From positions 2,604,001 through 2,668,000 of the forward strand of contig NC_006396.1 in NCBI RefSeq assembly GCF_000011085.1: a stretch of 64,000 nt of DNA. The letters are read 5' to 3'. Below are positions 1 to 64,000 of the stretch, piece by piece. Each line of letters begins with the position of its first letter. Positions within the stretch are counted from its first letter, which is position 1. The notes beneath the pieces were generated by a model that saw nothing but the letters and a program-made list of their open reading frames with translations, made no database searches and was not told the DNA's origin. Source of the stretch: Haloarcula marismortui ATCC 43049. GTDB taxonomy: Archaea; Halobacteriota; Halobacteria; Halobacteriales; Haloarculaceae. A program made the position numbers and the translations under genes.

Positions 1-153
1 AGCGGGCGGTCAGTCGACCCTGGCGACGCTACCGCTCTGTAAGCAGGCAGCGCTCCGGACTCACACCCGTTGGCCTGTGCGTTCGTGCGGCGGACCCTGA
101 TACCCTCCCGAAGGGAAAGGTATAGCACGGTCGCTGCCGGATGTTCCGATATC

Positions 154-2841
154 ATGACCACGACCGGTGAGGAACGCGAGCGGGGGTTCGATCATACGGA
201 GATCGAGCCCCGGTGGCAGCGCACGTGGGACGAGGCCGACGTGTTCCGGATCGACGACGACGAGACCGACCCGGAGTACGTGCTGGCGATGTTCCCCTAC
301 ACGTCCGGAAGCCTCCACATGGGCCACGTCCGGAACTACACAATCACGGATGCTTACGCCCGCTTCGAGCGGATGCGCGGCGAGAGCGTCCTCCACCCGA
401 TGGGGTGGGACTCCTTCGGCCTCCCGGCTGAGAACGCCGCCGAGGAACGCGACACCAACCCGCGGGACTGGACGATGCAGTGCATCGACTCGATGCGTGA
501 CCAGCTCACGGAGATGGGCTTTGGCTACGACTGGGACCGCGAACTCGCGACCTGTGAACCCGACTACTACCAGTGGAACCAGTGGCTGTTCAAACAGTTC
601 CGCGAGGAAGGGCTGGTCGAGCGTCAGGCCGCCGAGCTGAACTGGTGTCCCTCCTGTGAGACTGTCCTCGCCGACGAGCAGGTCGAGGGCGAGGAAGAAC
701 TGTGCTGGCGCTGTGACACGCCCATCGAGGCCCGCGAGATGGACCAGTGGTTCTTCACTATCACCGACTACGCCGAGGAACTGCTCGAGGACTTAGACGA
801 CCTCGAGGGCTGGCCGAACAACGTCCGGGAGATGCAGCGTAACTGGATCGGCAAGCAAGAGGGGGCGAGCGTCGCCTTCGAGGTCGGCGACTACGGCGAG
901 GTCGACATCTTCACGACCCGTCTGGACACCATCCACGGGGCGACGTTCTTCTCGCTGGCTCCCGGTCATCCCGTCGCGCAGGAGATCGCCCAACAGAACG
1001 ACGAGGTTGCGGAGTACATCGAGACGGCAGAGCAGGCCGACGAGGACGAGCTGGACGTAACTTCCGGCGTGTTCACCGGCGAGTACGCGACCAATCCCGC
1101 TACTGGCGAGGAGATTCCTGTCTACGTCGCCGACTACGTGCTGACCGACGTGGGAACCGGAGCGCTGTACGCCGTGCCAGCCCACGACGAGCGCGACCAC
1201 GAGTTTGCCACACACCACGACATCGACATCGTGCAGGTCGTCGAACCGACCGACGACGCGGACGCTGACCCCGAAGACATCGACGTGCAGGAAGCAGCCT
1301 ACCCCGAGGACGGCCTGCTGGTCAACAGCGGCGAGTTCGACGGGCTGGCGAGCGCCGAGGCCCGCGACCGCTTCGTCGAGGAGTTCGACGGCGAACACAG
1401 GACGGAGTACAACCTCCGCGACTGGGGTATCTCCCGCCAGCGCTACTGGGGCACGCCAATTCCGATGATTCACTGCGACGACTGTGGCTACGTCGAGGTC
1501 CCCGACGAGGATCTCCCCGTCGAACTGCCGGAGTTCGTCCACACGACTGGGAACCCGCTGGACGCCGCTGAGGAGTGGAAGCAGGTTGATTGTCCGGACT
1601 GCGGTGCCGACGCGGTGCGGGAGACGGACACGATGGACACCTTCGTCGACTCCTCGTGGTACTTCCTGCGGTACACCTCGCCGGAGATGGATGAGGCTCC
1701 CTTCGACGCCGAGCGGGCCAGCGACTGGATGCCGGTCGACCAGTACGTCGGCGGTATCGAACACGCCGTGATGCACCTGCTGTACGCCCGCTTCTTCACG
1801 AAAGTGCTTGACGACCTCGACATGGTTGATGGCGTCCGCGAACCCTTCACCAACCTCACGAACCAGGGGATGGTGCTTGGCGAGGACGGCAACAAGATGT
1901 CGAAGAGTCTGGATAACGGCGTCTCACCCCAGCGCATCATCGAGGAGTACGGCGCGGACACGGCCCGACTGTTCATCATGGAGGCCGCCCAGCCAGAGAA
2001 GGAGTTCGCTTGGAGTCCTGAAGGTGTACAGTCCGCCCACAGCTTCCTCCAGAACGTGTACACGCTGGTTTCGGCCTACGCGGAGGGTGAGGCGGGGACC
2101 GCCACTGACACGGAGAATGGGGCCGACATCGCGGACTACGTCGCCCGCGAAATCGACGCGACGGCAGCGAACGCGACGGCGGAGTTCGAGGACTTTCGGT
2201 TCAACCACGCGTTGCAGGCTGTCCGGGAACTGGTGTCGCTGCTGCGCCGGTATCAGGAGGCGACCACCCCCGATGCTGACACCTTCGAGCGCGGGCTGGC
2301 GACGGCGGCGAAACTGCTCGCCCCGGTTGCTCCCCACGCCGCAGAGGAGATGTGGGCCGAACTGGGCCATGACGACCTCATCGCCGAGGCCGAGTGGCCG
2401 GCCGCCGACGCCCCCGCCGACTACGAGATGGAGCGCCGGCTGGTCGAAAACACTCGCGAAGACATCCGCGACATCGTCGAGACGGTCGGTATCGAGGACC
2501 CGCAGACCATCACGCTCGCGATCGCACCGGGGTGGAAACACCGCGTCCTCGACCTCGCCCGGAACGCTGACGGCAACGTCGTCGGGACCGTCATGCAGGA
2601 CGAGGACCTGCGCGAGCAGGGCGAGGCGGCCGCGGACTTCGCCAAGGAACTGGCCGGCCGCGCACAATCGCTCGACGAGCAACTCCCGCCCGAGCGCGAA
2701 CAGGCAGCGCTCGAACGGGCCGCGTGGCTCATCGAACGGGAGTTCGGCGCTGACGTGGTCGTGCAGGGACCCGAGGAGGCGGACCCCGACCTCGTCGGCA
2801 AATCCGGTCCCGGCCGACCGGCCATCGATATCGAAGAATAG
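154..2841 (+). CDS. leuS: Leucyl-tRNA synthetase
   Basis: Charges tRNA-Leu with leucine in the cytoplasm (class I synthetase). From ATG 154 the protein is 895 residues. The HIGH signature is HMGH at residues 55-58 inside SGSLHMGHVRNY, and the KMSKS loop starts near residue 581 (GNKMSKSLDNG). A cysteine ribbon begins at C165/C168 (WCPSCE) and continues CWRC; a second pair of CxxC motifs (CDDCG, CPDCG) follows before KMSKS. The catalytic core (HPMGWDSFGLPAEN) looks more like bacterial LeuRS than the usual archaeal form, a family-level impression. The reading frame stays open upstream to a TTG at 70, but the ATG gives a normal N-terminus and GGTATAGC at 119-126 could be its TATA box. Confidence 0.97.
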   Translation: MTTTGEERERGFDHTEIEPRWQRTWDEADVFRIDDDETDPEYVLAMFPYTSGSLHMGHVRNYTITDAYARFERMRGESVLHPMGWDSFGLPAENAAEERDTNPRDWTMQCIDSMRDQLTEMGFGYDWDRELATCEPDYYQWNQWLFKQFREEGLVERQAAELNWCPSCETVLADEQVEGEEELCWRCDTPIEAREMDQWFFTITDYAEELLEDLDDLEGWPNNVREMQRNWIGKQEGASVAFEVGDYGEVDIFTTRLDTIHGATFFSLAPGHPVAQEIAQQNDEVAEYIETAEQADEDELDVTSGVFTGEYATNPATGEEIPVYVADYVLTDVGTGALYAVPAHDERDHEFATHHDIDIVQVVEPTDDADADPEDIDVQEAAYPEDGLLVNSGEFDGLASAEARDRFVEEFDGEHRTEYNLRDWGISRQRYWGTPIPMIHCDDCGYVEVPDEDLPVELPEFVHTTGNPLDAAEEWKQVDCPDCGADAVRETDTMDTFVDSSWYFLRYTSPEMDEAPFDAERASDWMPVDQYVGGIEHAVMHLLYARFFTKVLDDLDMVDGVREPFTNLTNQGMVLGEDGNKMSKSLDNGVSPQRIIEEYGADTARLFIMEAAQPEKEFAWSPEGVQSAHSFLQNVYTLVSAYAEGEAGTATDTENGADIADYVAREIDATAANATAEFEDFRFNHALQAVRELVSLLRRYQEATTPDADTFERGLATAAKLLAPVAPHAAEEMWAELGHDDLIAEAEWPAADAPADYEMERRLVENTREDIRDIVETVGIEDPQTITLAIAPGWKHRVLDLARNADGNVVGTVMQDEDLREQGEAAADFAKELAGRAQSLDEQLPPEREQAALERAAWLIEREFGADVVVQGPEEADPDLVGKSGPGRPAIDIEE

Positions 2842-2873
2842 CTCGCAGTCGTCCGATTTTCGTCTGTCGCGGC

Positions 2874-3326
2874 CTACTCGGCGCTAACTAGCCCAGTGTC
2901 GACGAGGTCTTCGAAGACGCTCGCCGCGTGGCCGTCGGGACCGACTCGTTCGTACACGGCGACGACGCGCTCCCGTGCGATAACGTACGTCGTCCGCTGG
3001 CTCCGTCCGTCGACGAGTGGCACGTCGAACGCTTCACACAGTCGCCCTTCGGGGTCGGCCAGCAGGTCGAAACTGATGTCGTTCGCTTCAGCAAAGTCGC
3101 GGTGGCTCTCGACGCCGTCGGTCGAGACGCCGTACACTGAGACGCCCGTGTCTTCGAACCGCTGTGCGTGCTCCTCGAACTGTTCTGTCTCCGTCGTACA
3201 GCCCGGCGTGTCGTCCGCCGGATAGAAGTACAGCACTGTTGGCTGCTCGAAGTTGGGCTGGACCGCGTCGCCGTGCTGGTTCGTCGCCCTGATCGTCGGT
3301 ACGTCGGTACCGGGTTCGAGTACCAT
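2874..3326 (-). CDS. Peroxiredoxin, Bcp/PrxQ-like
   Basis: Thiol peroxidase that should reduce hydrogen and alkyl peroxides in the cytoplasm. The 150-residue protein has the AhpC/TSA thioredoxin fold, with the peroxidatic Cys at about C43 in PADDTPGCTTE. The usual PrxQ resolving Cys five residues later is absent; the only other Cys is near residue 97 (GRLCEAF), so it is either a one-Cys enzyme or uses an unusual partner. It lies 2 nt after the Hsp20 gene and is probably cotranscribed with it, which fits a stress-response pair. Confidence 0.92.
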   Translation of the reverse strand: MVLEPGTDVPTIRATNQHGDAVQPNFEQPTVLYFYPADDTPGCTTETEQFEEHAQRFEDTGVSVYGVSTDGVESHRDFAEANDISFDLLADPEGRLCEAFDVPLVDGRSQRTTYVIARERVVAVYERVGPDGHAASVFEDLVDTGLVSAE

Positions 3327-3328
3327 CG

Positions 3329-3736
3329 TCAGTTTACAGGGATATCTGTCCCGTCGTCGTCCTCGTTGTGTCCAACCTTCGCCAGCCGCACAGTGAGAAC
3401 GCCGCTGTCGTAGCTCGCGGTGGTCTCACCGTCGTCGACGGCTTCGGGGAGGCGAACCGACCGGCTCAGCGACTGCTGACGGCGCTCGCGCTGGACGTAC
3501 TGGCCGTCGGTTGATTCCCGCTCCTGGCTTGATGTGGCGCTGATGGTGAGCTTGCGGTCCTCGACAAGCTGGACGTCGATGTCCTCGCTGTCGTAGCCGG
3601 GCAGGTCCGCGTGGACGAGGAAGGCGTCGCCCTTGTCGAGGACGTCGACCGGGATAGCGCCCATGTCGACGCCGAACTGCTCTCCCAGCATATCGAACGC
3701 GCGCTCGATTTCGCTGAACGGATCGCGGTCAGACAT
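3329..3736 (-). CDS. hsp20: Small heat-shock protein, Hsp20/alpha-crystallin family
   Basis: ATP-independent holdase chaperone of 135 residues. The N-terminal part (DPFSEIERAFDMLGEQFG) is typical of haloarchaeal Hsp20. The alpha-crystallin domain runs from about residue 38 to 125, with FLVHADLPGYDSEDIDV near its start and the conserved A-x-x-x-x-G-V-L-T-V strand (ASYDSGVLTVRLAK) near its end. It is the first gene of a two-gene minus-strand unit with the peroxiredoxin. Confidence 0.93.
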   Translation of the reverse strand: MSDRDPFSEIERAFDMLGEQFGVDMGAIPVDVLDKGDAFLVHADLPGYDSEDIDVQLVEDRKLTISATSSQERESTDGQYVQRERRQQSLSRSVRLPEAVDDGETTASYDSGVLTVRLAKVGHNEDDDGTDIPVN

Positions 3737-3798
3737 ACACGGGGGTACACGGGCCCGGGACTTAACGCTTGAAGCGGGGCCGGCGGTGTTTCGCCGGC

Positions 3799-4614
3799 TC
3801 AGTTGACGACCGTCTTGGAGTCATATGACCCGAGCCGGCGGACCCACCCCTTCCCGGCGATGTCCTCGATATCAGCGAGAGCCTCCTGCGTGCGCTGCTC
3901 GTAGAGACCGGCCGAGATGTCGATGTGGAAGACGTAGTCCCCGAGCCGCTCACCGCTGGGCCGGGACTCGACGCGGGTGAGGTTGATGTCGCGGTCTGCG
4001 AACGGCTCCAGCAGTTCAAGCAGGAGGCCGGGGTAGTCGACGTCGGGATAGACAATAAAGGAGGTCTTGCCGCCGGCCTCGCTGCGCTCGCTCTTCGAGG
4101 CGACGACGACGAAGCGGGTGGCGTTCGAGGACCGGTCCTGAATGTCCTCGGCGAGCACTTTCAGTTCGGTGCCGTTGGTCGCGTTCTCGGGGTGGCCGAT
4201 AGCGGCGATGTCAGCGTCGCCACGGGCGCGTTCGACGCCGCGGGCCGTCGACGCGACGGCCTCGACATTGACCCCGGGGTAGTGCTCGTCGAGCCAGCCG
4301 CGACACTGAGCCAGCGCCTGTGCATGGCTGGCTACCAGTGAGAACGAGTCGTCCTGTGCGAGCAGGGCGTGGCGGATCGGCGTGATAACCTCCTCGACGA
4401 CGGCAACGTCGTACTCCGCGAAGGCGTCGAGCGATTCGGTGACAGAGCCCTCGATGCTGTTTTCGACGGGGACGACGCCGCGCTCGGCCTCGCCGTTGGC
4501 GACGGCCTCGACGATGGCGGTCACTGACTCGGAGAAGGAGATATCGTCGTCGGTGACTGCCTGTGCGGCGCGGTGTGAGTAGGTCCCCTCAGGACCTAAG
4601 GTAACAGTGGTCAT
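3799..4614 (-). CDS. pheA: Prephenate dehydratase
   Basis: Converts prephenate to phenylpyruvate in phenylalanine synthesis. The 271-residue protein has an N-terminal PDT domain beginning VTLGPEGTYSHRAAQ, the catalytic-region motif NATRFVVVA near residues 163-171, and a C-terminal ACT domain (residues 185-265) with ESRPSGERLGDYVFHIDI, the Phe-binding ESRP element used for feedback inhibition. It is monofunctional, with no chorismate mutase domain. It is not next to pheST, so its regulation is separate from the leader ORF at 21767. Confidence 0.96.
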   Translation of the reverse strand: MTTVTLGPEGTYSHRAAQAVTDDDISFSESVTAIVEAVANGEAERGVVPVENSIEGSVTESLDAFAEYDVAVVEEVITPIRHALLAQDDSFSLVASHAQALAQCRGWLDEHYPGVNVEAVASTARGVERARGDADIAAIGHPENATNGTELKVLAEDIQDRSSNATRFVVVASKSERSEAGGKTSFIVYPDVDYPGLLLELLEPFADRDINLTRVESRPSGERLGDYVFHIDISAGLYEQRTQEALADIEDIAGKGWVRRLGSYDSKTVVN

Positions 4615-4689
4615 ACCCGGGGTACAGCGGTGGGAACCAAAAGAACCGTGGTCATCGGCAAGCGCTGTGTCGCCGCAGTGTGCCGTGAT

Positions 4690-5529
4690 TCAGGACAACC
4701 GCGCCAGCTCCTCGTCAGTGAGGTCGATGGCGCTTGCAGCCACGTTCTGTTCGAGGTGGTCGAGACTGCTGGTTCCGGGAATCGGGAGTGTCACGTCCGA
4801 GTGCCCCAGCAGCCACGCCAACGCGATCTGGTAGGGCGTGGCGTCGTGGCGCTGGGCTATCTCATCGATACCGTCGACGCCGCCGAGGTCGCCAGCGCCG
4901 AGCGGGAACCACGGGATGAACCCGATGCCGTAGCGCTCGCAGGCTTCCAGCACGTCCTCGTCGTCGCGGTGGCTGAGGTTGTACTGGTTCTGGACCGTCA
5001 CGATGTCGACGATGTCTCGGGCGCGGTCAAGTTGTTCGACGGAGACGTTCGAGACGCCGATGTGGCGGATCAACCCTTCATCCTTCATCTCGGCGAGCGC
5101 GTGAATCGAATCTTCGAACGGCGTGTCGGGGTCCGGTCGGTGGTACTGGTACAGGTCGATAGGGTCCATCTGCAGGCGGTCCCGCGAGCACAACTGGGCG
5201 TTGCGCAGGTAGTCCGGGTCGCCGTGTGCCAGCCAGTCCGCGTCGGTGTTACGGAGCAGGCCGCCCTTCGTCGCGATGACGAGGTCCTCGCGTTCGGTGT
5301 CGAGCGCTTCGCCGATGAGCCGCTCCGAGACGCCCGGCCCGTACGAATCCGCCGTGTCGATGAAGTCAACACCGAGTTCCACCGCCCGCTTCAGTACGGC
5401 GTGAGCGTCCGTCTCGTTGTCTGGCTCGCCGATGACATCATCACCCGTGAGCCGCATCGCGCCGAAGCCGAGCCGGTGGACCGTGAGTTCGCCACCGATA
5501 TCGAACGTCTCACTCTCGTTTGTAACCAT
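4690..5529 (-). CDS. Aldo/keto reductase
   Basis: NAD(P)H-dependent oxidoreductase of the AKR superfamily, substrate unknown. The 279-residue protein shows the catalytic tetrad in order: Asp and Tyr in DFIDTADSYGPG, Lys in IATKGG, His in YQYHRPD. The cofactor-binding end is IPGTSSLDHLEQN. The frame continues upstream to 5610, but ATG 5529 gives the usual start (MVTNESETFDIGG). It stands alone between pheA and a membrane-protein gene on the same strand. Confidence 0.92.
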   Translation of the reverse strand: MVTNESETFDIGGELTVHRLGFGAMRLTGDDVIGEPDNETDAHAVLKRAVELGVDFIDTADSYGPGVSERLIGEALDTEREDLVIATKGGLLRNTDADWLAHGDPDYLRNAQLCSRDRLQMDPIDLYQYHRPDPDTPFEDSIHALAEMKDEGLIRHIGVSNVSVEQLDRARDIVDIVTVQNQYNLSHRDDEDVLEACERYGIGFIPWFPLGAGDLGGVDGIDEIAQRHDATPYQIALAWLLGHSDVTLPIPGTSSLDHLEQNVAASAIDLTDEELARLS

Positions 5530-5606
5530 GTGAACACGGTTGTCCGCACGCCTGAAAATAGCCGCGTCGGCGCAGGTCGTCGGTGTCGACACCTCACGTA
5601 GCCCGC

Positions 5607-6236
5607 TCACTCGCTGCTACGGTGGAACAGCGCAAGGTGAACGAGGAGGTAGCGTGAGGCGTAAAAAACCGTCACGCTGGCGACAAAGGCAAACAGCGAG
5701 ACGGCCGCAACTGACAGCCCGAACCCGGAGGCGACGAACGGGTTTCGACCCGTGAACGCGATGTATGCGGACACTGCGTCACCGCCGCCCAGACCCACAG
5801 CGAACAGGCAAAGCGAGAGGACAATCGCCAGGCCGCCGGTTCCGAGGCCGACGTACCGCGCGAAGTCCTCGGCGTTGAGCGCCGCGTGCGCCTGTCGCTC
5901 GGTCAGCGGGGCGAGCCGGACCCGGTAGAGAACTGACCCGACGAGTAATGTCGCACCGAACAACTGGAGGAATCCGCCGAATACCCCGAGCAACAGCACT
6001 TTCGGCGAGGCGAGGTCGGGGTTAATCGATGGCAGAAACGCCGCGGTGCTGTCCGGATACAGCCCGTAGACCGGGAGTAACAGTGCCAGCGCGCCAAGCA
6101 GGGCGCTCTGGAGCGCGAGCGTCCGCGGGACAGTCTGTCTGAGATACGAGTGGCGTTCATAGCGGAGTCGCTCGTACGTCGACCCCGAAATGATTGCCTG
6201 GGCGATAGTGTCGTCGGGCTGTGAATCAGTAGACAT
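5607..6236 (-). CDS. Haloarchaeal membrane protein of unknown function
   Basis: 209 residues with about four transmembrane segments: two in the first half (LALQSALLGALALLLPVYG; KVLLLGVFGGFLQLFGATLL), then VGLGTGGLAIVLSLCLFAVG and FVASGFGLSVAAVSLFAFVA. The N-terminal 40 residues are soluble and basic (ERLRYERHSYLRQ). I do not recognise the family beyond its being typical of haloarchaea. It has its own promoter-like AT-rich upstream region (6240-6330), with a GGTAAATAGG TATA-like element on the minus strand. Confidence 0.82.
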   Translation of the reverse strand: MSTDSQPDDTIAQAIISGSTYERLRYERHSYLRQTVPRTLALQSALLGALALLLPVYGLYPDSTAAFLPSINPDLASPKVLLLGVFGGFLQLFGATLLVGSVLYRVRLAPLTERQAHAALNAEDFARYVGLGTGGLAIVLSLCLFAVGLGGGDAVSAYIAFTGRNPFVASGFGLSVAAVSLFAFVASVTVFYASRYLLVHLALFHRSSE

Positions 6237-6382
6237 ATGTTACCGGTTCCTATTTACCGACAGTTTACTCAATCCACAATATAACCCTTTTGCACGGCGC
6301 AAAATTATGACTCTCTGATAATAAACGGTATCAGAGTTGTGTTAAAACATAATGGCCCTTCGCGAACCAGCCCAGAACGTTC

Positions 6383-7801
6383 TCAGCGCGTGTGAACCGC
6401 TTCGCCGCGTGCTGCTGCGGCCGCCTCGTGGACCGCTTCGGAGAGTGTCGGGTGCGTGTGGATCGTCCCGGCGATGTCTTCCAGCCGCGCGCCCATCTCG
6501 ATGCCCAGCCCGAGTTCGGCGATGAGTTCAGACGCCTCCGGACCAACGATCTGTGCCCCGAGCAGGAACTCCTCGTCGGCATCAGCGACGACGCGGACGA
6601 ACCCTTCCTTCTCGTTGACCGTGAGCGCACGGCCGTTGGCTCGGACCGGCATCTGTCCAATGACCGGCTCGAAGCCCGCCGCCTCGGCCTCCGACTCAGT
6701 CATCCCGACGGTCGCGATTTCGGGGTCGGTGAATACCGCGGCGGGAATCGCCTGGTGGTCGAACGCGGCTGGCTCACCGGCGGCGGCTCTCGCGGCAACC
6801 TCGCCCTCAGCCATCGCCTTGTGGGCCAGCATCGGTTCTCCGGCCACGTCACCGACTGCAAACACCGACTCAAACGCCGTTCGGCACTGGTCGTCGGTCG
6901 GAATGACGCCGTTCTCGTCCGTCTGGAGGTCGATGTTATCCAGCGCGAGTGTATCCGTGACCGGCTCGCGGCCGACCGCGACAAGACATTTCTCGGCGTT
7001 GTACTCAGTGACCACCTCGTCTTCGTCAACGGTCTGGACGCGAATGCCCTCGTCTGTCTCCTCCCAGTTGTCGGCCGCCTCGCCGAAGTTGAAATCGATA
7101 CCCAGCTCCTCGGCGCGGTCCCGAACGACCGTCGCGATGTCGTCTTCGTAGCCGGGCAACACGTCATCAAGCATTTCGACGACGGTGACCTCCGCACCAA
7201 GCTTTGCGAACACCGTCGAGAGCTCCATGCCGATATAGCCCGCGCCGACGACGAGCAGCTTCTCCGGGACCGATTCGAGTGCAAGCGCGTCCTTCGATGA
7301 GAGGATGTGCTCGCCGTCGAATTCGAAGCCCGGGACCGCCATCGGTCGGCTCCCCGTCGCAACGATGGCGTGTTCGAACGACAGCGATTCGGAGCCCTGT
7401 CCCTCACCGCCGTGGGCAACCCGGACCGTCCCGTCGTCGACGAACTCGGCGGTCCCCTCCACCAGATTGACGCCGGCGTTCTTACACAGCGATTCGACGC
7501 CCCGTGTCAGCCGTGTGACGACGCCGTCTTTCCACTCGGTCATTCCGGCCATGTCGACGGCCGGGTCCGCGAATACGCCCATCGACTCGGCCTGCCGGGC
7601 GTCGTGGGCGACATCCGAGGCCGAGATGAGTGCTTTCGAGGGGATACAGCCGTGGTTCAGACAGGTCCCGCCGTAGGCATCCCGCTCGACAAGCGTCGTG
7701 TCTAGTCCCAGTTGCGCACCCCGGATCGCAGCGACGTAGCCGCCCGGACCGCCGCCGATAACAAGCAGTTCCGTTCCCGTAGTGACATCTCCAACGACCA
7801 T
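6383..7801 (-). CDS. lpdA: Dihydrolipoyl dehydrogenase (E3)
   Basis: FAD-dependent E3 subunit that reoxidises dihydrolipoamide with NAD+ for 2-oxoacid dehydrogenase complexes. The 472-residue protein has the FAD dinucleotide fold GGGPGGYVAA near residue 16, redox-active cysteines C47 and C52 in GGTCLNHGCIPSK, the NAD-binding fold GAGYIGMELS, and the C-terminal dimer motif HTHPTLSEAVHEA with the catalytic His. It is the distal gene of the minus-strand block E1alpha-E1beta-E2-(small membrane protein)-lpdA. Confidence 0.97.
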   Translation of the reverse strand: MVVGDVTTGTELLVIGGGPGGYVAAIRGAQLGLDTTLVERDAYGGTCLNHGCIPSKALISASDVAHDARQAESMGVFADPAVDMAGMTEWKDGVVTRLTRGVESLCKNAGVNLVEGTAEFVDDGTVRVAHGGEGQGSESLSFEHAIVATGSRPMAVPGFEFDGEHILSSKDALALESVPEKLLVVGAGYIGMELSTVFAKLGAEVTVVEMLDDVLPGYEDDIATVVRDRAEELGIDFNFGEAADNWEETDEGIRVQTVDEDEVVTEYNAEKCLVAVGREPVTDTLALDNIDLQTDENGVIPTDDQCRTAFESVFAVGDVAGEPMLAHKAMAEGEVAARAAAGEPAAFDHQAIPAAVFTDPEIATVGMTESEAEAAGFEPVIGQMPVRANGRALTVNEKEGFVRVVADADEEFLLGAQIVGPEASELIAELGLGIEMGARLEDIAGTIHTHPTLSEAVHEAAAAARGEAVHTR

Positions 7802-7858
7802 AGCGGTGCCTCGTCCGGGTCCGTGAAAAGCTATCGCCCTTCAGCTCGCTGTCGTCTC

Positions 7859-8239
7859 TCACCTGCGCCGTCGGTACAGGTAGTACCCGATGACCGGCAC
7901 TGACACCGCAAACGCCGCGAGCAGTGTCGCCCCCACGGCGTGGGCGATGCCGGCGAGCGCATACAGCGGTGTGGGGGTCCAGTCCCCGTCGGTCTGCCGG
8001 AGGTGTCGACTGTCGAGAAAGAGGCCGACCGTGAGAAGCAGGCTGAACAGCACACCCGCCCAACTGGCGAGGACGGTCAGGGCAAACGCGCCGAGGAACG
8101 TTCCGAGACTCCCCTCACCGGCCGACCCCGACGAAATGACTAGTTCCATCCCGACTCGGGAGAGGGCAACACAGCCCGGAGCCAGCACAAACAGCGTGGC
8201 TAACCCGTACCAGACCCACGTGTCTCTTGTGGAGGGCAT
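7859..8239 (-). CDS. Small membrane protein, unknown
   Basis: From ATG 8239 the product is 126 residues with three hydrophobic helices (WYGLATLFVLAPGCVAL; FLGAFALTVLASWAGVLFSL; GATLLAAFAVSVPVIGYYL) and a basic C-terminal tail (YRRRR). The frame is open upstream to 8380, but that part overlaps the end of the E2 gene and has a shadow-like composition. It sits between the E2 and lpdA genes on the same strand, yet nothing in it suggests a role in the dehydrogenase complex. Confidence 0.7.
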   Translation of the reverse strand: MPSTRDTWVWYGLATLFVLAPGCVALSRVGMELVISSGSAGEGSLGTFLGAFALTVLASWAGVLFSLLLTVGLFLDSRHLRQTDGDWTPTPLYALAGIAHAVGATLLAAFAVSVPVIGYYLYRRRR

Positions 8240-8294
8240 CACGAGCCCTGTCGTTCCAGTGACTGGTCTGGTTTTCGGTTGCGAACCCGGGCAG

Positions 8295-9932
8295 TCACTC
8301 CAGCAGGAGTCGCGTCGGGTCCGACAGATACTCCTTGAGCGTGTTGACGAAGCGCGCCGCGTCGGCGCCGTCGATGACACGGTGGTCGATTGCCAGCGAG
8401 AGCGGGAGCGTAGGTTTCGCGACGACTTCGCCGTCTTCGGCCACCGGCCGCTCTTTCAGCGCCCCGATACCGAGAATCGCCGTCTCGGGGACGTTGATGA
8501 TCGGACTGGCGTACTCGCCGCCGATGACGCCGAAGTTCGTGACGGTGAACGTCCCGCCCTGCATCTCTGATCGCTCGATGTCTCGCTCTCTGGCCCGCCC
8601 GACGAGGTCGTTGACCTCGCCGGCGAGTTCGACCAGCCCCTTCCCGTCCACGTCGTTAACGACCGGGACGACAAGCCCGTGGTCGGTTGCCGCCGCCACG
8701 CCGATGTTGTGGGCATCCCTGTAGACGATTTCCTCGTTTTCGGTGTCAAGCGCCGTGTTGAGCACCGGGTGCTTGTCCAGCGCCGCGGCGACGCATTTCA
8801 CCACAAACGGTGTGTACGTCAGCGTGACATCGCGCTCCTCGGCGAGTGGCGCGAGTCGCTCACGGGCCTCGACGAGGCCGGACACGACTACCTGATCGTG
8901 GTGGGTCGCGTGGGGCACTTCTCGACGCGAGCGCGCCATCTGCTCGCCGATAGACCGGCGGACGCCACGGTACGGTTCGCGGCGCTCGCCGTCGCCTGTC
9001 TCGACGGCTGTCGTTTCGGCCCCAGCGCCGCCCGCCTCGGCTGCCGTTCCCGCCGCACCACCTTCGGCGCTGACAGCTTCGGCATCAGCCGCCTGTGCAG
9101 CCTGCTGGGCCTCCGCGTACGTCCGGACGGCGGCCTCGTCGACGTAGGGCTGACCGTCCCGCGTCTGGTCGGTCGGGACGGCGTCGATATTCACGTCGAG
9201 TTCGCGGGCGGCCTTTCTGGTGGCCGGCGTCGCCAGCGTCTGGTCGCGACTGGCGGCTTCCTGTCCGTCGCCGGAGACGCTTTTGACGGCTGACTTGACA
9301 GCGGTCCCGTCGTCTGTGTCGCCCGCGTCGACCTGTGAAACCGCTGCGGTCGGACTGTCCCCGTCGTCGGACGCCTTCGAAACGACCGACGTAGGGCTGT
9401 CGTCACTGGCAGTCGCCTCGTCGGCCGATGCTGTGGCCGCCTCGACATCCCCCTCTGTGACACGGCCGCCCGGTCCGCTTCCGTCGACGGCCGCGATGTC
9501 GACGCCCTTCTCACGGGCGAGTCGACGGACGCTCGGCGAGGCGAACACGCGGCCATCAGCCGTACTTGTGCTTGCACCCGACTGCTCGTCAGCCGCTGCG
9601 GCTTCGCTCGCAGCGCTGTCTGCCTCCTCTGTGTCGGCTCCTGCCGATTCGGCTTCGTCTGTATCGCTGGCCGCCGCGTCGGCCGTTTCGGCGTCGCCCT
9701 CTTCGGCAATGGTGATGAGCACCTCGCCGGTCTGCACCATCTCGCCGACCTCGGCGTGCAGTTCCTGCACGACGCCGTCGACCGGCGACGGCACGTCGAC
9801 GGCGGCCTTGTCGGTTTCCACCTCCGCGAGGACCTGGTCCTCGGTGACGGCGTCGCCCGGCGAGACGCGCCAGGTCAGCACCTCACCCTCTGCGACCCCT
9901 TCACCGAGGTCTGGGAGATTGAACTCGAACAT
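8295..9932 (-). CDS. pdhC: Dihydrolipoamide acyltransferase (E2) of a 2-oxoacid dehydrogenase complex
   Basis: Core acyltransferase of 545 residues. The N-terminal lipoyl domain (1-80) carries the lipoylated Lys at about K42 (VETDKAAVDVPSP). A long acidic Ala/Ser/Thr/Asp-rich linker follows, then a peripheral-subunit-binding domain (ASPSVRRLAREKGVDI) and a second similar segment (ATPATRKAARELDVNI), suggesting two binding domains. The C-terminal catalytic domain ends with HRVIDG (His about 517, Asp about 521). It follows the E1beta gene by 1 nt. Annotated as pyruvate dehydrogenase E2 by context; a branched-chain substrate is equally possible. Confidence 0.93.
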   Translation of the reverse strand: MFEFNLPDLGEGVAEGEVLTWRVSPGDAVTEDQVLAEVETDKAAVDVPSPVDGVVQELHAEVGEMVQTGEVLITIAEEGDAETADAAASDTDEAESAGADTEEADSAASEAAAADEQSGASTSTADGRVFASPSVRRLAREKGVDIAAVDGSGPGGRVTEGDVEAATASADEATASDDSPTSVVSKASDDGDSPTAAVSQVDAGDTDDGTAVKSAVKSVSGDGQEAASRDQTLATPATRKAARELDVNIDAVPTDQTRDGQPYVDEAAVRTYAEAQQAAQAADAEAVSAEGGAAGTAAEAGGAGAETTAVETGDGERREPYRGVRRSIGEQMARSRREVPHATHHDQVVVSGLVEARERLAPLAEERDVTLTYTPFVVKCVAAALDKHPVLNTALDTENEEIVYRDAHNIGVAAATDHGLVVPVVNDVDGKGLVELAGEVNDLVGRARERDIERSEMQGGTFTVTNFGVIGGEYASPIINVPETAILGIGALKERPVAEDGEVVAKPTLPLSLAIDHRVIDGADAARFVNTLKEYLSDPTRLLLE

Positions 9933-9935
9933 GCG

Positions 9936-10934
9936 TCAGAACTCCACTGCCTCTCTGATACCGTCTTTGATGCGGGCGGGTTCGGGGAGGTAGTAGTCCT
10001 CTAACGCGTACAGCGGGTACGGCACGTCGAAGCCAGTCACCCGCGTAACGGGGGCCTCCTGATACAGCAGGACTTCCTCCTGAATGGTGGCGATGATTTC
10101 GCCGGCCAGCCCGCCGGTTTTGGGCGCTTCGTGGACAACGGTCGCTCGCCCGGTCTTTTTGAACGACTCGACGATGGTATCGGTGTCCATCGGCGATAGC
10201 GTTCGCAGGTCGATCACTTCGGCGTCGATGCCCTCCTCGGCCAGTTCCTCGGCGGCTTCGACCGTCGGCCGGGTCATCGCGCCCCATGTGAACACGGACA
10301 CGTCAGCCCCTTCGCGGCGGACCTTCGCCTCGCCAAGCTCGACGGTGTAGGGGTCGTCGGGGACCTCCTCGCGGAACGACCGGTAGATGAGCTTCGGTTC
10401 GAGGAAGATAACGGGGTCCGGGTCACGGATAGCCGCCGTCAGCAGCCCCTTCGTCTCCTTTGGCGTCGACGGGACGACCACCTTTAGCCCCGCCTCGTGG
10501 ACGTAAAACGCCTCCTTGGACTCGGAGTGGTGCTCCGGCGCACGGATGCCGCCGCCGTACGGTGCGCGAACGGTGAGCGGGCAATTGTATCGGCCGCGGC
10601 TCCTGTTCCGAAGCCGGGCGGCGTGACTGACAATCTGGTCGAACGCGGGGTACATGAACCCGGAGAACTGCATCTCCGGCACCGGCCGGAGCCCGTAGGC
10701 GGCCATGCCGATAGCCGTCCCGACGATGCCGGCCTCCGCGAGCGGTGTGTCGATGACCCGGTCGTCACCGAACTCCTCGTGGAGCCCCTGTGTCGCTCGG
10801 AAGACACCGCCGTTTTTCCCGACATCTTCACCCATCACGACCACGTCTTCGTCCCGTTCCATCTCGCCGTAGAGCCCGTCACGGACGGCCTGTACGAGCG
10901 TCAAACTCTGTGTGTTCGCGTCCTGTGTGCTCAT
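9936..10934 (-). CDS. pdhB: 2-oxoacid dehydrogenase E1 component, beta subunit
   Basis: Beta subunit of the thiamine-diphosphate E1 heterotetramer, 332 residues. Typical features are [36 protein letters not shown] and the C-terminal transketolase domain ([16 protein letters not shown]). It overlaps the E1alpha gene by 4 nt and is followed after 1 nt by the E2 gene, so translation is probably coupled. Haloarchaea normally decarboxylate pyruvate with a ferredoxin oxidoreductase, so the true substrate of this complex cannot be told from sequence. Confidence 0.95.
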
Positions 10935-12037
10935 TCCAGTAGCACCTCGTCGCCGTGTCGCGCGCGCAGTTCTTCGAGGTAGTCCAGTTGCTGTTCGAGT
11001 CGCTGTGGCATCTCCGCGTACACGTCCGCGAACATCTCCTCCGGTTTCGGTCGCTCCGTCGCCTCAGCCTCGTCGATGGCCGTAGCCACCTCATCCTGAA
11101 CCGATTCGTCGATGGCGTCGACCCGCTCGTCGTCGAGCAGGCCCCGGTCCCGGAGGAACGCCTCCATCCGCGGAATGGGGTCTTTCTGCTTCCAGCGTTC
11201 GACCTCGCTGTCGTCGCGGTACACCGACGGGTCGTCAGCAGTCGTGTGTGCGCCAAAGCGGTACTGAACCGCCTCGATCATCGTCGGGCGGAGTTCACCC
11301 GCTGGTGGGTCGTGCGCCTTGTCGACGGCCTCGCGGGTCACCTGATACACCGCCAGCGGGTCCATTCCGTCGACCTGGACGCCGTCGAAGCCGTAGGCGT
11401 TGGCCTTCTGGGCGAGCGTCTCGCTGGCCGACTGGCGCTCCCGTGGCACCGAAATCGCCCACTGGTTGTTGTTACAGAAAAACACCGCTGGCACATCGAA
11501 CACGCCAGCGAAGTTCAGGCCTTCGTGAAAGTCGCCCTCGGAGGTCGCACCGTCACCGAAGTACACGAGGGCAGCGGTGTCATCGCCCTTGAGTTTCGAT
11601 GCCCACGCGGCCCCGGTCGCGTGCGGAATCTGCGTCGCAATTGGGACCGCAAACGAGAACGCCTGAACGTCTTCCGGCGGCGAATTACCCGACTCCGACC
11701 CCATCCAGTACAACAGGTCGTCCGACAGGGGCCATCCCTTGACGTACATTGCGAGATGTTCCCGGTAGCTCGGGAACGCCCAGTCGCCGTCTCGCAGCGC
11801 GAAGGCGCTGCCGACCTGCGAGGCTTCCTGTCCCGACATGGGGGGGTACGTTCCCATCCGGCCCTGTCGTTGCAAACTCACCGCCCGCTGGTCGAAGTGC
11901 CGGCCGAGTTTGAGATACCGGTACATCTCCACCAGTTCGTCGTCCGAGAGGTCCGGGACGGTTGCGCCGTCGACCACTGTCCCGTCTTCATCGAGAATCT
12001 GTACCCTGTCCGTGGGGTCGCGTTGGAGGACACTCAT
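10931..12037 (-). CDS. pdhA: 2-oxoacid dehydrogenase E1 component, alpha subunit
   Basis: Catalytic thiamine-diphosphate subunit, 368 residues. The ThDP/Mg motif is [18 protein letters not shown] through [10 protein letters not shown], and the phosphorylation-loop region reads [16 protein letters not shown]. The start [12 protein letters not shown] lies 172 nt after the end of lipA, so the complex operon probably has its own promoter in 12040-12200 although lipA points the same way. It is the first gene of the E1alpha-E1beta-E2 unit. Confidence 0.95.
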
Positions 12038-12209
12038 AGAAACCGCCTCCGTCGAAGTGGCATACGACGACTGTTCACTCGCACTACGTTTAGAGCTTTC
12101 GCGGCGCTGAAAAATATCTCCGATGTGGGTATTACTGCTAATATGAGTGTTTTAGCGACTCTAAGGCTGTTTTAATTCTACCCAATTTATCAGCGATAAC
12201 TCCGATGTA

Positions 12210-13139
12210 TCAGTCGTTCGCACGCACTTCCGCCCGCGCCTCGTCGGCACTTCGCCCCTCGCGCAGGACGCTCTCGACAAACAGTTCGCCGGCACGATAG
12301 GACGACCGGACCATCGGTCCCGAGGCACAGTACAGGAAGTCGAACTCCGCTTCAGCGACCTGCTGCCAGGTGTCGAAGGCGTCCGGATGAACGTACTCTG
12401 AGACCTCCAGATGTGACCGGGAGGGCTGGAGGTACTGGCCGAACGTGACCACGTCGACGCCGGCCTGCCGGAGGTCCGACAGCGTCTGGTACACTTCGTG
12501 AGCGTACTCGCCGACGCCCAGCATCAGGCTGGTCTTGCTGTAGCAGTCGCTTTCGCGGTTGACCTGCCGAAGCACTGAGAGGGACTGCTCGTAGCCCGCC
12601 CGGCGGTCCCGGACCGGCCACTGGAGCCGGTCGACCGTCTCGATGTTGTGCGCGATGACGTCCGGGTCGGCGTCGATGATTTTCCGTACAAGGTCCGGCT
12701 CACCCTGAAAATCGGGGATGAGACACTCGACCAGAATCGACGGGTCACGCTCTTTGATGGCCCGGATCGTCTCGGCGAAGTGGCTCGCGCCCTGGTCGGG
12801 CAGGTCGTCGCGGTCGACGCTGGTCAGTACCACGTAGTCCAGCCCGATCTCCGCGACGGCGTCGGCCACCTGCTGTGGCTCGTCGGGGTCCAGCGGGTCC
12901 ATCCCGCCCGTCTCCACGTCACAGAAGTTACAGCCCCGCGAACAGCGGTCGCCCATCAACATGAACGTCGCCGTTCCCGGTCCGTCGCGCCCGCTCCAGC
13001 ACTCCCCGAGGTTGGGGCAGTTGGCTTCCTCACAGACCGTATTGAGGTTTCGGTCCCGGAGCGTCTGCTTGATATCGGTGAACCGCTCGCCCGACGGTGG
13101 CCGCATCTTCAGCCAGTCAGGCTTGCGCGAACGACTCAT
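12210..13139 (-). CDS. lipA: Lipoyl synthase
   Basis: Radical-SAM enzyme that inserts two sulfurs into octanoyl groups on lipoyl domains. The 309-residue protein has the radical-SAM cluster motif CSRGCNFCDV and the auxiliary-cluster cysteines CEEANCPNLGECW near the N-terminus, both diagnostic of LipA, and the C-terminal SSYRAGE that contributes the Ser ligand. Placed directly upstream of the E1-E2 genes, it should supply the lipoyl group for the E2 at 8295. Confidence 0.97.
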   Translation of the reverse strand: MSRSRKPDWLKMRPPSGERFTDIKQTLRDRNLNTVCEEANCPNLGECWSGRDGPGTATFMLMGDRCSRGCNFCDVETGGMDPLDPDEPQQVADAVAEIGLDYVVLTSVDRDDLPDQGASHFAETIRAIKERDPSILVECLIPDFQGEPDLVRKIIDADPDVIAHNIETVDRLQWPVRDRRAGYEQSLSVLRQVNRESDCYSKTSLMLGVGEYAHEVYQTLSDLRQAGVDVVTFGQYLQPSRSHLEVSEYVHPDAFDTWQQVAEAEFDFLYCASGPMVRSSYRAGELFVESVLREGRSADEARAEVRAND

Positions 13140-13294
13140 TACCGGCAGTTAGGTTGGGTCGGTCAAAAACGTGCGGGGGTCATGTCCTCTGTCACACCCC
13201 TTGTTGAAGGCCAGTCGGGCGGTCAGGCGGCTCAGCCGAACCGACCGCCACCTGCGTACTCAGGGATATCAACGCTACTGCCCGCGTGCCCACC

Positions 13295-14128
13295 TCAGGC
13301 ACGGCAGACAGCAAGCATATGTGCGGACATATCCACGACAGTTCGGTCCGTCCGGAGTTCGTCTACGAGCGCCTGAACACCGGCCCGCTCGTGTGCCGAC
13401 AGGTCGGCAGCGGTCTCTCGGAGCGATGGAGCGGCGAGTACTGACGCCAGCCCCTCCAGTCCGACCAGCGTCTCGATGGTCACTCCGCCCGCCTCTAACA
13501 GTGCCTCGAACTCATCGGCGCGGAAAAAATGGGTCTCGGTGAACGCCGCGTCGTGACCGAGCTGCGCCACGAACGAACGGTCGTAGTCGCCCGTTTCGGC
13601 GAGTTCGTCCGCATTGGCGAGGTGCTCCGACCTGCCGACCAGCGAGAGCACCAGCCAGTTGAGCCGCCCCATGACGGAGGCGAACACCGGACTCCCGGCT
13701 TTCGTCACCCGGTGCAGCTCCCGCACGGCGGCTGCCCGTTCGTCAGCGTCGAGTATATGCGAAAGCGGCCCACCCAGACACAGCGTCGCGTCGAATACGT
13801 CCCGGTCAAACCCGAGGTCGCGCACGTCGCCCGCCTCGACGGCCACCCGCTCTTCGTACCCGTGCTCGGCGATTTTCTCCTGTGCGATAGCTCGCTGGCC
13901 CTTGCTGGGGTCGACAAGCGTGACATCGTATCCCTGTTCGGCCAGCCAGACGGCGTACCGGCCAGCACCGCCGCCCACGTCGAGAACGTGTCCCGTGTCG
14001 GGGAGGTTCGCTTCGAGCTGTGCAACGGTCCCCGACCACTCCAACTGCCCGTGTAGCGTGGCTGTCAGGCGGTCCCACTCGCTCTCGTCGTTCTCGTCGT
14101 AATAGTCCTCGGGGTCACTGATAGGCAC
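13295..14128 (-). CDS. Class I SAM-dependent methyltransferase, substrate unknown
   Basis: 277 residues. SAM-binding motif I is VLDVGGGAGRYAVWLAEQG (about residues 48-66), followed by the acidic residue of motif II in VTLVDPSKGQ and motif IV in DATLCLGGPLSH. The C-terminal third is a helical cap seen in haloarchaeal methyltransferases acting on small molecules or quinones. No neighbour clearly predicts the substrate. Confidence 0.88.
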   Translation of the reverse strand: MPISDPEDYYDENDESEWDRLTATLHGQLEWSGTVAQLEANLPDTGHVLDVGGGAGRYAVWLAEQGYDVTLVDPSKGQRAIAQEKIAEHGYEERVAVEAGDVRDLGFDRDVFDATLCLGGPLSHILDADERAAAVRELHRVTKAGSPVFASVMGRLNWLVLSLVGRSEHLANADELAETGDYDRSFVAQLGHDAAFTETHFFRADEFEALLEAGGVTIETLVGLEGLASVLAAPSLRETAADLSAHERAGVQALVDELRTDRTVVDMSAHMLAVCRA

Positions 14129-14286
14129 ACCTGCGCACTATCAGCCAGCTGAGTTAATTTTTTGCCAGGTGTGCTGGACACTCACACCGATGAACTGCAC
14201 AGCGAAGCCAGAGAATGCATCCGCTTTTCACATACGTTCGCTCCCCCATAGAAACGCCTTTGCCGTCGCGGAACCGCGACTGTGAC

Positions 14287-16686
14287 GTGTCATCCAGAAC
14301 CGACAGCGAGCCGACTGTGGCGGTCGCGGAGGTGCTCCCCGAGTTTGCCGACGCCTTCCCGTTCGAGGAGTTCAACCGGATGCAGTCGGCGGCCCTGCCG
14401 GCCCTGCTGAACCGCGACGACAACGTCGTCGTCAGCGCGCCGACGGCCAGCGGGAAGACCGCGCTGGCGGAACTGGCCATCTGCAAGACGCTCGCCGAGG
14501 ACGGGACCGCGCTCTTTCTCGCACCGCTGCGCGCGCTCACCAACGAGAAGGAAAGCGAATGGGAGCGGTTCGAGGAGATGGGCTACTCCGTCTACGTCGT
14601 CACCGGTGAACGGGACCTGAACCCCCGCCGCGCCGAGCGGGCCGATATCCTCGTGATGACGCCGGAGAAGGCCGACTCGGCCACCCGGAAACACGAGACC
14701 AGCCGCTATTCGTTCATCACTGACGTGGACTGCTGTGTCATCGACGAGGTCCACCTGCTGGACTCGGACCGCCGGGGGGCGGTGCTCGAAGTCACCGTCT
14801 CGCGGCTCCGCCGGCTCTGTGACCCGCGCGTCGTGGCGTTGTCGGCGACGATGCCGAACATCGACGACGTGGCCGACTGGCTTGATGCTCCCGACGAGAC
14901 GACCTTTGCTTTCGGCGAGAAGTACCGACCGGTCCCACTCAACGCCGACGTGAAGACCTACTCCCACGGCGAGAACGCCTTTGCCGACAAGTACCGTCGG
15001 CTGTACCGGGCACTTGACCTCGCCGAGCCACACATCCGGGAGGAGGGCCAGGCGCTCGTGTTCGTCTCCTCCCGTCAGGACACGGTCCAGGCCGCGAAGA
15101 AGGCCCGTGACGAAATTGTCGAGCGAGATATTCCGATGGGCGCACGCGGGGACTACGACTTTCACAACGACGCCGCCGACCTCTCGAACGATACGCTTCG
15201 CCAGTCCGTGCTCGACGGCGTAGGCTTTCACCACGCCGGCCTCGCGCGCGAGGACAAAAATAGGGTTGAGCAGTGGTTCAAAGAGGGCAAGATTCAGCTT
15301 CTCTTCTCGACCTCGACGCTGGCATGGGGCGTGAACCTCCCCGCCCGCTGTGTCGTCATCCGCGATACCAAGCTCCACGACCCGCTCGAAGGCGAGGTCG
15401 ATATGAGCCCGCTTGATGTGCTCCAGATGCTCGGTCGCGCGGGCCGGCCGGGCTATGACGACATGGGCTACGCCTGGGTCGTCTGTGACCGCTCGGACGC
15501 TGACAAGTACCGCCGCCTCCTCCGGGATGGCAAGGAAATCGAGTCCCGATTGGCGGCTGAACTCGACGCCCACCTGAACGCCGAAATCGCGCTGGGCACC
15601 ATCGACGACGTGGACGACGTGATGGACTGGCTCGCCACGACATTTTACTACGCCCGCTCGCAGTCGGCCCCTGACAAGTACGATGCCGGCAGCGACCTCC
15701 GAAACCGGGTCAGCGACACCCTCTCGGCGCTCGTCGACGAGGGCTTTGTCGAGCAAGAGGGCCTCAACGTTGAGCCAACACGGCTCGGCCAGCTCGCCTC
15801 GAAGTTCTACCTCCGGCTCTCGACCGCACGCCGGTTCGCGGACGTCGCCGAACGCTGTCAAGACGCCGCCGACCCGGACTCCGCTGTCTCCGTGGATGCT
15901 GACGACCTGCTGACCGCGGTGGCCGGCGCAACCGAGTTCGACAGTGTCAGCGCCCGTTCCGACGAAGAGGACGCTGTCCACGCAGTTCTCGGGGACAGTG
16001 TCGACGACAGCCTCGACGCCGGCCAGCGAAAGGTGCTGGCCATCCTCCGCTCGGGTATGACCGGGACGACGCCGACAGAACTCAAAAGCGACGCGTGGGT
16101 CATCCGCCAAAACGCCCTGCGCCTGCTCGCGGCGATGCGGGAGTTCGTCGACACGCTCGGCCCGGCCCGCTACGCAAACCTCGCGTGTCGGGTCGAGGCC
16201 CGCGTCGAACACGGCATCAGCGCCGACGCTGTTGGGCTGACGGCCATCGATGGTGTTGCCAGCGGCCGCGCGGGCAAGCTCGCCGCGGCGGGGCTCACGT
16301 CCCCCGCTGACGTGGTCGAAGCCGGCGAAGACGGCCTCGTCCGTGCCGGGCTCTCAGATGGTGTTGCCGAGCAAGTGCTTGCCAACGCGCGGGACCTCCC
16401 CGTCGTTTCCATCGACTGGGGCGATTTTCCCGAGACAATCGCGCCCGGCGACAACGATATGCGGGAGGTAACGGTCGAAAACACCGGCGGCAGCGCCCGC
16501 GCGGGCCTTCGGGTCACGGTTAACGGGCGTGAGATGACCGCCAAACCGTCGTATCTCGGCCAGGCCACGCTTCCGGTTGCTGTCTTCGGCGCGGATGCCG
16601 ACGAACTTACCTTCACCGTCGAGGTCGCGTTCCCCGCGCTGCCGCTCCCGACAATTACCGAAACCCGGTCAGTGCTTGTCCGATAA
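14287..16686 (+). CDS. Hel308/Ski2-like superfamily 2 helicase
   Basis: ATP-dependent 3'-5' helicase of the Ski2/Hel308 group, probably in DNA repair or fork restart. Helicase motifs: Walker A APTASGKTALAE (about residues 50-61), DEVH box in CVIDEVHLLD, SATMPN, STSTLAWGVNLPA and QMLGRAGRPGYD. A winged-helix region follows, then a helix-hairpin-helix-like stretch (AIDGVASGRAGKLAAAGL), and an added C-terminal beta-rich domain (about the last 90 residues) absent from canonical Hel308. I chose GTG 14287 (799 aa, MSSRTDSEP); ATG 14215 would add 24 residues. A GTCGCGG/CCGCGAC inverted repeat at 14265-14280 sits just before the chosen start. Confidence 0.88.
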   Translation: MSSRTDSEPTVAVAEVLPEFADAFPFEEFNRMQSAALPALLNRDDNVVVSAPTASGKTALAELAICKTLAEDGTALFLAPLRALTNEKESEWERFEEMGYSVYVVTGERDLNPRRAERADILVMTPEKADSATRKHETSRYSFITDVDCCVIDEVHLLDSDRRGAVLEVTVSRLRRLCDPRVVALSATMPNIDDVADWLDAPDETTFAFGEKYRPVPLNADVKTYSHGENAFADKYRRLYRALDLAEPHIREEGQALVFVSSRQDTVQAAKKARDEIVERDIPMGARGDYDFHNDAADLSNDTLRQSVLDGVGFHHAGLAREDKNRVEQWFKEGKIQLLFSTSTLAWGVNLPARCVVIRDTKLHDPLEGEVDMSPLDVLQMLGRAGRPGYDDMGYAWVVCDRSDADKYRRLLRDGKEIESRLAAELDAHLNAEIALGTIDDVDDVMDWLATTFYYARSQSAPDKYDAGSDLRNRVSDTLSALVDEGFVEQEGLNVEPTRLGQLASKFYLRLSTARRFADVAERCQDAADPDSAVSVDADDLLTAVAGATEFDSVSARSDEEDAVHAVLGDSVDDSLDAGQRKVLAILRSGMTGTTPTELKSDAWVIRQNALRLLAAMREFVDTLGPARYANLACRVEARVEHGISADAVGLTAIDGVASGRAGKLAAAGLTSPADVVEAGEDGLVRAGLSDGVAEQVLANARDLPVVSIDWGDFPETIAPGDNDMREVTVENTGGSARAGLRVTVNGREMTAKPSYLGQATLPVAVFGADADELTFTVEVAFPALPLPTITETRSVLVR

Positions 16687-16891
16687 CCGCCGTTTCGGCT
16701 GTTGGGCTGAAACGCGCTCAGAACGCTCGATAAAATTTATAAACACTTTTCGAAGCGTTATATGCTTCTGTGAAAAATCGCTGAAAGGTGCTGAAATCCG
16801 GTTAATATTCCGAAAAGAGCACGAATTCTCCCCAAGGGTCTGGCGTTTATATGGGGGTATGGGTTCTTACGAAGAACTGAGGAAGCCCACA

Positions 16892-17131
16892 ATGTCCAGT
16901 GCATCGCCCTTCCGTTCCCCGATGGAAGCCGCCCCCAGTAGCGTCGCCCTCCGATCACTCACTCGTCCCCTGCAATTCATCGCGTTCTGGCTGGCTATCG
17001 TCACGCCGCTGGCATACCCGCCGCTGCTGCTGGGCGGACTGGACAGTCAGAGCTTCCTCATCTTCGTGGGTGTCGTTGCCCTCAACGTCTTCGGCCTCCT
17101 CGCGGGCCGCGGATACGGTGACCCCGCCTGA
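16892..17131 (+). CDS. Small two-helix membrane protein
   Basis: 79 residues: a soluble N-terminus of about 25 residues, then two hydrophobic helices (FIAFWLAIVTPLAYPPLLLG and FLIFVGVVALNVFGLLAG). TTTATAT at 16846-16852 places transcription start near 16876, about 16 nt before ATG 16892, which decides this start over the longer open frame. Function unknown. The upstream intergenic stretch (16687-16891) is notably AT-rich. Confidence 0.72.
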   Translation: MSSASPFRSPMEAAPSSVALRSLTRPLQFIAFWLAIVTPLAYPPLLLGGLDSQSFLIFVGVVALNVFGLLAGRGYGDPA

Positions 17132-17313
17132 CCTGGCCGGGTCTTCCTCCCCCTCCACGTGGCAGTTCCGGTACACAGTTTTGTGGTTCTTGAATCGCTG
17201 CACACCGTCCTAACACCAGCCCGGTCTTTGGTTCAGTTCTGCATCCGAGAGCCATTACCAACCATTTCTGAGTCCGTCCTCTCTCCACCGTCGCACAGAC
17301 CTATACCGGGTTG

Positions 17314-17970
17314 TTACACACCGCCTAACAGTACCTGTCGCAGCGATGCAGCGTCGTCCGCGGTCTCGTGCACCATCGAGAGGTCCGTCTCGTCGCCATC
17401 GCCGCGGAACCCGACAGTCGTCATCCCGGCGGCGACGGCGGCCCGTGCGCCCGCGGTAGAGTCTTCGACGGCCCAGCAGTCCTCCGGTGCGACGCCCAGC
17501 TCCGCCGCACCACGTTCGTAGATGTCCGGCTCCGGTTTGCCGGGGCCGTCGATGTCGCCGGCGCTGATAGCGACGTCGAACTTCGAGAGAAGGTCGAAGC
17601 GCTCGTCGGCCACGTCGATCCAGGCCCACGGTGCAGAGGTCGTCAGCGCCAGCGCCACGCCGGCGTCCCGCAGGTCGTTGAGCAGGTCGTGTGCCCCATC
17701 AAGAAAGGTCGCCTCGTCACCGTAAATCCGCTCGCCGTGCTCCTCGAACAGTCCCTCGAACACCTCACGACTGATTTCGAGGTCGTACTCGGCGTTCAGG
17801 TCCGGATACACCTCTCGGTAATTTCGACCGGTAATCGCGGACAGCGGGATGTCGTCGTTCGGCGCGGCCGTCGGAAGGATATCCTCGCGCTGGGCACGGA
17901 CCCAGTGATCCTCGGACTGGACGAGCACGCCGTCCATATCGAAACAGACCGCAGCAGGCGGGACACTCAT
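17314..17970 (-). CDS. HAD-superfamily hydrolase (phosphoglycolate-phosphatase-like)
   Basis: 218-residue phosphatase. Motif I is CFDMDGVLVQSEDHW with the nucleophile and acid/base Asp pair, motif II is ALTTSAPW, and motifs III/IV are GKPEPDIYERGA and WAVEDSTAGARAAVAAG. The helical cap between motifs I and II marks subclass IA (phosphoglycolate phosphatase / beta-phosphoglucomutase type). Substrate unknown. ATG 17970 was chosen because the longer frame upstream overlaps the divergent gene's promoter. Confidence 0.9.
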   Translation of the reverse strand: MSVPPAAVCFDMDGVLVQSEDHWVRAQREDILPTAAPNDDIPLSAITGRNYREVYPDLNAEYDLEISREVFEGLFEEHGERIYGDEATFLDGAHDLLNDLRDAGVALALTTSAPWAWIDVADERFDLLSKFDVAISAGDIDGPGKPEPDIYERGAAELGVAPEDCWAVEDSTAGARAAVAAGMTTVGFRGDGDETDLSMVHETADDAASLRQVLLGGV

Positions 17971-18088
17971 TGCCTCCCTGTCGCTTGGCGACGGCTTTGG
18001 CTGTTGCGACTCCGGCAGCGACGACCGCGCTACGAAGCTCCGTCCACCGACTGAGGGTTTAAATACTGGTATATGGGCAGGTCCGTCT

Positions 18089-18811
18089 ATGCACGACGGA
18101 ACCCGTGTGATAGCTGGCGAGTGTACGACTGTCTTCGAGGGACCGCGCGAGCGAGAGCAGCGCGGCGATGTCCTCGTCGTCGTTAAACCGGACAACACTG
18201 TTCTCGTTCACGACGCTGAGGGGTATCAGCCCGTTGCGTGGCTCACGCGCGCCGAAAGCGTCACCATCGACAGCGGAACGGTGACCGCCCGTGACGGTGA
18301 CGAACTCCTCCGGGTTGTCACTCACGACGAACACGGCAGTGCCCGCTATCCGGCCTCGAACGCCGGCGTTCCGGTACGTGACTGCCCAGACTGCGCCGGG
18401 ACCTTGGTTCGCGCTCGAAGCGAAGTCACCTGTACCGGCTGTGACGCCGCCTACGGGATTCCGAGCGATGCCGCGGTCACCGGCGGCCGTTGCGGAGACT
18501 GCGGACTCCCCACGCTTCGGGTGGAACGCGGGCGGGCGTTCGAACTGTGTCTCGACCGCGGCTGTGACTCACTGGACGACGCTGTCACTGCGGCCTTTGA
18601 CCGCGAGTGGGACTGTCCCAACTGCGACGGTGACCTGTTGGTCCTCCGCCGCGGCGGCCTGCTCGCCGGCTGTGAGCACTACCCCGACTGTGACACTGGC
18701 TTCTCGATGCCGTCCGGCGTCGTCGTCGGTAACTGTGACTGTGGCCTGCCGCTGTTCGAAACCGCTGGCGGCACGCGCTGTTTGGACAGTTCTTGCGAAA
18801 AACAGGGGTGA
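18089..18811 (+). CDS. NucS-N (DUF91) domain protein with topoisomerase-type C4 zinc ribbons
   Basis: 240 residues. The first 70 (ECTTVFEGPRE, then DVLVVVKPDNTVLVHDAEG and YQPVAWL) resemble the N-terminal dimerisation/DNA-binding domain of the mismatch endonuclease NucS. No NucS nuclease domain follows. Instead there are about four Cys4 zinc-ribbon modules: CPDC...CTGC, CGDC...CLDRGC, CPNC...CEHYPDC and CDC...CLDSSC, the third like topoisomerase IA C-terminal fingers. It probably binds DNA or RNA. TTTAAATA at 18058-18065 lies 27 nt before the ATG, so the mRNA should be leaderless. endA follows 87 nt downstream. Confidence 0.85.
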   Translation: MHDGTRVIAGECTTVFEGPREREQRGDVLVVVKPDNTVLVHDAEGYQPVAWLTRAESVTIDSGTVTARDGDELLRVVTHDEHGSARYPASNAGVPVRDCPDCAGTLVRARSEVTCTGCDAAYGIPSDAAVTGGRCGDCGLPTLRVERGRAFELCLDRGCDSLDDAVTAAFDREWDCPNCDGDLLVLRRGGLLAGCEHYPDCDTGFSMPSGVVVGNCDCGLPLFETAGGTRCLDSSCEKQG

Positions 18812-18898
18812 GAGCTGGGTCTCCACACCCGCCCCATCCGGTTTCGCTGACGGCTCGGACCCGTAGGGGCTTTGTCGCCGCGGGAGCCACGTCAGGGC

Positions 18899-19906
18899 AT
18901 GGAACTGACGCTTGAGGGCGATGTCGTGCGGGCCGGCTACGAGGCGCGCGAGCGCTTCTACGACTCGCGCGGATACGGCAAGGTTCGTAACGGCGACATC
19001 GACCTGGCTCCGGTGGAGGCCGCACACCTCCTCTACCGCGGGGATATCGAGAGCATCGACGGCATGGATTTCCGGGGGTTCCTCGGGTCGGCGGCCGTCT
19101 CTGAGGTCGATTTCGCTGTCTACAAAGACCTGCGGGACCGCGGCTTCTATCTCACGCCGGCCCGCGAGGGATGGGTCGACGACGCTGCGGGCGCGGATTT
19201 CGTCGTCTATCCGCGCGGGAAGGGGCCGTGGGACAACGAGGTCGCCTACCGCGTCAGGATAATTGGCGAACGCGATACGGCTGTGGCCACTGATCTGGGC
19301 GGCTGCGTGCTGGCGGTCGTCGACGAGGAGAGCGAAGTGACGTACCTCGATACCGACCGACGCGAGGTCTCCGGGACCAGCGACGCCGCCGTCCCAGCGA
19401 CGGCGGGTGAACTGCTTGGAGAGCGGGTGGTGTGCTGGGAACCGCCGGCGGAACTGTACGAACAGGCGTTCTACGGGCAGCAACTGGGTGACGACGGCGC
19501 GGTTCAGCTCTCGCTCGTAGAGGCTGCGTACCTCACACAGGAAGGGATGCTTACAGTCGAGGGCGGAGCTGACGCTGTCGTCGAGCGAGGCCGCGAGGTC
19601 GAGGGCGACCGCTTCGACCGCCGGCTGGCCGTCTATACGGCGCTGCGAGCGAGCGGCGTTGCGCCAAAGACCGGCTTCAAATTCGGCGCGGACTTCCGGA
19701 CCTACGCCGACGTCGAAAGTGCCGAGAACCTTGGGCACTCAGAGCTACTGGTGCGAGTACTGCCGGCTGACCACCGCTTCGAACCGCGGGACCTCGCGCT
19801 GGACGTGCGGCTGGCCCACGGCGTCCGGAAGACGATGGTGTTTGCGCTCACGACAGACGGCGGCGACGAGATTGAATGGGTGGCCGTCGAGCGGCTAACG
19901 CCCTGA
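18899..19906 (+). CDS. endA: tRNA-splicing endonuclease
   Basis: Cuts tRNA introns at bulge-helix-bulge sites and, in archaea, takes part in pre-rRNA processing. At 335 residues it is the tandem-fused form of two endonuclease repeats that forms a homodimer. The second repeat keeps the catalytic triad: Tyr in FRTYAD, His in LGHSELLVR and Lys in GVRKTMVFA. The first repeat is the structural half. It should act on the BHB stems around the 23S gene in this window. Confidence 0.96.
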   Translation: MELTLEGDVVRAGYEARERFYDSRGYGKVRNGDIDLAPVEAAHLLYRGDIESIDGMDFRGFLGSAAVSEVDFAVYKDLRDRGFYLTPAREGWVDDAAGADFVVYPRGKGPWDNEVAYRVRIIGERDTAVATDLGGCVLAVVDEESEVTYLDTDRREVSGTSDAAVPATAGELLGERVVCWEPPAELYEQAFYGQQLGDDGAVQLSLVEAAYLTQEGMLTVEGGADAVVERGREVEGDRFDRRLAVYTALRASGVAPKTGFKFGADFRTYADVESAENLGHSELLVRVLPADHRFEPRDLALDVRLAHGVRKTMVFALTTDGGDEIEWVAVERLTP

Positions 19907-20036
19907 ATCGGTCGAACATTGCAGCGCTAGACTCCCGCTCGTTTACTGGCTCGGACAGCGCACCGAAACGAACCCTTTTTGCGCCGACCGGAACCAAAGC
20001 ACCTGTAACGTGGCTCACCGCGAGCCGACCACATCC

Positions 20037-21686
20037 ATGACAACGGACGACTCCCACCACGACGACGCATCGCCCGACGAGGACCGCCGCCAGTCGGGCG
20101 GAACGTGGCGGGAGCCTGACGCCCGCTCCGGCGGCGAACCAGTGCTACCGGACGGCGGTACTGAGGCTGAAGGGGCCGACGAGGCGACGCTCGACCCGTG
20201 GGGCTCTTCGACTATTGCCGACTACCGTAAGCTGTTCGAGCAGTTCGGCATCGAGGAGTTCGACGAGGTGCTTCCCGAAGTTCCCAACCCCCACTACCTG
20301 ATGCGGCGCGGCGTCATCTTCGGCCACCGGGACTACCGACCGGTCGCCGACGCAATGCGCAACGACGACCCCTTCGCCGCGCTGTCGGGGTTCATGCCGA
20401 CCGGCGACCCCCACATCGGCCACAAGCTCGTCTTCGACGAGATCATCTGGCATCAACAGCAGGGCGGGGACGCGTACGCACTCATCGCGGACCTCGAAGC
20501 CCACAGCGCCCGCGGGCTGTCGTGGGACGAAATCGACGAGCACGCGACGAACTACCTGCTGTCCCTGCTCGCGCTGGGATTCGACCCCGACGAGGGGACG
20601 CTGTACCGTCAGTCCGACAACCGCGAGGTACAGGACTTGGCGTTCGAACTCGGCGCAGAGGCAAACTTCTCGGAGTTGCAGGCCATCTACGACTTCGATG
20701 GCGAGACCGACATCTCCCACATGCAGTCGGTCGTCACGCAGATGGCCGATATCCTCTATCCGCAACTGGACGAGCCCAAGCCGACGGTCATCCCCGTCGG
20801 CCCGGACCAGGACCCGCACATGCGGCTGGCCCGAGACCTCGCCGCGCGGATGCGGTACTTCGGCGTGACGGAGGCGTTCGCCAGTTTCGAAGCCGACGGG
20901 GTTGAGCGGACACTGCTCCGCCAGGCCTACGACGCCCGCGAGGAGTACGCCGAGGACGCCGACCGACCACGGTGTGGCGAGGCTGCCGACTGGCTGCGCG
21001 ACCATCAGCCAGCGCCCGCCGACGCCCGCGAGTCCATCGTCGCGAAACTCGACGAGGCCGGAAAGGAACCGCTCCGACCGCGGATTCGGTTCCTCGACCG
21101 CAACGCCACCGACGCGGCCTTCGAGGCCCTCATCGAAGCCATCGACGGGGAGAAACGGGTGTACGACGAGCACATCGACACCTTCGATCTGGACCACGCC
21201 GAGGCTGAGGAGCTGGCTCGCCAGGTCGAACTCGACAACGGCGGCTACGGCTTCCAGCCGCCGTCCTCGATCTACCACCGGTTCATGACCGGCCTCACCG
21301 GCGGCAAGATGTCCTCGTCGATTCCAGCCTCCCACATCTCGCTGCTGGACGACCCGGAGGACGGCTACGACAAGGTAAAATCGGCGACTACCGGCGGTCG
21401 CTCCACGGCCGAGGAACAGCGGGAGAAAGGCGGCAAAGCCGACGAGTGCCCGGTGTATGAACTGTACGCGTATCTGCTCTCGGGCGACGACGACGAGTTC
21501 GCCAAAGAGGTCTACGACGAGTGCGTCGGCGGCGAACGCCTCTGTGGCGGCTGCAAAGAACAGGCCGCCGAGCTGATGGAGCAGTTCCTCGAAGAGCATC
21601 AGGAGAAACGCGCTGAGTGGGAAGACAGGCTCGAGGAACTCGACATCGACCTCGACTCCGACCGCGCGCCGACGAGCGCGGACTGA
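20037..21686 (+). CDS. trpS: Tryptophanyl-tRNA synthetase
   Basis: Class I synthetase charging tRNA-Trp, 549 residues from ATG 20037; an in-frame GTG at 20010 would add nine. The first 55 residues are a low-complexity acidic extension. The HIGH motif is GDPHIGHKL and the KMSKS loop is GGKMSSSIPAS. A conserved CVGGERLCGGCKEQAAELM segment near the C-terminus is shared with archaeal TrpRS. I looked for a Trp-codon leader upstream by analogy with pheST and found none. Confidence 0.96.
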   Translation: MTTDDSHHDDASPDEDRRQSGGTWREPDARSGGEPVLPDGGTEAEGADEATLDPWGSSTIADYRKLFEQFGIEEFDEVLPEVPNPHYLMRRGVIFGHRDYRPVADAMRNDDPFAALSGFMPTGDPHIGHKLVFDEIIWHQQQGGDAYALIADLEAHSARGLSWDEIDEHATNYLLSLLALGFDPDEGTLYRQSDNREVQDLAFELGAEANFSELQAIYDFDGETDISHMQSVVTQMADILYPQLDEPKPTVIPVGPDQDPHMRLARDLAARMRYFGVTEAFASFEADGVERTLLRQAYDAREEYAEDADRPRCGEAADWLRDHQPAPADARESIVAKLDEAGKEPLRPRIRFLDRNATDAAFEALIEAIDGEKRVYDEHIDTFDLDHAEAEELARQVELDNGGYGFQPPSSIYHRFMTGLTGGKMSSSIPASHISLLDDPEDGYDKVKSATTGGRSTAEEQREKGGKADECPVYELYAYLLSGDDDEFAKEVYDECVGGERLCGGCKEQAAELMEQFLEEHQEKRAEWEDRLEELDIDLDSDRAPTSAD

Positions 21687-21734
21687 GAACCGGGCCGCCA
21701 CACATGTTTCGTGTCGAGACGAGCACACGCATAA

Positions 21735-21743
21735 CGTTTATAT
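21735..21743 (+). promoter_or_regulatory. TATA box of the pheST transcription unit
   Basis: TTTATAT at 21737-21743 is a good haloarchaeal TATA element. Its centre is 27 nt before the ATG of the short Phe-rich ORF at 21767, so transcription should begin at or within a nucleotide or two of that ATG. No comparable box lies 25-30 nt before pheS itself, so pheST is probably transcribed from here with a leader of about 195 nt. Confidence 0.7.
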
Positions 21744-21766
21744 CCGCCAGTCACAACCGCTCAGAC

Positions 21767-21847
21767 ATGGTATCCGAATCCCACTGCGCCGGCGTCGCTT
21801 GCCAGCTGTCCGCTCGTTCGGGGTTCGGCTTCTTTTTTGCTGCCTGA
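21767..21847 (+). CDS. Putative Phe-rich leader peptide of pheST (attenuator-like)
   Basis: 26-codon ORF starting about 27 nt after a TATA box (leaderless) and ending 114 nt before pheS. The last nine codons read S-G-F-G-F-F-F-A-A then TGA, so four of the last seven sense codons are Phe. Two of these are TTT, a codon otherwise rare in these GC-rich genes, giving TTCTTTTTT, a T-run of the kind that can terminate archaeal RNA polymerase. Weak inverted repeats follow (AACCG...CGGTT at about 21912-21937). Context matches amino-acid-responsive attenuation. Coding status and mechanism are inferred. Confidence 0.6.
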   Translation: MVSESHCAGVACQLSARSGFGFFFAA

Positions 21848-21961
21848 CCGCGTGTGGACTCTGACGGCGTCGAGAGGCGTGGTCGGACGAAACCGCGAGC
21901 AGGAAGTGAGAACCGTTAACTGAGCGACCCGCGGTTATCCCCACAAGACCGAGACACCCGT

Positions 21962-23473
21962 ATGAAACGACCACAGGCACAGGTGGCCGTCCTGCAGGCC
22001 GCCGACGCACAGGAAGACAGGCGTATCGACGACGTGGCTGCGGAGGCTGACCTCAAGCCGGAAGCGGCCACCAGAGCGGCGTTCGAACTCGAAGCCGACG
22101 GACTGCTTGCCGTCTCCGAGGAGACGCTGGAACACTACGAACTCACCGAGGAAGGCGACCAGTACGTCCGCGAGAGTCTGCCCGAACAGGACCTTTACGA
22201 GGCAGCTATCGACGCCGGCGCAGCTGATGGTCCGGTCCAGATGGGGCAGGTCATCGGCGCGTCCGGCCTCGAAGGCGGCGCGGTCGACATCGCGCTCTCG
22301 AACTACGCCCGCAAGGCTTACGGTGAGATCGACAGCGGCGAAATCACGGCCAACCAAGATGCCGACCCCGGGTCCGACCCCGAGATGCTGGCACTGGAGG
22401 CCGTCGCAGACGGGCGTGTCGAGGACGCCGATGCGGACGCGCTCGAGCAGTTGGAACGGCGTGGGCTCCTCGACGTGCGTGAGGAAACCGTCCGCTCGGT
22501 CCAGCTCACCGACGACGGTGTCACCGCGCTGATGGAGGGCGTCGAAGCCGCCGAGACCGTCGACCAGCTCACCCCCGAGATGCTCACCAGCGGCGAGTGG
22601 GAGGATGTTGCCTTTACCGAGTACAACGTCGAGGCCGACGCCGAGGACGTGAGCCACGGCAAGGAGCACATCCTCCGCCAGACGGCCAACCGCGTGAAGG
22701 ACACGCTCGTCGGCATGGGGTTTTCCGAGATGGAAGGCCCCCACGCCGACGCCCAGTTCTGGATCAACGATTGCCTGTTCATGCCACAGGACCACCCGGC
22801 CCGGACCCACTGGGACCAGTTCGCCCTAGAGGAGCCCGAGGAGATCGGTCACCTCCCACCGGACCTCGTCGAACGGGTCCGCTCGGCCCACAAGGAGGGT
22901 GTCGGCCCCGACGGCGAGGGGTACCACTCGCCGTGGACCGAGGACATCGCCCGCGGGATGGACCTGCGCGGCCACACCACCTCGCTCTCGATGCGGTACC
23001 TCTCGGGCCATCAGGTCGGCGAACTTGACCCGCCCGAACGCTACTTCAGCGTCGAGAAGGTGTACCGCAACGACACGCTCGACCCGACCCACCTGCTCGA
23101 GTTCTTCCAGATTGAAGGCTGGGTGATGGCCGAGGACCTCTCCGTGCGGGACCTGATGGGGACGTTTACGGAGTTCTACGAGCAGTTCGGCATCACCGAC
23201 CTGGAGTTCAAGCCCCACTACAACCCCTACACGGAGCCGAGCTTCGAACTGTTCGGCACCCACCCCGAGACCGGCGAGGTCGTTGAGGTTGGCAACTCCG
23301 GTATCTTCCGCGACGAGGTACTCACGCCGCTGGGCGTCGACTGCGACGTGATGGCGTGGGGCCTCTCGCTCGAACGACTACTCATGCTCATGTACGGCTT
23401 CGAGGACATCCGCGACGTGCACGGGACGCTGTGTGACCTTGAACTACTGCGGGAGACGGAGGTGATTCGCTGA
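21962..23473 (+). CDS. pheS: Phenylalanyl-tRNA synthetase, alpha subunit
   Basis: Catalytic subunit of the alpha2-beta2 class II enzyme, 503 residues. The N-terminal 200 residues are winged-helix tRNA-binding modules (RPQAQVAVLQAADAQ start). The catalytic domain has motif 2 around PERYFSVEKVYRNDTLDPTH and motif 3 in GLSLERLLMLMYG, with FKPHYNPYTEPSFELF in the Phe pocket. Its stop overlaps the pheT start (TGATG), so translation is coupled. It is preceded by the Phe-rich leader ORF. Confidence 0.97.
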   Translation: MKRPQAQVAVLQAADAQEDRRIDDVAAEADLKPEAATRAAFELEADGLLAVSEETLEHYELTEEGDQYVRESLPEQDLYEAAIDAGAADGPVQMGQVIGASGLEGGAVDIALSNYARKAYGEIDSGEITANQDADPGSDPEMLALEAVADGRVEDADADALEQLERRGLLDVREETVRSVQLTDDGVTALMEGVEAAETVDQLTPEMLTSGEWEDVAFTEYNVEADAEDVSHGKEHILRQTANRVKDTLVGMGFSEMEGPHADAQFWINDCLFMPQDHPARTHWDQFALEEPEEIGHLPPDLVERVRSAHKEGVGPDGEGYHSPWTEDIARGMDLRGHTTSLSMRYLSGHQVGELDPPERYFSVEKVYRNDTLDPTHLLEFFQIEGWVMAEDLSVRDLMGTFTEFYEQFGITDLEFKPHYNPYTEPSFELFGTHPETGEVVEVGNSGIFRDEVLTPLGVDCDVMAWGLSLERLLMLMYGFEDIRDVHGTLCDLELLRETEVIR

Positions 23474-25227
23474 TGCCGGTCGTCGACGTCGACCCCGACG
23501 AACTGCGGTATCTGACCGGCCACAGCGAGAAAGACGACGACGAACTCAAATCGGACCTGTTCAACCTCGGCCTCGAATTCGAGGGCTGGACCGAGGACGA
23601 CGAGTTCCAACTGGAGTTCGCGCCGGACCGACTGGACCGCCTCTCCGTCGAGGGGGTCGCCCGGTCGCTGCGGTATCACTACGGCGACGACCGCGGGGTG
23701 GAGATTCCCAACACGAACAGCGCTGACTGGACAATTGAGGTCGAGGACCAGCCCGACGAGCGCCCGTATGTCACCGGTGCTATCGTCCGCGGTCTGGATA
23801 TGGACGAGGCCGCGCTGGAGTCACTTATCCAGCTGCAGGAGAAGCTCCACGCGACGATGGGGCGCAAGCGGGCGAAAGGCGCGATCGGGGTCCACGACCT
23901 CACCATGCTGAAAGGCGACTCGGTCACGGACGAGACGGGGAAGTCTATCACCTACACCAGCGCCGACCCGGACGAGGCGACGTTCGTTCCGCTGGACGCC
24001 GACGCAGAGATGACCCCCAGCGAGGTCATGGCGTCTCACGAAACCGGCCAGACCTACGGTGACCTCGTGGCCGACTTCGACCGCGTCCCGGCAATCTACG
24101 ACGCAATCGGCCTGTTCTCGTTCCCGCCGGTCATCAACGGCCGCCGGACCGAGGTCAGCGTCGACTCCCGGGACCTGTTCATCGAGATGACCGGGACCAA
24201 CCAGTGGACCATCGACCACATGTGCAACATCGTCTGCTACGCGCTCGCCGCCCGCGGCGGCCAGGTCGAAAAGGTCGACGTGTCCTACGCTGATGACGCG
24301 CCCGGGGAGTACGCCGGCAAGACGCTGGAACGACCGGACTTCTCGGTCCGGACGAAGACGGTCACGCACGACCGTATCGAGTCCATCCTCGGCGTCTCAC
24401 TGGACAGCCGCGAGGTCGTCGACTACGCCGAGCGCGCCGGCCTCGATGCGACCGAGACTGAATCTGACGACGGTGTGGCATACGACGTTGAGGTCCCGCC
24501 GTACCGCGTCGATGTCATCCACCCGCTGGACATCATTGACGACATCGGCCGGGCGCTCGGATTCAACAGCCTCGAACCGACGTACCCCGACGTGTCGACG
24601 GTCGGCGGTCGGCATGAACGGTCTCGGCTTGAGGACGCCGCCCGCGACGCGCTCGTCGGCCTGGGCTTCGAGGACCTGCTGAACTTCCACATGACAAACG
24701 AGGTCGAGAACTTCGAGCGGATGAACCTCTCAACGCCGGAGGCCGAAGACGGAAACGACGCAGACACTGTCGGTCTGGCTGACCCGGTCACCATTCAGGA
24801 GCCATACAGCGAGGACTACACCATCCTTCGGACGTGGGCGCTTCCCTCTATCATGATGGTGTTGGAGAACAACACCCACCGGAGCTACCCGCAGGACCTC
24901 GCCGAAATCGGGCTGGCCGCCGGTCTCGACGACTCGGAGAACACCGGCGTCGCCGAACACCGCACTGTTGCCGCCGCGCTCGCGCGCACAGACGCCTCAT
25001 ACGAGGACGCGAAGGCCCGACTGCAGGCGCTCGCCGACGCCTTCGACAAGGACCTCGAAACGCCACCAACCACGCATCCGTCGTTCATCGGCGGCCGCGC
25101 CGCCGAAGTGGTTCTCGACGGGGAGTCGGTCGGCGTCATCGGCGAGATTCATCCGAAAGTGCTTGTCGAACACGATCTGGAGCTGCCGGTCGCAGCATTC
25201 GAGTTCCGGCTGGACGCGCTGGCGTAA
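23473..25227 (+). CDS. pheT: Phenylalanyl-tRNA synthetase, beta subunit
   Basis: Structural, tRNA-binding and editing subunit, 584 residues, the short archaeal/eukaryal type without the bacterial N-terminal EMAP domain. The B3/B4 editing module lies around residues 90-270 (FSFPPVINGRRTEVS), the B5 domain follows (IESILGVSLDSREVVDYAERAGL), and the C-terminal half is a catalytic-like fold (PLDIIDDIGRALGFN). It overlaps pheS by 1 nt. Confidence 0.97.
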   Translation: MPVVDVDPDELRYLTGHSEKDDDELKSDLFNLGLEFEGWTEDDEFQLEFAPDRLDRLSVEGVARSLRYHYGDDRGVEIPNTNSADWTIEVEDQPDERPYVTGAIVRGLDMDEAALESLIQLQEKLHATMGRKRAKGAIGVHDLTMLKGDSVTDETGKSITYTSADPDEATFVPLDADAEMTPSEVMASHETGQTYGDLVADFDRVPAIYDAIGLFSFPPVINGRRTEVSVDSRDLFIEMTGTNQWTIDHMCNIVCYALAARGGQVEKVDVSYADDAPGEYAGKTLERPDFSVRTKTVTHDRIESILGVSLDSREVVDYAERAGLDATETESDDGVAYDVEVPPYRVDVIHPLDIIDDIGRALGFNSLEPTYPDVSTVGGRHERSRLEDAARDALVGLGFEDLLNFHMTNEVENFERMNLSTPEAEDGNDADTVGLADPVTIQEPYSEDYTILRTWALPSIMMVLENNTHRSYPQDLAEIGLAAGLDDSENTGVAEHRTVAAALARTDASYEDAKARLQALADAFDKDLETPPTTHPSFIGGRAAEVVLDGESVGVIGEIHPKVLVEHDLELPVAAFEFRLDALA

Positions 25228-25260
25228 GTCCGGCTGAGCCGGCGCAGCGCTCCCTCGGCT

Positions 25261-25740
25261 CTACTTGTCGCTCGGATACACGTACTCTACGTCCCTCGGC
25301 TTCCCGGTTTCTTCTTCGTCGGTTTCGATGACGATGGTCGATGAGAGCTTGTTGAACAGCCGCAGCCCCTCCTTCTCGTAGGCCAGCCAGCCGACGAGGA
25401 TATCGAGGGGCAGCAGGAACGCCTTGCCGAAGCTCTCGATGGCCGCTGTCACGTAGTCGATGGCTTCGCCGCGTTCGTCCGTGACGGCGATACTCATCAC
25501 TATTTTTCCGACCGACTGCCCTTGCCGGCCTTCCAAGACCGTCCAGTACACGAAAAGGCCGAGTCCGTTCAGGCCGGTGAACGGAGTGGTACCCGAGAGG
25601 CCACCGGCCAGGAGAGAGAACACGCCAGCGGCCTCGCCAAGTGCGGAGAGGACGGCACCGACGAGCAGGATGTCGAGGAGCCACGCGAGAAAGCGGTCGT
25701 CCCAGGACGCGATGTGCAGCGTACGGCGGGTGTCGGCCAT
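25261..25740 (-). CDS. RDD-family membrane protein
   Basis: 159 residues from ATG 25740. Starts with the family-defining R-x-x-A/D pattern (WDDRFLAWLLDILLVGAVLS); the second helix is GLNGLGLFVYWTVLEG, followed by the conserved GQSVGKIVMSIAVTDERG and a third helix FLLPLDILVGWLAYE. RDD proteins are small integral membrane proteins, some proposed to be transporters; the role here is unknown. It converges with pheT, 33 nt away. Confidence 0.87.
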   Translation of the reverse strand: MADTRRTLHIASWDDRFLAWLLDILLVGAVLSALGEAAGVFSLLAGGLSGTTPFTGLNGLGLFVYWTVLEGRQGQSVGKIVMSIAVTDERGEAIDYVTAAIESFGKAFLLPLDILVGWLAYEKEGLRLFNKLSSTIVIETDEEETGKPRDVEYVYPSDK

Positions 25741-25779
25741 GTCGGCGGTTCGCTGCAACTGTAGTTCAAGACTCGCCAG

Positions 25780-26832
25780 CTACAGGTCTGCACCGACGGC
25801 GTCCTCGACCGAGTCGAAGCCGTCTTCGGCGAGCAAGTCACGCAGTCCCGAATTGATTTCGCGGGCGATTGACGGACCGCGATAGACCAAGCCGGTGTAC
25901 AACTGGACGAGTGAGGCCCCGGCGCGGATCTTCCGGTATGCGCCCTCCGCTGTCGAGACGCCACCGACGCCGACGACGGGCACGTCGACACGCTCGGCGA
26001 CGAACCGTACCATCTCAGTCGCCTGATTTTCGATTGGCTTCCCCGAGAGGCCGCCCGTCTCGACCGCGTTCGGCGAGCGCAGACTGGCGGGCCGTTCCGT
26101 CGTCGTGTTGGTCGCGACGACGCCGTCTAGGTCGAGTTCAGTCACCAGATCAAGTGCATCCTCAACTGCCGGCTCGGGGAGGTCCGGCGAGAGCTTCACG
26201 AGCAGCGGGGCCGCGCCAGCGTCCTGTAGCTCACTGAGGATCGCTTCCATCGCGTCGCGGTTCTGCAACTCCTCGAACCCTTCGGAGTTGGGGCAGGAGA
26301 CGTTGACGACAAAGAAGTCCCCGCCTTCGGCGACGTGTTCGTACGTGGTCCGGTAGTCGTCTGGGGCCTCATTCGTTCCGACGTGTTCCGTCTTGGCGAT
26401 GTTGACGCCGACCGGGAACGGGGCGTCGACGTTTTTCAACCGCTCGCCGATGACGATGGCCCCGTCGTTGTTCAGTCCCATCCGGTTGATGATGGCCTCA
26501 TCTGCTTTGAGCCGGAACATCCGCGGGCGGGCGTTCCCCGCCTGTGGCTCGGCCGTGACACCGCCGACCTCGGCGAAGCCGAAGCCGAGCGATGCCAGGG
26601 TTTCGGGGATGGTCGCGTTCTTGTCGAATCCAGCGGCGACGCCGACTGGATTGTCGAAAGTGTGGCCAAACGCCTCCACGGCGAGTCGCTCGTCAGCGAC
26701 GGTGTAGCGGTCGGCCATCACGTCGGCGACACGTGTGCCGTCGACTGTCTCTAGCAGTCGGTGGACACTCTTATTGGCGGTTTCTGCTGGCAGCGAAAAC
26801 AGGAATGGTTTCGCGATATCGTAGGGTCTCAT
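25780..26832 (-). CDS. pyrD: Dihydroorotate dehydrogenase, class 2
   Basis: Oxidises dihydroorotate to orotate in pyrimidine synthesis, passing electrons to quinone. The 350-residue protein has the class 2 N-terminal helix (AKPFLFSLPAETANKSVHRL) that docks on the membrane, FMN-binding VGVAAGFDKNATIPETLASL, the NRMGLNNDGA strand, the catalytic Ser region FFVVNVSCPNSEG, and phosphate-binding VGVGGVSTAEGAYRKIRAGA. RDD and pyrD are separated by 39 nt and may be cotranscribed. Confidence 0.96.
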   Translation of the reverse strand: MRPYDIAKPFLFSLPAETANKSVHRLLETVDGTRVADVMADRYTVADERLAVEAFGHTFDNPVGVAAGFDKNATIPETLASLGFGFAEVGGVTAEPQAGNARPRMFRLKADEAIINRMGLNNDGAIVIGERLKNVDAPFPVGVNIAKTEHVGTNEAPDDYRTTYEHVAEGGDFFVVNVSCPNSEGFEELQNRDAMEAILSELQDAGAAPLLVKLSPDLPEPAVEDALDLVTELDLDGVVATNTTTERPASLRSPNAVETGGLSGKPIENQATEMVRFVAERVDVPVVGVGGVSTAEGAYRKIRAGASLVQLYTGLVYRGPSIAREINSGLRDLLAEDGFDSVEDAVGADL

Positions 26833-26937
26833 TGTGTGGGTGGTCCGGTTGGTTCAAAGAACGGTGGTGACCGACCGAGATCGAGCGTCGGCCCAAACAG
26901 CCCCGCCCAGTGGCACTGTGTCACCGTCGATGGTGCC

Positions 26938-27135
26938 TCAAAAGTCGTGTTCGACCTCTTCAGGGTCTGCTTTCTGGATAATAATCTTGTTGTCACGGAC
27001 GCGAACGAACACCTCATCACCGATCTCCATCCCAGCGACGGCTAGCTCGTCTTCATGAATGTTGATATGTACGTTGTGGTACTCGCCGTCCTCATCTTTG
27101 GCGCCACTCGGGCTAAGCTTCTTCTTTCGCACCAT
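26938..27135 (-). CDS. Small AbrB/SpoVT-like protein
   Basis: 65 residues with a swapped-hairpin-type beta pattern: KKLSPSGAKDEDGEYHNVHI, then HEDELAVAGMEIGDEVFVRV and DNKIIIQKADPEEVEHDF. The L...G...GDEV.VRV...I.I spacing is that of AbrB/MazE DNA-binding domains, and such small proteins are common in haloarchaea. It could be a chromatin or transcription regulator. It is divergent from the MC1 gene, with 248 nt between the starts. Confidence 0.82.
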   Translation of the reverse strand: MVRKKKLSPSGAKDEDGEYHNVHINIHEDELAVAGMEIGDEVFVRVRDNKIIIQKADPEEVEHDF

Positions 27136-27383
27136 CGCGCTATCCTACTCCGCACTTCACCGCAGGATACACTTAAGTCTACCGTGCCGCCGGTCGCTGG
27201 CTGGCGGTTTTGTGGACGCGCGTGACGATTTTAGTCCGAATATCTGGCCTGAACTGGCCGGTCTGGGGGGTCGCAACAGCGCGTGATGGCCTCAGTATAT
27301 AAAAGGACCCCCTGACGGAGGGCGGATTGGGGGGTATATTTATGTTCTGCCATGTGCTGAATTGGCATGGAGCGGTGAAATCC

Positions 27384-27692
27384 ATGGCACCCGACAGTGA
27401 CAAGCGCAACTTCGCACTGCGCGAAGACGGTGACGAATCGAGCGTCTTCTCGGGCGGAACACCTCGACAGGCTGCACTGAAAGCAGCACGTCGACTTGAG
27501 CCGGCCGACGGTGAAGAGCAGGCTGACCCTGAGGAGATACGACTACGGGAGAAGGGGACTCACAAGGTCCACATCTATGAGGCGTGGGCATGGGTCGAGG
27601 AGGCACCTGACGACAAACCCGACTGGATGCCCGGCGATATCACGAAAGGGAACGTCTCGAAGCAGGGCGTCGAACACCTAGACGAGATCTAG
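27384..27692 (+). CDS. Chromosomal protein MC1 family
   Basis: 102-residue architectural DNA-binding protein. Conserved MC1 elements: KRNFALREDGDESSVFSGG, TPRQAALKAARRL, IRLREKGTHKVHIYEAWAW and PDWMPGDITKGNVSK. MC1 binds and bends DNA as a monomer. This copy is more acidic than methanogen MC1, as expected in a high-salt cytoplasm. ATG 27384 starts the conserved part; TATATTTA near 27334-27341 is a plausible TATA box with a short leader. The rRNA promoters begin about 190 nt downstream. Confidence 0.93.
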   Translation: MAPDSDKRNFALREDGDESSVFSGGTPRQAALKAARRLEPADGEEQADPEEIRLREKGTHKVHIYEAWAWVEEAPDDKPDWMPGDITKGNVSKQGVEHLDEI

Positions 27693-27878
27693 GTCGCATT
27701 CCCGACATTTTCGGTGGCCGTCTGTGTCGTCTAATTCTAACTGCGCGCTCACGTGCGCGCGAGCGAGAACCGTCTATCATAGTCACTGCTGTTCCGTGAC
27801 CCGTACTCTCCGTCTGTACACGTGTGGGATACTCACACCCGTGTAATCACGTCTCGCAGGCGACCTCCTTCGACGGCG
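27693..27878 (+). other. Intergenic stretch before the rRNA promoters, with two palindromes
   Basis: No gene seen. Two palindromic patches stand out: GCGCGC...GCGCGC around 27744-27761 (possible MC1 terminator or processing hairpin), and ACACG-GTG...CAC-CGTGT at 27818-27844 (GTGTGGGATACTCACAC core), which lies about 35-60 nt before the first rRNA TATA-like box and could bind a regulator of rRNA transcription. Confidence 0.45.
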
Positions 27879-28067
27879 TTAAGTGTGGCTCACCCATCGG
27901 AATGAAATGCGAACGCGGTCAGGGGCGATGCCCCCCGAACGAACGCACTCGTTCCGACGCCCTTAAGTGTAACAGGGCGTTCGGAATGAACGCAAAGGTC
28001 GCTCGCGTCGTGTGGTTCGACGCGATACCAATCCGACGCCCTTAAGTGTAACAGGGTGCTCGGAATG
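27879..28067 (+). promoter_or_regulatory. Three tandem rRNA promoters
   Basis: Three near-identical promoter units precede the 16S gene. Each has TTAAGTG as TATA-like box (27879-27885, 27963-27969, 28042-28048) and GGAATG starting exactly 20 nt later (27899, 27983, 28062), so unit spacing is 84 then 79 nt. Units 2 and 3 also share CGACGCCCTTAAGTGTAACA. Tandem promoters of this type are known from haloarchaeal rRNA operons. GGAATG probably lies just before the start points. Confidence 0.8.
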
Positions 28068-28142
28068 AACGCGAACGACGTTCGGTCGGGGACATCGAAC
28101 CCCTGCCGACACGGACCAGGCGGGACCGACTCGCCAACGAAA

Positions 28143-28168
28143 CTCGAAGCCTTTATGGTGGCTTCGAG
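28143..28168 (+). promoter_or_regulatory. Perfect inverted repeat enclosing an internal rRNA promoter
   Basis: CTCGAAGCC at 28143-28151 and GGCTTCGAG at 28160-28168 form a 9-bp perfect inverted repeat. The 8-nt centre is TTTATGGT, a TATA-like box, at the place where haloarchaeal rRNA operons have an internal promoter. In RNA it would be a hairpin; in DNA it would place a two-fold site over the TATA box. Confidence 0.55.
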
Positions 28169-28237
28169 ACAACAATCAGGTCCGAAGAAATGAGGATTCC
28201 ACCCCTGCGGTCCGCCGTCAAGATGGGATCTGATGTT

Positions 28238-28251
28238 AGCCCTGATAGTTC
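28238..28251 (+). other. 16S pre-rRNA processing stem, 5' arm
   Basis: The 14 nt AGCCCTGATAGTTC pair perfectly with GAACTATCAGGGCT at 29898-29911, downstream of 16S. The two arms enclose the whole 16S gene and form the long processing stem cut by the splicing endonuclease in archaea. The flanks are consistent with a bulge-helix-bulge, but I could not fit the 16S central helix as cleanly as for 23S. Confidence 0.75.
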
Positions 28252-28354
28252 GGTGACACTCGGTCGACGGGTGTCCTCGAACACCCTTCGATAGCGACCA
28301 CACCCATTATATGGGTGTGATCCCGCCTAACCCCCCGGCATTGTGCCGGGATAC

Positions 28355-29826
<1,472 letters not shown>

Positions 29827-29897
29827 ACTGACCGGGATTGGGGCTCTGCCCCAACCCACCTTTCGGTGTTCGAGAACTCCGCCGACCGGGCACCTAT

Positions 29898-29911
29898 GAA
29901 CTATCAGGGCT
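29898..29911 (+). other. 16S pre-rRNA processing stem, 3' arm
   Basis: GAACTATCAGGGCT is the exact reverse complement of 28238-28251 and lies between the 16S 3' end and tRNA-Ala. Cutting here frees the 16S precursor and leaves a short leader on the tRNA. Confidence 0.75.
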
Positions 29912-29931
29912 GACAACCGTGCGGATCTGCC

Positions 29932-30003
29932 GGGCCCATAGCTCAGCGGGAGAGCGCCGCCTTTGCAAGGCGGAGGCCCTGGGTTCAAATCCCAGTGGGT
30001 CCA
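29932..30003 (+). tRNA. tRNA-Ala (TGC)
   Basis: 72 nt in the 16S-23S spacer, the usual archaeal place for tRNA-Ala. The acceptor stem GGGCCCA pairs with TGGGTCC (one G-T pair), discriminator A. The anticodon loop is TTTGCAA, anticodon TGC. The T-arm contains GGGTTCAAATCCC. No intron and no encoded CCA. Confidence 0.98.
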
Positions 30004-30156
30004 TACGACGTGCCTGCCCCGAACCGTGCCGCTTAAGTGTGGGACGGCGATGGAATATGGTACGACGACAGATGCACCAGGCCGGGTAAAACCGAGCCTG
30101 GGAAGGGTCGATTCGCCCACCATCTCCACCTTGGGGGCGAGTATGAAACCGTGTGT

Positions 30157-30190
30157 ACGTGCGATCCAGGCGTCCACTGGACTCGTTCAG
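30157..30190 (+). other. 23S pre-rRNA bulge-helix-bulge motif, 5' half
   Basis: A textbook BHB with the region 33175-33208. The outer helix ACGTGCGATCCAG (30157-30169) pairs with 33196-33208; the 4-bp central helix GCGT (30170-30173) pairs with GCGC (33189-33192); the 3-nt bulges are CCA (30174-30176) and AAA (33193-33195); the inner helix CTGGACTCGTTCAG (30177-30190) pairs with 33175-33188. This is the substrate of the tRNA-splicing endonuclease encoded at 18899. Confidence 0.88.
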
Positions 30191-30210
30191 TTGAACGAGT
30201 CACAACGACG

Positions 30211-33132
<2,922 letters not shown>

Positions 33133-33174
33133 TCATACGCACTGTGACTCATTCACCGACGATTTAACTCGTCG

Positions 33175-33208
33175 CTGAACGAGTCCAGGCGCAAACTGGA
33201 TCGCACGT
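33175..33208 (+). other. 23S pre-rRNA bulge-helix-bulge motif, 3' half
   Basis: Partner of 30157-30190: inner helix CTGAACGAGTCCAG, central GCGC, bulge AAA, outer helix CTGGATCGCACGT. Both helices are perfectly complementary (14 and 13 bp), so 23S is excised by endonuclease cuts in the two 3-nt bulges. Confidence 0.88.
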
Positions 33209-33271
33209 AATCACACGGTGGAAGAGTTAATCGAGACTGGTACTATCGCGGTTCGATTCCGTGACTCGACG

Positions 33272-33393
33272 TTAGGCGGCCACAGCGGTGGGGTTGCCTC
33301 CCGTACCCATCCCGAACACGGAAGATAAGCCCACCAGCGTTCCAGGGAGTACTGGAGTGCGCGAGCCTCTGGGAAATCCGGTTCGCCGCCACC
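33272..33393 (+). rRNA. rrf: 5S ribosomal RNA
   Basis: 122 nt from TTAGGCGGCCACAGCGGTGG to GGTTCGCCGCCACC. The terminal helix GGCGGC/GCCGCC is visible, as are the conserved CCCATCCCGAACACGGAAG loop and the GCGAGCCTCTGGGAAATCC arm. It lies 139 nt after the 23S end. Confidence 0.98.
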
Positions 33394-33408
33394 ACTCATA
33401 CCTTTCAT

Positions 33409-33450
33409 AGCCCACTCAGGAGAGACATCTCTCCCGAGTGGGCTTTCCGT
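33409..33450 (+). terminator. Hairpin after 5S rRNA
   Basis: AGCCCACTC (33409-33417) and GAGTGGGCT (33436-33444) form a 9-bp perfect stem, with GGAGAG/CTCTCC continuing inside and a short loop, followed by TTTCCGTATTTAT. It may terminate rRNA transcription or protect the 5S end. TATTTATAAG just after it is a likely TATA box for the gene at 33498. Confidence 0.65.
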
Positions 33451-33497
33451 ATTTATAAGCAGTGCGTAACTACCTAATTGAGCCGAGAAACAATGGC

Positions 33498-33755
33498 ATG
33501 ACTCGCGAAGTCAAACTGAACGAACTCACGGCGCTTCTTGAAACGGCAACGTACCCGCTGTCGGTCGCGACTGCTCGGGAGGAGTTCGACGATGTACGGC
33601 TCGTGCACGCAGACGGTACTGAACCGTTAGCTGCGGTGCTGGATCGGATCGATGACGAGCAGTTCGAGTCTACCGACGAGGCGCAATCGTCAATCTACAA
33701 TACTATCCCGGTCGAAGGGGTTGGCGAGCCGGGCCAGTCAGAGGGCGAGGGCTGA
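33498..33755 (+). CDS. Small haloarchaeal protein, DUF5789-like
   Basis: 85 residues, starting MTREVKLNELTALLETATYP, with a small alpha/beta pattern (PLSVATAREEFDDVRLVHAD) and an acidic C-terminal tail. It resembles the DUF5789 family common in haloarchaea, whose function is unknown. TATTTATAAG near 33451-33460 should drive it, with transcription starting around 33480. The out-of-frame ATG at 33493 makes only two codons. It sits between 5S and tRNA-Cys. Confidence 0.8.
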   Translation: MTREVKLNELTALLETATYPLSVATAREEFDDVRLVHADGTEPLAAVLDRIDDEQFESTDEAQSSIYNTIPVEGVGEPGQSEGEG

Positions 33756-33801
33756 TCGAATTCGCTACGCTTAAACGACCGAGTTGACTACCACTATCTG
33801 C

Positions 33802-33877
33802 GCCAAGGTGGCAGAGTCTGGCCTAACGCAGCGGCCTGCAGAGCCGCCCATCGCCGGTTCAAATCCGGCCCTTGGCT
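33802..33877 (+). tRNA. tRNA-Cys (GCA)
   Basis: 76 nt. The acceptor stem GCCAAGG pairs with CCTTGGC; the discriminator is T, as in nearly all tRNA-Cys. The anticodon loop is CTGCAGA, anticodon GCA. The T-arm contains CCGGTTCAAATCCGG. tRNA-Cys after 5S is a usual arrangement in haloarchaeal rRNA operons. The AT-richer accessory region begins just past it. Confidence 0.97.
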
Positions 33878-33901
33878 TCTCAGTTGCTTACGCCCCCAAT
33901 A

Positions 33902-33934
33902 AATCCCGGTGAGCTACCCGGTTTCTGCCTTTTT
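33902..33934 (+). terminator. Probable terminator after tRNA-Cys
   Basis: An imperfect hairpin (CCGGT-GAGCT-ACCCGG, with AA/TT extension) is followed by GTTTCTGCCTTTTTG, a T-rich stretch typical of archaeal termination. It would end the rRNA/tRNA-Cys transcript. Confidence 0.5.
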
Positions 33935-34210
33935 GTGTGGGTCGACGTTATGAACTGTTGCTCGAAAACGGTTAAAAACAGGAACACGATTCTAGCGAAA
34001 GATACAGTGTTGGCAGGCTGTCTATCAAGTCTGTTTTCGACGGGCAACAACCGACGTAGCGGGATCGCACGAAGTAACGATGTAGCTACAAACTGTTTCC
34101 CGGGACATTCGAACGCTGGAGCTAGCGGCGATGAGGGCGGTGAAGAAAGAGATATGTCGCTGCTGACCTGGTATCAACCCTTATTTGTCGGCACCAGTAT
34201 TACAGTTGCA
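33935..34210 (+). other. Upstream region of the first DUF5305-like gene
   Basis: The frame of the next gene is open back through this stretch, with in-frame ATGs at 33950 and 34154, but its translation (many Cys, Asn, Gly, no family resemblance) does not look like protein. CTTATTTG at 34180-34187 is a TATA-like box 27 nt before ATG 34211, which supports the shorter leaderless start. Nothing else recognised. Confidence 0.5.
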
Positions 34211-35209
34211 ATGTGGTTGTTGGGTCAGAAAACGCGGCGGACAGTCGTCGACAACCACGAACTGCTACTGATTTGTCTGGTTGCTATCGCTGCAGTTGGG
34301 GGATATCTCACGTATACGGGGCACGTTGCTCCAGGAACGGACACAACCACGCGGCAGGTGTCGTCGTGGCAATCGTCTGGCTCGTTCTCCCACAACGCGA
34401 CAGTTCGCAACGGGACCTCAGCGTTTCCAGAGGGTGAAGTGCTTGAGGACAGATCCGTGTACCTCCAGCGGGTCGCTCCCGTACTGGACGGAGCGTTCAC
34501 CTACACGTACAGTGCCAGCAACGAAAGTGACCTCACCGCTTCAGCTGACGTGTTCGTTCAGTATCGGTCCGTTGAATCGACGCAAAACGGAGCTCTCGTC
34601 TACTGGGAAGTCGAACGACCGCTGACACAGGGCACTGTGCAATCGCTGGCCGCGGGCGAACATATGGCGGTTCCGCTCTCGCTGAATGTCAGTCGCGCAG
34701 CTGAAGCCGTTCGACGTATCGATTCCGAACACGGCCAGACATCCGGTCGACTTAAGATAGCGGTGGTCTCTCAGGTAACTCTCTCGGGGACACGTAACGG
34801 GCAGTCAGTCGACACGGCTCGCACGTACCGCTCTGGACCCTCGGTGGCCAGTGCTCCCGCTTGGTTGCCTTGGCGGCGCTACTCCCTCGTCTACGGGCGC
34901 ACGACCGACTATTTCACACTTACTGACGCCGAGCGCCGATGGCTCGTATACAAGTCCACTCGCGAGGAGTTTGATGAATGGATAACCGTTGGCCGAGATG
35001 ATCCAGTCGACGACGTCTGGACGACTTCCGTCGATTCGCTCGTCTGGCTCGTGGATATCGCAATAGACACCGATGAACGTATCATTGAGTCAAATAGCGA
35101 TTCTGATTTCCTCGTGTACACTGGTGACCGATTGTTTCGGTACGACCCTCCGCCAGAACCCAGAACTGATTCCACTATGGGCAACAGTGACGCTGAAACA
35201 TCGGACTGA
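34211..35209 (+). CDS. DUF5305-like membrane protein, copy 1
   Basis: 332 residues from ATG 34211. One helix near the N-terminus (LLLICLVAIAAVGGYLTYTG) is followed by an extracytoplasmic beta-rich domain with many possible N-glycosylation sites, a second hydrophobic patch (SAPAWLPWRRYSLVYG), and a cytoplasmic tail with EFDEWITVGRD and DSLVWLVDIAIDTDERIIE. The tail is closely similar to the DUF5305 protein at 40866 (NDFDEWISTARI, DSLVDLVDIAIDSDRRVLE), so the two are paralogues flanking the TasA-like genes. Archaeal DUF5305 proteins are often found with SipW peptidases. Role unknown; an accessory to fibre assembly is an inference. Confidence 0.82.
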   Translation: MWLLGQKTRRTVVDNHELLLICLVAIAAVGGYLTYTGHVAPGTDTTTRQVSSWQSSGSFSHNATVRNGTSAFPEGEVLEDRSVYLQRVAPVLDGAFTYTYSASNESDLTASADVFVQYRSVESTQNGALVYWEVERPLTQGTVQSLAAGEHMAVPLSLNVSRAAEAVRRIDSEHGQTSGRLKIAVVSQVTLSGTRNGQSVDTARTYRSGPSVASAPAWLPWRRYSLVYGRTTDYFTLTDAERRWLVYKSTREEFDEWITVGRDDPVDDVWTTSVDSLVWLVDIAIDTDERIIESNSDSDFLVYTGDRLFRYDPPPEPRTDSTMGNSDAETSD

Positions 35210-35219
35210 CCGAGTTATT

Positions 35220-36524
35220 TTATTGCTCTTTGGTGCCGTCGTCGTCGGCTTGCGGTTCAAGCATCGCATCGAGTTCAGGGACCAGTCGGTACCCGGTCAC
35301 CGTGCCGACTGCAGCGGAGAACGCGAGTGCAACACCCAGCTGTGTGACTGAGCCGAAGCCAGCGCTCGAAACCGCTGACACGACAAGAATTGTGAGCACA
35401 ATCCCGGCAAGACCGATCGCTGCTTCGCGGATAGCGACGCGGCGGAATCGGTAACGGCGGTCACTCGGTTGTGTCTGGAGTACCGGGAGGACGTCATGAT
35501 ATCGCGTCTGGACGAGGTAGTTTGTCACTACCGCGAGCAGGCCAGCGATGAACGCCCATGGGCCCCAGCTAACTCCGAATGCCGGATCGAAACCGAGGGT
35601 GAATCCACTCGGCTCGGCTGACTGCTGGCTTTCGGGTGTCGGCGGTACAGGTTCGGCCCCGCCGCCGGCCACAGTTTCGGGTTCTTCTTCGCTGTCAGTG
35701 GGCGTCTCAGTCGGCTCCTCGGTCGATGCCCCGACGCCACCGCCGCCACCGCTTTCTCCGCCAGCGGGCGTTTCAGCCGGCTCGTCAGTTGTTATCGCAA
35801 CCTCTGGGCTGTCGGTACTCTCCTCGCCAGTGTCGCCGCTATCGCTTACGTTGGTACCACCGTCACCAACACTGCCTGCATCTGTGCCGTCCCCATCGCC
35901 GGTGCCACCGCCGTCACTTGACCCGGTGTCACCACCACCGCTGCCCCCTGCACCAGTATTACCGCCTGCATCACCCCCGCTACCACCACTTCCGCTGTCA
36001 CCATTGCCACCATTACCTCCACCAGTGCCTGACTCGGCATCTGGAATTTCCATGGTGTACGTCACTTTCTCAGAGAGGGATGCCGGGCTGTCGGCGCTTG
36101 TCGTCACGGTGAATCCGAGCGTTGCCTGCTCGCCCGGGTCAAGCGTAAGCGTGTTACTCGCCTCATCGACCGACTCGCGTGCGCCTGCATCTGTGTTCCT
36201 GTAGATGCCCAACCACTCGCTATCGTGCACGATCCGGATCGCCGCCTCCTCGTCGCTACCGTTGACTCCCGCAAAGCCGACAACAAACACGTCGTCGAAT
36301 ACAGTCTCAGTGCTAAAAAAAACGTCAACGGATATAATAAGCTCGCCGTTGCTGTCAAACGATGCGTAGCGGTCGCCGTTGGGCGTGTCAGCTGGGGCCA
36401 GCGCAACCCCGGTGTCCTCCGCTGGGGCGAGTTCGTCAACGGGTTCGGAGAGTGGGACCGCAGCCGTGGACATGACTGTCCCGCAGACGATGAACACGAG
36501 CCCAAGGGCGAAGTACCATTTCAT
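35220..36524 (-). CDS. DUF1102-like exported protein with Gly/Ser-rich stalk and membrane anchor
   Basis: 434 residues. A signal-like helix (WYFALGLVFIVCGTVMSTAA) leads to a domain of about 140 residues resembling DUF1102 (NGELIISVDVFFSTETVFDD, then EWLGIYRNTDAG and LTLDPGEQATLGFTVTTSAD). Residues 165-300 are a low-complexity Gly/Ser/Asp then Thr/Glu/Pro-rich stalk. The C-terminus has about three helices (WGPWAFIAGLLAVVTNYLV; IGLAGIVLTILVVSAVSS; LGVALAFSAAVGTVTGY). It could be the cell-surface anchor for fibres made by its neighbours; that role is inferred. It converges with the DUF5305 gene, 10 nt away. Confidence 0.78.
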   Translation of the reverse strand: MKWYFALGLVFIVCGTVMSTAAVPLSEPVDELAPAEDTGVALAPADTPNGDRYASFDSNGELIISVDVFFSTETVFDDVFVVGFAGVNGSDEEAAIRIVHDSEWLGIYRNTDAGARESVDEASNTLTLDPGEQATLGFTVTTSADSPASLSEKVTYTMEIPDAESGTGGGNGGNGDSGSGGSGGDAGGNTGAGGSGGGDTGSSDGGGTGDGDGTDAGSVGDGGTNVSDSGDTGEESTDSPEVAITTDEPAETPAGGESGGGGGVGASTEEPTETPTDSEEEPETVAGGGAEPVPPTPESQQSAEPSGFTLGFDPAFGVSWGPWAFIAGLLAVVTNYLVQTRYHDVLPVLQTQPSDRRYRFRRVAIREAAIGLAGIVLTILVVSAVSSAGFGSVTQLGVALAFSAAVGTVTGYRLVPELDAMLEPQADDDGTKEQ

Positions 36525-36596
36525 ATTCTGGCTGGAGGTAGCGACTTACCCGGACAGTGATAGCCTTCACATTTCAGTGATAAGCCGGACTGGTTA

Positions 36597-37205
36597 CTAC
36601 GCGCTACTGTAGTCGTCCCGCCGTGCTGCGAAGACAATCGATTTTATATCGTCAATGTCTGCGTCAGTATTGTTCCGAAGATCAACAACAATTGTAAGAG
36701 TGATCTCAGTACCGGCGGCTAAGTCGACAGCGTTGTCACCTTCGCTATCGCTATCGACGATTGATCTTCCGTCCGTGCCCGTAGTTTCAATATCTAGTGC
36801 ACTCCCAACAAGACCGCTTGCACTTGCGCCTTCTTCGTACTCGGTCTCATCAGGATTCACCGAAAGACCGACATCCTTGTTGCTGTCATTACTGACTTTG
36901 AGGGCATTCTTGAATGTGGTCGTCGCATTTTTGTTGAGGTTGGTCTGCTTAATCTCGATAACAGACGTATCTGACCCTTCTGGGGTCGTAGATATGATAC
37001 CGTTAGTGTCCTCAGGGGTTCCACCGTTAGTCGTACCTAGCTTATTCGCCTCGAAACTCAGCAGCGCACTTGAATCATCAGAGGTCTCTATATTGACTGA
37101 TCGCGTCGCTTCAACTGAGGAGAACGCGCCGGAGCCAAACGCGCCGCCGACAGTCGCACTGAGTGTCCCGAGCCCGAGCAGGACACTTCGTCGATTTACT
37201 CTCAT
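36597..37205 (-). CDS. DUF1102 / TasA-like exported protein A
   Basis: 202 residues. The N-terminus MRVNRRSVLLGLGTLSATVG is a twin-Arg-like signal followed by GSGAFSSVEATRSVNIET, the Gly-Ala-Phe-Ser/Thr block conserved in DUF1102 proteins and comparable to the site SipW cuts in bacterial TasA/camelysin. The mature part is beta-rich and acidic, with no transmembrane helix, ending in a strand-rich segment (AAGTEITLTIVVDLRNNT). Likely secreted structural subunit. It is transcribed divergently from a paralogue at 37378, with a large palindrome between them. Confidence 0.82.
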   Translation of the reverse strand: MRVNRRSVLLGLGTLSATVGGAFGSGAFSSVEATRSVNIETSDDSSALLSFEANKLGTTNGGTPEDTNGIISTTPEGSDTSVIEIKQTNLNKNATTTFKNALKVSNDSNKDVGLSVNPDETEYEEGASASGLVGSALDIETTGTDGRSIVDSDSEGDNAVDLAAGTEITLTIVVDLRNNTDADIDDIKSIVFAARRDDYSSA

Positions 37206-37248
37206 CGGTTATGCTACAAAACGCTATCCGACCAATTACTATTGACGC

Positions 37249-37287
37249 GCCTGAGCGGGGTTAATGCCGCCCATTAACGCCTCAGGC
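37249..37287. promoter_or_regulatory. 39-bp nested palindrome between divergent TasA-like genes
   Basis: GCCTGAG (37249-37255) and CTCAGGC (37281-37287) enclose GTTAATG (37260-37266) and CATTAAC (37272-37278): two nested 7-bp inverted repeats sharing a centre within one base. It lies between the starts of the minus gene (37205) and plus gene (37378), upstream of a TATA-like GTATAATAG at 37311-37319. A shared operator for both genes is the simplest reading. Confidence 0.6.
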
Positions 37288-37377
37288 ACGGCTATAACCC
37301 CACTCAAGCAGTATAATAGTAAGTCCCCGGAAACTGTTGTAACTGGTACGGCACCGTCATAACGTGCTGACTAACAT

Positions 37378-38046
37378 ATGAATCGCAGAAACGTACTTAC
37401 GGGACTTGGTGGACTGGCAATCAGTGGTGGGGCGCTCTTCGGAACAGGTGCATTCACGAGCGTTAGCGCAGAGCGTACGGTCGAGGTGAACGTCATCACC
37501 GAGAACGACACCGGGGCCAGTGAGGACGTCTCGGACCTCATCGCGGAGGAATTTGTGGACGTTCGTGTTGATGTTGGCAAGTACAATTCGGTGTATGTGA
37601 ACGATGATAGCACAGACCCTATAGACCTCGAACCGACTGGTGATGGGAATACCCCGGCTCAACAGGTCAGCCTCATCGCGAACAACGATCCGACGATCGT
37701 TTTCGGCGCACAGAGCAGTGGCTTGCTCAACAACGCAACGACGAGCTATGAGAATCTCTTCATCGTCGATAACAGAGAAGGGGACACCTCGCAGGACTTT
37801 AACGTCGAACTCAGCCTCTCCGAGAACGGCACCGGCTCGTGGCTCGACATTGGCGGTGGCGATACCGTTGGTGGGAATGGCACAGGCAATAGTGACCTCG
37901 AACCGATCGCTGCTGGTACCTACTCCGACGGCTCGAGCCTGCAAAAATTTGGAGCCACTGTCGACACCAGCGGTGTTTCCGAAAACACTGGCGGCGCTGA
38001 CGACACTGACACGCTGACGATCAAGATTGAACAGGATTCGTCGTAA
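37378..38046 (+). CDS. DUF1102 / TasA-like exported protein B
   Basis: 222 residues. The signal MNRRNVLTGLGGLAISGGAL leads to FGTGAFTSVSAERTVEVNVI, the same block as in protein A. The mature region is acidic and rich in Asn/Asp/Gly/Ser, predicted beta, with no membrane anchor, ending TDTLTIKIEQDSS. The short final strand and the N-terminal strand after the signal fit donor-strand-type polymer subunits, which is inference. GTATAATAG at 37311 could be the TATA box, giving a short leader. Confidence 0.82.
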   Translation: MNRRNVLTGLGGLAISGGALFGTGAFTSVSAERTVEVNVITENDTGASEDVSDLIAEEFVDVRVDVGKYNSVYVNDDSTDPIDLEPTGDGNTPAQQVSLIANNDPTIVFGAQSSGLLNNATTSYENLFIVDNREGDTSQDFNVELSLSENGTGSWLDIGGGDTVGGNGTGNSDLEPIAAGTYSDGSSLQKFGATVDTSGVSENTGGADDTDTLTIKIEQDSS

Positions 38047-38488
38047 CGATTCGGAACCTCACTGAGCGTTGAATCAACCACGACGCCAGATTGAACACGT
38101 GCTTCCGAGCGAGTCAGTACCCATACGACGCCTTCGCCGGTCGTATTGAGTTCTGACTGAACCAGTATCAATTCGCTCGGTGTTCAATGAATCGTAGTTC
38201 GATAGTAAATTGGCTCAAAGATACCCCATCTCGTGAAGAAATATATCGTGACTTCAACTGATGACAGTAGCATAAGCACGGCTAGAGCTAAATCAAAAGT
38301 GCCAAAATAAACAAATTTACTACGGCTTCCCACGCTAGACCAACTTTCAGACCACGGTCAAGTACCACTACTTTCGAAGCTATCGATTGTAAATTCTACC
38401 CGATTGGTATTCAATATACATACAACTTTGTTATCATTGACATTCCAGAAGACTTTTTATATTATGGAACAGTTTATGGACAACGGCA
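38047..38488 (+). other. AT-rich intergenic region ahead of the regulator operon
   Basis: 442 nt with no credible gene on either strand and clearly higher A+T than the core genes. The only clear signal is TTTTTATATTA at 38454-38464, a strong TATA box about 27 nt before the GTG at 38489, making that mRNA leaderless. The rest may hold regulator sites or decayed DNA. Confidence 0.55.
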
Positions 38489-39052
38489 GTGGGTGGGAAG
38501 CAAAGCAACCAGACAGGGGCTGGTGACGCGATTACACGGGATGAAGTATTTGACTTACTCAGTAATCACCGCCGGCGATACGCGCTACACGTAGCGAAGC
38601 AGACAGACGGTGACTCAGAGCTATCAGACATTGCTGAACAGGTGGCGGCGTGGGAAAACGGGAAACCACAGAGTGAGATCACGTCCAGTGAGCGCCATCG
38701 CGTGTACACGTCAATGCAACAGACGCATCTGCCCGCGATGGACCGCGCGGGCGTGATCGAATACGATAATGGAACAGTCACACTGACCGAACAGGCAGCG
38801 GACCTCGACGTGTACATGGATGTCGTGCCGGAGGACTCCATCCCGTGGGGACAGTACTACCTCGGGCTGGCAGTGCTGTCGGGTGCTATCGTCGGCGCTG
38901 CCGGACTGAATGTGTTCCCAGCCAGCATTCCTGACCTCGCGTGGGCTGGTCTCGTCGTCATGCTGTTTCTCTGTTCCGGGCTGTATCACGTCTGGCAGAG
39001 CCAGCAACTCCGCCTTGGATCGGGCGAGACGCCCCCGGATGTTGAAATATGA
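38489..39052 (+). CDS. Membrane-anchored winged-helix regulator, DUF7344-like
   Basis: 187 residues. The N-terminal 115 form a winged helix typical of haloarchaeal regulators: DEVFDLLSNHRRRYALHVAK, then ELSDIAEQVAAWENG, SERHRVYTSMQQTHLPAMDR and AGVIEYDNGTVTLTEQA. Two C-terminal helices follow (YYLGLAVLSGAIVGAAGLNV; DLAWAGLVVMLFLCSGLYHV). GTG 38489 lies about 27 nt after a TATA box, which decides the start. The stop overlaps the next gene by 4 nt (ATGA), so the regulator and the malectin-domain protein form an operon. It may sense envelope state and control the locus. Confidence 0.88.
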   Translation: MGGKQSNQTGAGDAITRDEVFDLLSNHRRRYALHVAKQTDGDSELSDIAEQVAAWENGKPQSEITSSERHRVYTSMQQTHLPAMDRAGVIEYDNGTVTLTEQAADLDVYMDVVPEDSIPWGQYYLGLAVLSGAIVGAAGLNVFPASIPDLAWAGLVVMLFLCSGLYHVWQSQQLRLGSGETPPDVEI

Positions 39053-40584
39053 GCAAGAAGTGGACTCGCCGGAGTGCACTCGCACTGATCGGTAGCGGTG
39101 CCGGACTCCTTACGTGGGGAACTGGTGGGTTCACAGACGTGACTGCTGACCGTCAGGTGAATATTAATACGACCGCCGACGACAATGGTGATCCTACTGA
39201 TAACCCATTGCTCGGCATCACTACGCACGATGGTCAGGTCGTGTTTGAAACTGAAACCCGTAAGCTAGTCACGTTGACGAACAATATCGGGCCGAAACTC
39301 GATACGGTAAAGGCGAACGTTCAAAATAAAGCTCAATTGGACTTTGACGTGGAAATCGACAGCGTTCCGAACTCGCTCGATGACGAGTCCGGCACAGTGA
39401 CTGCGACAGTCACTGGATCGGGAAGCAACTGCATCAAGGAGACGGGACAGATTGAATTGAAAATTTCTGCGTTATCAACCTCCACTGACTCGGCTCCTGA
39501 AATCACAGCGACCCGTAGCATATCGCTTTCCTGTGTGAACTGTCTCAATTTTGAACAACCGGAAACCGTCACACCGTCGGGTTTCATCCCTGACACGGGG
39601 AGCCAGTTCGGCCTCCGCGACGAGTTCGATCCAAAATCAATGCTCTCCTACGGGTGGGAAAGTGAGCAGACTGATACAACCAGAGAGCGAGGCGAGCTTC
39701 AGGCTACTGAGGAGGATACACTTGCACACTTTACGACTAATATTCCTACTGCATACGACGCTTCTGAGGATCCGTACTGGGAAATAGACCTGCCGAATGG
39801 CTGGTACGATGTGACGATGCACTGCCGGGACCCGTCCTATTCGGATCAGGAGTACTCGTTTGATGTTGTTGGCGGCGCTGAGACTGTCAAACTACGGGAT
39901 CGAGCGTTTGATTACGGAAGCAAAGAGCGTCCTACCAAAGCCGAAACATACAGTTTCCCTGTTGAAGTAAATAACAACGAAGAGCTGCAAATCACTCCAC
40001 CAGACGGGACATTCAACCCGAAAATCTCCTGGCTTCGGTTTGAATCGCGCGAAGACGAACCTAAACCGACGGTAAATCTCTCCGCCAAAGGGGCCTCAAA
40101 TAAACGCGGAATCTCACAGAATCAGGATTACTATTTCAAGATTACAAACAATCACGACGCCCCTATTGACCTAACTGCTGTCCGGGTTGACTTTGCTCGG
40201 ACCGTATATGCTGGAGAATACATAGAACCGGACTTGTTTGGCAGAATATACGGCGACAACTACGAGATAGAAATTTCCGTCGGTGAGGATCTGTCATTTA
40301 ACGATGGTACATCAGTCAACGCTGACTATAGAGATGCCCTCAGAAATCAGTGGTATGATGATATTGGTGAAAAAGCGGCATTAAAGGCCACCCGCCGCGG
40401 AGGTCAATTAGTCGCAAATGAAGAAGCAGAGTTGGGACTATTTGGATTCAGGAGACAAACAGAATGGGGCACCGATCTACTTGATATGAAAGGTGCGGAT
40501 GTCCATATTACACTCTGGTATAAGAAGGAAGGAAACAATACTGAATATAGCACTACATCAGCTGTCTTTAGTAGTGAAACGTAG
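39049..40584 (+). CDS. TasA-like exported protein with malectin-like carbohydrate-binding domain
   Basis: 511 residues. The signal MSKKWTRRSALALIGSGAGL runs into WGTGGFTDVTADRQVNINTT, the block shared with proteins A and B; the first 165 residues are DUF1102-like. Residues about 195-335 resemble malectin/di-glucose-binding domains (EEDTLAHFTTNIP, YWEIDLPNGWYDVTMHCRD, then TFNPKISWLRFE). The rest is beta-rich and unrecognised. A CVNC pair near 162-165 is unusual in a secreted haloarchaeal protein. Codon use is more A/T-rich than in flanking core genes. Likely a sugar-binding minor subunit or adhesin. Confidence 0.82.
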   Translation: MSKKWTRRSALALIGSGAGLLTWGTGGFTDVTADRQVNINTTADDNGDPTDNPLLGITTHDGQVVFETETRKLVTLTNNIGPKLDTVKANVQNKAQLDFDVEIDSVPNSLDDESGTVTATVTGSGSNCIKETGQIELKISALSTSTDSAPEITATRSISLSCVNCLNFEQPETVTPSGFIPDTGSQFGLRDEFDPKSMLSYGWESEQTDTTRERGELQATEEDTLAHFTTNIPTAYDASEDPYWEIDLPNGWYDVTMHCRDPSYSDQEYSFDVVGGAETVKLRDRAFDYGSKERPTKAETYSFPVEVNNNEELQITPPDGTFNPKISWLRFESREDEPKPTVNLSAKGASNKRGISQNQDYYFKITNNHDAPIDLTAVRVDFARTVYAGEYIEPDLFGRIYGDNYEIEISVGEDLSFNDGTSVNADYRDALRNQWYDDIGEKAALKATRRGGQLVANEEAELGLFGFRRQTEWGTDLLDMKGADVHITLWYKKEGNNTEYSTTSAVFSSET

Positions 40585-40860
40585 GAGATGCTTGACGAGG
40601 CCATACTCACTTGACATAATAAATACAGCGATCCAACCGGACGAATCCCCCTACATTGGAAGCGCAAAAAATAAATACGACTACTTGATGTTTTGTATTT
40701 GTATATAGACCCTATTTACACAACATATCAATGTGTAAAACCGTCGTGGCAACTACTACTGGAGTATCTAAAAACCAAACAATACAAGAACGGAAAAGTC
40801 TAATATCGGGATCACTTCAACAGCAGTAGTTCCGTATTGCCTGTATCAAAAGAAAGTGGA
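40585..40860 (+). other. AT-rich gap between the malectin-domain and second DUF5305 genes
   Basis: About 275 nt without a recognisable gene. A small open frame runs out of the previous gene but has no family look. It contains several TA-rich stretches, none at the ideal distance for ATG 40866. Confidence 0.4.
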
Positions 40861-40865
40861 ATGAG

Positions 40866-42092
40866 ATGACAGCAACCCTTTTTTCAGCGTCTGTCCGCTC
40901 CGCTCTCAATCGCTGGTTTGTGCTAGTACTACTCGTTACACTTACGCTAACGCTTGCCGGCGGCTACGTCACGTACGACAGCCATGTTGACGGAGCAGAA
41001 ACGGTTACTGAACAACAGACCGTCGGCACGTGGACGGTGGAAAGCGGGTTCGAACACGGCGCCACAGTCTCGCGTGATACCGAGGTTTTCAGTGCGGGTG
41101 AGCGACTTCGCAACCGGTCGCTGTATTTCACGACGGCATCACCCGAACTCGATGGCACGTACACGGTTTCACACGACAACACTGAGGGGAACGCGGCAGT
41201 GACCTCGACGAACCTGTCACTGGTCATCCGCGCTGTTGAGGAGCGAAACGGGAATCAGGTGGTCCACTGGCAGACACGCGACTCGCTCGACACACTCGAT
41301 GCCGTCGAGATAGCAGACGGCGAGACGGCAACAACCACAGTTAGCGTGGATATCCCGACAATCCTCAACCGTACCGAAGCAATACAGAACGATCTGGGGG
41401 CTGCCCCCGGACAGACAGAGGTCCTCCTTGTCGCCGATACGACCGTCGAGTCGTCGGTCAACGGAGAGACGTTCACGGATACCCGCACCGACCGCATCGA
41501 AATTGTGCCCGGACGGAGTGTCTACCGCGTTAGCACTACCACAGCCGGAGAGACCCCCTACGACGCGACCGAGCAAGTGACTCGGACCATCGAACCGACA
41601 CGGCTGGAACTGTACGGCGGGCCTGTACTCTGTGTGTTCGGACTGTTTTGTATGGCCTTCCTCGGGACAGCACGCTGGCGTGGCTGGCTTGCAGTCACCG
41701 ACCGCGAGCGAGTGCGCAACGAGTTCGAGCGTGCACGTAACGATTTCGACGAGTGGATCTCGACGGCACGAATCCCGGATGCCGACGACCGGACACCTGT
41801 CCCGACGGACTCGCTGGTAGATCTTGTTGACATTGCTATCGATAGTGACAGGCGCGTCCTCGAAGACGGCGATCAGTATGCAGTCCTCGTTGATAGTGAA
41901 ATCTACACGTACACGGCGCCACCGACTGTCGACCCGCTCGCGTCACCATCGACACGCGATACTGAGCCCACCGTGGAAGACAGAGAAGGAGCGACGGCGT
42001 CGCTTTCAAGCCTGCTTTTCACCGACTCGACTGATAATGCTGATGTGACACATCCTGATGAAAACGAGCCGTCCGATTCAAACGACGGATGA
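40866..42092 (+). CDS. DUF5305-like membrane protein, copy 2
   Basis: 408 residues. The N-terminal helix FVLVLLVTLTLTLAGGYVTY is followed by an extracytoplasmic domain of about 210 residues (QQTVGTWTVESGFEHGATV), a second helix (YGGPVLCVFGLFCMAFLGTA), and a cytoplasmic tail with NDFDEWISTARI and DLVDIAIDSDRRVLEDGDQY. It is a paralogue of 34211 and precedes the signal-peptidase gene. An acidic low-complexity end follows. Topology suggests a bitopic assembly or anchoring factor; function not known. Confidence 0.82.
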   Translation: MTATLFSASVRSALNRWFVLVLLVTLTLTLAGGYVTYDSHVDGAETVTEQQTVGTWTVESGFEHGATVSRDTEVFSAGERLRNRSLYFTTASPELDGTYTVSHDNTEGNAAVTSTNLSLVIRAVEERNGNQVVHWQTRDSLDTLDAVEIADGETATTTVSVDIPTILNRTEAIQNDLGAAPGQTEVLLVADTTVESSVNGETFTDTRTDRIEIVPGRSVYRVSTTTAGETPYDATEQVTRTIEPTRLELYGGPVLCVFGLFCMAFLGTARWRGWLAVTDRERVRNEFERARNDFDEWISTARIPDADDRTPVPTDSLVDLVDIAIDSDRRVLEDGDQYAVLVDSEIYTYTAPPTVDPLASPSTRDTEPTVEDREGATASLSSLLFTDSTDNADVTHPDENEPSDSNDG

Positions 42093-42331
42093 CGCCGTTG
42101 ATCGGTCACTTTTTGCAATTGTTGATTGCTCCGGTATAGCTTGTGCTGCTTATGGCACTCTGTGGCCACGGAGGGGATAGATCCTGATAGCGGGAGACAC
42201 TGCTCCTGGCTGCCACAAACGATGGTTCGGAACGCAGTATCCCGTGACGACAGGGTGGTTGCGTCACTCCCATCGACTCAGCAACACCGATTTATATTCT
42301 GCTAGTCTACATCGCGTAGCAACAGACTGGT

Positions 42332-43474
42332 ATGCTCCGAACGTATGTGGCGAGAGGGCTGACAATCGCCGGGTTTGTGTTGGTTCTGGCACTCATCGTA
42401 GGTGCACTGGTTGGGCAGCCGGTACTTTTGAGCTTTGTCGTGTCCGGAAGTATGTCGCCAACGATTCAGGAAGGCGACGGCTTCGTTGCGATTCCGGAGC
42501 AGGTTGCGGGCGACATTGAACAGGGCGATGTCATCGTGTTCCAGTCACAGGAGATTCGTGGTGGGGAGTTGACGACACACCGAGTTGTCGGTGAAACTGA
42601 GCAAGGATACATTACCAGGGGGGATGCGAACCCGTTCACGGATCAGGATGGGGCCGAACCCCCAGTGACTGAAAGCCAGATCGTCGCGGTCGCATGGCAA
42701 CCCAGTGGACAGGTGGTGACAATCCCGAATTTCGGCACGGCCATCCTTGCCGGCCGCGTCGTCGTCACAAACGTTCTGACTGCGGCTACGACGGTCCTTG
42801 GAGTTGAGCAGGCAGCCGAGTCTTGGCAGGCAGGCTCGGTGATGTTGGTCTCCGGCGTGATACTGTTTGCAATAAGCATCGGTAGTGGGATCGTGAACGG
42901 GTCTTCGCGCGAACGAGCCCGTTCGCGTGGGCAGGATACCTTCGACCCACGGTACGCCGCGCTCTTTCTGACCGCAATCATCATTGTGCCAGCCAACATC
43001 GCAATGGTGGCTCCGAGCTCGACCCATCAGATTCCGGCGGGTGAGATCGCAACTGGGAATAACATCGCCCCTGGTGAGCCGGTTGAAGCTACGCTTGTAG
43101 CCAACAACGAAGACGCACTGGTGACAATGCTCGTCGTGTTTAACGCGTCCGGTCAGACGACAATCGAGAGCCGGTGGCTCGATGTCCCAGGCGGCGAAAC
43201 GGACTCAACAGCGTTGTATGCACCCGCACCGCCACGAGGCGAACAGAAGGTTGTAACCGTCTCTGAGCATCGCTACATCGTTTTGCTTCCCCCCACCGTT
43301 ATTATCGCGATGCATGACATTCATCCACTGGTGGCATTAGGTGTAATTAATGCGGCGCTCACCGTGGCTGTACTGGCATTCGTCATTGGGTTGCTCGGGA
43401 CAAGCAAACGACGTGTCCGCGACACCGACCGAGACATCCCGCTGTATCTGCGAATAAAGCGTAGATTGTTGTGA
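42332..43474 (+). CDS. SipW-type signal peptidase I with C-terminal extension
   Basis: Membrane serine protease removing signal peptides. Residues 1-150 are the peptidase: N-terminal helix (TIAGFVLVLALIVGALVG), catalytic Ser about S40 in VVSGSMSPTIQEGD, catalytic His about H83 in LTTHRVVGE, and the Asp-containing box E GYITRGDANPFTDQ. Ser-His(-Asp) instead of Ser-Lys is the archaeal/ER/SipW type. Unusually, about 200 extra residues follow with helices (VMLVSGVILFAISIGSG; TAIIIVPANIAMVAP; LGVINAALTVAVLAFVIGLL) and an extracytoplasmic loop. TTTATATT at 42291-42298 gives a leader of about 10 nt. Likely processes the DUF1102 proteins nearby. Confidence 0.88.
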   Translation: MLRTYVARGLTIAGFVLVLALIVGALVGQPVLLSFVVSGSMSPTIQEGDGFVAIPEQVAGDIEQGDVIVFQSQEIRGGELTTHRVVGETEQGYITRGDANPFTDQDGAEPPVTESQIVAVAWQPSGQVVTIPNFGTAILAGRVVVTNVLTAATTVLGVEQAAESWQAGSVMLVSGVILFAISIGSGIVNGSSRERARSRGQDTFDPRYAALFLTAIIIVPANIAMVAPSSTHQIPAGEIATGNNIAPGEPVEATLVANNEDALVTMLVVFNASGQTTIESRWLDVPGGETDSTALYAPAPPRGEQKVVTVSEHRYIVLLPPTVIIAMHDIHPLVALGVINAALTVAVLAFVIGLLGTSKRRVRDTDRDIPLYLRIKRRLL

Positions 43475-43627
43475 CTGGACAATTCGATTGTTCAACGCAA
43501 CGCAGCGTACTTGGTGGCGCATCGTTCAAACACGTCGCAAACGGTAGCCGTAGTAGCCGTGGTTCCTCCGGGGAAATCGACCGCACGGCAGGCCTGTTCC
43601 GGTCGGCCATACCACTGCCCGTCTCGG

Positions 43628-44086
43628 TTACTCTGTTTCGACAGGGATTGTGTGGACCTGCCGGAGCGGTTCGATGTGGCTTTTCGCTGTCTCGTCCAGT
43701 GGAAAGGTCCCGTGGATGTCGGCTGGAACTTGGCCGTGGACGACACGCCCGAACGGCGCGGCGGCGGTGGGATACACCTGTTCGGCCAACCGAGCGACGG
43801 GGGCCGCGACATCGAGCCCCTCCAGCGCTTCCTTCACAGCCGCTTCGCCGACGTGGACGGACTCCTCTTCAATCAGGATGAACGCGAACGGGAGGTCGTC
43901 AAACTGTGCCTGGAGGAACGCCTGAATCGCATCGGATTCCCAGGGAACAGGCGTGATATCCGTGGCACAGCGGGTTACCGTCTCGGCAGCGCGCCGGAAC
44001 AGGTCGGTACTGCCGTCGTAGACGAGAAGCGACTGAGTCACATTCTCAGTATGTGTTTGGGCCGTTTGAACGTTGTGTAGTGTCAC
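43628..44086 (-). CDS. DCC-like (thioredoxin-like) protein lacking the active-site cysteines
   Basis: 152 residues from GTG 44086. SLLVYDGSTDLFRRAAETVT and the following alternation (WESDAIQAFLQAQFDDLPFA, then ESVHVGEAAVKEALEG) resemble DCC/DUF393 proteins, in which YDGxCxxC begins the fold. Here the Cys positions are Ser and Leu, so a redox role is unlikely. No membrane segment. It is convergent with the signal-peptidase gene. Start uncertain. Confidence 0.6.
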   Translation of the reverse strand: MTLHNVQTAQTHTENVTQSLLVYDGSTDLFRRAAETVTRCATDITPVPWESDAIQAFLQAQFDDLPFAFILIEEESVHVGEAAVKEALEGLDVAAPVARLAEQVYPTAAAPFGRVVHGQVPADIHGTFPLDETAKSHIEPLRQVHTIPVETE

Positions 44087-44120
44087 AACGGCTTATGCTT
44101 CTACACCTCGATGCTTCTGT

Positions 44121-44429
44121 ATGGACGCACGGGACGAACCGACAGCCAGACTCGGCCGACGACTCGAAACGGCACTGGAGGGCGCGCTTGCCGATAGCGT
44201 CTCGTGGACGGTCACCACTGACGGCCCAGTCATCGCTCGACTACCTGACCGCGAGTTCGCGTTTGAACGGGCCGATAGCCCGAACGGACACCGGTGGACG
44301 GTCGTGTTACGCGCGGACGGGTCGGTCGTGAGCAAGTTCGGGCAGTTCGAGACAATCGATGATGTCGTTGAGACAGTTGAATCGCTCGTCCACTCAGACG
44401 TCCGGTACACGGTTTGCTGTGACGGCTAA
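44121..44429 (+). CDS. Hypothetical haloarchaeal protein
   Basis: 102 residues from ATG 44121 (MDARDEPTARLGRRLETALE). Mixed alpha/beta, acidic, with RWTVVLRADGSVVSKFGQFE and a helix DDVVETVESLVHS; ends CCDG. No known motif. A CTTATG element near 44091 lies about 27 nt before the start, supporting a leaderless mRNA. Divergent from the gene at 43628-44086. Confidence 0.72.
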   Translation: MDARDEPTARLGRRLETALEGALADSVSWTVTTDGPVIARLPDREFAFERADSPNGHRWTVVLRADGSVVSKFGQFETIDDVVETVESLVHSDVRYTVCCDG

Positions 44430-44541
44430 CTGTCTCAGCGCCGGAGCCACCCGTCAAGCGAATCCAGTGGCTCCGTTTCAATCAACGGACACACCGCCCG
44501 TGGGTAATCTCTATACGAACCCCGCACCAACGAACGGGTGT

Positions 44542-44721
44542 ATGAGTCTGCTCAAGAACAAGCACCTCCTCAACGGGATTGTCTCACTGGGAATCAGTGT
44601 CGCTATCACTGTCTGGCTGGCCGACGACGAAGATGCGCCGTGGAGCCTGACTGATATGGCTCTGGCCGTTGCCATTTCGTCGTTCCTCTCCGGATTTTTC
44701 ACCAGCTACTTCGCCGACTGA
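44542..44721 (+). CDS. Small two-helix membrane protein
   Basis: 59 residues: MSLLKNKHLLNGIVSLGISV starts helix one, which runs into AITVWLADDEDAPW; helix two is MALAVAISSFLSGFFTSYFA. Basic N-terminus, acidic loop. I do not recognise a family. The longer open frame upstream belongs to no gene. Confidence 0.65.
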   Translation: MSLLKNKHLLNGIVSLGISVAITVWLADDEDAPWSLTDMALAVAISSFLSGFFTSYFAD

Positions 44722-44781
44722 CGGTCGGGCGACTCCGCGTAACGGGGGAACACCGATACCCTTCCGGCCCGTGCTCCCAGT

Positions 44782-45114
44782 ATGGACGAGCCAGAACCCG
44801 TCGACGACTGGCCTCACCGCCCGTTTTCGCCAGCGGAAGCCAGTGCCCTACTGGATGACATTGACGGCGCTGTCGCGGTCTGGGTGATGCACCACGACAA
44901 CGACGTTCGGTCGGCTGTCGTTCTCGATGACGCTCCCGAGGACGCGGTCATCGACATCGTCGTTGAAACCGACGCCGCCTTCGAGATGTACAGTTACACG
45001 AGCGGCGTGTGGATGGATTACGGCACCCAGCGGAAAGACGATTCGGACGCCCCGTCGATGGCAGGGACGCTCGACAGCTACGATGTTCTCGCTGGCGAGT
45101 CTGAGACAGCCTGA
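44782..45114 (+). CDS. Hypothetical haloarchaeal protein
   Basis: 110 residues, strongly acidic, soluble. Contains RPFSPAEASALLDDIDGAVA, VWVMHHDNDVRSAVVLDDAP and FEMYSYTSGVWMDYGTQRK. No catalytic or metal motif visible. Spacing of 60 nt from the small membrane protein suggests possible cotranscription. Confidence 0.72.
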   Translation: MDEPEPVDDWPHRPFSPAEASALLDDIDGAVAVWVMHHDNDVRSAVVLDDAPEDAVIDIVVETDAAFEMYSYTSGVWMDYGTQRKDDSDAPSMAGTLDSYDVLAGESETA

Positions 45115-45226
45115 CCAGTGCGGTTCATCGACACCGTCGTTGCTGGGGCGAAACGGCCCGTGCCACCCGCGTACCGATACGCTCGAAAAGTAATCATTAA
45201 ACGGCGCGGCGACTGACCCTCCTGAT

Positions 45227-46093
45227 ATGCAACGACGAGCCGCGGCGGCGTACTTCGCGTTCTTCCTCGTTATCAGTGTTGCTGCGTACGCCTACATCGG
45301 CGTCGCGGAGAGTCAGCGGCCGGCGGTGTCGCTCGACGCTGACGCCGAACTGACCAACGAGAGTACGTTCACTGTCGACGGAACGGAATACACAGCCACA
45401 AACATCCACATGTCCGGCGGTGGCGGTGGCGGCCACGGCGGTGGTGGCGGCAGTATGGCAGCTGACCTCTCGTGGACGAATGAATCGTCACAGTATACTG
45501 CAACAGTAGAGCACAACTCCACGACGACCTACCAGAACGACACCTACCGCGTACACACTGACAGCAACGAGAGTACGGTGACCCTCGAAGAAGAACTCAA
45601 CGTCAGTGCGCTCCTCGCCGAGGACTCCTCGGTCAAGAACACGCTTGCGACCCAGAACGGGACCGAGTACGTGGTCTACCAGTCGAACAACACGCAAGTC
45701 CCGCTGAGTGAGTGGCTCCCTGAGCCTGAGACAGTGACGTTCACGACCGGTGATACCTACCCGTACGCGACCGACAGCGGCACACAGGAAACCACAATCT
45801 CCGAAGTGACCGCCGACGGCGCGACGCTCGAATGGTTCGCCCCGCGCGAGAACACGGTCGAACTCTCGGAGGGTGGGAACGTCACGCTGAACGAGCAGCA
45901 GTTCTTCACGCACTTCCCCGATCATAGCACCGTCCAGATCGTCCCGATTCAGCAGTACGGCCAGTACCAGGCGACGCTCGACCAGCAGGACTACTTCCAC
46001 GAGCGCAAGAACGGCTTCTGGGGCGTCTCGATTCTCTCTGGCATCGCTGCTGTGCTGATGCTAGGGATGGCGTATATGCCTGTCCGCGGATAA
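45227..46093 (+). CDS. Exported or membrane-tethered protein with helices at both ends
   Basis: 288 residues. N-terminal helix AYFAFFLVISVAAYAYIGVA, a His/Gly-rich linker (SGGGGGGHGGGGG, residues 63-75), an extracytoplasmic beta-rich domain with many N-x-S/T sites, and a C-terminal helix GVSILSGIAAVLMLGMAYMP. The linker lies unusually near the N-terminus. Function unknown; a surface role is inferred from topology. Confidence 0.78.
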   Translation: MQRRAAAAYFAFFLVISVAAYAYIGVAESQRPAVSLDADAELTNESTFTVDGTEYTATNIHMSGGGGGGHGGGGGSMAADLSWTNESSQYTATVEHNSTTTYQNDTYRVHTDSNESTVTLEEELNVSALLAEDSSVKNTLATQNGTEYVVYQSNNTQVPLSEWLPEPETVTFTTGDTYPYATDSGTQETTISEVTADGATLEWFAPRENTVELSEGGNVTLNEQQFFTHFPDHSTVQIVPIQQYGQYQATLDQQDYFHERKNGFWGVSILSGIAAVLMLGMAYMPVRG

Positions 46094-46129
46094 CAACGAC
46101 ATCTATTTTCGGCTTTTTCGACGACCGGC

Positions 46130-46357
46130 TTACGCGTCGGCTGCCCAGCTGATGTACGCCAGTCCGACACCGATCACACCCATCAGAACCGCCGCAAGCA
46201 TCTGTACAATCGCCGCTGTCATTGACGCGTGCGTCTGCCACGGTGTGCCGGCAACCGCCGCGAGCGTAGCGACGACGAGCAATACACCGACAGTGACACC
46301 TAGCGGGCGCAACGGCTGTGTGAGGACGCGCTGAAGTGTACTGGCACTTCCATTCAT
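46130..46357 (-). CDS. Small two-helix membrane protein
   Basis: 75 residues with helices GVTVGVLLVVATLAAVAG and IVQMLAAVLMGVIGVGLAYI. It converges with the gene at 45227-46093. Function unknown. Confidence 0.7.
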   Translation of the reverse strand: MNGSASTLQRVLTQPLRPLGVTVGVLLVVATLAAVAGTPWQTHASMTAAIVQMLAAVLMGVIGVGLAYISWAADA

Positions 46358-46440
46358 ATTAATAACATTTACTGTCTCGGTGGTAAATGAACTGGTCTCG
46401 GACTATGCACTGTCGCGCTGCCTTTATTCATAACACACCA

Positions 46441-46748
46441 GGCTGGGAGGGCATTGAACCACCTCTACTTCGCTCACTGCCTTCGCTCGTGGCGTACTTC
46501 AACGCCCTCCTGTTGTTGCCACTGCTCACTGTCGTTCGCAGGGCAACGAGCCGGGAGGGAGTTGAACCGGAGGAAGACGTGCTCACTCCGTTGCGCGCGA
46601 CTGGCAGGGTTCAACCCCTCCACAGTGTTCCCACTATTCACTGTCGGTCATAGGGTAACGGGCCGGGAGGGAGTTGAACCAGAGGAAGACATGCTCGCTC
46701 ACATTCGTTCGCTGTGCGTGCCTTCCAGGGTTCAACTCCTTCCTGCCG
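46441..46748. repeat. Three tandem inverted-repeat units derived from the tRNA-Lys 3' end
   Basis: Units at about 46441-46510, 46549-46622 and 46661-46748, spaced 110-125 nt, lead up to the tRNA-Lys gene at 46788. Each starts with a version of GGGCCGGGAGGGAGTTGAAC, which is the tRNA's acceptor and T-arm as read on the plus strand, and ends with its reverse complement (GGTTCAACTCCTTCCTG in the last unit). Each could fold into a hairpin of 70-90 nt. Copies diverge progressively with distance from the tRNA. There is no protein gene in 46358-46787. Confidence 0.75.
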
Positions 46749-46787
46749 GTTCACTCACCGACTCGCAGTGCTCGTCGGTTCGTTGCA

Positions 46788-46861
46788 CGGGCCGGGAGGG
46801 AGTTGAACCCCCGACCATCTGGTTAAAAGCCAGACGCTCTGCCTAACTGAGCTACCGGCCC
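46788..46861 (-). tRNA. tRNA-Lys (TTT)
   Basis: 74 nt on the minus strand. The acceptor stem GGGCCGG pairs with CCGGCCC, discriminator G. The anticodon loop reads CTTTTAA, anticodon TTT. The D-arm begins TAGCTCAGTTAGGCAGAGC and the T-arm contains GGGGGTTCAACTCCC. No intron. Its 3' end faces the repeat array. Confidence 0.97.
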
Positions 46862-46895
46862 TCGCTATTCGCTCGGGGGAGCGGCGATTAAGGCC

Positions 46896-47573
46896 TTACG
46901 GTCCGTCGTCGAAGTACGACTCGATAGCCTCACTGATGACTTCCCCGGGGGACGCCCCATCGAGTGCGGCCTGCCGGCGGAGTCGACAGTAGGCGTCGCG
47001 GTCGAGTTGCGTTCGTATCTCGCCCAGTGCGTACCCGTTTCTGGCGAGCGCCGCGTCTACGGACGCGCCGTCGTTGACACTGCTGGCAACGGATCGGATC
47101 TGGCGGACGGTGAGGTCGTGGTCGAGGGCGGCCCACGCAAGCAGGAGGCGAGACTCGCCTGAGACTCTGGCGATGTGTTTGGCCGCCGTTGGCGCGATAT
47201 GCCCCATAGCGACGTGAATACGGACGGATCGAGGGAGGTCGTGGACGCGGGACCACTTCCGGATGAACGAGACCGAGGCTTCGCCACCGGCCCGTTCGGC
47301 AGCGGCCTTGTAGGACCCTTCGCCGCGAACTAGGGCTGCACACGCGGCCGCGCCGCGCAGAATAAAGACGTTGTCGTCGCCGCCGGCGGTGTTCTCGGAG
47401 AATTTCTTGACTGTCTTGGCGGCGAGTTCGAGGCTCTCGGGGTCGTCGGGATCGAACTCGATGGCCTCCTCGGGTCGCTGTCCCGTGAGTGCTGGGTCTC
47501 CGCGGATGACCGGCTTCCCGACCGGTGATTCGCGGTCGGTCGATGGAACGTAGTTATCGGGCCCCTCTGGCAT
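46896..47573 (-). CDS. DUF7119-like protein with ParB-type helix-turn-helix
   Basis: 225 residues from ATG 47573. The central part (SYKAAAERAGGEASVSFIRK, then RIHVAMGHIAPTAAKHIARV, then HDLTVRQIRSVASSVND) matches the pattern of the KorB/ParB DNA-binding helix-turn-helix domain. The C-terminus carries a short ribbon-helix-helix-like segment (RTQLDRDAYCRLRRQAALDG, SPGEVISEAIESYFDDG). No ParB CTPase motif. Probably a DNA-binding regulator. It ends 34 nt from tRNA-Lys. Confidence 0.85.
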   Translation of the reverse strand: MPEGPDNYVPSTDRESPVGKPVIRGDPALTGQRPEEAIEFDPDDPESLELAAKTVKKFSENTAGGDDNVFILRGAAACAALVRGEGSYKAAAERAGGEASVSFIRKWSRVHDLPRSVRIHVAMGHIAPTAAKHIARVSGESRLLLAWAALDHDLTVRQIRSVASSVNDGASVDAALARNGYALGEIRTQLDRDAYCRLRRQAALDGASPGEVISEAIESYFDDGP

Positions 47574-47621
47574 CGATTTGTCTTTAGGAAGCACCGCACA
47601 AAAGTACCCCGTACAGGGGTG

Positions 47622-47774
47622 TCAGTCGTCGGATGCGCTCTCGCTTTCGCGTTCTTCGCTCATGTGCTCCCAGATTTCTGTGCAGCCACAGCCGTCCTCG
47701 ACATTGTCGAGGTGGTCTGTCGTTGGCTCTTCGCGCTCGGCATCGTCGTCGTGGGTCTGTTGTGCGTTCGTCAT
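47622..47774 (-). CDS. Small Cys-motif haloarchaeal protein
   Basis: 50 residues from ATG 47774, very acidic, with a single central motif DGCGCTEIWEHMSE. I believe this CGC-T-E-I-W-E signature recurs in small haloarchaeal proteins, which argues for a real gene. Two cysteines could bind metal through dimerisation. It lies upstream of the ParB-like gene, 48 nt between them. Confidence 0.65.
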   Translation of the reverse strand: MTNAQQTHDDDAEREEPTTDHLDNVEDGCGCTEIWEHMSEERESESASDD

Positions 47775-47960
47775 CGTTTCTCTCACAGCGACGACCAGCG
47801 TGGCCGCCACGGGATGTCGTACTCCTCTGTAATATCCCCACTATCTTAAGGACGGACTCTGCTGTAAGCTTGGCCCGCACTGCGACTTACAGGCAACATA
47901 TGTGTGTATCTCGGACAGAGCCCAACAAATAGCGGGTCAGTATCGTGAGACACTCACCGC

Positions 47961-48044
47961 ATGACTGCGGCGGATTCGACTCGACCCGGTGATACTTGCA
48001 CCCGCCGATGCCCTCAGGTGTTTCGAGAATCTAATGAGATGTAA
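47961..48044 (+). CDS. Possible 27-residue ORF overlapping the next start
   Basis: ATG 47961 opens 27 codons ending with TAA at 48042-48044, sharing one base with the ATG of the following gene (TAATG). It contains CTRRC. There is no convincing TATA box at 25-28 nt, and codon use is neutral. It may be a coupling ORF or chance. Confidence 0.25.
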   Translation: MTAADSTRPGDTCTRRCPQVFRESNEM

Positions 48045-48385
48045 TGACGACTGACGTTCACCAGCTCGACGACGGAGCCTGGATTTCCGTCAACGACTCG
48101 CGGGAAGTGAACGTCTCGGACCTGTGGTTGTTGGCTCGAAGCGACTTCTGTGGGTGTGAGACGACGGATTTGCTCGCTGAGGGGTTCGTGGAAGTGGGCG
48201 TTGATTATCTCGATATCCAGGCGCGAATAGCCGGTCAGTGTATCGCCTGCGGTGAAAGCGGTGTGACCGACTGGCTGACGGTCGGCCGCGTCGTAGACCC
48301 AGACTCCGGCGAGTTCCACGGTGTCGTCCACGAGAGCGTCCATTTCCCGGCGAAGCGAACCCGGCTCGCCAGTCCCAAAGAATAG
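48044..48385 (+). CDS. Hypothetical haloarchaeal protein with cysteine pairs
   Basis: 113 residues. DGAWISVNDSREVNVSDLWL begins the fold; cysteines fall in SDFCGCETTDLL and AGQCIACGESGVTDW, two CxC/CxxC pairs about 30 residues apart that could hold one zinc. No further motif. It precedes the nitrite/sulfite reductase by about 90 nt and might be related to it, but nothing proves that. Confidence 0.72.
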   Translation: MTTDVHQLDDGAWISVNDSREVNVSDLWLLARSDFCGCETTDLLAEGFVEVGVDYLDIQARIAGQCIACGESGVTDWLTVGRVVDPDSGEFHGVVHESVHFPAKRTRLASPKE

Positions 48386-48477
48386 GCAACAGTTGCTTGT
48401 TTCGGGGAGTGGGGGAGACGGTTGACGGCAAAGTGTGTTCTATAAGTCAGTGAGACTTGTGGAAAAACACATTAGCT

Positions 48478-50241
48478 ATGCCCACGAAAGTCGAGAATTG
48501 GAAGGACGAGGTTTACGGTAACGAGATCCGGGAGCACTTGATGGAGTTCGCAGAGCAGGGCTGGGATGCCATCCCGGAAGACGAACACGACGCCTGGTTC
48601 GAGCGCTTCAAGTGGTGGGGCCTGTACCACCAGCGCTCCGGCCAGGAGTCGTATTTCATGATGCGTATCGGGACACCAAACGGCGTCATCAAGCCCGGCC
48701 AGCTTGAAGTTATCGGCGAAGTCGCAAAGGAGTACGCAACTGGTCCCGTCGATAATCCGGAGTTCGGCGAGGCCTACTGTGACTGGACGACCCGTCAGAG
48801 CATCCAGCTCCACTGGATCAAACTGGAGGACATCCCGGAAATCTTCGAGAAGCTCGAAGCCGTCGGCCTGGGCACCCAGCAGGCCTGTGGTGACTCCTGG
48901 CGGAACATCGTCGGCTGCCCGGTTGCCGGCAAGGACAAGCACGAGCACGTCGACGCCTGGCCCGTTGCCGAGGACCTCCACGAGACGTTCAAGGGCAACG
49001 ACGACTACTCGAACCTCCCGCGCAAGTGGAAGGTCGCCATCGCCGGCTGTGACGAGGGCTGTGGCCAGGGCGACATCAACGACCTCGCTTTCGAGCCCGC
49101 TGAGAAGGACGGCGAACTCGGCTTCAATGTCCGTATCGGCGGCGGCCTCTCCCGCAAGGAACCGCGTCTCGCCCGCGATATCGACGTGTGGGTCCCGCCG
49201 GAGCAGGCCGCTGACGTGGCCCACGGCATGTCTTCGCTCTTCCGTGACTACGGTGACCGCGAGGACCGCTTCAACGCTCGCATCAAGTTCCTCATGGACG
49301 AGTGGGGGCCCGAGAAGATGCGTTCGGTCCTGCAGGAGGAGTACGTCGACTTCGAACTCCCGACTGCGGGCGAGGATATGCGCGACCAGTACAGCTACAA
49401 CACCGGGTCCCAGGACGGACACAACGACCACGTCGGGATTCACGAGCAGAACGACGGCAACTACTACATCGGCCTGAACGTGCTGGTCGGCCGCATGGGT
49501 GCCGACGACGTGCTCGAACTCGCCGAACTCGCCGACGAGTACGGCTCCGGCGAGGTCCGACTGACCCAGCGTCAGAACATAATCGTCACCGACGTCCCCG
49601 AGGAGAACCTCGACGCGTTCACCAGCGAACCCCTGCTGGAGAACTACTCCCCGGACCCGTCGCCGTTCATGCGCGGTTCCATCGCCTGCACGGGCACGGA
49701 GTACTGCTCGCTCTCTATCGTCGAGACGAAGAACCGCCAAGTGCGGTACGCCCGCTGGCTCAAGGACAACGTCGAACTGCCCGAGGACCACAAGGACTTC
49801 CACATCCACCTCTCGGGCTGTACGGCCTCCTGCGCCCAGCCCCAGATCGCCGACGTGTCCCTGCGCGGGATGAAGACCCGCAAGGACGGCGAACCGGTCG
49901 AGGCGCTCGATATCGGTCTCGGCGGCGGCCTCGGCGACGACCCGCGCTTCGCTGACTGGGTGGAGATGCGCGTCCCGGCCGACGAAGTCCCCGGCGCGAT
50001 CAAGAACCTCGTCAACAACTTCGAGGACGCCCGCGAGGGCGGCGAGACCTTCCGTGACTTCGTTGCGGACCGCGACGAGGAGACGCTGGCCGACATGGTC
50101 GAACCCGAGGAGACGGACTACCACGACCCGTATATGCACAACACGAAGATGACGTGGTACCCCTACGCAGAAGACGACGATATGCAGTCCTCGCCCGCGC
50201 CGACTGACGGCTCTGGTGAGCCCCTGCCCTCCGACGACTAA
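48478..50241 (+). CDS. Ferredoxin-dependent nitrite/sulfite reductase
   Basis: 587 residues, a complete siroheme-[4Fe-4S] enzyme that reduces nitrite to ammonia or sulfite to sulfide with six electrons. Two ferredoxin-like repeats (TRQSIQLHWIKLEDIPEIFE; RLTQRQNIIVTDVPEENLDA) each precede a catalytic half. Cluster ligands: CTGTEYC and CTASCAQPQ in the C-terminal half; the first half keeps GCPVAGKD and GCDEGCGQGD. Assimilatory nitrite reduction (NirA/NasD type) is the common haloarchaeal assignment, but sulfite cannot be excluded. No nitrate reductase gene is nearby. Confidence 0.93.
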   Translation: MPTKVENWKDEVYGNEIREHLMEFAEQGWDAIPEDEHDAWFERFKWWGLYHQRSGQESYFMMRIGTPNGVIKPGQLEVIGEVAKEYATGPVDNPEFGEAYCDWTTRQSIQLHWIKLEDIPEIFEKLEAVGLGTQQACGDSWRNIVGCPVAGKDKHEHVDAWPVAEDLHETFKGNDDYSNLPRKWKVAIAGCDEGCGQGDINDLAFEPAEKDGELGFNVRIGGGLSRKEPRLARDIDVWVPPEQAADVAHGMSSLFRDYGDREDRFNARIKFLMDEWGPEKMRSVLQEEYVDFELPTAGEDMRDQYSYNTGSQDGHNDHVGIHEQNDGNYYIGLNVLVGRMGADDVLELAELADEYGSGEVRLTQRQNIIVTDVPEENLDAFTSEPLLENYSPDPSPFMRGSIACTGTEYCSLSIVETKNRQVRYARWLKDNVELPEDHKDFHIHLSGCTASCAQPQIADVSLRGMKTRKDGEPVEALDIGLGGGLGDDPRFADWVEMRVPADEVPGAIKNLVNNFEDAREGGETFRDFVADRDEETLADMVEPEETDYHDPYMHNTKMTWYPYAEDDDMQSSPAPTDGSGEPLPSDD

Positions 50242-50436
50242 GACGCACTGCTGAGCACTCCCGGTTCGGTTTTTGCGAATCGTGCGGTTGCTCGCTTTCT
50301 CTACTACCTTTCAAACATAGTGTTGGCCGGGAGCGCGCTCCGTCGCGCGACCCGGGGAAGGGCAGGCTCGCTCGAATACACAAAATCAGTAGCTGCTGCT
50401 GCTGTTGCGCATACCGCGAGCGAAGCGAGCGGTTTC

Positions 50437-50466
50437 ACGCGAATCGCAACGCGATTCGCGCTTTTT
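50437..50466 (+). terminator. Strong hairpin plus T6
   Basis: A 10-bp stem CGCGAATCGC/GCGATTCGCG with a 3-nt loop (AAC) at 50437-50459 is followed by GC and six T. It is a likely transcription terminator in the reductase-RNase P interval, about 200 nt after the reductase gene. Confidence 0.65.
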
Positions 50467-50487
50467 TCATCGACGTTTTTCAAGGAG

Positions 50488-50508
50488 TGGTTCGCGCGAA
50501 GCGCGAAC
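50488..50508 (+). repeat. Perfect hairpin with GAA loop
   Basis: GGTTCGCGC and GCGCGAACC form a 9-bp perfect inverted repeat around GAA. No T-run follows. It is of the same style (perfect stem, 3-nt loop) as the hairpin 30 nt upstream and those inside cbiH2. Confidence 0.6.
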
Positions 50509-50566
50509 CCGACGCCGAAAAAGGTCGTTGGTAAGCCTTATTCACGGCACTGGCGTACCTGTTGGT

Positions 50567-51047
50567 GGCAGCGGGAGGCCGGCTCCCGTGGCGCAAGCCA
50601 TGAGGAAAGTCCCCCCACCTGTCGGACAGGTGACCGGGCGCAAGCCCGGGGCGGGAGACCGTCGGCTCTGGAACAGCAACGACACGTCGTCGCCGGACCG
50701 ATGAGGTGTGCGAATCCCGAGCGAGGCTGGTCGTGCCCCACCAGACGGTGCGGCACGCGGCCAAAGCGAGGGAGAGCTAACCCACCGAGGGCAGTCGCGA
50801 CCCGGTGACTCCGGGGCGCGCGTTCGTGGACCACAGTTGTGCTCCACACGTGGGCCGTCTGAGACGCCCCACGCATTCCGTGGGCCATCTTCGATGCCCC
50901 ACGCTTCCGGCGACGGACCGATGGAACGGCGAAACCTCACCGGTGCAAGGCCGCGTCGACAGGTAGTCCGACGCCGCGCGCAAGCGCTGGACGTGGCCGC
51001 TCAGCCGAATGCTGGCCCGAACAGAAGGGGGCTTACTCCCCGCAGCC
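50567..51047 (+). ncRNA. rnpB: RNase P RNA
   Basis: Catalytic RNA that trims tRNA 5' leaders, about 481 nt. The 5' conserved region has GAGGAAAGTCC near 50608, and the 3' conserved region has GAACAGAAGGGGGCTTAC near 51019-51036, together forming the P4 core. P1 pairs GGCAGCGGG at 50567 with CCCCGCAGCC ending 51047 (one A-A mismatch), which sets the ends. The J11/12-type GAGGGAGAGCTAACCC-like core region is also present. Length and core fit the archaeal A-type. Confidence 0.93.
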
Positions 51048-51108
51048 ATACGAGCCTTCGAGCGGCGGGTCCGATGGTTACAAGCCCGCGCCGGCCACAG
51101 GCCAGAGT

Positions 51109-51720
51109 ATGACCGCAGCCGACCTTATCGACGCAGTTCGTGACGACCAGCAGACGGAACTCTCCCGACTGGGCTCCTCGAAGACGCTGTACGCCGACAC
51201 CCGCGGCGAGATGGAACCGGACGTGGTACTGGCGGCGGCGGCCGCCCGCGAGCAGGCGGCCCACGAGACGTTCGATGCCTGGAGCGACGACGCGAACGAC
51301 GACGCGGCAGCGCTGTTTGTCGACGCGGCGACCGAAACGGCCGAGCGCGGTGACAGCACTGATGCCGAACCGGTCGACCGAACGCCGGCGATGCACGACG
51401 TACTCGACGACCTCGACGGGACCGTCGAGCGCCTTGGCGGCTTCGTCGGCTGGACGCTCGTTGACAAGAAAGTAAAGGAGCAGTACACCGGCTTCTTCAC
51501 CGGCCAGGCGGACCCACAGACCGCGAGTACGTTCCGCAGCGCCGGCAGCGACGTGGTGGCCCTCCGCGACGAGGCCGCTGAACTACTTGATGCTGTCTGC
51601 GAGGATGACGATGACTGGGACGCCGCGGAGGCGGCTGCTATCGACGTAATCTCGACGGCCTACGACGAGTACTTCGAGACGCTCGAAGACCTCGGCGTGA
51701 ACCCGAAACCGGTCTGCTGA
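51109..51720 (+). CDS. Haloarchaeal helical protein, possibly rubrerythrin-like
   Basis: 203 residues, nearly all helical, acidic. A DRTPAMHDVLDDLDGTVERL segment and C-terminal DVISTAYDEYFETLEDLGVN are conserved-looking. It may belong to a group labelled rubrerythrin-like in haloarchaea, but I do not see a full set of E-x-x-H iron ligands. It starts 62 nt after the RNase P RNA and may share its promoter. Confidence 0.72.
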   Translation: MTAADLIDAVRDDQQTELSRLGSSKTLYADTRGEMEPDVVLAAAAAREQAAHETFDAWSDDANDDAAALFVDAATETAERGDSTDAEPVDRTPAMHDVLDDLDGTVERLGGFVGWTLVDKKVKEQYTGFFTGQADPQTASTFRSAGSDVVALRDEAAELLDAVCEDDDDWDAAEAAAIDVISTAYDEYFETLEDLGVNPKPVC

Positions 51721-51834
51721 GGGCGCGTTTCGCTCTGGCTGCTGGCCGTTGGGACGACGCCTCATACTGTTGGCCGTACCGTCGTGACGACATTCGTCAC
51801 TGCGACATTTTTTACTCGTGTACAGCTGACAGTC

Positions 51835-52428
51835 TCAGTCGTGGCCACCGACGCTGTCGCCGCTGTCGGGTCGTCGGTTGTCGGCTTCGCCCTGACCAGG
51901 CTGTGATGTCGCCCATTCCGCTCGCTCTGGTTCCCGACCGAGGAGGCGGTCGGCCAGCCCGCCGAGCCACTTGTACGCGACGTTGACGTAGAGGCCAACG
52001 AGAAACGGGACACCGGTGACGAGCTGTGTCGCCCCCAGGCTAGACGAGCCGATGGCGAGGCTGCCGAACTGATACACGCCAGCGGCAAGGAGCCACGCTG
52101 CGGGAATCCGCAGCCCTATCTCGGCGAGCTTTTCGAAATCGGCCCACTCGTCGTACTCGTCAAGCGATGTCATCAGTTTGGTGAACACATACCCCAGTGC
52201 ACCAAGCGTCGCGTACAGGAACACGGCCAGCGGAACAGTGACACCGGAGCCGTCACCGCCGACTGTCTCAGTGAGGACGCCACGGCCGAACAGACCCGCT
52301 GCCATCGCGACGCCGACCACGGTAAAGACGAAAAACACGCCGATAACTGCCCAGTTTCCGATTGACCAGCGGCTTGTGGCGAGTACGTCCTCGCTTTCGC
52401 TCGATAGCTCCGTATCTGCCTCTCCCAT
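51835..52428 (-). CDS. Integral membrane protein, unknown
   Basis: 197 residues with about four helices (WAVIGVFFVFTVVGVAMAAG; VPLAVFLYATLGALGYVF; IPAAWLLAAGVYQFGSLAIG; LVTGVPFLVGLYVNVAYKWL), an acidic N-terminus, and a charged C-terminal tail. It is divergent from uvrB. Function unknown. Confidence 0.8.
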   Translation of the reverse strand: MGEADTELSSESEDVLATSRWSIGNWAVIGVFFVFTVVGVAMAAGLFGRGVLTETVGGDGSGVTVPLAVFLYATLGALGYVFTKLMTSLDEYDEWADFEKLAEIGLRIPAAWLLAAGVYQFGSLAIGSSSLGATQLVTGVPFLVGLYVNVAYKWLGGLADRLLGREPERAEWATSQPGQGEADNRRPDSGDSVGGHD

Positions 52429-52629
52429 ATCAAATACTTAACAGTAAAAGAGTATAAAATGAACTGACTGTTCAGAACCTGGATAGTGCCGTATCGGCTG
52501 CTTACTTCCGGTACTACCGAATCAAAATACGAGGGCGTGATAAATATCTCAACTTTACAATACAAGCATACCAGCCCCACATTCACGTGAACCACGCGGC
52601 TCAAGTCCATCCAGCCCGATGTGTAGGTA

Positions 52630-54690
<2,061 letters not shown>

Positions 54691-54786
54691 TTTCTCGGTT
54701 CACGGCGCCCCCGATACTGGGTAACCGATTTGTACCCAGATGCGAAATGGTACGTATCTCGATGGTAGCGCTGTCGGGGTTGGACT

Positions 54787-56337
54787 ATGTTCGAGTACAT
54801 CCGTTCCGTGGGTCGTGGCTTCTCGTCGACTGGACTCGTTGTCGCCGGCCTCGGCTTCTTCCTGACCCGGTTCACGGTCACGCTGGCGGTTAGCGACGGC
54901 ACGATGGCGTTCGTCTTCAGTGGCGTGTTGCCACTGGTGCTCGGTCTGGGGCTGTCCGCGTTCGGTGTCGCTCTTGCCGTTGGTGAGTTCGAACACGCCT
55001 TCGTTCGGACGGTCACGCTATGGTGTCTCGCAGGCACTGGCGCGATGTTCGTTCTCGTTCTTGTGACACTGATTGGTAACGGCAGCATGGGGCCGCTGTC
55101 AACCGCGGGGAGCCGGTCGTACCTGTCGAACTTCCTCATTGGGGGCGGTGTCGGCGGCGCACTCACTGGCGTCTACGCCGGGCGGTCGAACCGACAGCAA
55201 CGCGAACTCGAACAGCAGGCTGCCAGGCTGGACCTGGTCAACCGCATCCTTCGAGATAGGGTCCTGAACGCGCTGACGGTCATCCGGGGTCGGGTAGAGA
55301 TTGCGGAATCACGGGACGGTGTCAGCACGGCCGACATCCTGTCAGTCATCGACGACCGTTCGGCCGGCGTCCAGCAGGTCGTCGAGAACATGAAACACAT
55401 CACCCACGGCGGGGCCGACCTGTCGCTAGACGCTGTCCCCGTGGTCCCATGCGTGGAGTCGGGCGTCGACGCCGTCCGCGAGACACACCCGTCGGCCGAC
55501 TACGACCTGCGGGCCGACGTGCCCCCGGACCTGCAGGTGCGGGCCAACACGATGCTTGACAACCTCGTCGCGCATCTGGTCGAGAACGCGGTCGTCTACA
55601 ATGACAGCGACAGCCCTCGCGTCGAGGTTGGGGTCACCGCCACCGAGGACACTGTCGCCATCAGCGTCAGCGACAACGGCCCGGGACTGCCCGAGCGACA
55701 ACTCGACTTGCTTGCCCGCGGTGAAATCGGTTCCTACGAGGACCGCTCGACCGGCTTCGGGCTGGACCTCGTTCGCTTGCTCGTCCGGAGCTACGGTGGG
55801 CGGACGGCGGCCACCGTCACGGATGACGGAACGACAGTCACGCTGACACTGCTGCGTGTCTCGGCCGAAGACGGCGTCGTGAAGGCTACGCCCGAGGATG
55901 TGCTGGGACTCTCGCCACGCCGCCTGAGCGTGGCTGTCGGGGTGTCGCTCGTCGCTGCCGTCGTCATGGGCGTCCCGATGCAGGTCCTCTCCGGGGGCGT
56001 CCCAGTCGTCGGGGCGCTGTACGGCGTCGAGAACGCGCTGGTCGGCTGGCTCACACACGGGTTCCACAGCATCGTCTTCGGACTGGTGTACGCTGCCTTG
56101 GTCCGAACCGCGCCAGCCCATCTCTCCGACCGGCTCCGATACTACGGAATCGCCCTCGGCTGGTCGCTCGCACTCTGGTTTGTGGCAGCCGGGCTCGTCA
56201 TGCCGGTGTGGCTCTCGCTTGTCGGTATCGAGGCGAGCCTCCCGAACCTCAGCGCAGCGGCGCTGCTGTCCCATCTCCTCTGGGGTGGCTCTCTCGCCGC
56301 GCTCTACCACTACGGCTGCCGTGTCTGGCCTCCCTGA
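54787..56337 (+). CDS. Histidine-kinase-like membrane protein without phospho-acceptor His
   Basis: 516 residues. Four N-terminal helices (residues 10-130), then a dimerisation helix where the usual RHxxxN reads NRILRDRVLNALTVIRG, so the phospho-acceptor His position is Asp (about D157). The ATPase domain looks intact: N box NLVAHLVENAVVYND, G1 SDNGPGLPE, G2 GFGLDLVRLLVRSYGG. Residues 370-516 add about four helices (VAVGVSLVAAVVMGVPMQVL; ALGWSLALWFVAAGLVMPVW), an unusual C-terminal membrane domain. It cannot autophosphorylate in the usual way; it may act as a pseudokinase or ATP-dependent switch. Confidence 0.85.
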   Translation: MFEYIRSVGRGFSSTGLVVAGLGFFLTRFTVTLAVSDGTMAFVFSGVLPLVLGLGLSAFGVALAVGEFEHAFVRTVTLWCLAGTGAMFVLVLVTLIGNGSMGPLSTAGSRSYLSNFLIGGGVGGALTGVYAGRSNRQQRELEQQAARLDLVNRILRDRVLNALTVIRGRVEIAESRDGVSTADILSVIDDRSAGVQQVVENMKHITHGGADLSLDAVPVVPCVESGVDAVRETHPSADYDLRADVPPDLQVRANTMLDNLVAHLVENAVVYNDSDSPRVEVGVTATEDTVAISVSDNGPGLPERQLDLLARGEIGSYEDRSTGFGLDLVRLLVRSYGGRTAATVTDDGTTVTLTLLRVSAEDGVVKATPEDVLGLSPRRLSVAVGVSLVAAVVMGVPMQVLSGGVPVVGALYGVENALVGWLTHGFHSIVFGLVYAALVRTAPAHLSDRLRYYGIALGWSLALWFVAAGLVMPVWLSLVGIEASLPNLSAAALLSHLLWGGSLAALYHYGCRVWPP

Positions 56338-56385
56338 CCCGCGTATGTGACCACCGTCGGTCGCCGAACCCTGCTATCATCCGCA

Positions 56386-56432
56386 CTTGGACTAATACAA
56401 CCAAAATTGTTTTACGCGCTACTGTAGTTGTA
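56386..56432 (+). promoter_or_regulatory. Cobalamin promoter 1 with TACAA/TTGTA inverted repeat
   Basis: CTTGGACTAATACAACCAAA then ATTGTTTTACGCG precedes cbiT. TACAA at 56396-56400 and TTGTA at 56428-56432 are inverted with starts 32 bp apart; TTTTAC (56410-56415) is the TATA-like box between them, 27-30 nt before ATG 56440. The same layout occurs at 60724-60770. Confidence 0.7.
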
Positions 56433-56439
56433 TAGCGTG

Positions 56440-57045
56440 ATGTCCCGCGTCTCGCTCCCACACGATGCGAAGGCCGGTCCCACCAAGCCGGAGGTCCGGG
56501 CCGTCCTCGCCAGCAAACTCGCTCTCACCGGGTCCGACCACTTTGCGGAGGTCGGTTCCTGTACCGGTGCCGTCACCATCACGGCGGCGCGCCGGGCCGG
56601 GCGTGTCACTGCGCTCGAACGCAAGGGGAATCGACTCGACGTGACTCGCAAGAACCTCGCCGCCAACGACGTTGACGCTGATGTCGAATTGCGCGAGGCC
56701 GAGGCCCCGGAGGGCTTGCCGGACGACGCCGACGTCCTCTTCCTCGGCGGGTCACGCAACTATGAAGCCATTCTCGACCACGCGGTCGAAACCGGCGTCG
56801 ACCGAATCGTGATGAACGTCTCGCGGCTCGAAGTCGCCGGCGCGGCGACAGAGGCCTTTCGCGAGCGCGACATTCTGGAAGAGGTTGTCCAGTTTCAGGT
56901 GAGCCACGGCTACGAACTCGCCGGCGCGACGAGCTTCAACTCGGAGAACCCGGTGTATATGCTCGTCGGCAGCGCCAGCGAGGACGTTGCCGCCGACGGC
57001 GGGTCACCGACTGAGACTGAGGCGACCGACGGAGGCCAGCGATGA
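56440..57045 (+). CDS. cbiT: Cobalt-precorrin decarboxylating C15-methyltransferase
   Basis: SAM-dependent enzyme methylating C15 and decarboxylating the acetate side chain at C12 in the anaerobic corrin pathway. About 201 residues. KAGPTKPEVRAVLASKL is the substrate loop typical of CbiT; the SAM site is DHFAEVGSCTGAVTITAAR, followed by LERKGNRLDVTRKNL and VLFLGGSRNYEAIL. The start at ATG 56440 is leaderless relative to promoter 1. It overlaps cbiL by 4 nt. The C-terminal 25 residues are low-complexity and acidic. Confidence 0.93.
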   Translation: MSRVSLPHDAKAGPTKPEVRAVLASKLALTGSDHFAEVGSCTGAVTITAARRAGRVTALERKGNRLDVTRKNLAANDVDADVELREAEAPEGLPDDADVLFLGGSRNYEAILDHAVETGVDRIVMNVSRLEVAGAATEAFRERDILEEVVQFQVSHGYELAGATSFNSENPVYMLVGSASEDVAADGGSPTETEATDGGQR

Positions 57046-57839
57046 CACTCTACGGCATCGGCCTCGGTCCTGGTCAGCCCGACCTGGTAACCGTCCGTGG
57101 GAAGCGCGCGCTGGAATCCGCCGACGTGGTGTACTCGCCGGGGCGGCTCTCGCGGTCGGTCGCGACCAAGCACGTCCCCGAGGAGCGCATCGGCGACCTC
57201 GACTTCCCGATGACACGCGACGAGGAGAAACTCCGGGCGGCCTGGAAGGAAGCCGCCGCCGAAATCGCGCCGACCGCCCGCGACGGCGATGCCGCCTTCG
57301 TCACGCTTGGAGACCCGAACGTCTACTCGACCTTTGGCCATCTCCGGCGGACGCTCGCGGCGTTTCACCCCGAAGTCGACCTCGAAGTGGTGCCCGGCGT
57401 CAGCGCTATGTCGGCGTTTGCGACCGCACTTGGCGTCGAAATCACCGCCGGGTCGAGCTTGGCGCTGCGTGAGGCCGACCGCGGCGCGTCGCCGACCGGC
57501 CCCGACCGGATGATTCTGTTCAAGGTGACCGACGCGCCGGCCACTCACGAAGGGCTGGTTGAGGCCGGCTACGACGTGGTGTACGGCCGCCGGCTGTTCA
57601 TGGAACAGGGCGAGACGGTCGTGACCGACGACCCGACCGATATCGATGAGCGAGACTACTACACGCTAGCTTACGCCGAGAAGCCCGAGACGCGCGTCGA
57701 GCAGGCGACCGACGCCTTCCTCGAAGCGGCCGACGAGAGCGGTGTCGTGACCGACGGCGGCGAGAACGGGTCCGGGGAAGTAGTGCGACAGGAGCGCTCT
57801 GCAGCCGCCCTTTGCGGCGACGAGGTGCAGCATGACTGA
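57042..57839 (+). CDS. cbiL: Cobalt-factor II / precorrin-2 C20-methyltransferase
   Basis: Adds the C20 methyl group. 265 residues in the tetrapyrrole methyltransferase fold: YGIGLGPGQPDLVTVRGKRA, FVTLGDPNVYSTFGHLRRTL and VVPGVSAMSAFATALGVEIT are the signature elements of CbiL/CobI. It overlaps cbiT by 4 nt and cbiF by 8 nt, so translation is probably coupled. Confidence 0.93.
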   Translation: MTLYGIGLGPGQPDLVTVRGKRALESADVVYSPGRLSRSVATKHVPEERIGDLDFPMTRDEEKLRAAWKEAAAEIAPTARDGDAAFVTLGDPNVYSTFGHLRRTLAAFHPEVDLEVVPGVSAMSAFATALGVEITAGSSLALREADRGASPTGPDRMILFKVTDAPATHEGLVEAGYDVVYGRRLFMEQGETVVTDDPTDIDERDYYTLAYAEKPETRVEQATDAFLEAADESGVVTDGGENGSGEVVRQERSAAALCGDEVQHD

Positions 57840-58710
57840 CGAGACTGACGAGACGGACCCACAGACGGCAATCGACTCTGTCGCTGGGAACCGAGACGAC
57901 CGCGTCTACGAGTACAGTGCCGGCGACGACCAGGAGGGCATTCCCTTCGTCGGAGCCGGGCCGGGCAACCCCCGGCTGCTGACCGTCGCTGGCCGGGAAT
58001 TGCTGGCTGACGCCGACCTCGTGGTCCACGCCGGCTCGCTCGTCAACAGCGAACTGCTGGAGGAGTACTGCGAGGACGCCGAAACGGTGTCCTCTATCGG
58101 CAAGGACCTCGAAGAGCTGATTCCGCTGATGCGGGACGCCTACGAGGCCGGCGACACCGTTGTCCGCCTTCACAGCGGCGACCCTGCCATCTACGGCGCG
58201 GCTCTGGAGCAGATGGACGCGCTCGAACACGAGGGCGTCCCGACCTACATCGTCCCCGGCGTCACCTCTGCCTTCGCCGCCAGCGCGACGATGCGAACCC
58301 AGTTGACACTGAACGAGGTCGCCAACCACGTCGCCTTTACGCGCCCGCAGGGCAAGACGCTGGACGAGGACGAGGACCACATCTCCGAGTTCGTCGGTAT
58401 GGGCGATGTCACGACCTGCATCTATCTGGGGACCCACGCTGTCAGCGAGACGATGGACCGGCTGCTCGAAGACGGCCACGACCCCGAAACACCAGTGGCG
58501 GCCATCTACCACGCGTCCTGGCCCGACGAGGACGTCATCGAGGGAACGATAGCCACCATCGGCGAGAAGCTGGAGGACGCGGGCTATCGCGCTTCCGCAA
58601 TGGTCGTCATCGGTGATGCTGTCGGCGGCGAGGACTACGAGCGGTCGTTCCTCTACGGCGACTGGGCGAATCGCGGGAGCGACGCGGATTCACAGGAGGC
58701 TGATGACTGA
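57832..58710 (+). CDS. cbiF: Cobalt-precorrin-4 C11-methyltransferase
   Basis: Methylates C11. 292 residues: FVGAGPGNPRLLTVAGRELL, DLVVHAGSLVNSELLEEY, VRLHSGDPAIYGAALEQMDA, YIVPGVTSAFAASATMRTQL and VAFTRPQGKTL are characteristic of CbiF/CobM. The first 35 residues are an acidic haloarchaeal extension. The stop overlaps the cbiG start by 1 nt. Confidence 0.94.
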   Translation: MTDETDETDPQTAIDSVAGNRDDRVYEYSAGDDQEGIPFVGAGPGNPRLLTVAGRELLADADLVVHAGSLVNSELLEEYCEDAETVSSIGKDLEELIPLMRDAYEAGDTVVRLHSGDPAIYGAALEQMDALEHEGVPTYIVPGVTSAFAASATMRTQLTLNEVANHVAFTRPQGKTLDEDEDHISEFVGMGDVTTCIYLGTHAVSETMDRLLEDGHDPETPVAAIYHASWPDEDVIEGTIATIGEKLEDAGYRASAMVVIGDAVGGEDYERSFLYGDWANRGSDADSQEADD

Positions 58711-59681
58711 TGAGCACCGACACAGACGACGACTCCGGTTCGCATGGTTGCAAAGCACCCGACTCAGACGGCGAAGTAGCAGAGAATATTGCCATCGTGG
58801 CCTTCGAGCGGAAGATGGACACGGCCGAGGACATCGTCGACGGTATCGGCGACCGCTACGAGTCCATCGATATCCTCGAATACCACGGCGACGTGTTCGA
58901 GGAGTACTGGGGCGAATACGACTGCTTCATCGGCCTGATGGCGAGTGGCATCGCGATGCGCAAGACCGCCCACCTGCTCGACGACAAGTGGGACGACCCC
59001 GCTATCTGTGTCGTCGACGAGGAACTCACGTGGGCCATCCCGATAACTGGCGGCCACCACGGCGCAAATCAGGTCGCTGACGACCTCGCAAGCATGGGCG
59101 CGGTGCCGGCGATGACGACCGCAAGCGAGGCTGCCGACAAGCAGGGCGTCGAGAAGCAGGCCAAGGCGCTGGACGCTCACGTGGTCAACGGCGACTCGAC
59201 CGTGGCGACGAACCTCGCCGTGCTGGACGATGAACTCGGCCCTATCGAGCGCCTTGACGGGCCGAAGGCCGTGCTGGTCGACGACGACGTGACCGTCCTG
59301 AAGCGGAACAAGGACGACGGCATCGTGCTCGGTTGTGGCAGCGTCGCCGGCGCGGATGTCGAGCAGTTCCACGCGGCCTGGGAGCAGGCGCTGGACGAGG
59401 CCGACCTCGACCGCGACGATGTGGAGTTCGTCGCAACGGGTACCCGGAAAGCCGACGAGGAAGGCATGCTCGCCGCTGCTGAGGAGTGGGGACTGGGTGT
59501 CATCGCCTTCGAGAAGGAGACCTTGGAGGGGTTCGAGGGGCCGACCCCCTCGCGGTCGAAGGAACTCATCGGGTGGCCGGGCATCGCCGAGGCGTCGGCC
59601 ATCGCCGCCGGCAGCGAACACGACCTGCTGGCCGAGAAGACCCGCTACGACGAGGCTGTGACCGTCGCTATCGGGCGCTAA
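58710..59681 (+). CDS. cbiG: Cobalt-precorrin-5A hydrolase
   Basis: Opens the delta-lactone of cobalt-precorrin-5A and releases acetaldehyde. 323 residues: N-terminal domain with CFIGLMASGIAMRKTAHLLD and WAIPITGGHHGANQVADDLA; the C-terminal domain starts GIVLGCGSVAGADVEQFHAA and includes FVATGTRKADEEGMLAAAEE and FEGPTPSRSKELIG. It ends the first cobalamin unit; an SDR gene with its own promoter follows after 157 nt. Confidence 0.94.
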   Translation: MSTDTDDDSGSHGCKAPDSDGEVAENIAIVAFERKMDTAEDIVDGIGDRYESIDILEYHGDVFEEYWGEYDCFIGLMASGIAMRKTAHLLDDKWDDPAICVVDEELTWAIPITGGHHGANQVADDLASMGAVPAMTTASEAADKQGVEKQAKALDAHVVNGDSTVATNLAVLDDELGPIERLDGPKAVLVDDDVTVLKRNKDDGIVLGCGSVAGADVEQFHAAWEQALDEADLDRDDVEFVATGTRKADEEGMLAAAEEWGLGVIAFEKETLEGFEGPTPSRSKELIGWPGIAEASAIAAGSEHDLLAEKTRYDEAVTVAIGR

Positions 59682-59838
59682 CCTCGCTTTTTGTCAGTCA
59701 TTGGGTTTTGGTTCCAGCTTTTCGCAACCGAGCAGCTACTGAACTATCCTTAGCAGCGAGTCCACAGCTGTCCCGAGTTCCTGTCACCGTACAACTCTAA
59801 ACTTATTTATTATGTGCGCCTGTGATGACAAATGACGC

Positions 59839-60603
59839 ATGACAACACTACTCGAAGACAAGGTGGCGGTCGTTACGGGCGGCGCAAGCGGGTTCGGCCG
59901 GGCCATCTGCCGACGGTACGCGGAGCACGGCGCAGACGTTATCGTTGCGGACCGACAGCAGGACCCCCGCGAGGGCGGCAAACCGACCCACGAACTGGTC
60001 GAAGCTGAGACCGACCGAACGGCCCACTTCGTCGAGTGTGACGTGACCGACCCCGACGACCTGGAGGTGGCTGTCGCCGCGGCAGAGGAACTGGGCGGTA
60101 TCGACATCATGGTCAACAATGCCGGCATCTCCGAGATAGCGGATTTCTACGAGACTACAGAGGAGGACTACGACCGGCTGATGGACGTGAACACGAAGGG
60201 TGTATTCTTCGGCGCGCAGGTCGCAACCGAGGCGATGCGGGAGAACGGCGGCGGCACCGTGATCAATATGTCCAGCTCCGGCGGCATCCGCGGCACCGGC
60301 CTGCTGGTCAACTACTGCACTTCGAAAGGCGCAGTCAGACTGTTCACCTACGCGCTCGCGGACCGCCTGAGCAACTACAACATCCGGGTCAACGCCATTC
60401 ATCCGGGCTACAGCAAGACCCAGATGTTCGAGGACGAGCGCATCGACGACACGACGAAGATGATGCTGAAGGAACTCATCCCCTCGGGCCGCTTCGGCGA
60501 ACCCGAGGAGATAGCCGACGTGGCGACGTTCCTCGCCAGCGATATGGCCTCCTACGTCAACGGCGAGAGCGTTGTAGTCGACGGAGGACTGACGAACACC
60601 TGA
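59839..60603 (+). CDS. Short-chain dehydrogenase/reductase
   Basis: 254-residue NAD(P)-dependent SDR. TGGASGFGRAICRRYAEHG is the cofactor motif, NNAG follows, and the catalytic Ser-Tyr-Lys set is INMSSSGG and NYCTSKGA. The C-terminus is PEEIADVATFLASDMASYVN then GGLTNT. Resembles glucose dehydrogenases and 3-oxoacyl-ACP reductases; substrate unknown. TTATTTATTA at 59803-59812 is its TATA box. A TACAA half-site at 59790-59794 lies in nearly the same place as in the cobalamin promoters, but no TTGTA follows. No obvious step in corrin synthesis. Confidence 0.9.
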   Translation: MTTLLEDKVAVVTGGASGFGRAICRRYAEHGADVIVADRQQDPREGGKPTHELVEAETDRTAHFVECDVTDPDDLEVAVAAAEELGGIDIMVNNAGISEIADFYETTEEDYDRLMDVNTKGVFFGAQVATEAMRENGGGTVINMSSSGGIRGTGLLVNYCTSKGAVRLFTYALADRLSNYNIRVNAIHPGYSKTQMFEDERIDDTTKMMLKELIPSGRFGEPEEIADVATFLASDMASYVNGESVVVDGGLTNT

Positions 60604-60723
60604 CCGGGGGATATCGAACTGTTTGCGCTGCGATTCGTCGACGTGAGTACGGTTACACAGCCACCGCTCTCGACTCTTCCCCGAGCTCGTATACAACCAA
60701 ACTACCCCTTCCCAACACTTGCG

Positions 60724-60770
60724 CTTGGACTAGTACAAGCACAATTGTTTTATGCGAAAGCGGCGTTGTA
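60724..60770 (+). promoter_or_regulatory. Cobalamin promoter 2 with TACAA/TTGTA inverted repeat
   Basis: CTTGGACTAGTACAAGCACA then ATTGTTTTATGCG repeats promoter 1 almost base for base through the TATA box. TACAA at 60734-60738 and TTGTA at 60766-60770 again start 32 bp apart, and TTTTAT (60748-60753) lies 14 bp into the site, as in promoter 1. Transcription should start near 60776. Confidence 0.7.
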
Positions 60771-60776
60771 CTCACC

Positions 60777-60827
60777 ATGCGCCACAGTATCGAGATTCGA
60801 CCGGCGGCCCTCGGAGACCGAGGATGA
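60777..60827 (+). CDS. Possible 16-residue leader ORF of cbiH1
   Basis: ATG 60777 falls at the predicted transcription start of promoter 2 and opens 16 codons (MRHSIEIRPAALGDRG) whose stop overlaps the ATG of cbiH1 (ATGA at 60824-60827). A leaderless ribosome would translate it first and could then reinitiate on cbiH1. No enrichment of a special amino acid. Its role could simply be translational coupling. Confidence 0.45.
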   Translation: MRHSIEIRPAALGDRG

Positions 60828-61750
60828 GTAGCGACGGACGCCAGTCGACAGCGGCCGCGGCTGAGGCGACGCGTCCAGCCGACTACGGGACGCTGTACGT
60901 GGTCGGTATCGGGCCGGGGCTCCCCCACGACATGACCCAGCGGGCGAAAGACGTCATCCAGACCGCTGACTGTATCATCGCCTCGAACCTCTATCAAGAG
61001 TTCCTCCGGAAGGACGGCACGCTCCCGCCCCAATCGGCTGAACTCGACGGCGAAACCGATGACGGCGAAATCGCTGGCGAAGAAGGGGCCGTACTGGAGC
61101 GGCCCGACGGCAGTCGGCAGACGCTCATCCGGTCGTCGATGGGCAAACAGGTCGAACTCGCCCGCGAGGCCTTCGAGCGGGTCCGCGCCGGTGAAGACAT
61201 CGCCCACGTCTCCGGCGGCGACCCGAACGTCTACGGGAAGTCCGACCTGCTGTTTACGATGGCCGATGCCGACGACGCCGACGATGTCCCCATCGAAATC
61301 GTCCCCGGTGTGACCGCAGCGCTGTCGGGGGCAGCGAACCTCGGCGCGCCGCTGTCGAACGATTTCTGTACGATTTCGCTGTCGGACAAATGGCGCGGCT
61401 GGGACGAAATCGAGGAGAAGCTCCGGGCGGCCGCGATCAGCGGCTTCGTCGTCGTCCTCTACAACTGCTGGCGCGATTACGAGCGGGCCGTCGACGTTCT
61501 CCGCGAGGAGCGAGCGGACGATGTGCCCGCTGCTATCGTCAACGACTCTGGCCGCGGCGAGGCCGGCCGGAACCTCGACGACGAGACGGAGACCATCACC
61601 ACGCTCGGCGAACTGCCCGAGCACGACGACAAGGTCGGCGGCATGGGTTCGTCCATCGTCGTCGGCACCCACGAGACCGAAGTCTGGCGCAACGACTACC
61701 AGGAGTTCCTCGTCACCCCGCGCGGCGGGCGTGACGTCGACGATTTCTGA
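60824..61750 (+). CDS. cbiH: Cobalt-factor III C17-methyltransferase, CbiH copy 1
   Basis: Methylates C17 with ring contraction. 308 residues of the tetrapyrrole methyltransferase fold: YVVGIGPGLPHDMTQRAKDV, HVSGGDPNVYGKSDLLFTMA, EIVPGVTAALSGAANLGAPL, NDFCTISLSDKWRGWDEIEE and VVLYNCWRDYERAVDVLR. This matches CbiH/CobJ. A second CbiH-like gene follows after 2 nt; which copy performs the canonical step cannot be told from sequence. Confidence 0.9.
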   Translation: MSSDGRQSTAAAAEATRPADYGTLYVVGIGPGLPHDMTQRAKDVIQTADCIIASNLYQEFLRKDGTLPPQSAELDGETDDGEIAGEEGAVLERPDGSRQTLIRSSMGKQVELAREAFERVRAGEDIAHVSGGDPNVYGKSDLLFTMADADDADDVPIEIVPGVTAALSGAANLGAPLSNDFCTISLSDKWRGWDEIEEKLRAAAISGFVVVLYNCWRDYERAVDVLREERADDVPAAIVNDSGRGEAGRNLDDETETITTLGELPEHDDKVGGMGSSIVVGTHETEVWRNDYQEFLVTPRGGRDVDDF

Positions 61751-61752
61751 CA

Positions 61753-62910
61753 ATGAGCACTGACAACACCACCGACGCAAGTACCGAGACAGAATCGAAG
61801 TGTGGCGCAAGCGAGGCGCGCAGCGCCTCGGAAAGCGCGAGTAGCGCGGAACGGAGTTCCGCGGACCGTTCGAGCGGGCAAGGCCCGCGAGAAGACGGCA
61901 CGGCCGCGAGCGAAGCGGAAGCAGAGACCGATACCGCCTCCAAGTGCGGCGCGAGTTCGGCGAGTTCGTCGACGGAGACGACACCGGACACGGGCGACGA
62001 CAGCGCCTCGAAGTGTGGGGCCTCGTCGTCGTCCGAATCGTCATCCTCGTCCAGCAGTAGTTCCTGCGGCGCGTCCTCGTCCAGTGAGTCGGACGAAGAG
62101 GAGGAAGTCGGTGCAACCGTTGACGACTTCGACGCCGAGCCGGGCCAGCTCATCGCCGTCGGCCTCGGTCCCGGGCAGCCGGAGGGGATGACTGCCCGCG
62201 CCCGCTCCGCCCTGCTGGACGCCGAGCACATCGTCGGCTACACGACCTACGTCGAACTGCTCCCCGACGAGATTACTGAGGGAGCCGACGACATCTACAA
62301 CACGCCGATGTGCGGTGAAGTGTCTCGAACCGAAGAGGCAATCGACCGTGCGCTGGCGGGCAACGACGTGGCCATCATCGGCAGCGGCGACCCGAACGTG
62401 TACGCGCTGGCCGGCCTCGCGCTGGAGATAATCGAGTCCAAGGGCGCGACGGCGACGATGCTCGACTTCGACGTGGTTCCGGGCGTTCCGGCGGCCCAGT
62501 CCTGTGCGGCCCGTGTCGGCGCGCCGCTGGTCAACGACACCGTCTCCATCTCGCTGTCGGACCACCTCACCGACATGCCGACCATCGAGTCGCGGCTCCA
62601 CGCCGCCGCCAAGGAGGGCTTTACCATCACGATCTACAACCCGTGGAGCCGCAAGCGCCGGGACAACTACGAGAAGTGCTGTGAGATTTTGCTGGAACAC
62701 CGCGACCCCGAGACCCCTGTCGGCGTCGTCCACGCCGCCGGCCGCGAGGACGAGCAGGTCGAAATCGTCGAACTCGGCGAACTGCCCGAACTGGGCGAAA
62801 CTGACCTCGTGGACATGACCACCACCCTCCTCGTGGGCAACGAGGACACCTACGTCTGGGACGACCGGATGGTGACCCCGCGGGGCTACGAAACCAAGTA
62901 CGACTACTAA
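61753..62910 (+). CDS. cbiH: Cobalt-factor III C17-methyltransferase, CbiH copy 2, with Ser/Cys-repeat N-terminal extension
   Basis: 385 residues. The catalytic part starts about residue 128: IAVGLGPGQPEGMTARARSA, IIGSGDPNVYALAGLALEII, VVPGVPAAQSCAARVGAPLV, NDTVSISLSDHLTDMP and ITIYNPWSRKRRDNYEKCCE. The first 125 residues are a Ser/Glu/Asp-rich extension with four copies of (S)KCGAS or SCGAS (near residues 16, 57, 77 and 96) separated by variable spacers. The extension DNA at 61813-61888 contains three perfect hairpins with 3-nt loops, suggesting that part of it arose by insertion of repeat DNA in frame. Cysteine repeats could bind metal, perhaps cobalt; speculative. Confidence 0.87.
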   Translation: MSTDNTTDASTETESKCGASEARSASESASSAERSSADRSSGQGPREDGTAASEAEAETDTASKCGASSASSSTETTPDTGDDSASKCGASSSSESSSSSSSSSCGASSSSESDEEEEVGATVDDFDAEPGQLIAVGLGPGQPEGMTARARSALLDAEHIVGYTTYVELLPDEITEGADDIYNTPMCGEVSRTEEAIDRALAGNDVAIIGSGDPNVYALAGLALEIIESKGATATMLDFDVVPGVPAAQSCAARVGAPLVNDTVSISLSDHLTDMPTIESRLHAAAKEGFTITIYNPWSRKRRDNYEKCCEILLEHRDPETPVGVVHAAGREDEQVEIVELGELPELGETDLVDMTTTLLVGNEDTYVWDDRMVTPRGYETKYDY

Positions 62911-63185
62911 TGTACCGAATCACTATCGACCGCGACGCCTGCGACGGCGTGTTTGCCTGTCTCGTCCGCGACGACCGCTTCGTCGAGGATAGCGAGGGAC
63001 TGGCGGCTATCGAGACGGACGACCAGACGGCAATCGAGGCCACTTTCGACGACGACCGGCGGGACGATGCCGAGCAGGCCGCTGCGGCCTGCCCGCTCGA
63101 TGCGATTCACGTGGAATCTGTCGAGGAGGACGCCGGGGCCGCCGATACACCTGCCGCCACCGACCACGAGGAGGTCCAGCCATGA
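62910..63185 (+). CDS. Ferredoxin, [3Fe-4S]-type
   Basis: 91 residues. Cysteines C11 and C17 (DACDGVFACLV) and C61 followed by Pro (AAAACPLDAIHV) give C-x5-C...C-P, the pattern of [3Fe-4S] ferredoxins rather than 4Fe-4S. The C-terminal 20 residues are acidic linker. Its stop/start contact with cbiH2 (1 nt) and overlap with the next gene suggest it supplies electrons to the cobalamin pathway. Confidence 0.85.
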   Translation: MYRITIDRDACDGVFACLVRDDRFVEDSEGLAAIETDDQTAIEATFDDDRRDDAEQAAAACPLDAIHVESVEEDAGAADTPAATDHEEVQP

Positions 63186-63841
63186 GCGTTGAAACCGGTG
63201 CGCCAAACGATATGCTCGCAGCCCACCCCGAGACGGCGTACTTCTGGGGCCGGGTCACCGGCGACGGCGAGTGCGAGGACGGCTGTATCACTGTCCGAAC
63301 CAACGACGAGACGGCCGCCCGGCGGCTCGCGTCCATCGCTGGCGCGGAACGGGCTGACCGCCGCATCGTCGAGCGGGCGTATGCCCACGACACCTCGATT
63401 ACCCGTCAGGAGGAGGAGTTCACGGTGCAGGTCGTCGGCAGCCTCGCTGACCGTGCCAGCGCCGCGCTTGGCCTCCCGTTCGACGGCGAGTCGGGCGGCT
63501 ACCGCTTCGACGCGCTGGCCGACTACGACCGCCAGCTCCTCCGCGGCCTGCTCGAAGGCTGTGGCACGGTGTGTTTCAAGTCCGACGACGAGGCGGTCGG
63601 TATCTCCTTCGTCCACGAAGACGAACGACTCCTCCGGACGATACAGACGCTGCTTGACCGCTGTCCGGTCGACGCGCCCTACGACGAGCTCTCGGAGACC
63701 TCGTCGGGCTACTGGTTCGGTGTGGCCGACGACGCGGCACCTGTCCTCGGTGACTGGCTGTACGAGGGCAGCGAAGAGACGGGGCTGTTCGCGCCGAGCC
63801 GCCGGCGCAAGCTCCAGAAAAGCATTGAACGAGTCCGATGA
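63182..63841 (+). CDS. Cobalamin-cluster protein with LAGLIDADG-like repeats
   Basis: 219 residues, unknown function. Two stretches resemble the two helices of a single-chain LAGLIDADG protein, each followed by a strand: AYFWGRVTGDGECEDGCITV near residue 18 and DYDRQLLRGLLEGCGTVCFK near residue 118. The first keeps the acidic residue (GDG), the second has Cys in its place (EGCG), so nuclease activity would be doubtful. Overlaps of 4 nt with the ferredoxin and cbiX place it firmly in the operon. It may be a recruited nucleic-acid or corrinoid-binding fold; similarity is by eye only. Confidence 0.65.
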   Translation: MSVETGAPNDMLAAHPETAYFWGRVTGDGECEDGCITVRTNDETAARRLASIAGAERADRRIVERAYAHDTSITRQEEEFTVQVVGSLADRASAALGLPFDGESGGYRFDALADYDRQLLRGLLEGCGTVCFKSDDEAVGISFVHEDERLLRTIQTLLDRCPVDAPYDELSETSSGYWFGVADDAAPVLGDWLYEGSEETGLFAPSRRRKLQKSIERVR

Positions 63842-64000
63842 GTGAAGCTATCACCGCGCCGGAGACGCTGGACGACGAAGCGGTGCTGCTGGTCGGCCAC
63901 GGCTCCCGGCGCGAGAAGTCGAACGAACAGGTCCGCGACCTTGCGGTCGAACTGGAGGGCCGACTCGGCATCCCGGTCGACGCGGCCTTTCTCGAACTGG
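63838..64000 (+). CDS. cbiX: Sirohydrochlorin cobaltochelatase, N-terminal part (cut by window end)
   Basis: Inserts cobalt into sirohydrochlorin at the start of the anaerobic corrin pathway. Only 54 residues are in the window: after a short acidic leader, EAVLLVGHGSRREKSNEQVR carries the metal-binding His (GHGSR) typical of CbiX, then GIPVDAAFLEL. The start ATG overlaps the previous stop (ATGA). Confidence 0.88.
   Translation, partial: MSEAITAPETLDDEAVLLVGHGSRREKSNEQVRDLAVELEGRLGIPVDAAFLEL

What the first reader, a model, noticed from the sequence alone, without database searches (positions are those of the whole stretch)
34211..43474. Archaeal TasA/SipW-like fibre locus
Seen: four exported proteins, three sharing the signal-end block G-T/S-G-A/G-F-S/T-S/D-V, one with a stalk and membrane anchor and one with a malectin-like domain; two DUF5305-like bitopic proteins; a membrane-anchored winged-helix regulator; and a Ser/His signal peptidase of SipW type. 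Known: in Bacillus, SipW processes TasA/camelysin to make biofilm fibres, and archaeal bundling pili use TasA-like subunits. Inference: this locus makes and anchors a surface fibre with a sugar-binding minor subunit, controlled by its own membrane regulator.
Basis: partly seen in the sequence, partly recalled or inferred. Interest (0 to 1): 0.78.

Follow-up and report, generated by a model that had tools for sequence, protein, structure and literature searches.

The report
Haloarchaeal Tat-fimbriae locus, swapped subunits
This stretch of a salt-loving archaeon's chromosome encodes a recently described kind of surface fibre (Tat-fimbriae, "tafi"); its secretion and control genes match those of sister species, but the exposed parts of three fibre subunits look replaced just behind their unchanged export signals.

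Summary
In detail: four exported subunits, a membrane wHTH regulator and a SipW-type Ser/His signal peptidase. NCBIfam: TafF (557 bits, cut-off 420) and TafE (208/155) pass; TafA (159/190) and TafC (110/410, N-terminus only) fall short.

(ii) Against other type-1 Haloarcula, SipW and wHTH are 90-96% identical and signal peptides 94-100%, but mature TafA is 34-38%, TafE 44-52% and TafC 27-29%, DNA similarity ending just behind the signals. (iii) TafC has a swappable C-terminal module (LamG, ricin-B, bactofilin-like; here an unnamed one). (iv) A 33-kb contig of the same genome carries a second TafC-F-E-A set without peptidase or regulator. Known kind, new variant.

The parts
33802..33877 (+). 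tRNA-Cys (GCA), left boundary of the variable locus
   Evidence: ARAGORN; same tRNA beside the cluster in L036, L038, L040
34154..35209 (+). DUF5305a, leftover gene of the type-2 cassette; ~55 aa incl. second TM helix missing, probably decaying
   Evidence: PF17231 in two separate stretches; 81-85% identical to intact type-2 copies with an internal deletion; one TM only
35220..36524 (-). TafF: Sec-type start, DUF1102-like domain, Gly/Ser/Thr-rich stalk, C-terminal membrane helices (proposed base/anchor)
   Evidence: NCBIfam NF052523 556.8 bits, cut-off 420; hydropathy
36597..37205 (-). TafE: Tat signal, fimbrial adapter subunit
   Evidence: NCBIfam NF052522 207.8 bits, cut-off 155; RRSVL motif
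36597..37054 (-). mature part of TafE with no DNA similarity to type-1 Haloarcula alleles in the stringent comparison
   Evidence: blastn similarity stops at 37054; signal 94%, mature 44-52%; mosaic test 1/2000
37206..37377 (.). divergent tafE/tafA promoter region with nested dyads (37240-37255/37281-37296 and 37257-37266/37272-37281), conserved also in the plasmid copy; candidate operator
37378..38046 (+). TafA-like major subunit: Tat signal; DNA similarity to sister alleles ends at 37493
   Evidence: NCBIfam TafA 159.1 bits, below cut-off 190; PDB 9p0a 2e-6 single sequence, 1.3e-43 by profile
38489..39052 (+). DUF7344 winged-helix regulator with two C-terminal TM helices; its stop overlaps the tafC start
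   Evidence: PF24035 2.8e-28; TM helices; alignment of 7 orthologues, 55-93% identical
39049..40584 (+). TafC-like subunit: Tat signal, Ig-like N-domain (to ~39537), module 1 (39538-40068), module 2 (to 40581); proposed exchangeable end piece
   Evidence: TafC model N-terminus only, 109.8 bits, cut-off 410; N-domain pLDDT ~90; module in L131, L132, L073
39173..39184 (+). point where DNA similarity to type-1 Haloarcula tafC ends, just behind the signal peptide
   Evidence: mosaic test 0/2000
40866..42092 (+). DUF5305b, intact membrane protein with N-terminal and second TM helix (proposed assembly/anchoring helper)
   Evidence: PF17231 7.3e-65 full length; two TM
42332..43474 (+). SipW-type signal peptidase with extra C-terminal membrane/beta region
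   Evidence: TIGR02228 66.4 bits, cut-off 51.85; Ser40/His83 invariant; only match over 1e-40 in the genome
46788..46861 (-). tRNA-Lys (TTT), right landmark of the syntenic site

Best explanation
This is a haloarchaeal Tat-fimbriae (tafi) locus in a Haloarcula genome. Proposed working: TafA, TafE and TafC leave folded through the Tat pore; the co-encoded SipW-type peptidase trims them near the conserved GxGxF..V block; TafF stays in the membrane as base and stalk; TafE couples it to a TafA shaft; TafC ends the fibre with an exchangeable binding module. DUF5305b assists assembly or anchoring in the membrane, and the membrane DUF7344 winged-helix protein controls the divergent tafE/tafA promoters and tafC. 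The cassette sits at a fixed tRNA-bounded address where two old alleles have replaced each other, and in this strain the mature parts of TafC and TafE, and probably TafA, were exchanged behind unchanged signal peptides. Shown: gene families, Tat motifs, conserved neighbourhood, two allele types of different ancestry, abrupt loss of similarity after the signal peptides, mosaic ancestry of TafC and TafE. Inferred: subunit order, processing by this SipW, roles of DUF5305 and the regulator, binding by TafC.
For: TafF and TafE over curated cut-offs, TafA-like and TafC-like N-terminus; PDB 'Pilin' 9p0a at 1.3e-43; RR signals; partners conserved in 53 full-flank loci: DUF5305 44, wHTH 49, pilin 51, TafC 46, TafF 36; two cassette orders at one syntenic site; SipW tree puts type 1 with Haloarculaceae and type 2 with Haloferax/Halorubrum, 100/100; machinery 84-96% and signals 94-100% against mature subunits 27-52% identical; similarity break points; mosaic tests TafC 0/2000, TafE 1/2000; same pattern in other genera; modular TafC tails.
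Against: TafA and TafC models are below their equivalog cut-offs; no experiment; the TafA fold search was not significant; TafA exchange was not significant with the donor tested (336/2000); the TafC binding module has no recognised fold; the original tafi paper could not be read.
Confidence: 0.8

Rival explanations
1. The locus makes fimbriae, but the mature subunits diverged by fast point evolution under selection (viruses, grazers), not by segment exchange.
For: TafA has no clearly closer donor anywhere (34-41% to all) and its mosaic test is not significant; type-2 alleles show gradual divergence, mature TafA 77-88%.
Against: Mature TafC is 51-59% identical to other genera but 27-39% to Haloarcula type-1 alleles while its signal is 94-100% identical to the latter; TafC and TafE mosaic tests 0/2000 and 1/2000; in a Halorubrum pair with 98% identical SipW only mature TafA changed, 40%, with its signal at 100%.
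Confidence: 0.2
2. A TasA/camelysin biofilm-fibre system of the Bacillus kind.
For: SipW-type peptidase beside beta-rich exported subunits; weak archaeal bundling-pilus fold hit.
Against: Tat, not Sec, signals; Bacillus SipW model 35 bits against a cut-off of 190; no TasA hit by profile or fold; curated Taf models fit.
Confidence: 0.12
3. The locus is a broken, inactive fimbrial island: foreign low-GC subunits on an old backbone, with decay already visible in DUF5305a.
For: DUF5305a has lost ~55 aa; GC of the mature segments is 0.44-0.56 against a window mean of 0.62; a second set exists on contig C2.
Against: All seven type-1 genes are open frames; SipW, wHTH and DUF5305b are 84-96% identical to relatives; the promoter region is conserved. 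The decayed gene belongs to the other allele type and three type-1 clusters do without any trace of it.
Confidence: 0.07

Closest known systems
Haloarchaeal Tat-fimbriae (tafi), TafA/C/E/F (Galeva et al., iScience 2025, 28:111793; cited in PMC12687288)
   Same: TafF and TafE equivalogs, TafA- and TafC-like genes, Tat signals, same genus
   Different: TafA below cut-off; TafC shares only its N-domain; the cluster is a type-1/type-2 hybrid with a relic DUF5305a; mature subunits swapped; second set on contig C2
Bacillus TasA/TapA/SipW fibres
   Same: SipW-type Ser/His peptidase encoded with secreted fibre subunits
   Different: Tat signals; no detectable TasA homology; anchored TafF, DUF5305 and DUF7344 partners not part of the TasA operon; Bacillus SipW model far below cut-off
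[quoted passage not shown]
   Same: Top archaeal fold matches of the TafA model, ranks 2 and 3
   Different: E 0.08-0.09, not significant; different organisms; gene sets not compared here
PDB 9p0a 'Pilin'
   Same: Sequence homology along TafA, profile E 1.3e-43, with the same RR signal block
   Different: Single-sequence similarity is mainly in the signal region; organism and publication not found

Membership tests
Tat-fimbriae (tafi) | TafF and TafE equivalogs | tested here: met
   556.8/420 and 207.8/155 bits
Tat-fimbriae (tafi) | TafA equivalog | tested here: not met
   159.1 bits against 190; full-length homologue but divergent. The C2 contig copy passes, 214.5
Tat-fimbriae (tafi) | TafC equivalog | tested here: not met
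   109.8 bits against 410, residues 1-163 only; sister Haloarcula TafCs pass, 533-569. Filed as TafC-like
Tat-fimbriae (tafi) | Twin-arginine signals on the subunits | tested here: met
   RRSVL, RRNVL, RRSAL motifs in TafE, TafA, TafC; none in TafF; motif only, no export assay
Tat-fimbriae (tafi) | Thin filaments on the cell surface | not testable with these tools
   needs microscopy
Bacillus TasA/SipW fibres | Homology of the main subunit to TasA | tested here: not met
   no TasA by PDB profile or fold; the model was of modest confidence
Bacillus TasA/SipW fibres | SipW-type Ser/His peptidase | tested here: inconclusive
   archaeal signal peptidase I model met, Bacillus SipW model 35 bits against 190; Ser40 and His83 invariant
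Archaeal bundling pili | Fold match | tested here: inconclusive
   7ueg rank 2, E 0.083
DUF5305 bitopic proteins (two in the locus) | Complete domain with two TM helices | tested here: inconclusive
   copy b meets it; copy a lacks ~55 aa and the second helix
Malectin-like domain in TafC | Profile or fold match | tested here: not met
   no Pfam or PDB match for the window module; weak AGA-YXIM_GBD hit, E 0.006, in a 32% identical relative
DUF7344 regulator | DUF7344 domain plus membrane helices | tested here: met
   98.5 bits, cut-off 27.8; two TM; one of 14 DUF7344 matches in the genome

The most novel reading that the evidence does not exclude
Tafi are an archaeal serotype-switching surface system. 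A fixed chassis (promoters, Tat signal peptides, SipW, membrane regulator, anchor) stays at one tRNA-bounded address. The mature shaft and end-piece segments are exchanged by recombination inside the subunit genes, just behind the signal peptide, and extra-chromosomal satellite sets (as on this strain's 33-kb contig) serve as alternative wardrobes that use the chromosomal peptidase and regulator. TafC carries interchangeable lectin or beta-solenoid heads that set what the cell sticks to or which viruses can use the fibre.
Probability: 0.45. Interest if true: 0.72.

Novelty: new variant of a known kind. Interest (0 to 1): 0.52.

Why it matters
Tafi are among the newest archaeal surface fibres. 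The constant-signal / swapped-mature-subunit pattern recurs across Haloarcula, Halorubrum, Natrinema and Natronorubrum, the reverse of the usual fast-evolving signal peptide. It suggests that archaea diversify fimbriae by segment exchange, much as bacteria vary pilins. The modular TafC heads give concrete, testable candidates for what haloarchaeal fimbriae bind, and the constant DUF5305 and membrane DUF7344 partners point to assembly and control proteins that are not yet characterised.

Tried and rejected
Structure route: the TafA model (pLDDT 69) and the whole TafC model (54) gave no significant specific fold match; TafC's N-domain looks Ig-like with fimbrial-chaperone and sialidase hits, too general to use. 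Malectin claim: Pfam, PDB sequence and PDB profile searches of the module found nothing firm. Literature: the tafi paper and the bundling-pili paper are not held; no held paper mentions DUF5305, DUF1102, SipW-like or DUF7344 or 9P0A. Considered and rejected: two working DUF5305 proteins (copy a looks like a relic); TafC lost in G187 (it is there at L139 9818-10915 by tblastn, missed by the ORF step).
Full report
OBSERVATION. 36597-37205(-), 37378-38046(+) and 39049-40584(+) begin with RR signals and share the GxGxF..V block; 35220-36524(-) has a Sec-type start, a 145-residue Gly/Ser/Thr-rich stalk and C-terminal hydrophobic helices. DUF5305 is found twice, DUF7344 once and an S26 peptidase once.

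IDENTITY. NCBIfam names the system: TafF 556.8 bits (cut-off 420) and TafE 207.8 (155) pass; TafA 159.1 (190) and TafC 109.8 (410, residues 1-163 only) do not. Taf proteins form Tat-fimbriae, 'tafi': haloarchaeal filaments whose components are exported by Tat, with core component TafA (Galeva et al. 2025 as described in PMC12687288; the paper itself is not held). The TafA/TafE profile matches the solved PDB chain 9p0a 'Pilin' at 1.3e-43. TasA does not appear; the TafA model's archaeal fold hits (7ueg bundling pili, 7pnb thread) have E 0.08-0.09.

ORGANISM AND NEIGHBOURHOOD. The nearest named relatives are Haloarcula sebkhae, H. argentinensis and H. vallismortis. A SipW-anchored scan of named genomes gave 80 loci, almost all labelled haloarchaeal. 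Of the 53 with full flanks, DUF5305 is present in 44, the membrane DUF7344 regulator in 49, a pilin in 51, a TafC-like gene in 46, a TafF-like gene in 36, and DUF5305, wHTH, pilin and TafC together in 35. The loci were selected by SipW, so the figures describe the partners of this SipW group, not of all SipWs.

TWO CASSETTES AT ONE ADDRESS. Where the flanks were held, the Haloarcula cluster lies between tRNA-Cys and tRNA-Lys, with flanking DNA 86-97% identical. Two gene orders occur. Type 1: F-E-A-wHTH-C-DUF5305b-SipW (H. argentinensis, H. sebkhae, H. vallismortis, G102, G106). Type 2: DUF5305a-F-E-A-wHTH-C-SipW with SipW reversed (H. amylolytica, G083, G084, G055, G168, G187). SipW proteins of the two types are only about 44% identical. 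In a maximum-likelihood tree type 1 groups with other Haloarculaceae and type 2 with Haloferax and Halorubrum, both well supported: different ancestry at the same site. The window is type 1 plus a leftover DUF5305a, 81-85% identical to intact type-2 copies but lacking about 55 residues including the second membrane helix. G102 keeps a frame-broken copy and H. vallismortis a 71-codon scrap, a graded decay series.

CONSTANT SIGNALS, SWAPPED SUBUNITS. Against the five other type-1 clusters the window's SipW is 93-96% identical, wHTH 90-96%, DUF5305b 84-90%, TafF 72-81% and the signal peptides 94-100%; but mature TafA is 34-38%, TafE 44-52% and TafC 27-29%. DNA similarity stops at 37493 in tafA, 37054 in tafE and 39173-39184 in tafC, that is 39-50 codons into each gene, and resumes outside (with looser scoring tafE aligns through at about 74% together with tafF). 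In a three-sequence test with G102 and G179 the window TafC switches resemblance near residue 51 (0 of 2000 shuffles as strong) and TafE near residue 29 (1 of 2000); TafA does not reach significance (336 of 2000), and wHTH and DUF5305 show no switch. Mature TafC is 51-59% identical to other genera but 27-39% to Haloarcula type-1 alleles. The pattern recurs: two Halorubrum loci with 98% identical SipW differ in mature TafA alone (signal 100%, mature 40%; TafE 96%, TafC 94%), and Natrinema and Natronorubrum pairs behave alike. Exchange is well supported for TafC and TafE here, and possible but not proven for TafA.

TAFC AS A MODULAR END PIECE. Across 47 TafC-like proteins the N-domain is shared and the C-terminal part changes: bactofilin-like 9, FapA beta-solenoid 6 (sets overlap), LamG 7, ricin-B 1, CBM4_9 1, FG-GAP 1. 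Module 1 of the window was in none of the 14 other Haloarcula genomes sampled, but in TafCs of two other genera of the family inside complete taf clusters and in one MAG (57-60%); a weaker copy sits in a 1458-residue TafC of another family. That weak copy hits a galactose-binding-like Pfam model below its cut-off (E 0.006). The malectin-like call is therefore a reasonable guess, not a result.

SECOND SET IN THE SAME GENOME. Contig C2 (33.4 kb; a ParA-like sequence suggests a plasmid) carries TafC-like (bactofilin-like tail), TafF (559.7 bits), TafE (191.6) and TafA (214.5). The genome holds a single strong SipW and DUF5305 only in the window locus, so the C2 set probably borrows the chromosomal peptidase and, given its conserved tafE/tafA promoter region, the regulator. 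Its TafE is the closest relative of the window's mature TafE (67%), while the two mature TafAs are not close behind near-identical signals.

MECHANISM. Proposed: Tat export of TafA/E/C, SipW trimming, TafF base and stalk, TafE adapter, TafA shaft, TafC end piece with an exchangeable head, DUF5305b helping in the membrane, and the DUF7344 protein controlling the divergent promoters (nested dyads at 37240-37296) and, through the overlapping start, its own operon with tafC. Gene families, motifs, neighbourhood, allele history and mosaicism are shown; subunit order, processing, regulation and binding are inferred, the order partly from NCBIfam names ('fimbrial adapter').

VERDICT. A real tafi locus: known kind, new variant, with a pattern of segment exchange that I have not seen described. 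Whether the tafi paper already reports subunit variability could not be checked.

Noticed in passing
G000 contig C2 (L034) 10774-14577: Second TafC-F-E-A set on a 33-kb probable plasmid of the same genome, without SipW, DUF5305 or wHTH; its TafC has a repeated 'VNADGNVSLGKKAQIKGS' bactofilin-like tail.
   Followed up: partly
L140 (G211:C15) ~10944 and L141 (G269:C18) ~9855: TafF C-terminal fragments with an in-frame TGA on small contigs of two other Haloarcula genomes: remnants of further satellite taf sets.
   Followed up: no
L041/L095 (Halorubrum): Two loci with 98% identical SipW, TafE 96% and TafC 94% differ in mature TafA alone (signal 100%, mature 40%): the cleanest single-subunit swap seen.
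   Followed up: partly
L069 (PULR01000059.1): A contig labelled 'Mollicutes bacterium' carries a haloarchaeal taf-like cluster and its SipW groups with Natronomonas: probably a mis-binned contig.
   Followed up: no
window:38047-38488: 442-base low-GC (0.43) gap between tafA and the regulator gene, conserved only in its last 75-125 bases.
   Followed up: no
L134 (G141) 5544-9920: Giant 1458-aa TafC-like protein combining LamG, a copy of the window's module 1 and further domains; a second gene of the same genome (L133) has a similar LamG plus module 1 array.
   Followed up: partly
L080 and L070: Halovenus MAG and Natronocalculus loci with arrays of many tandem Tat-pilin genes (up to nine in L080) beside SipW.
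   Followed up: no
window:42332-43474: This SipW group has a C-terminal half of membrane helices and a beta-rich outer stretch beyond the S26 core, with invariant GEQ and HPL motifs; function unknown.
   Followed up: no
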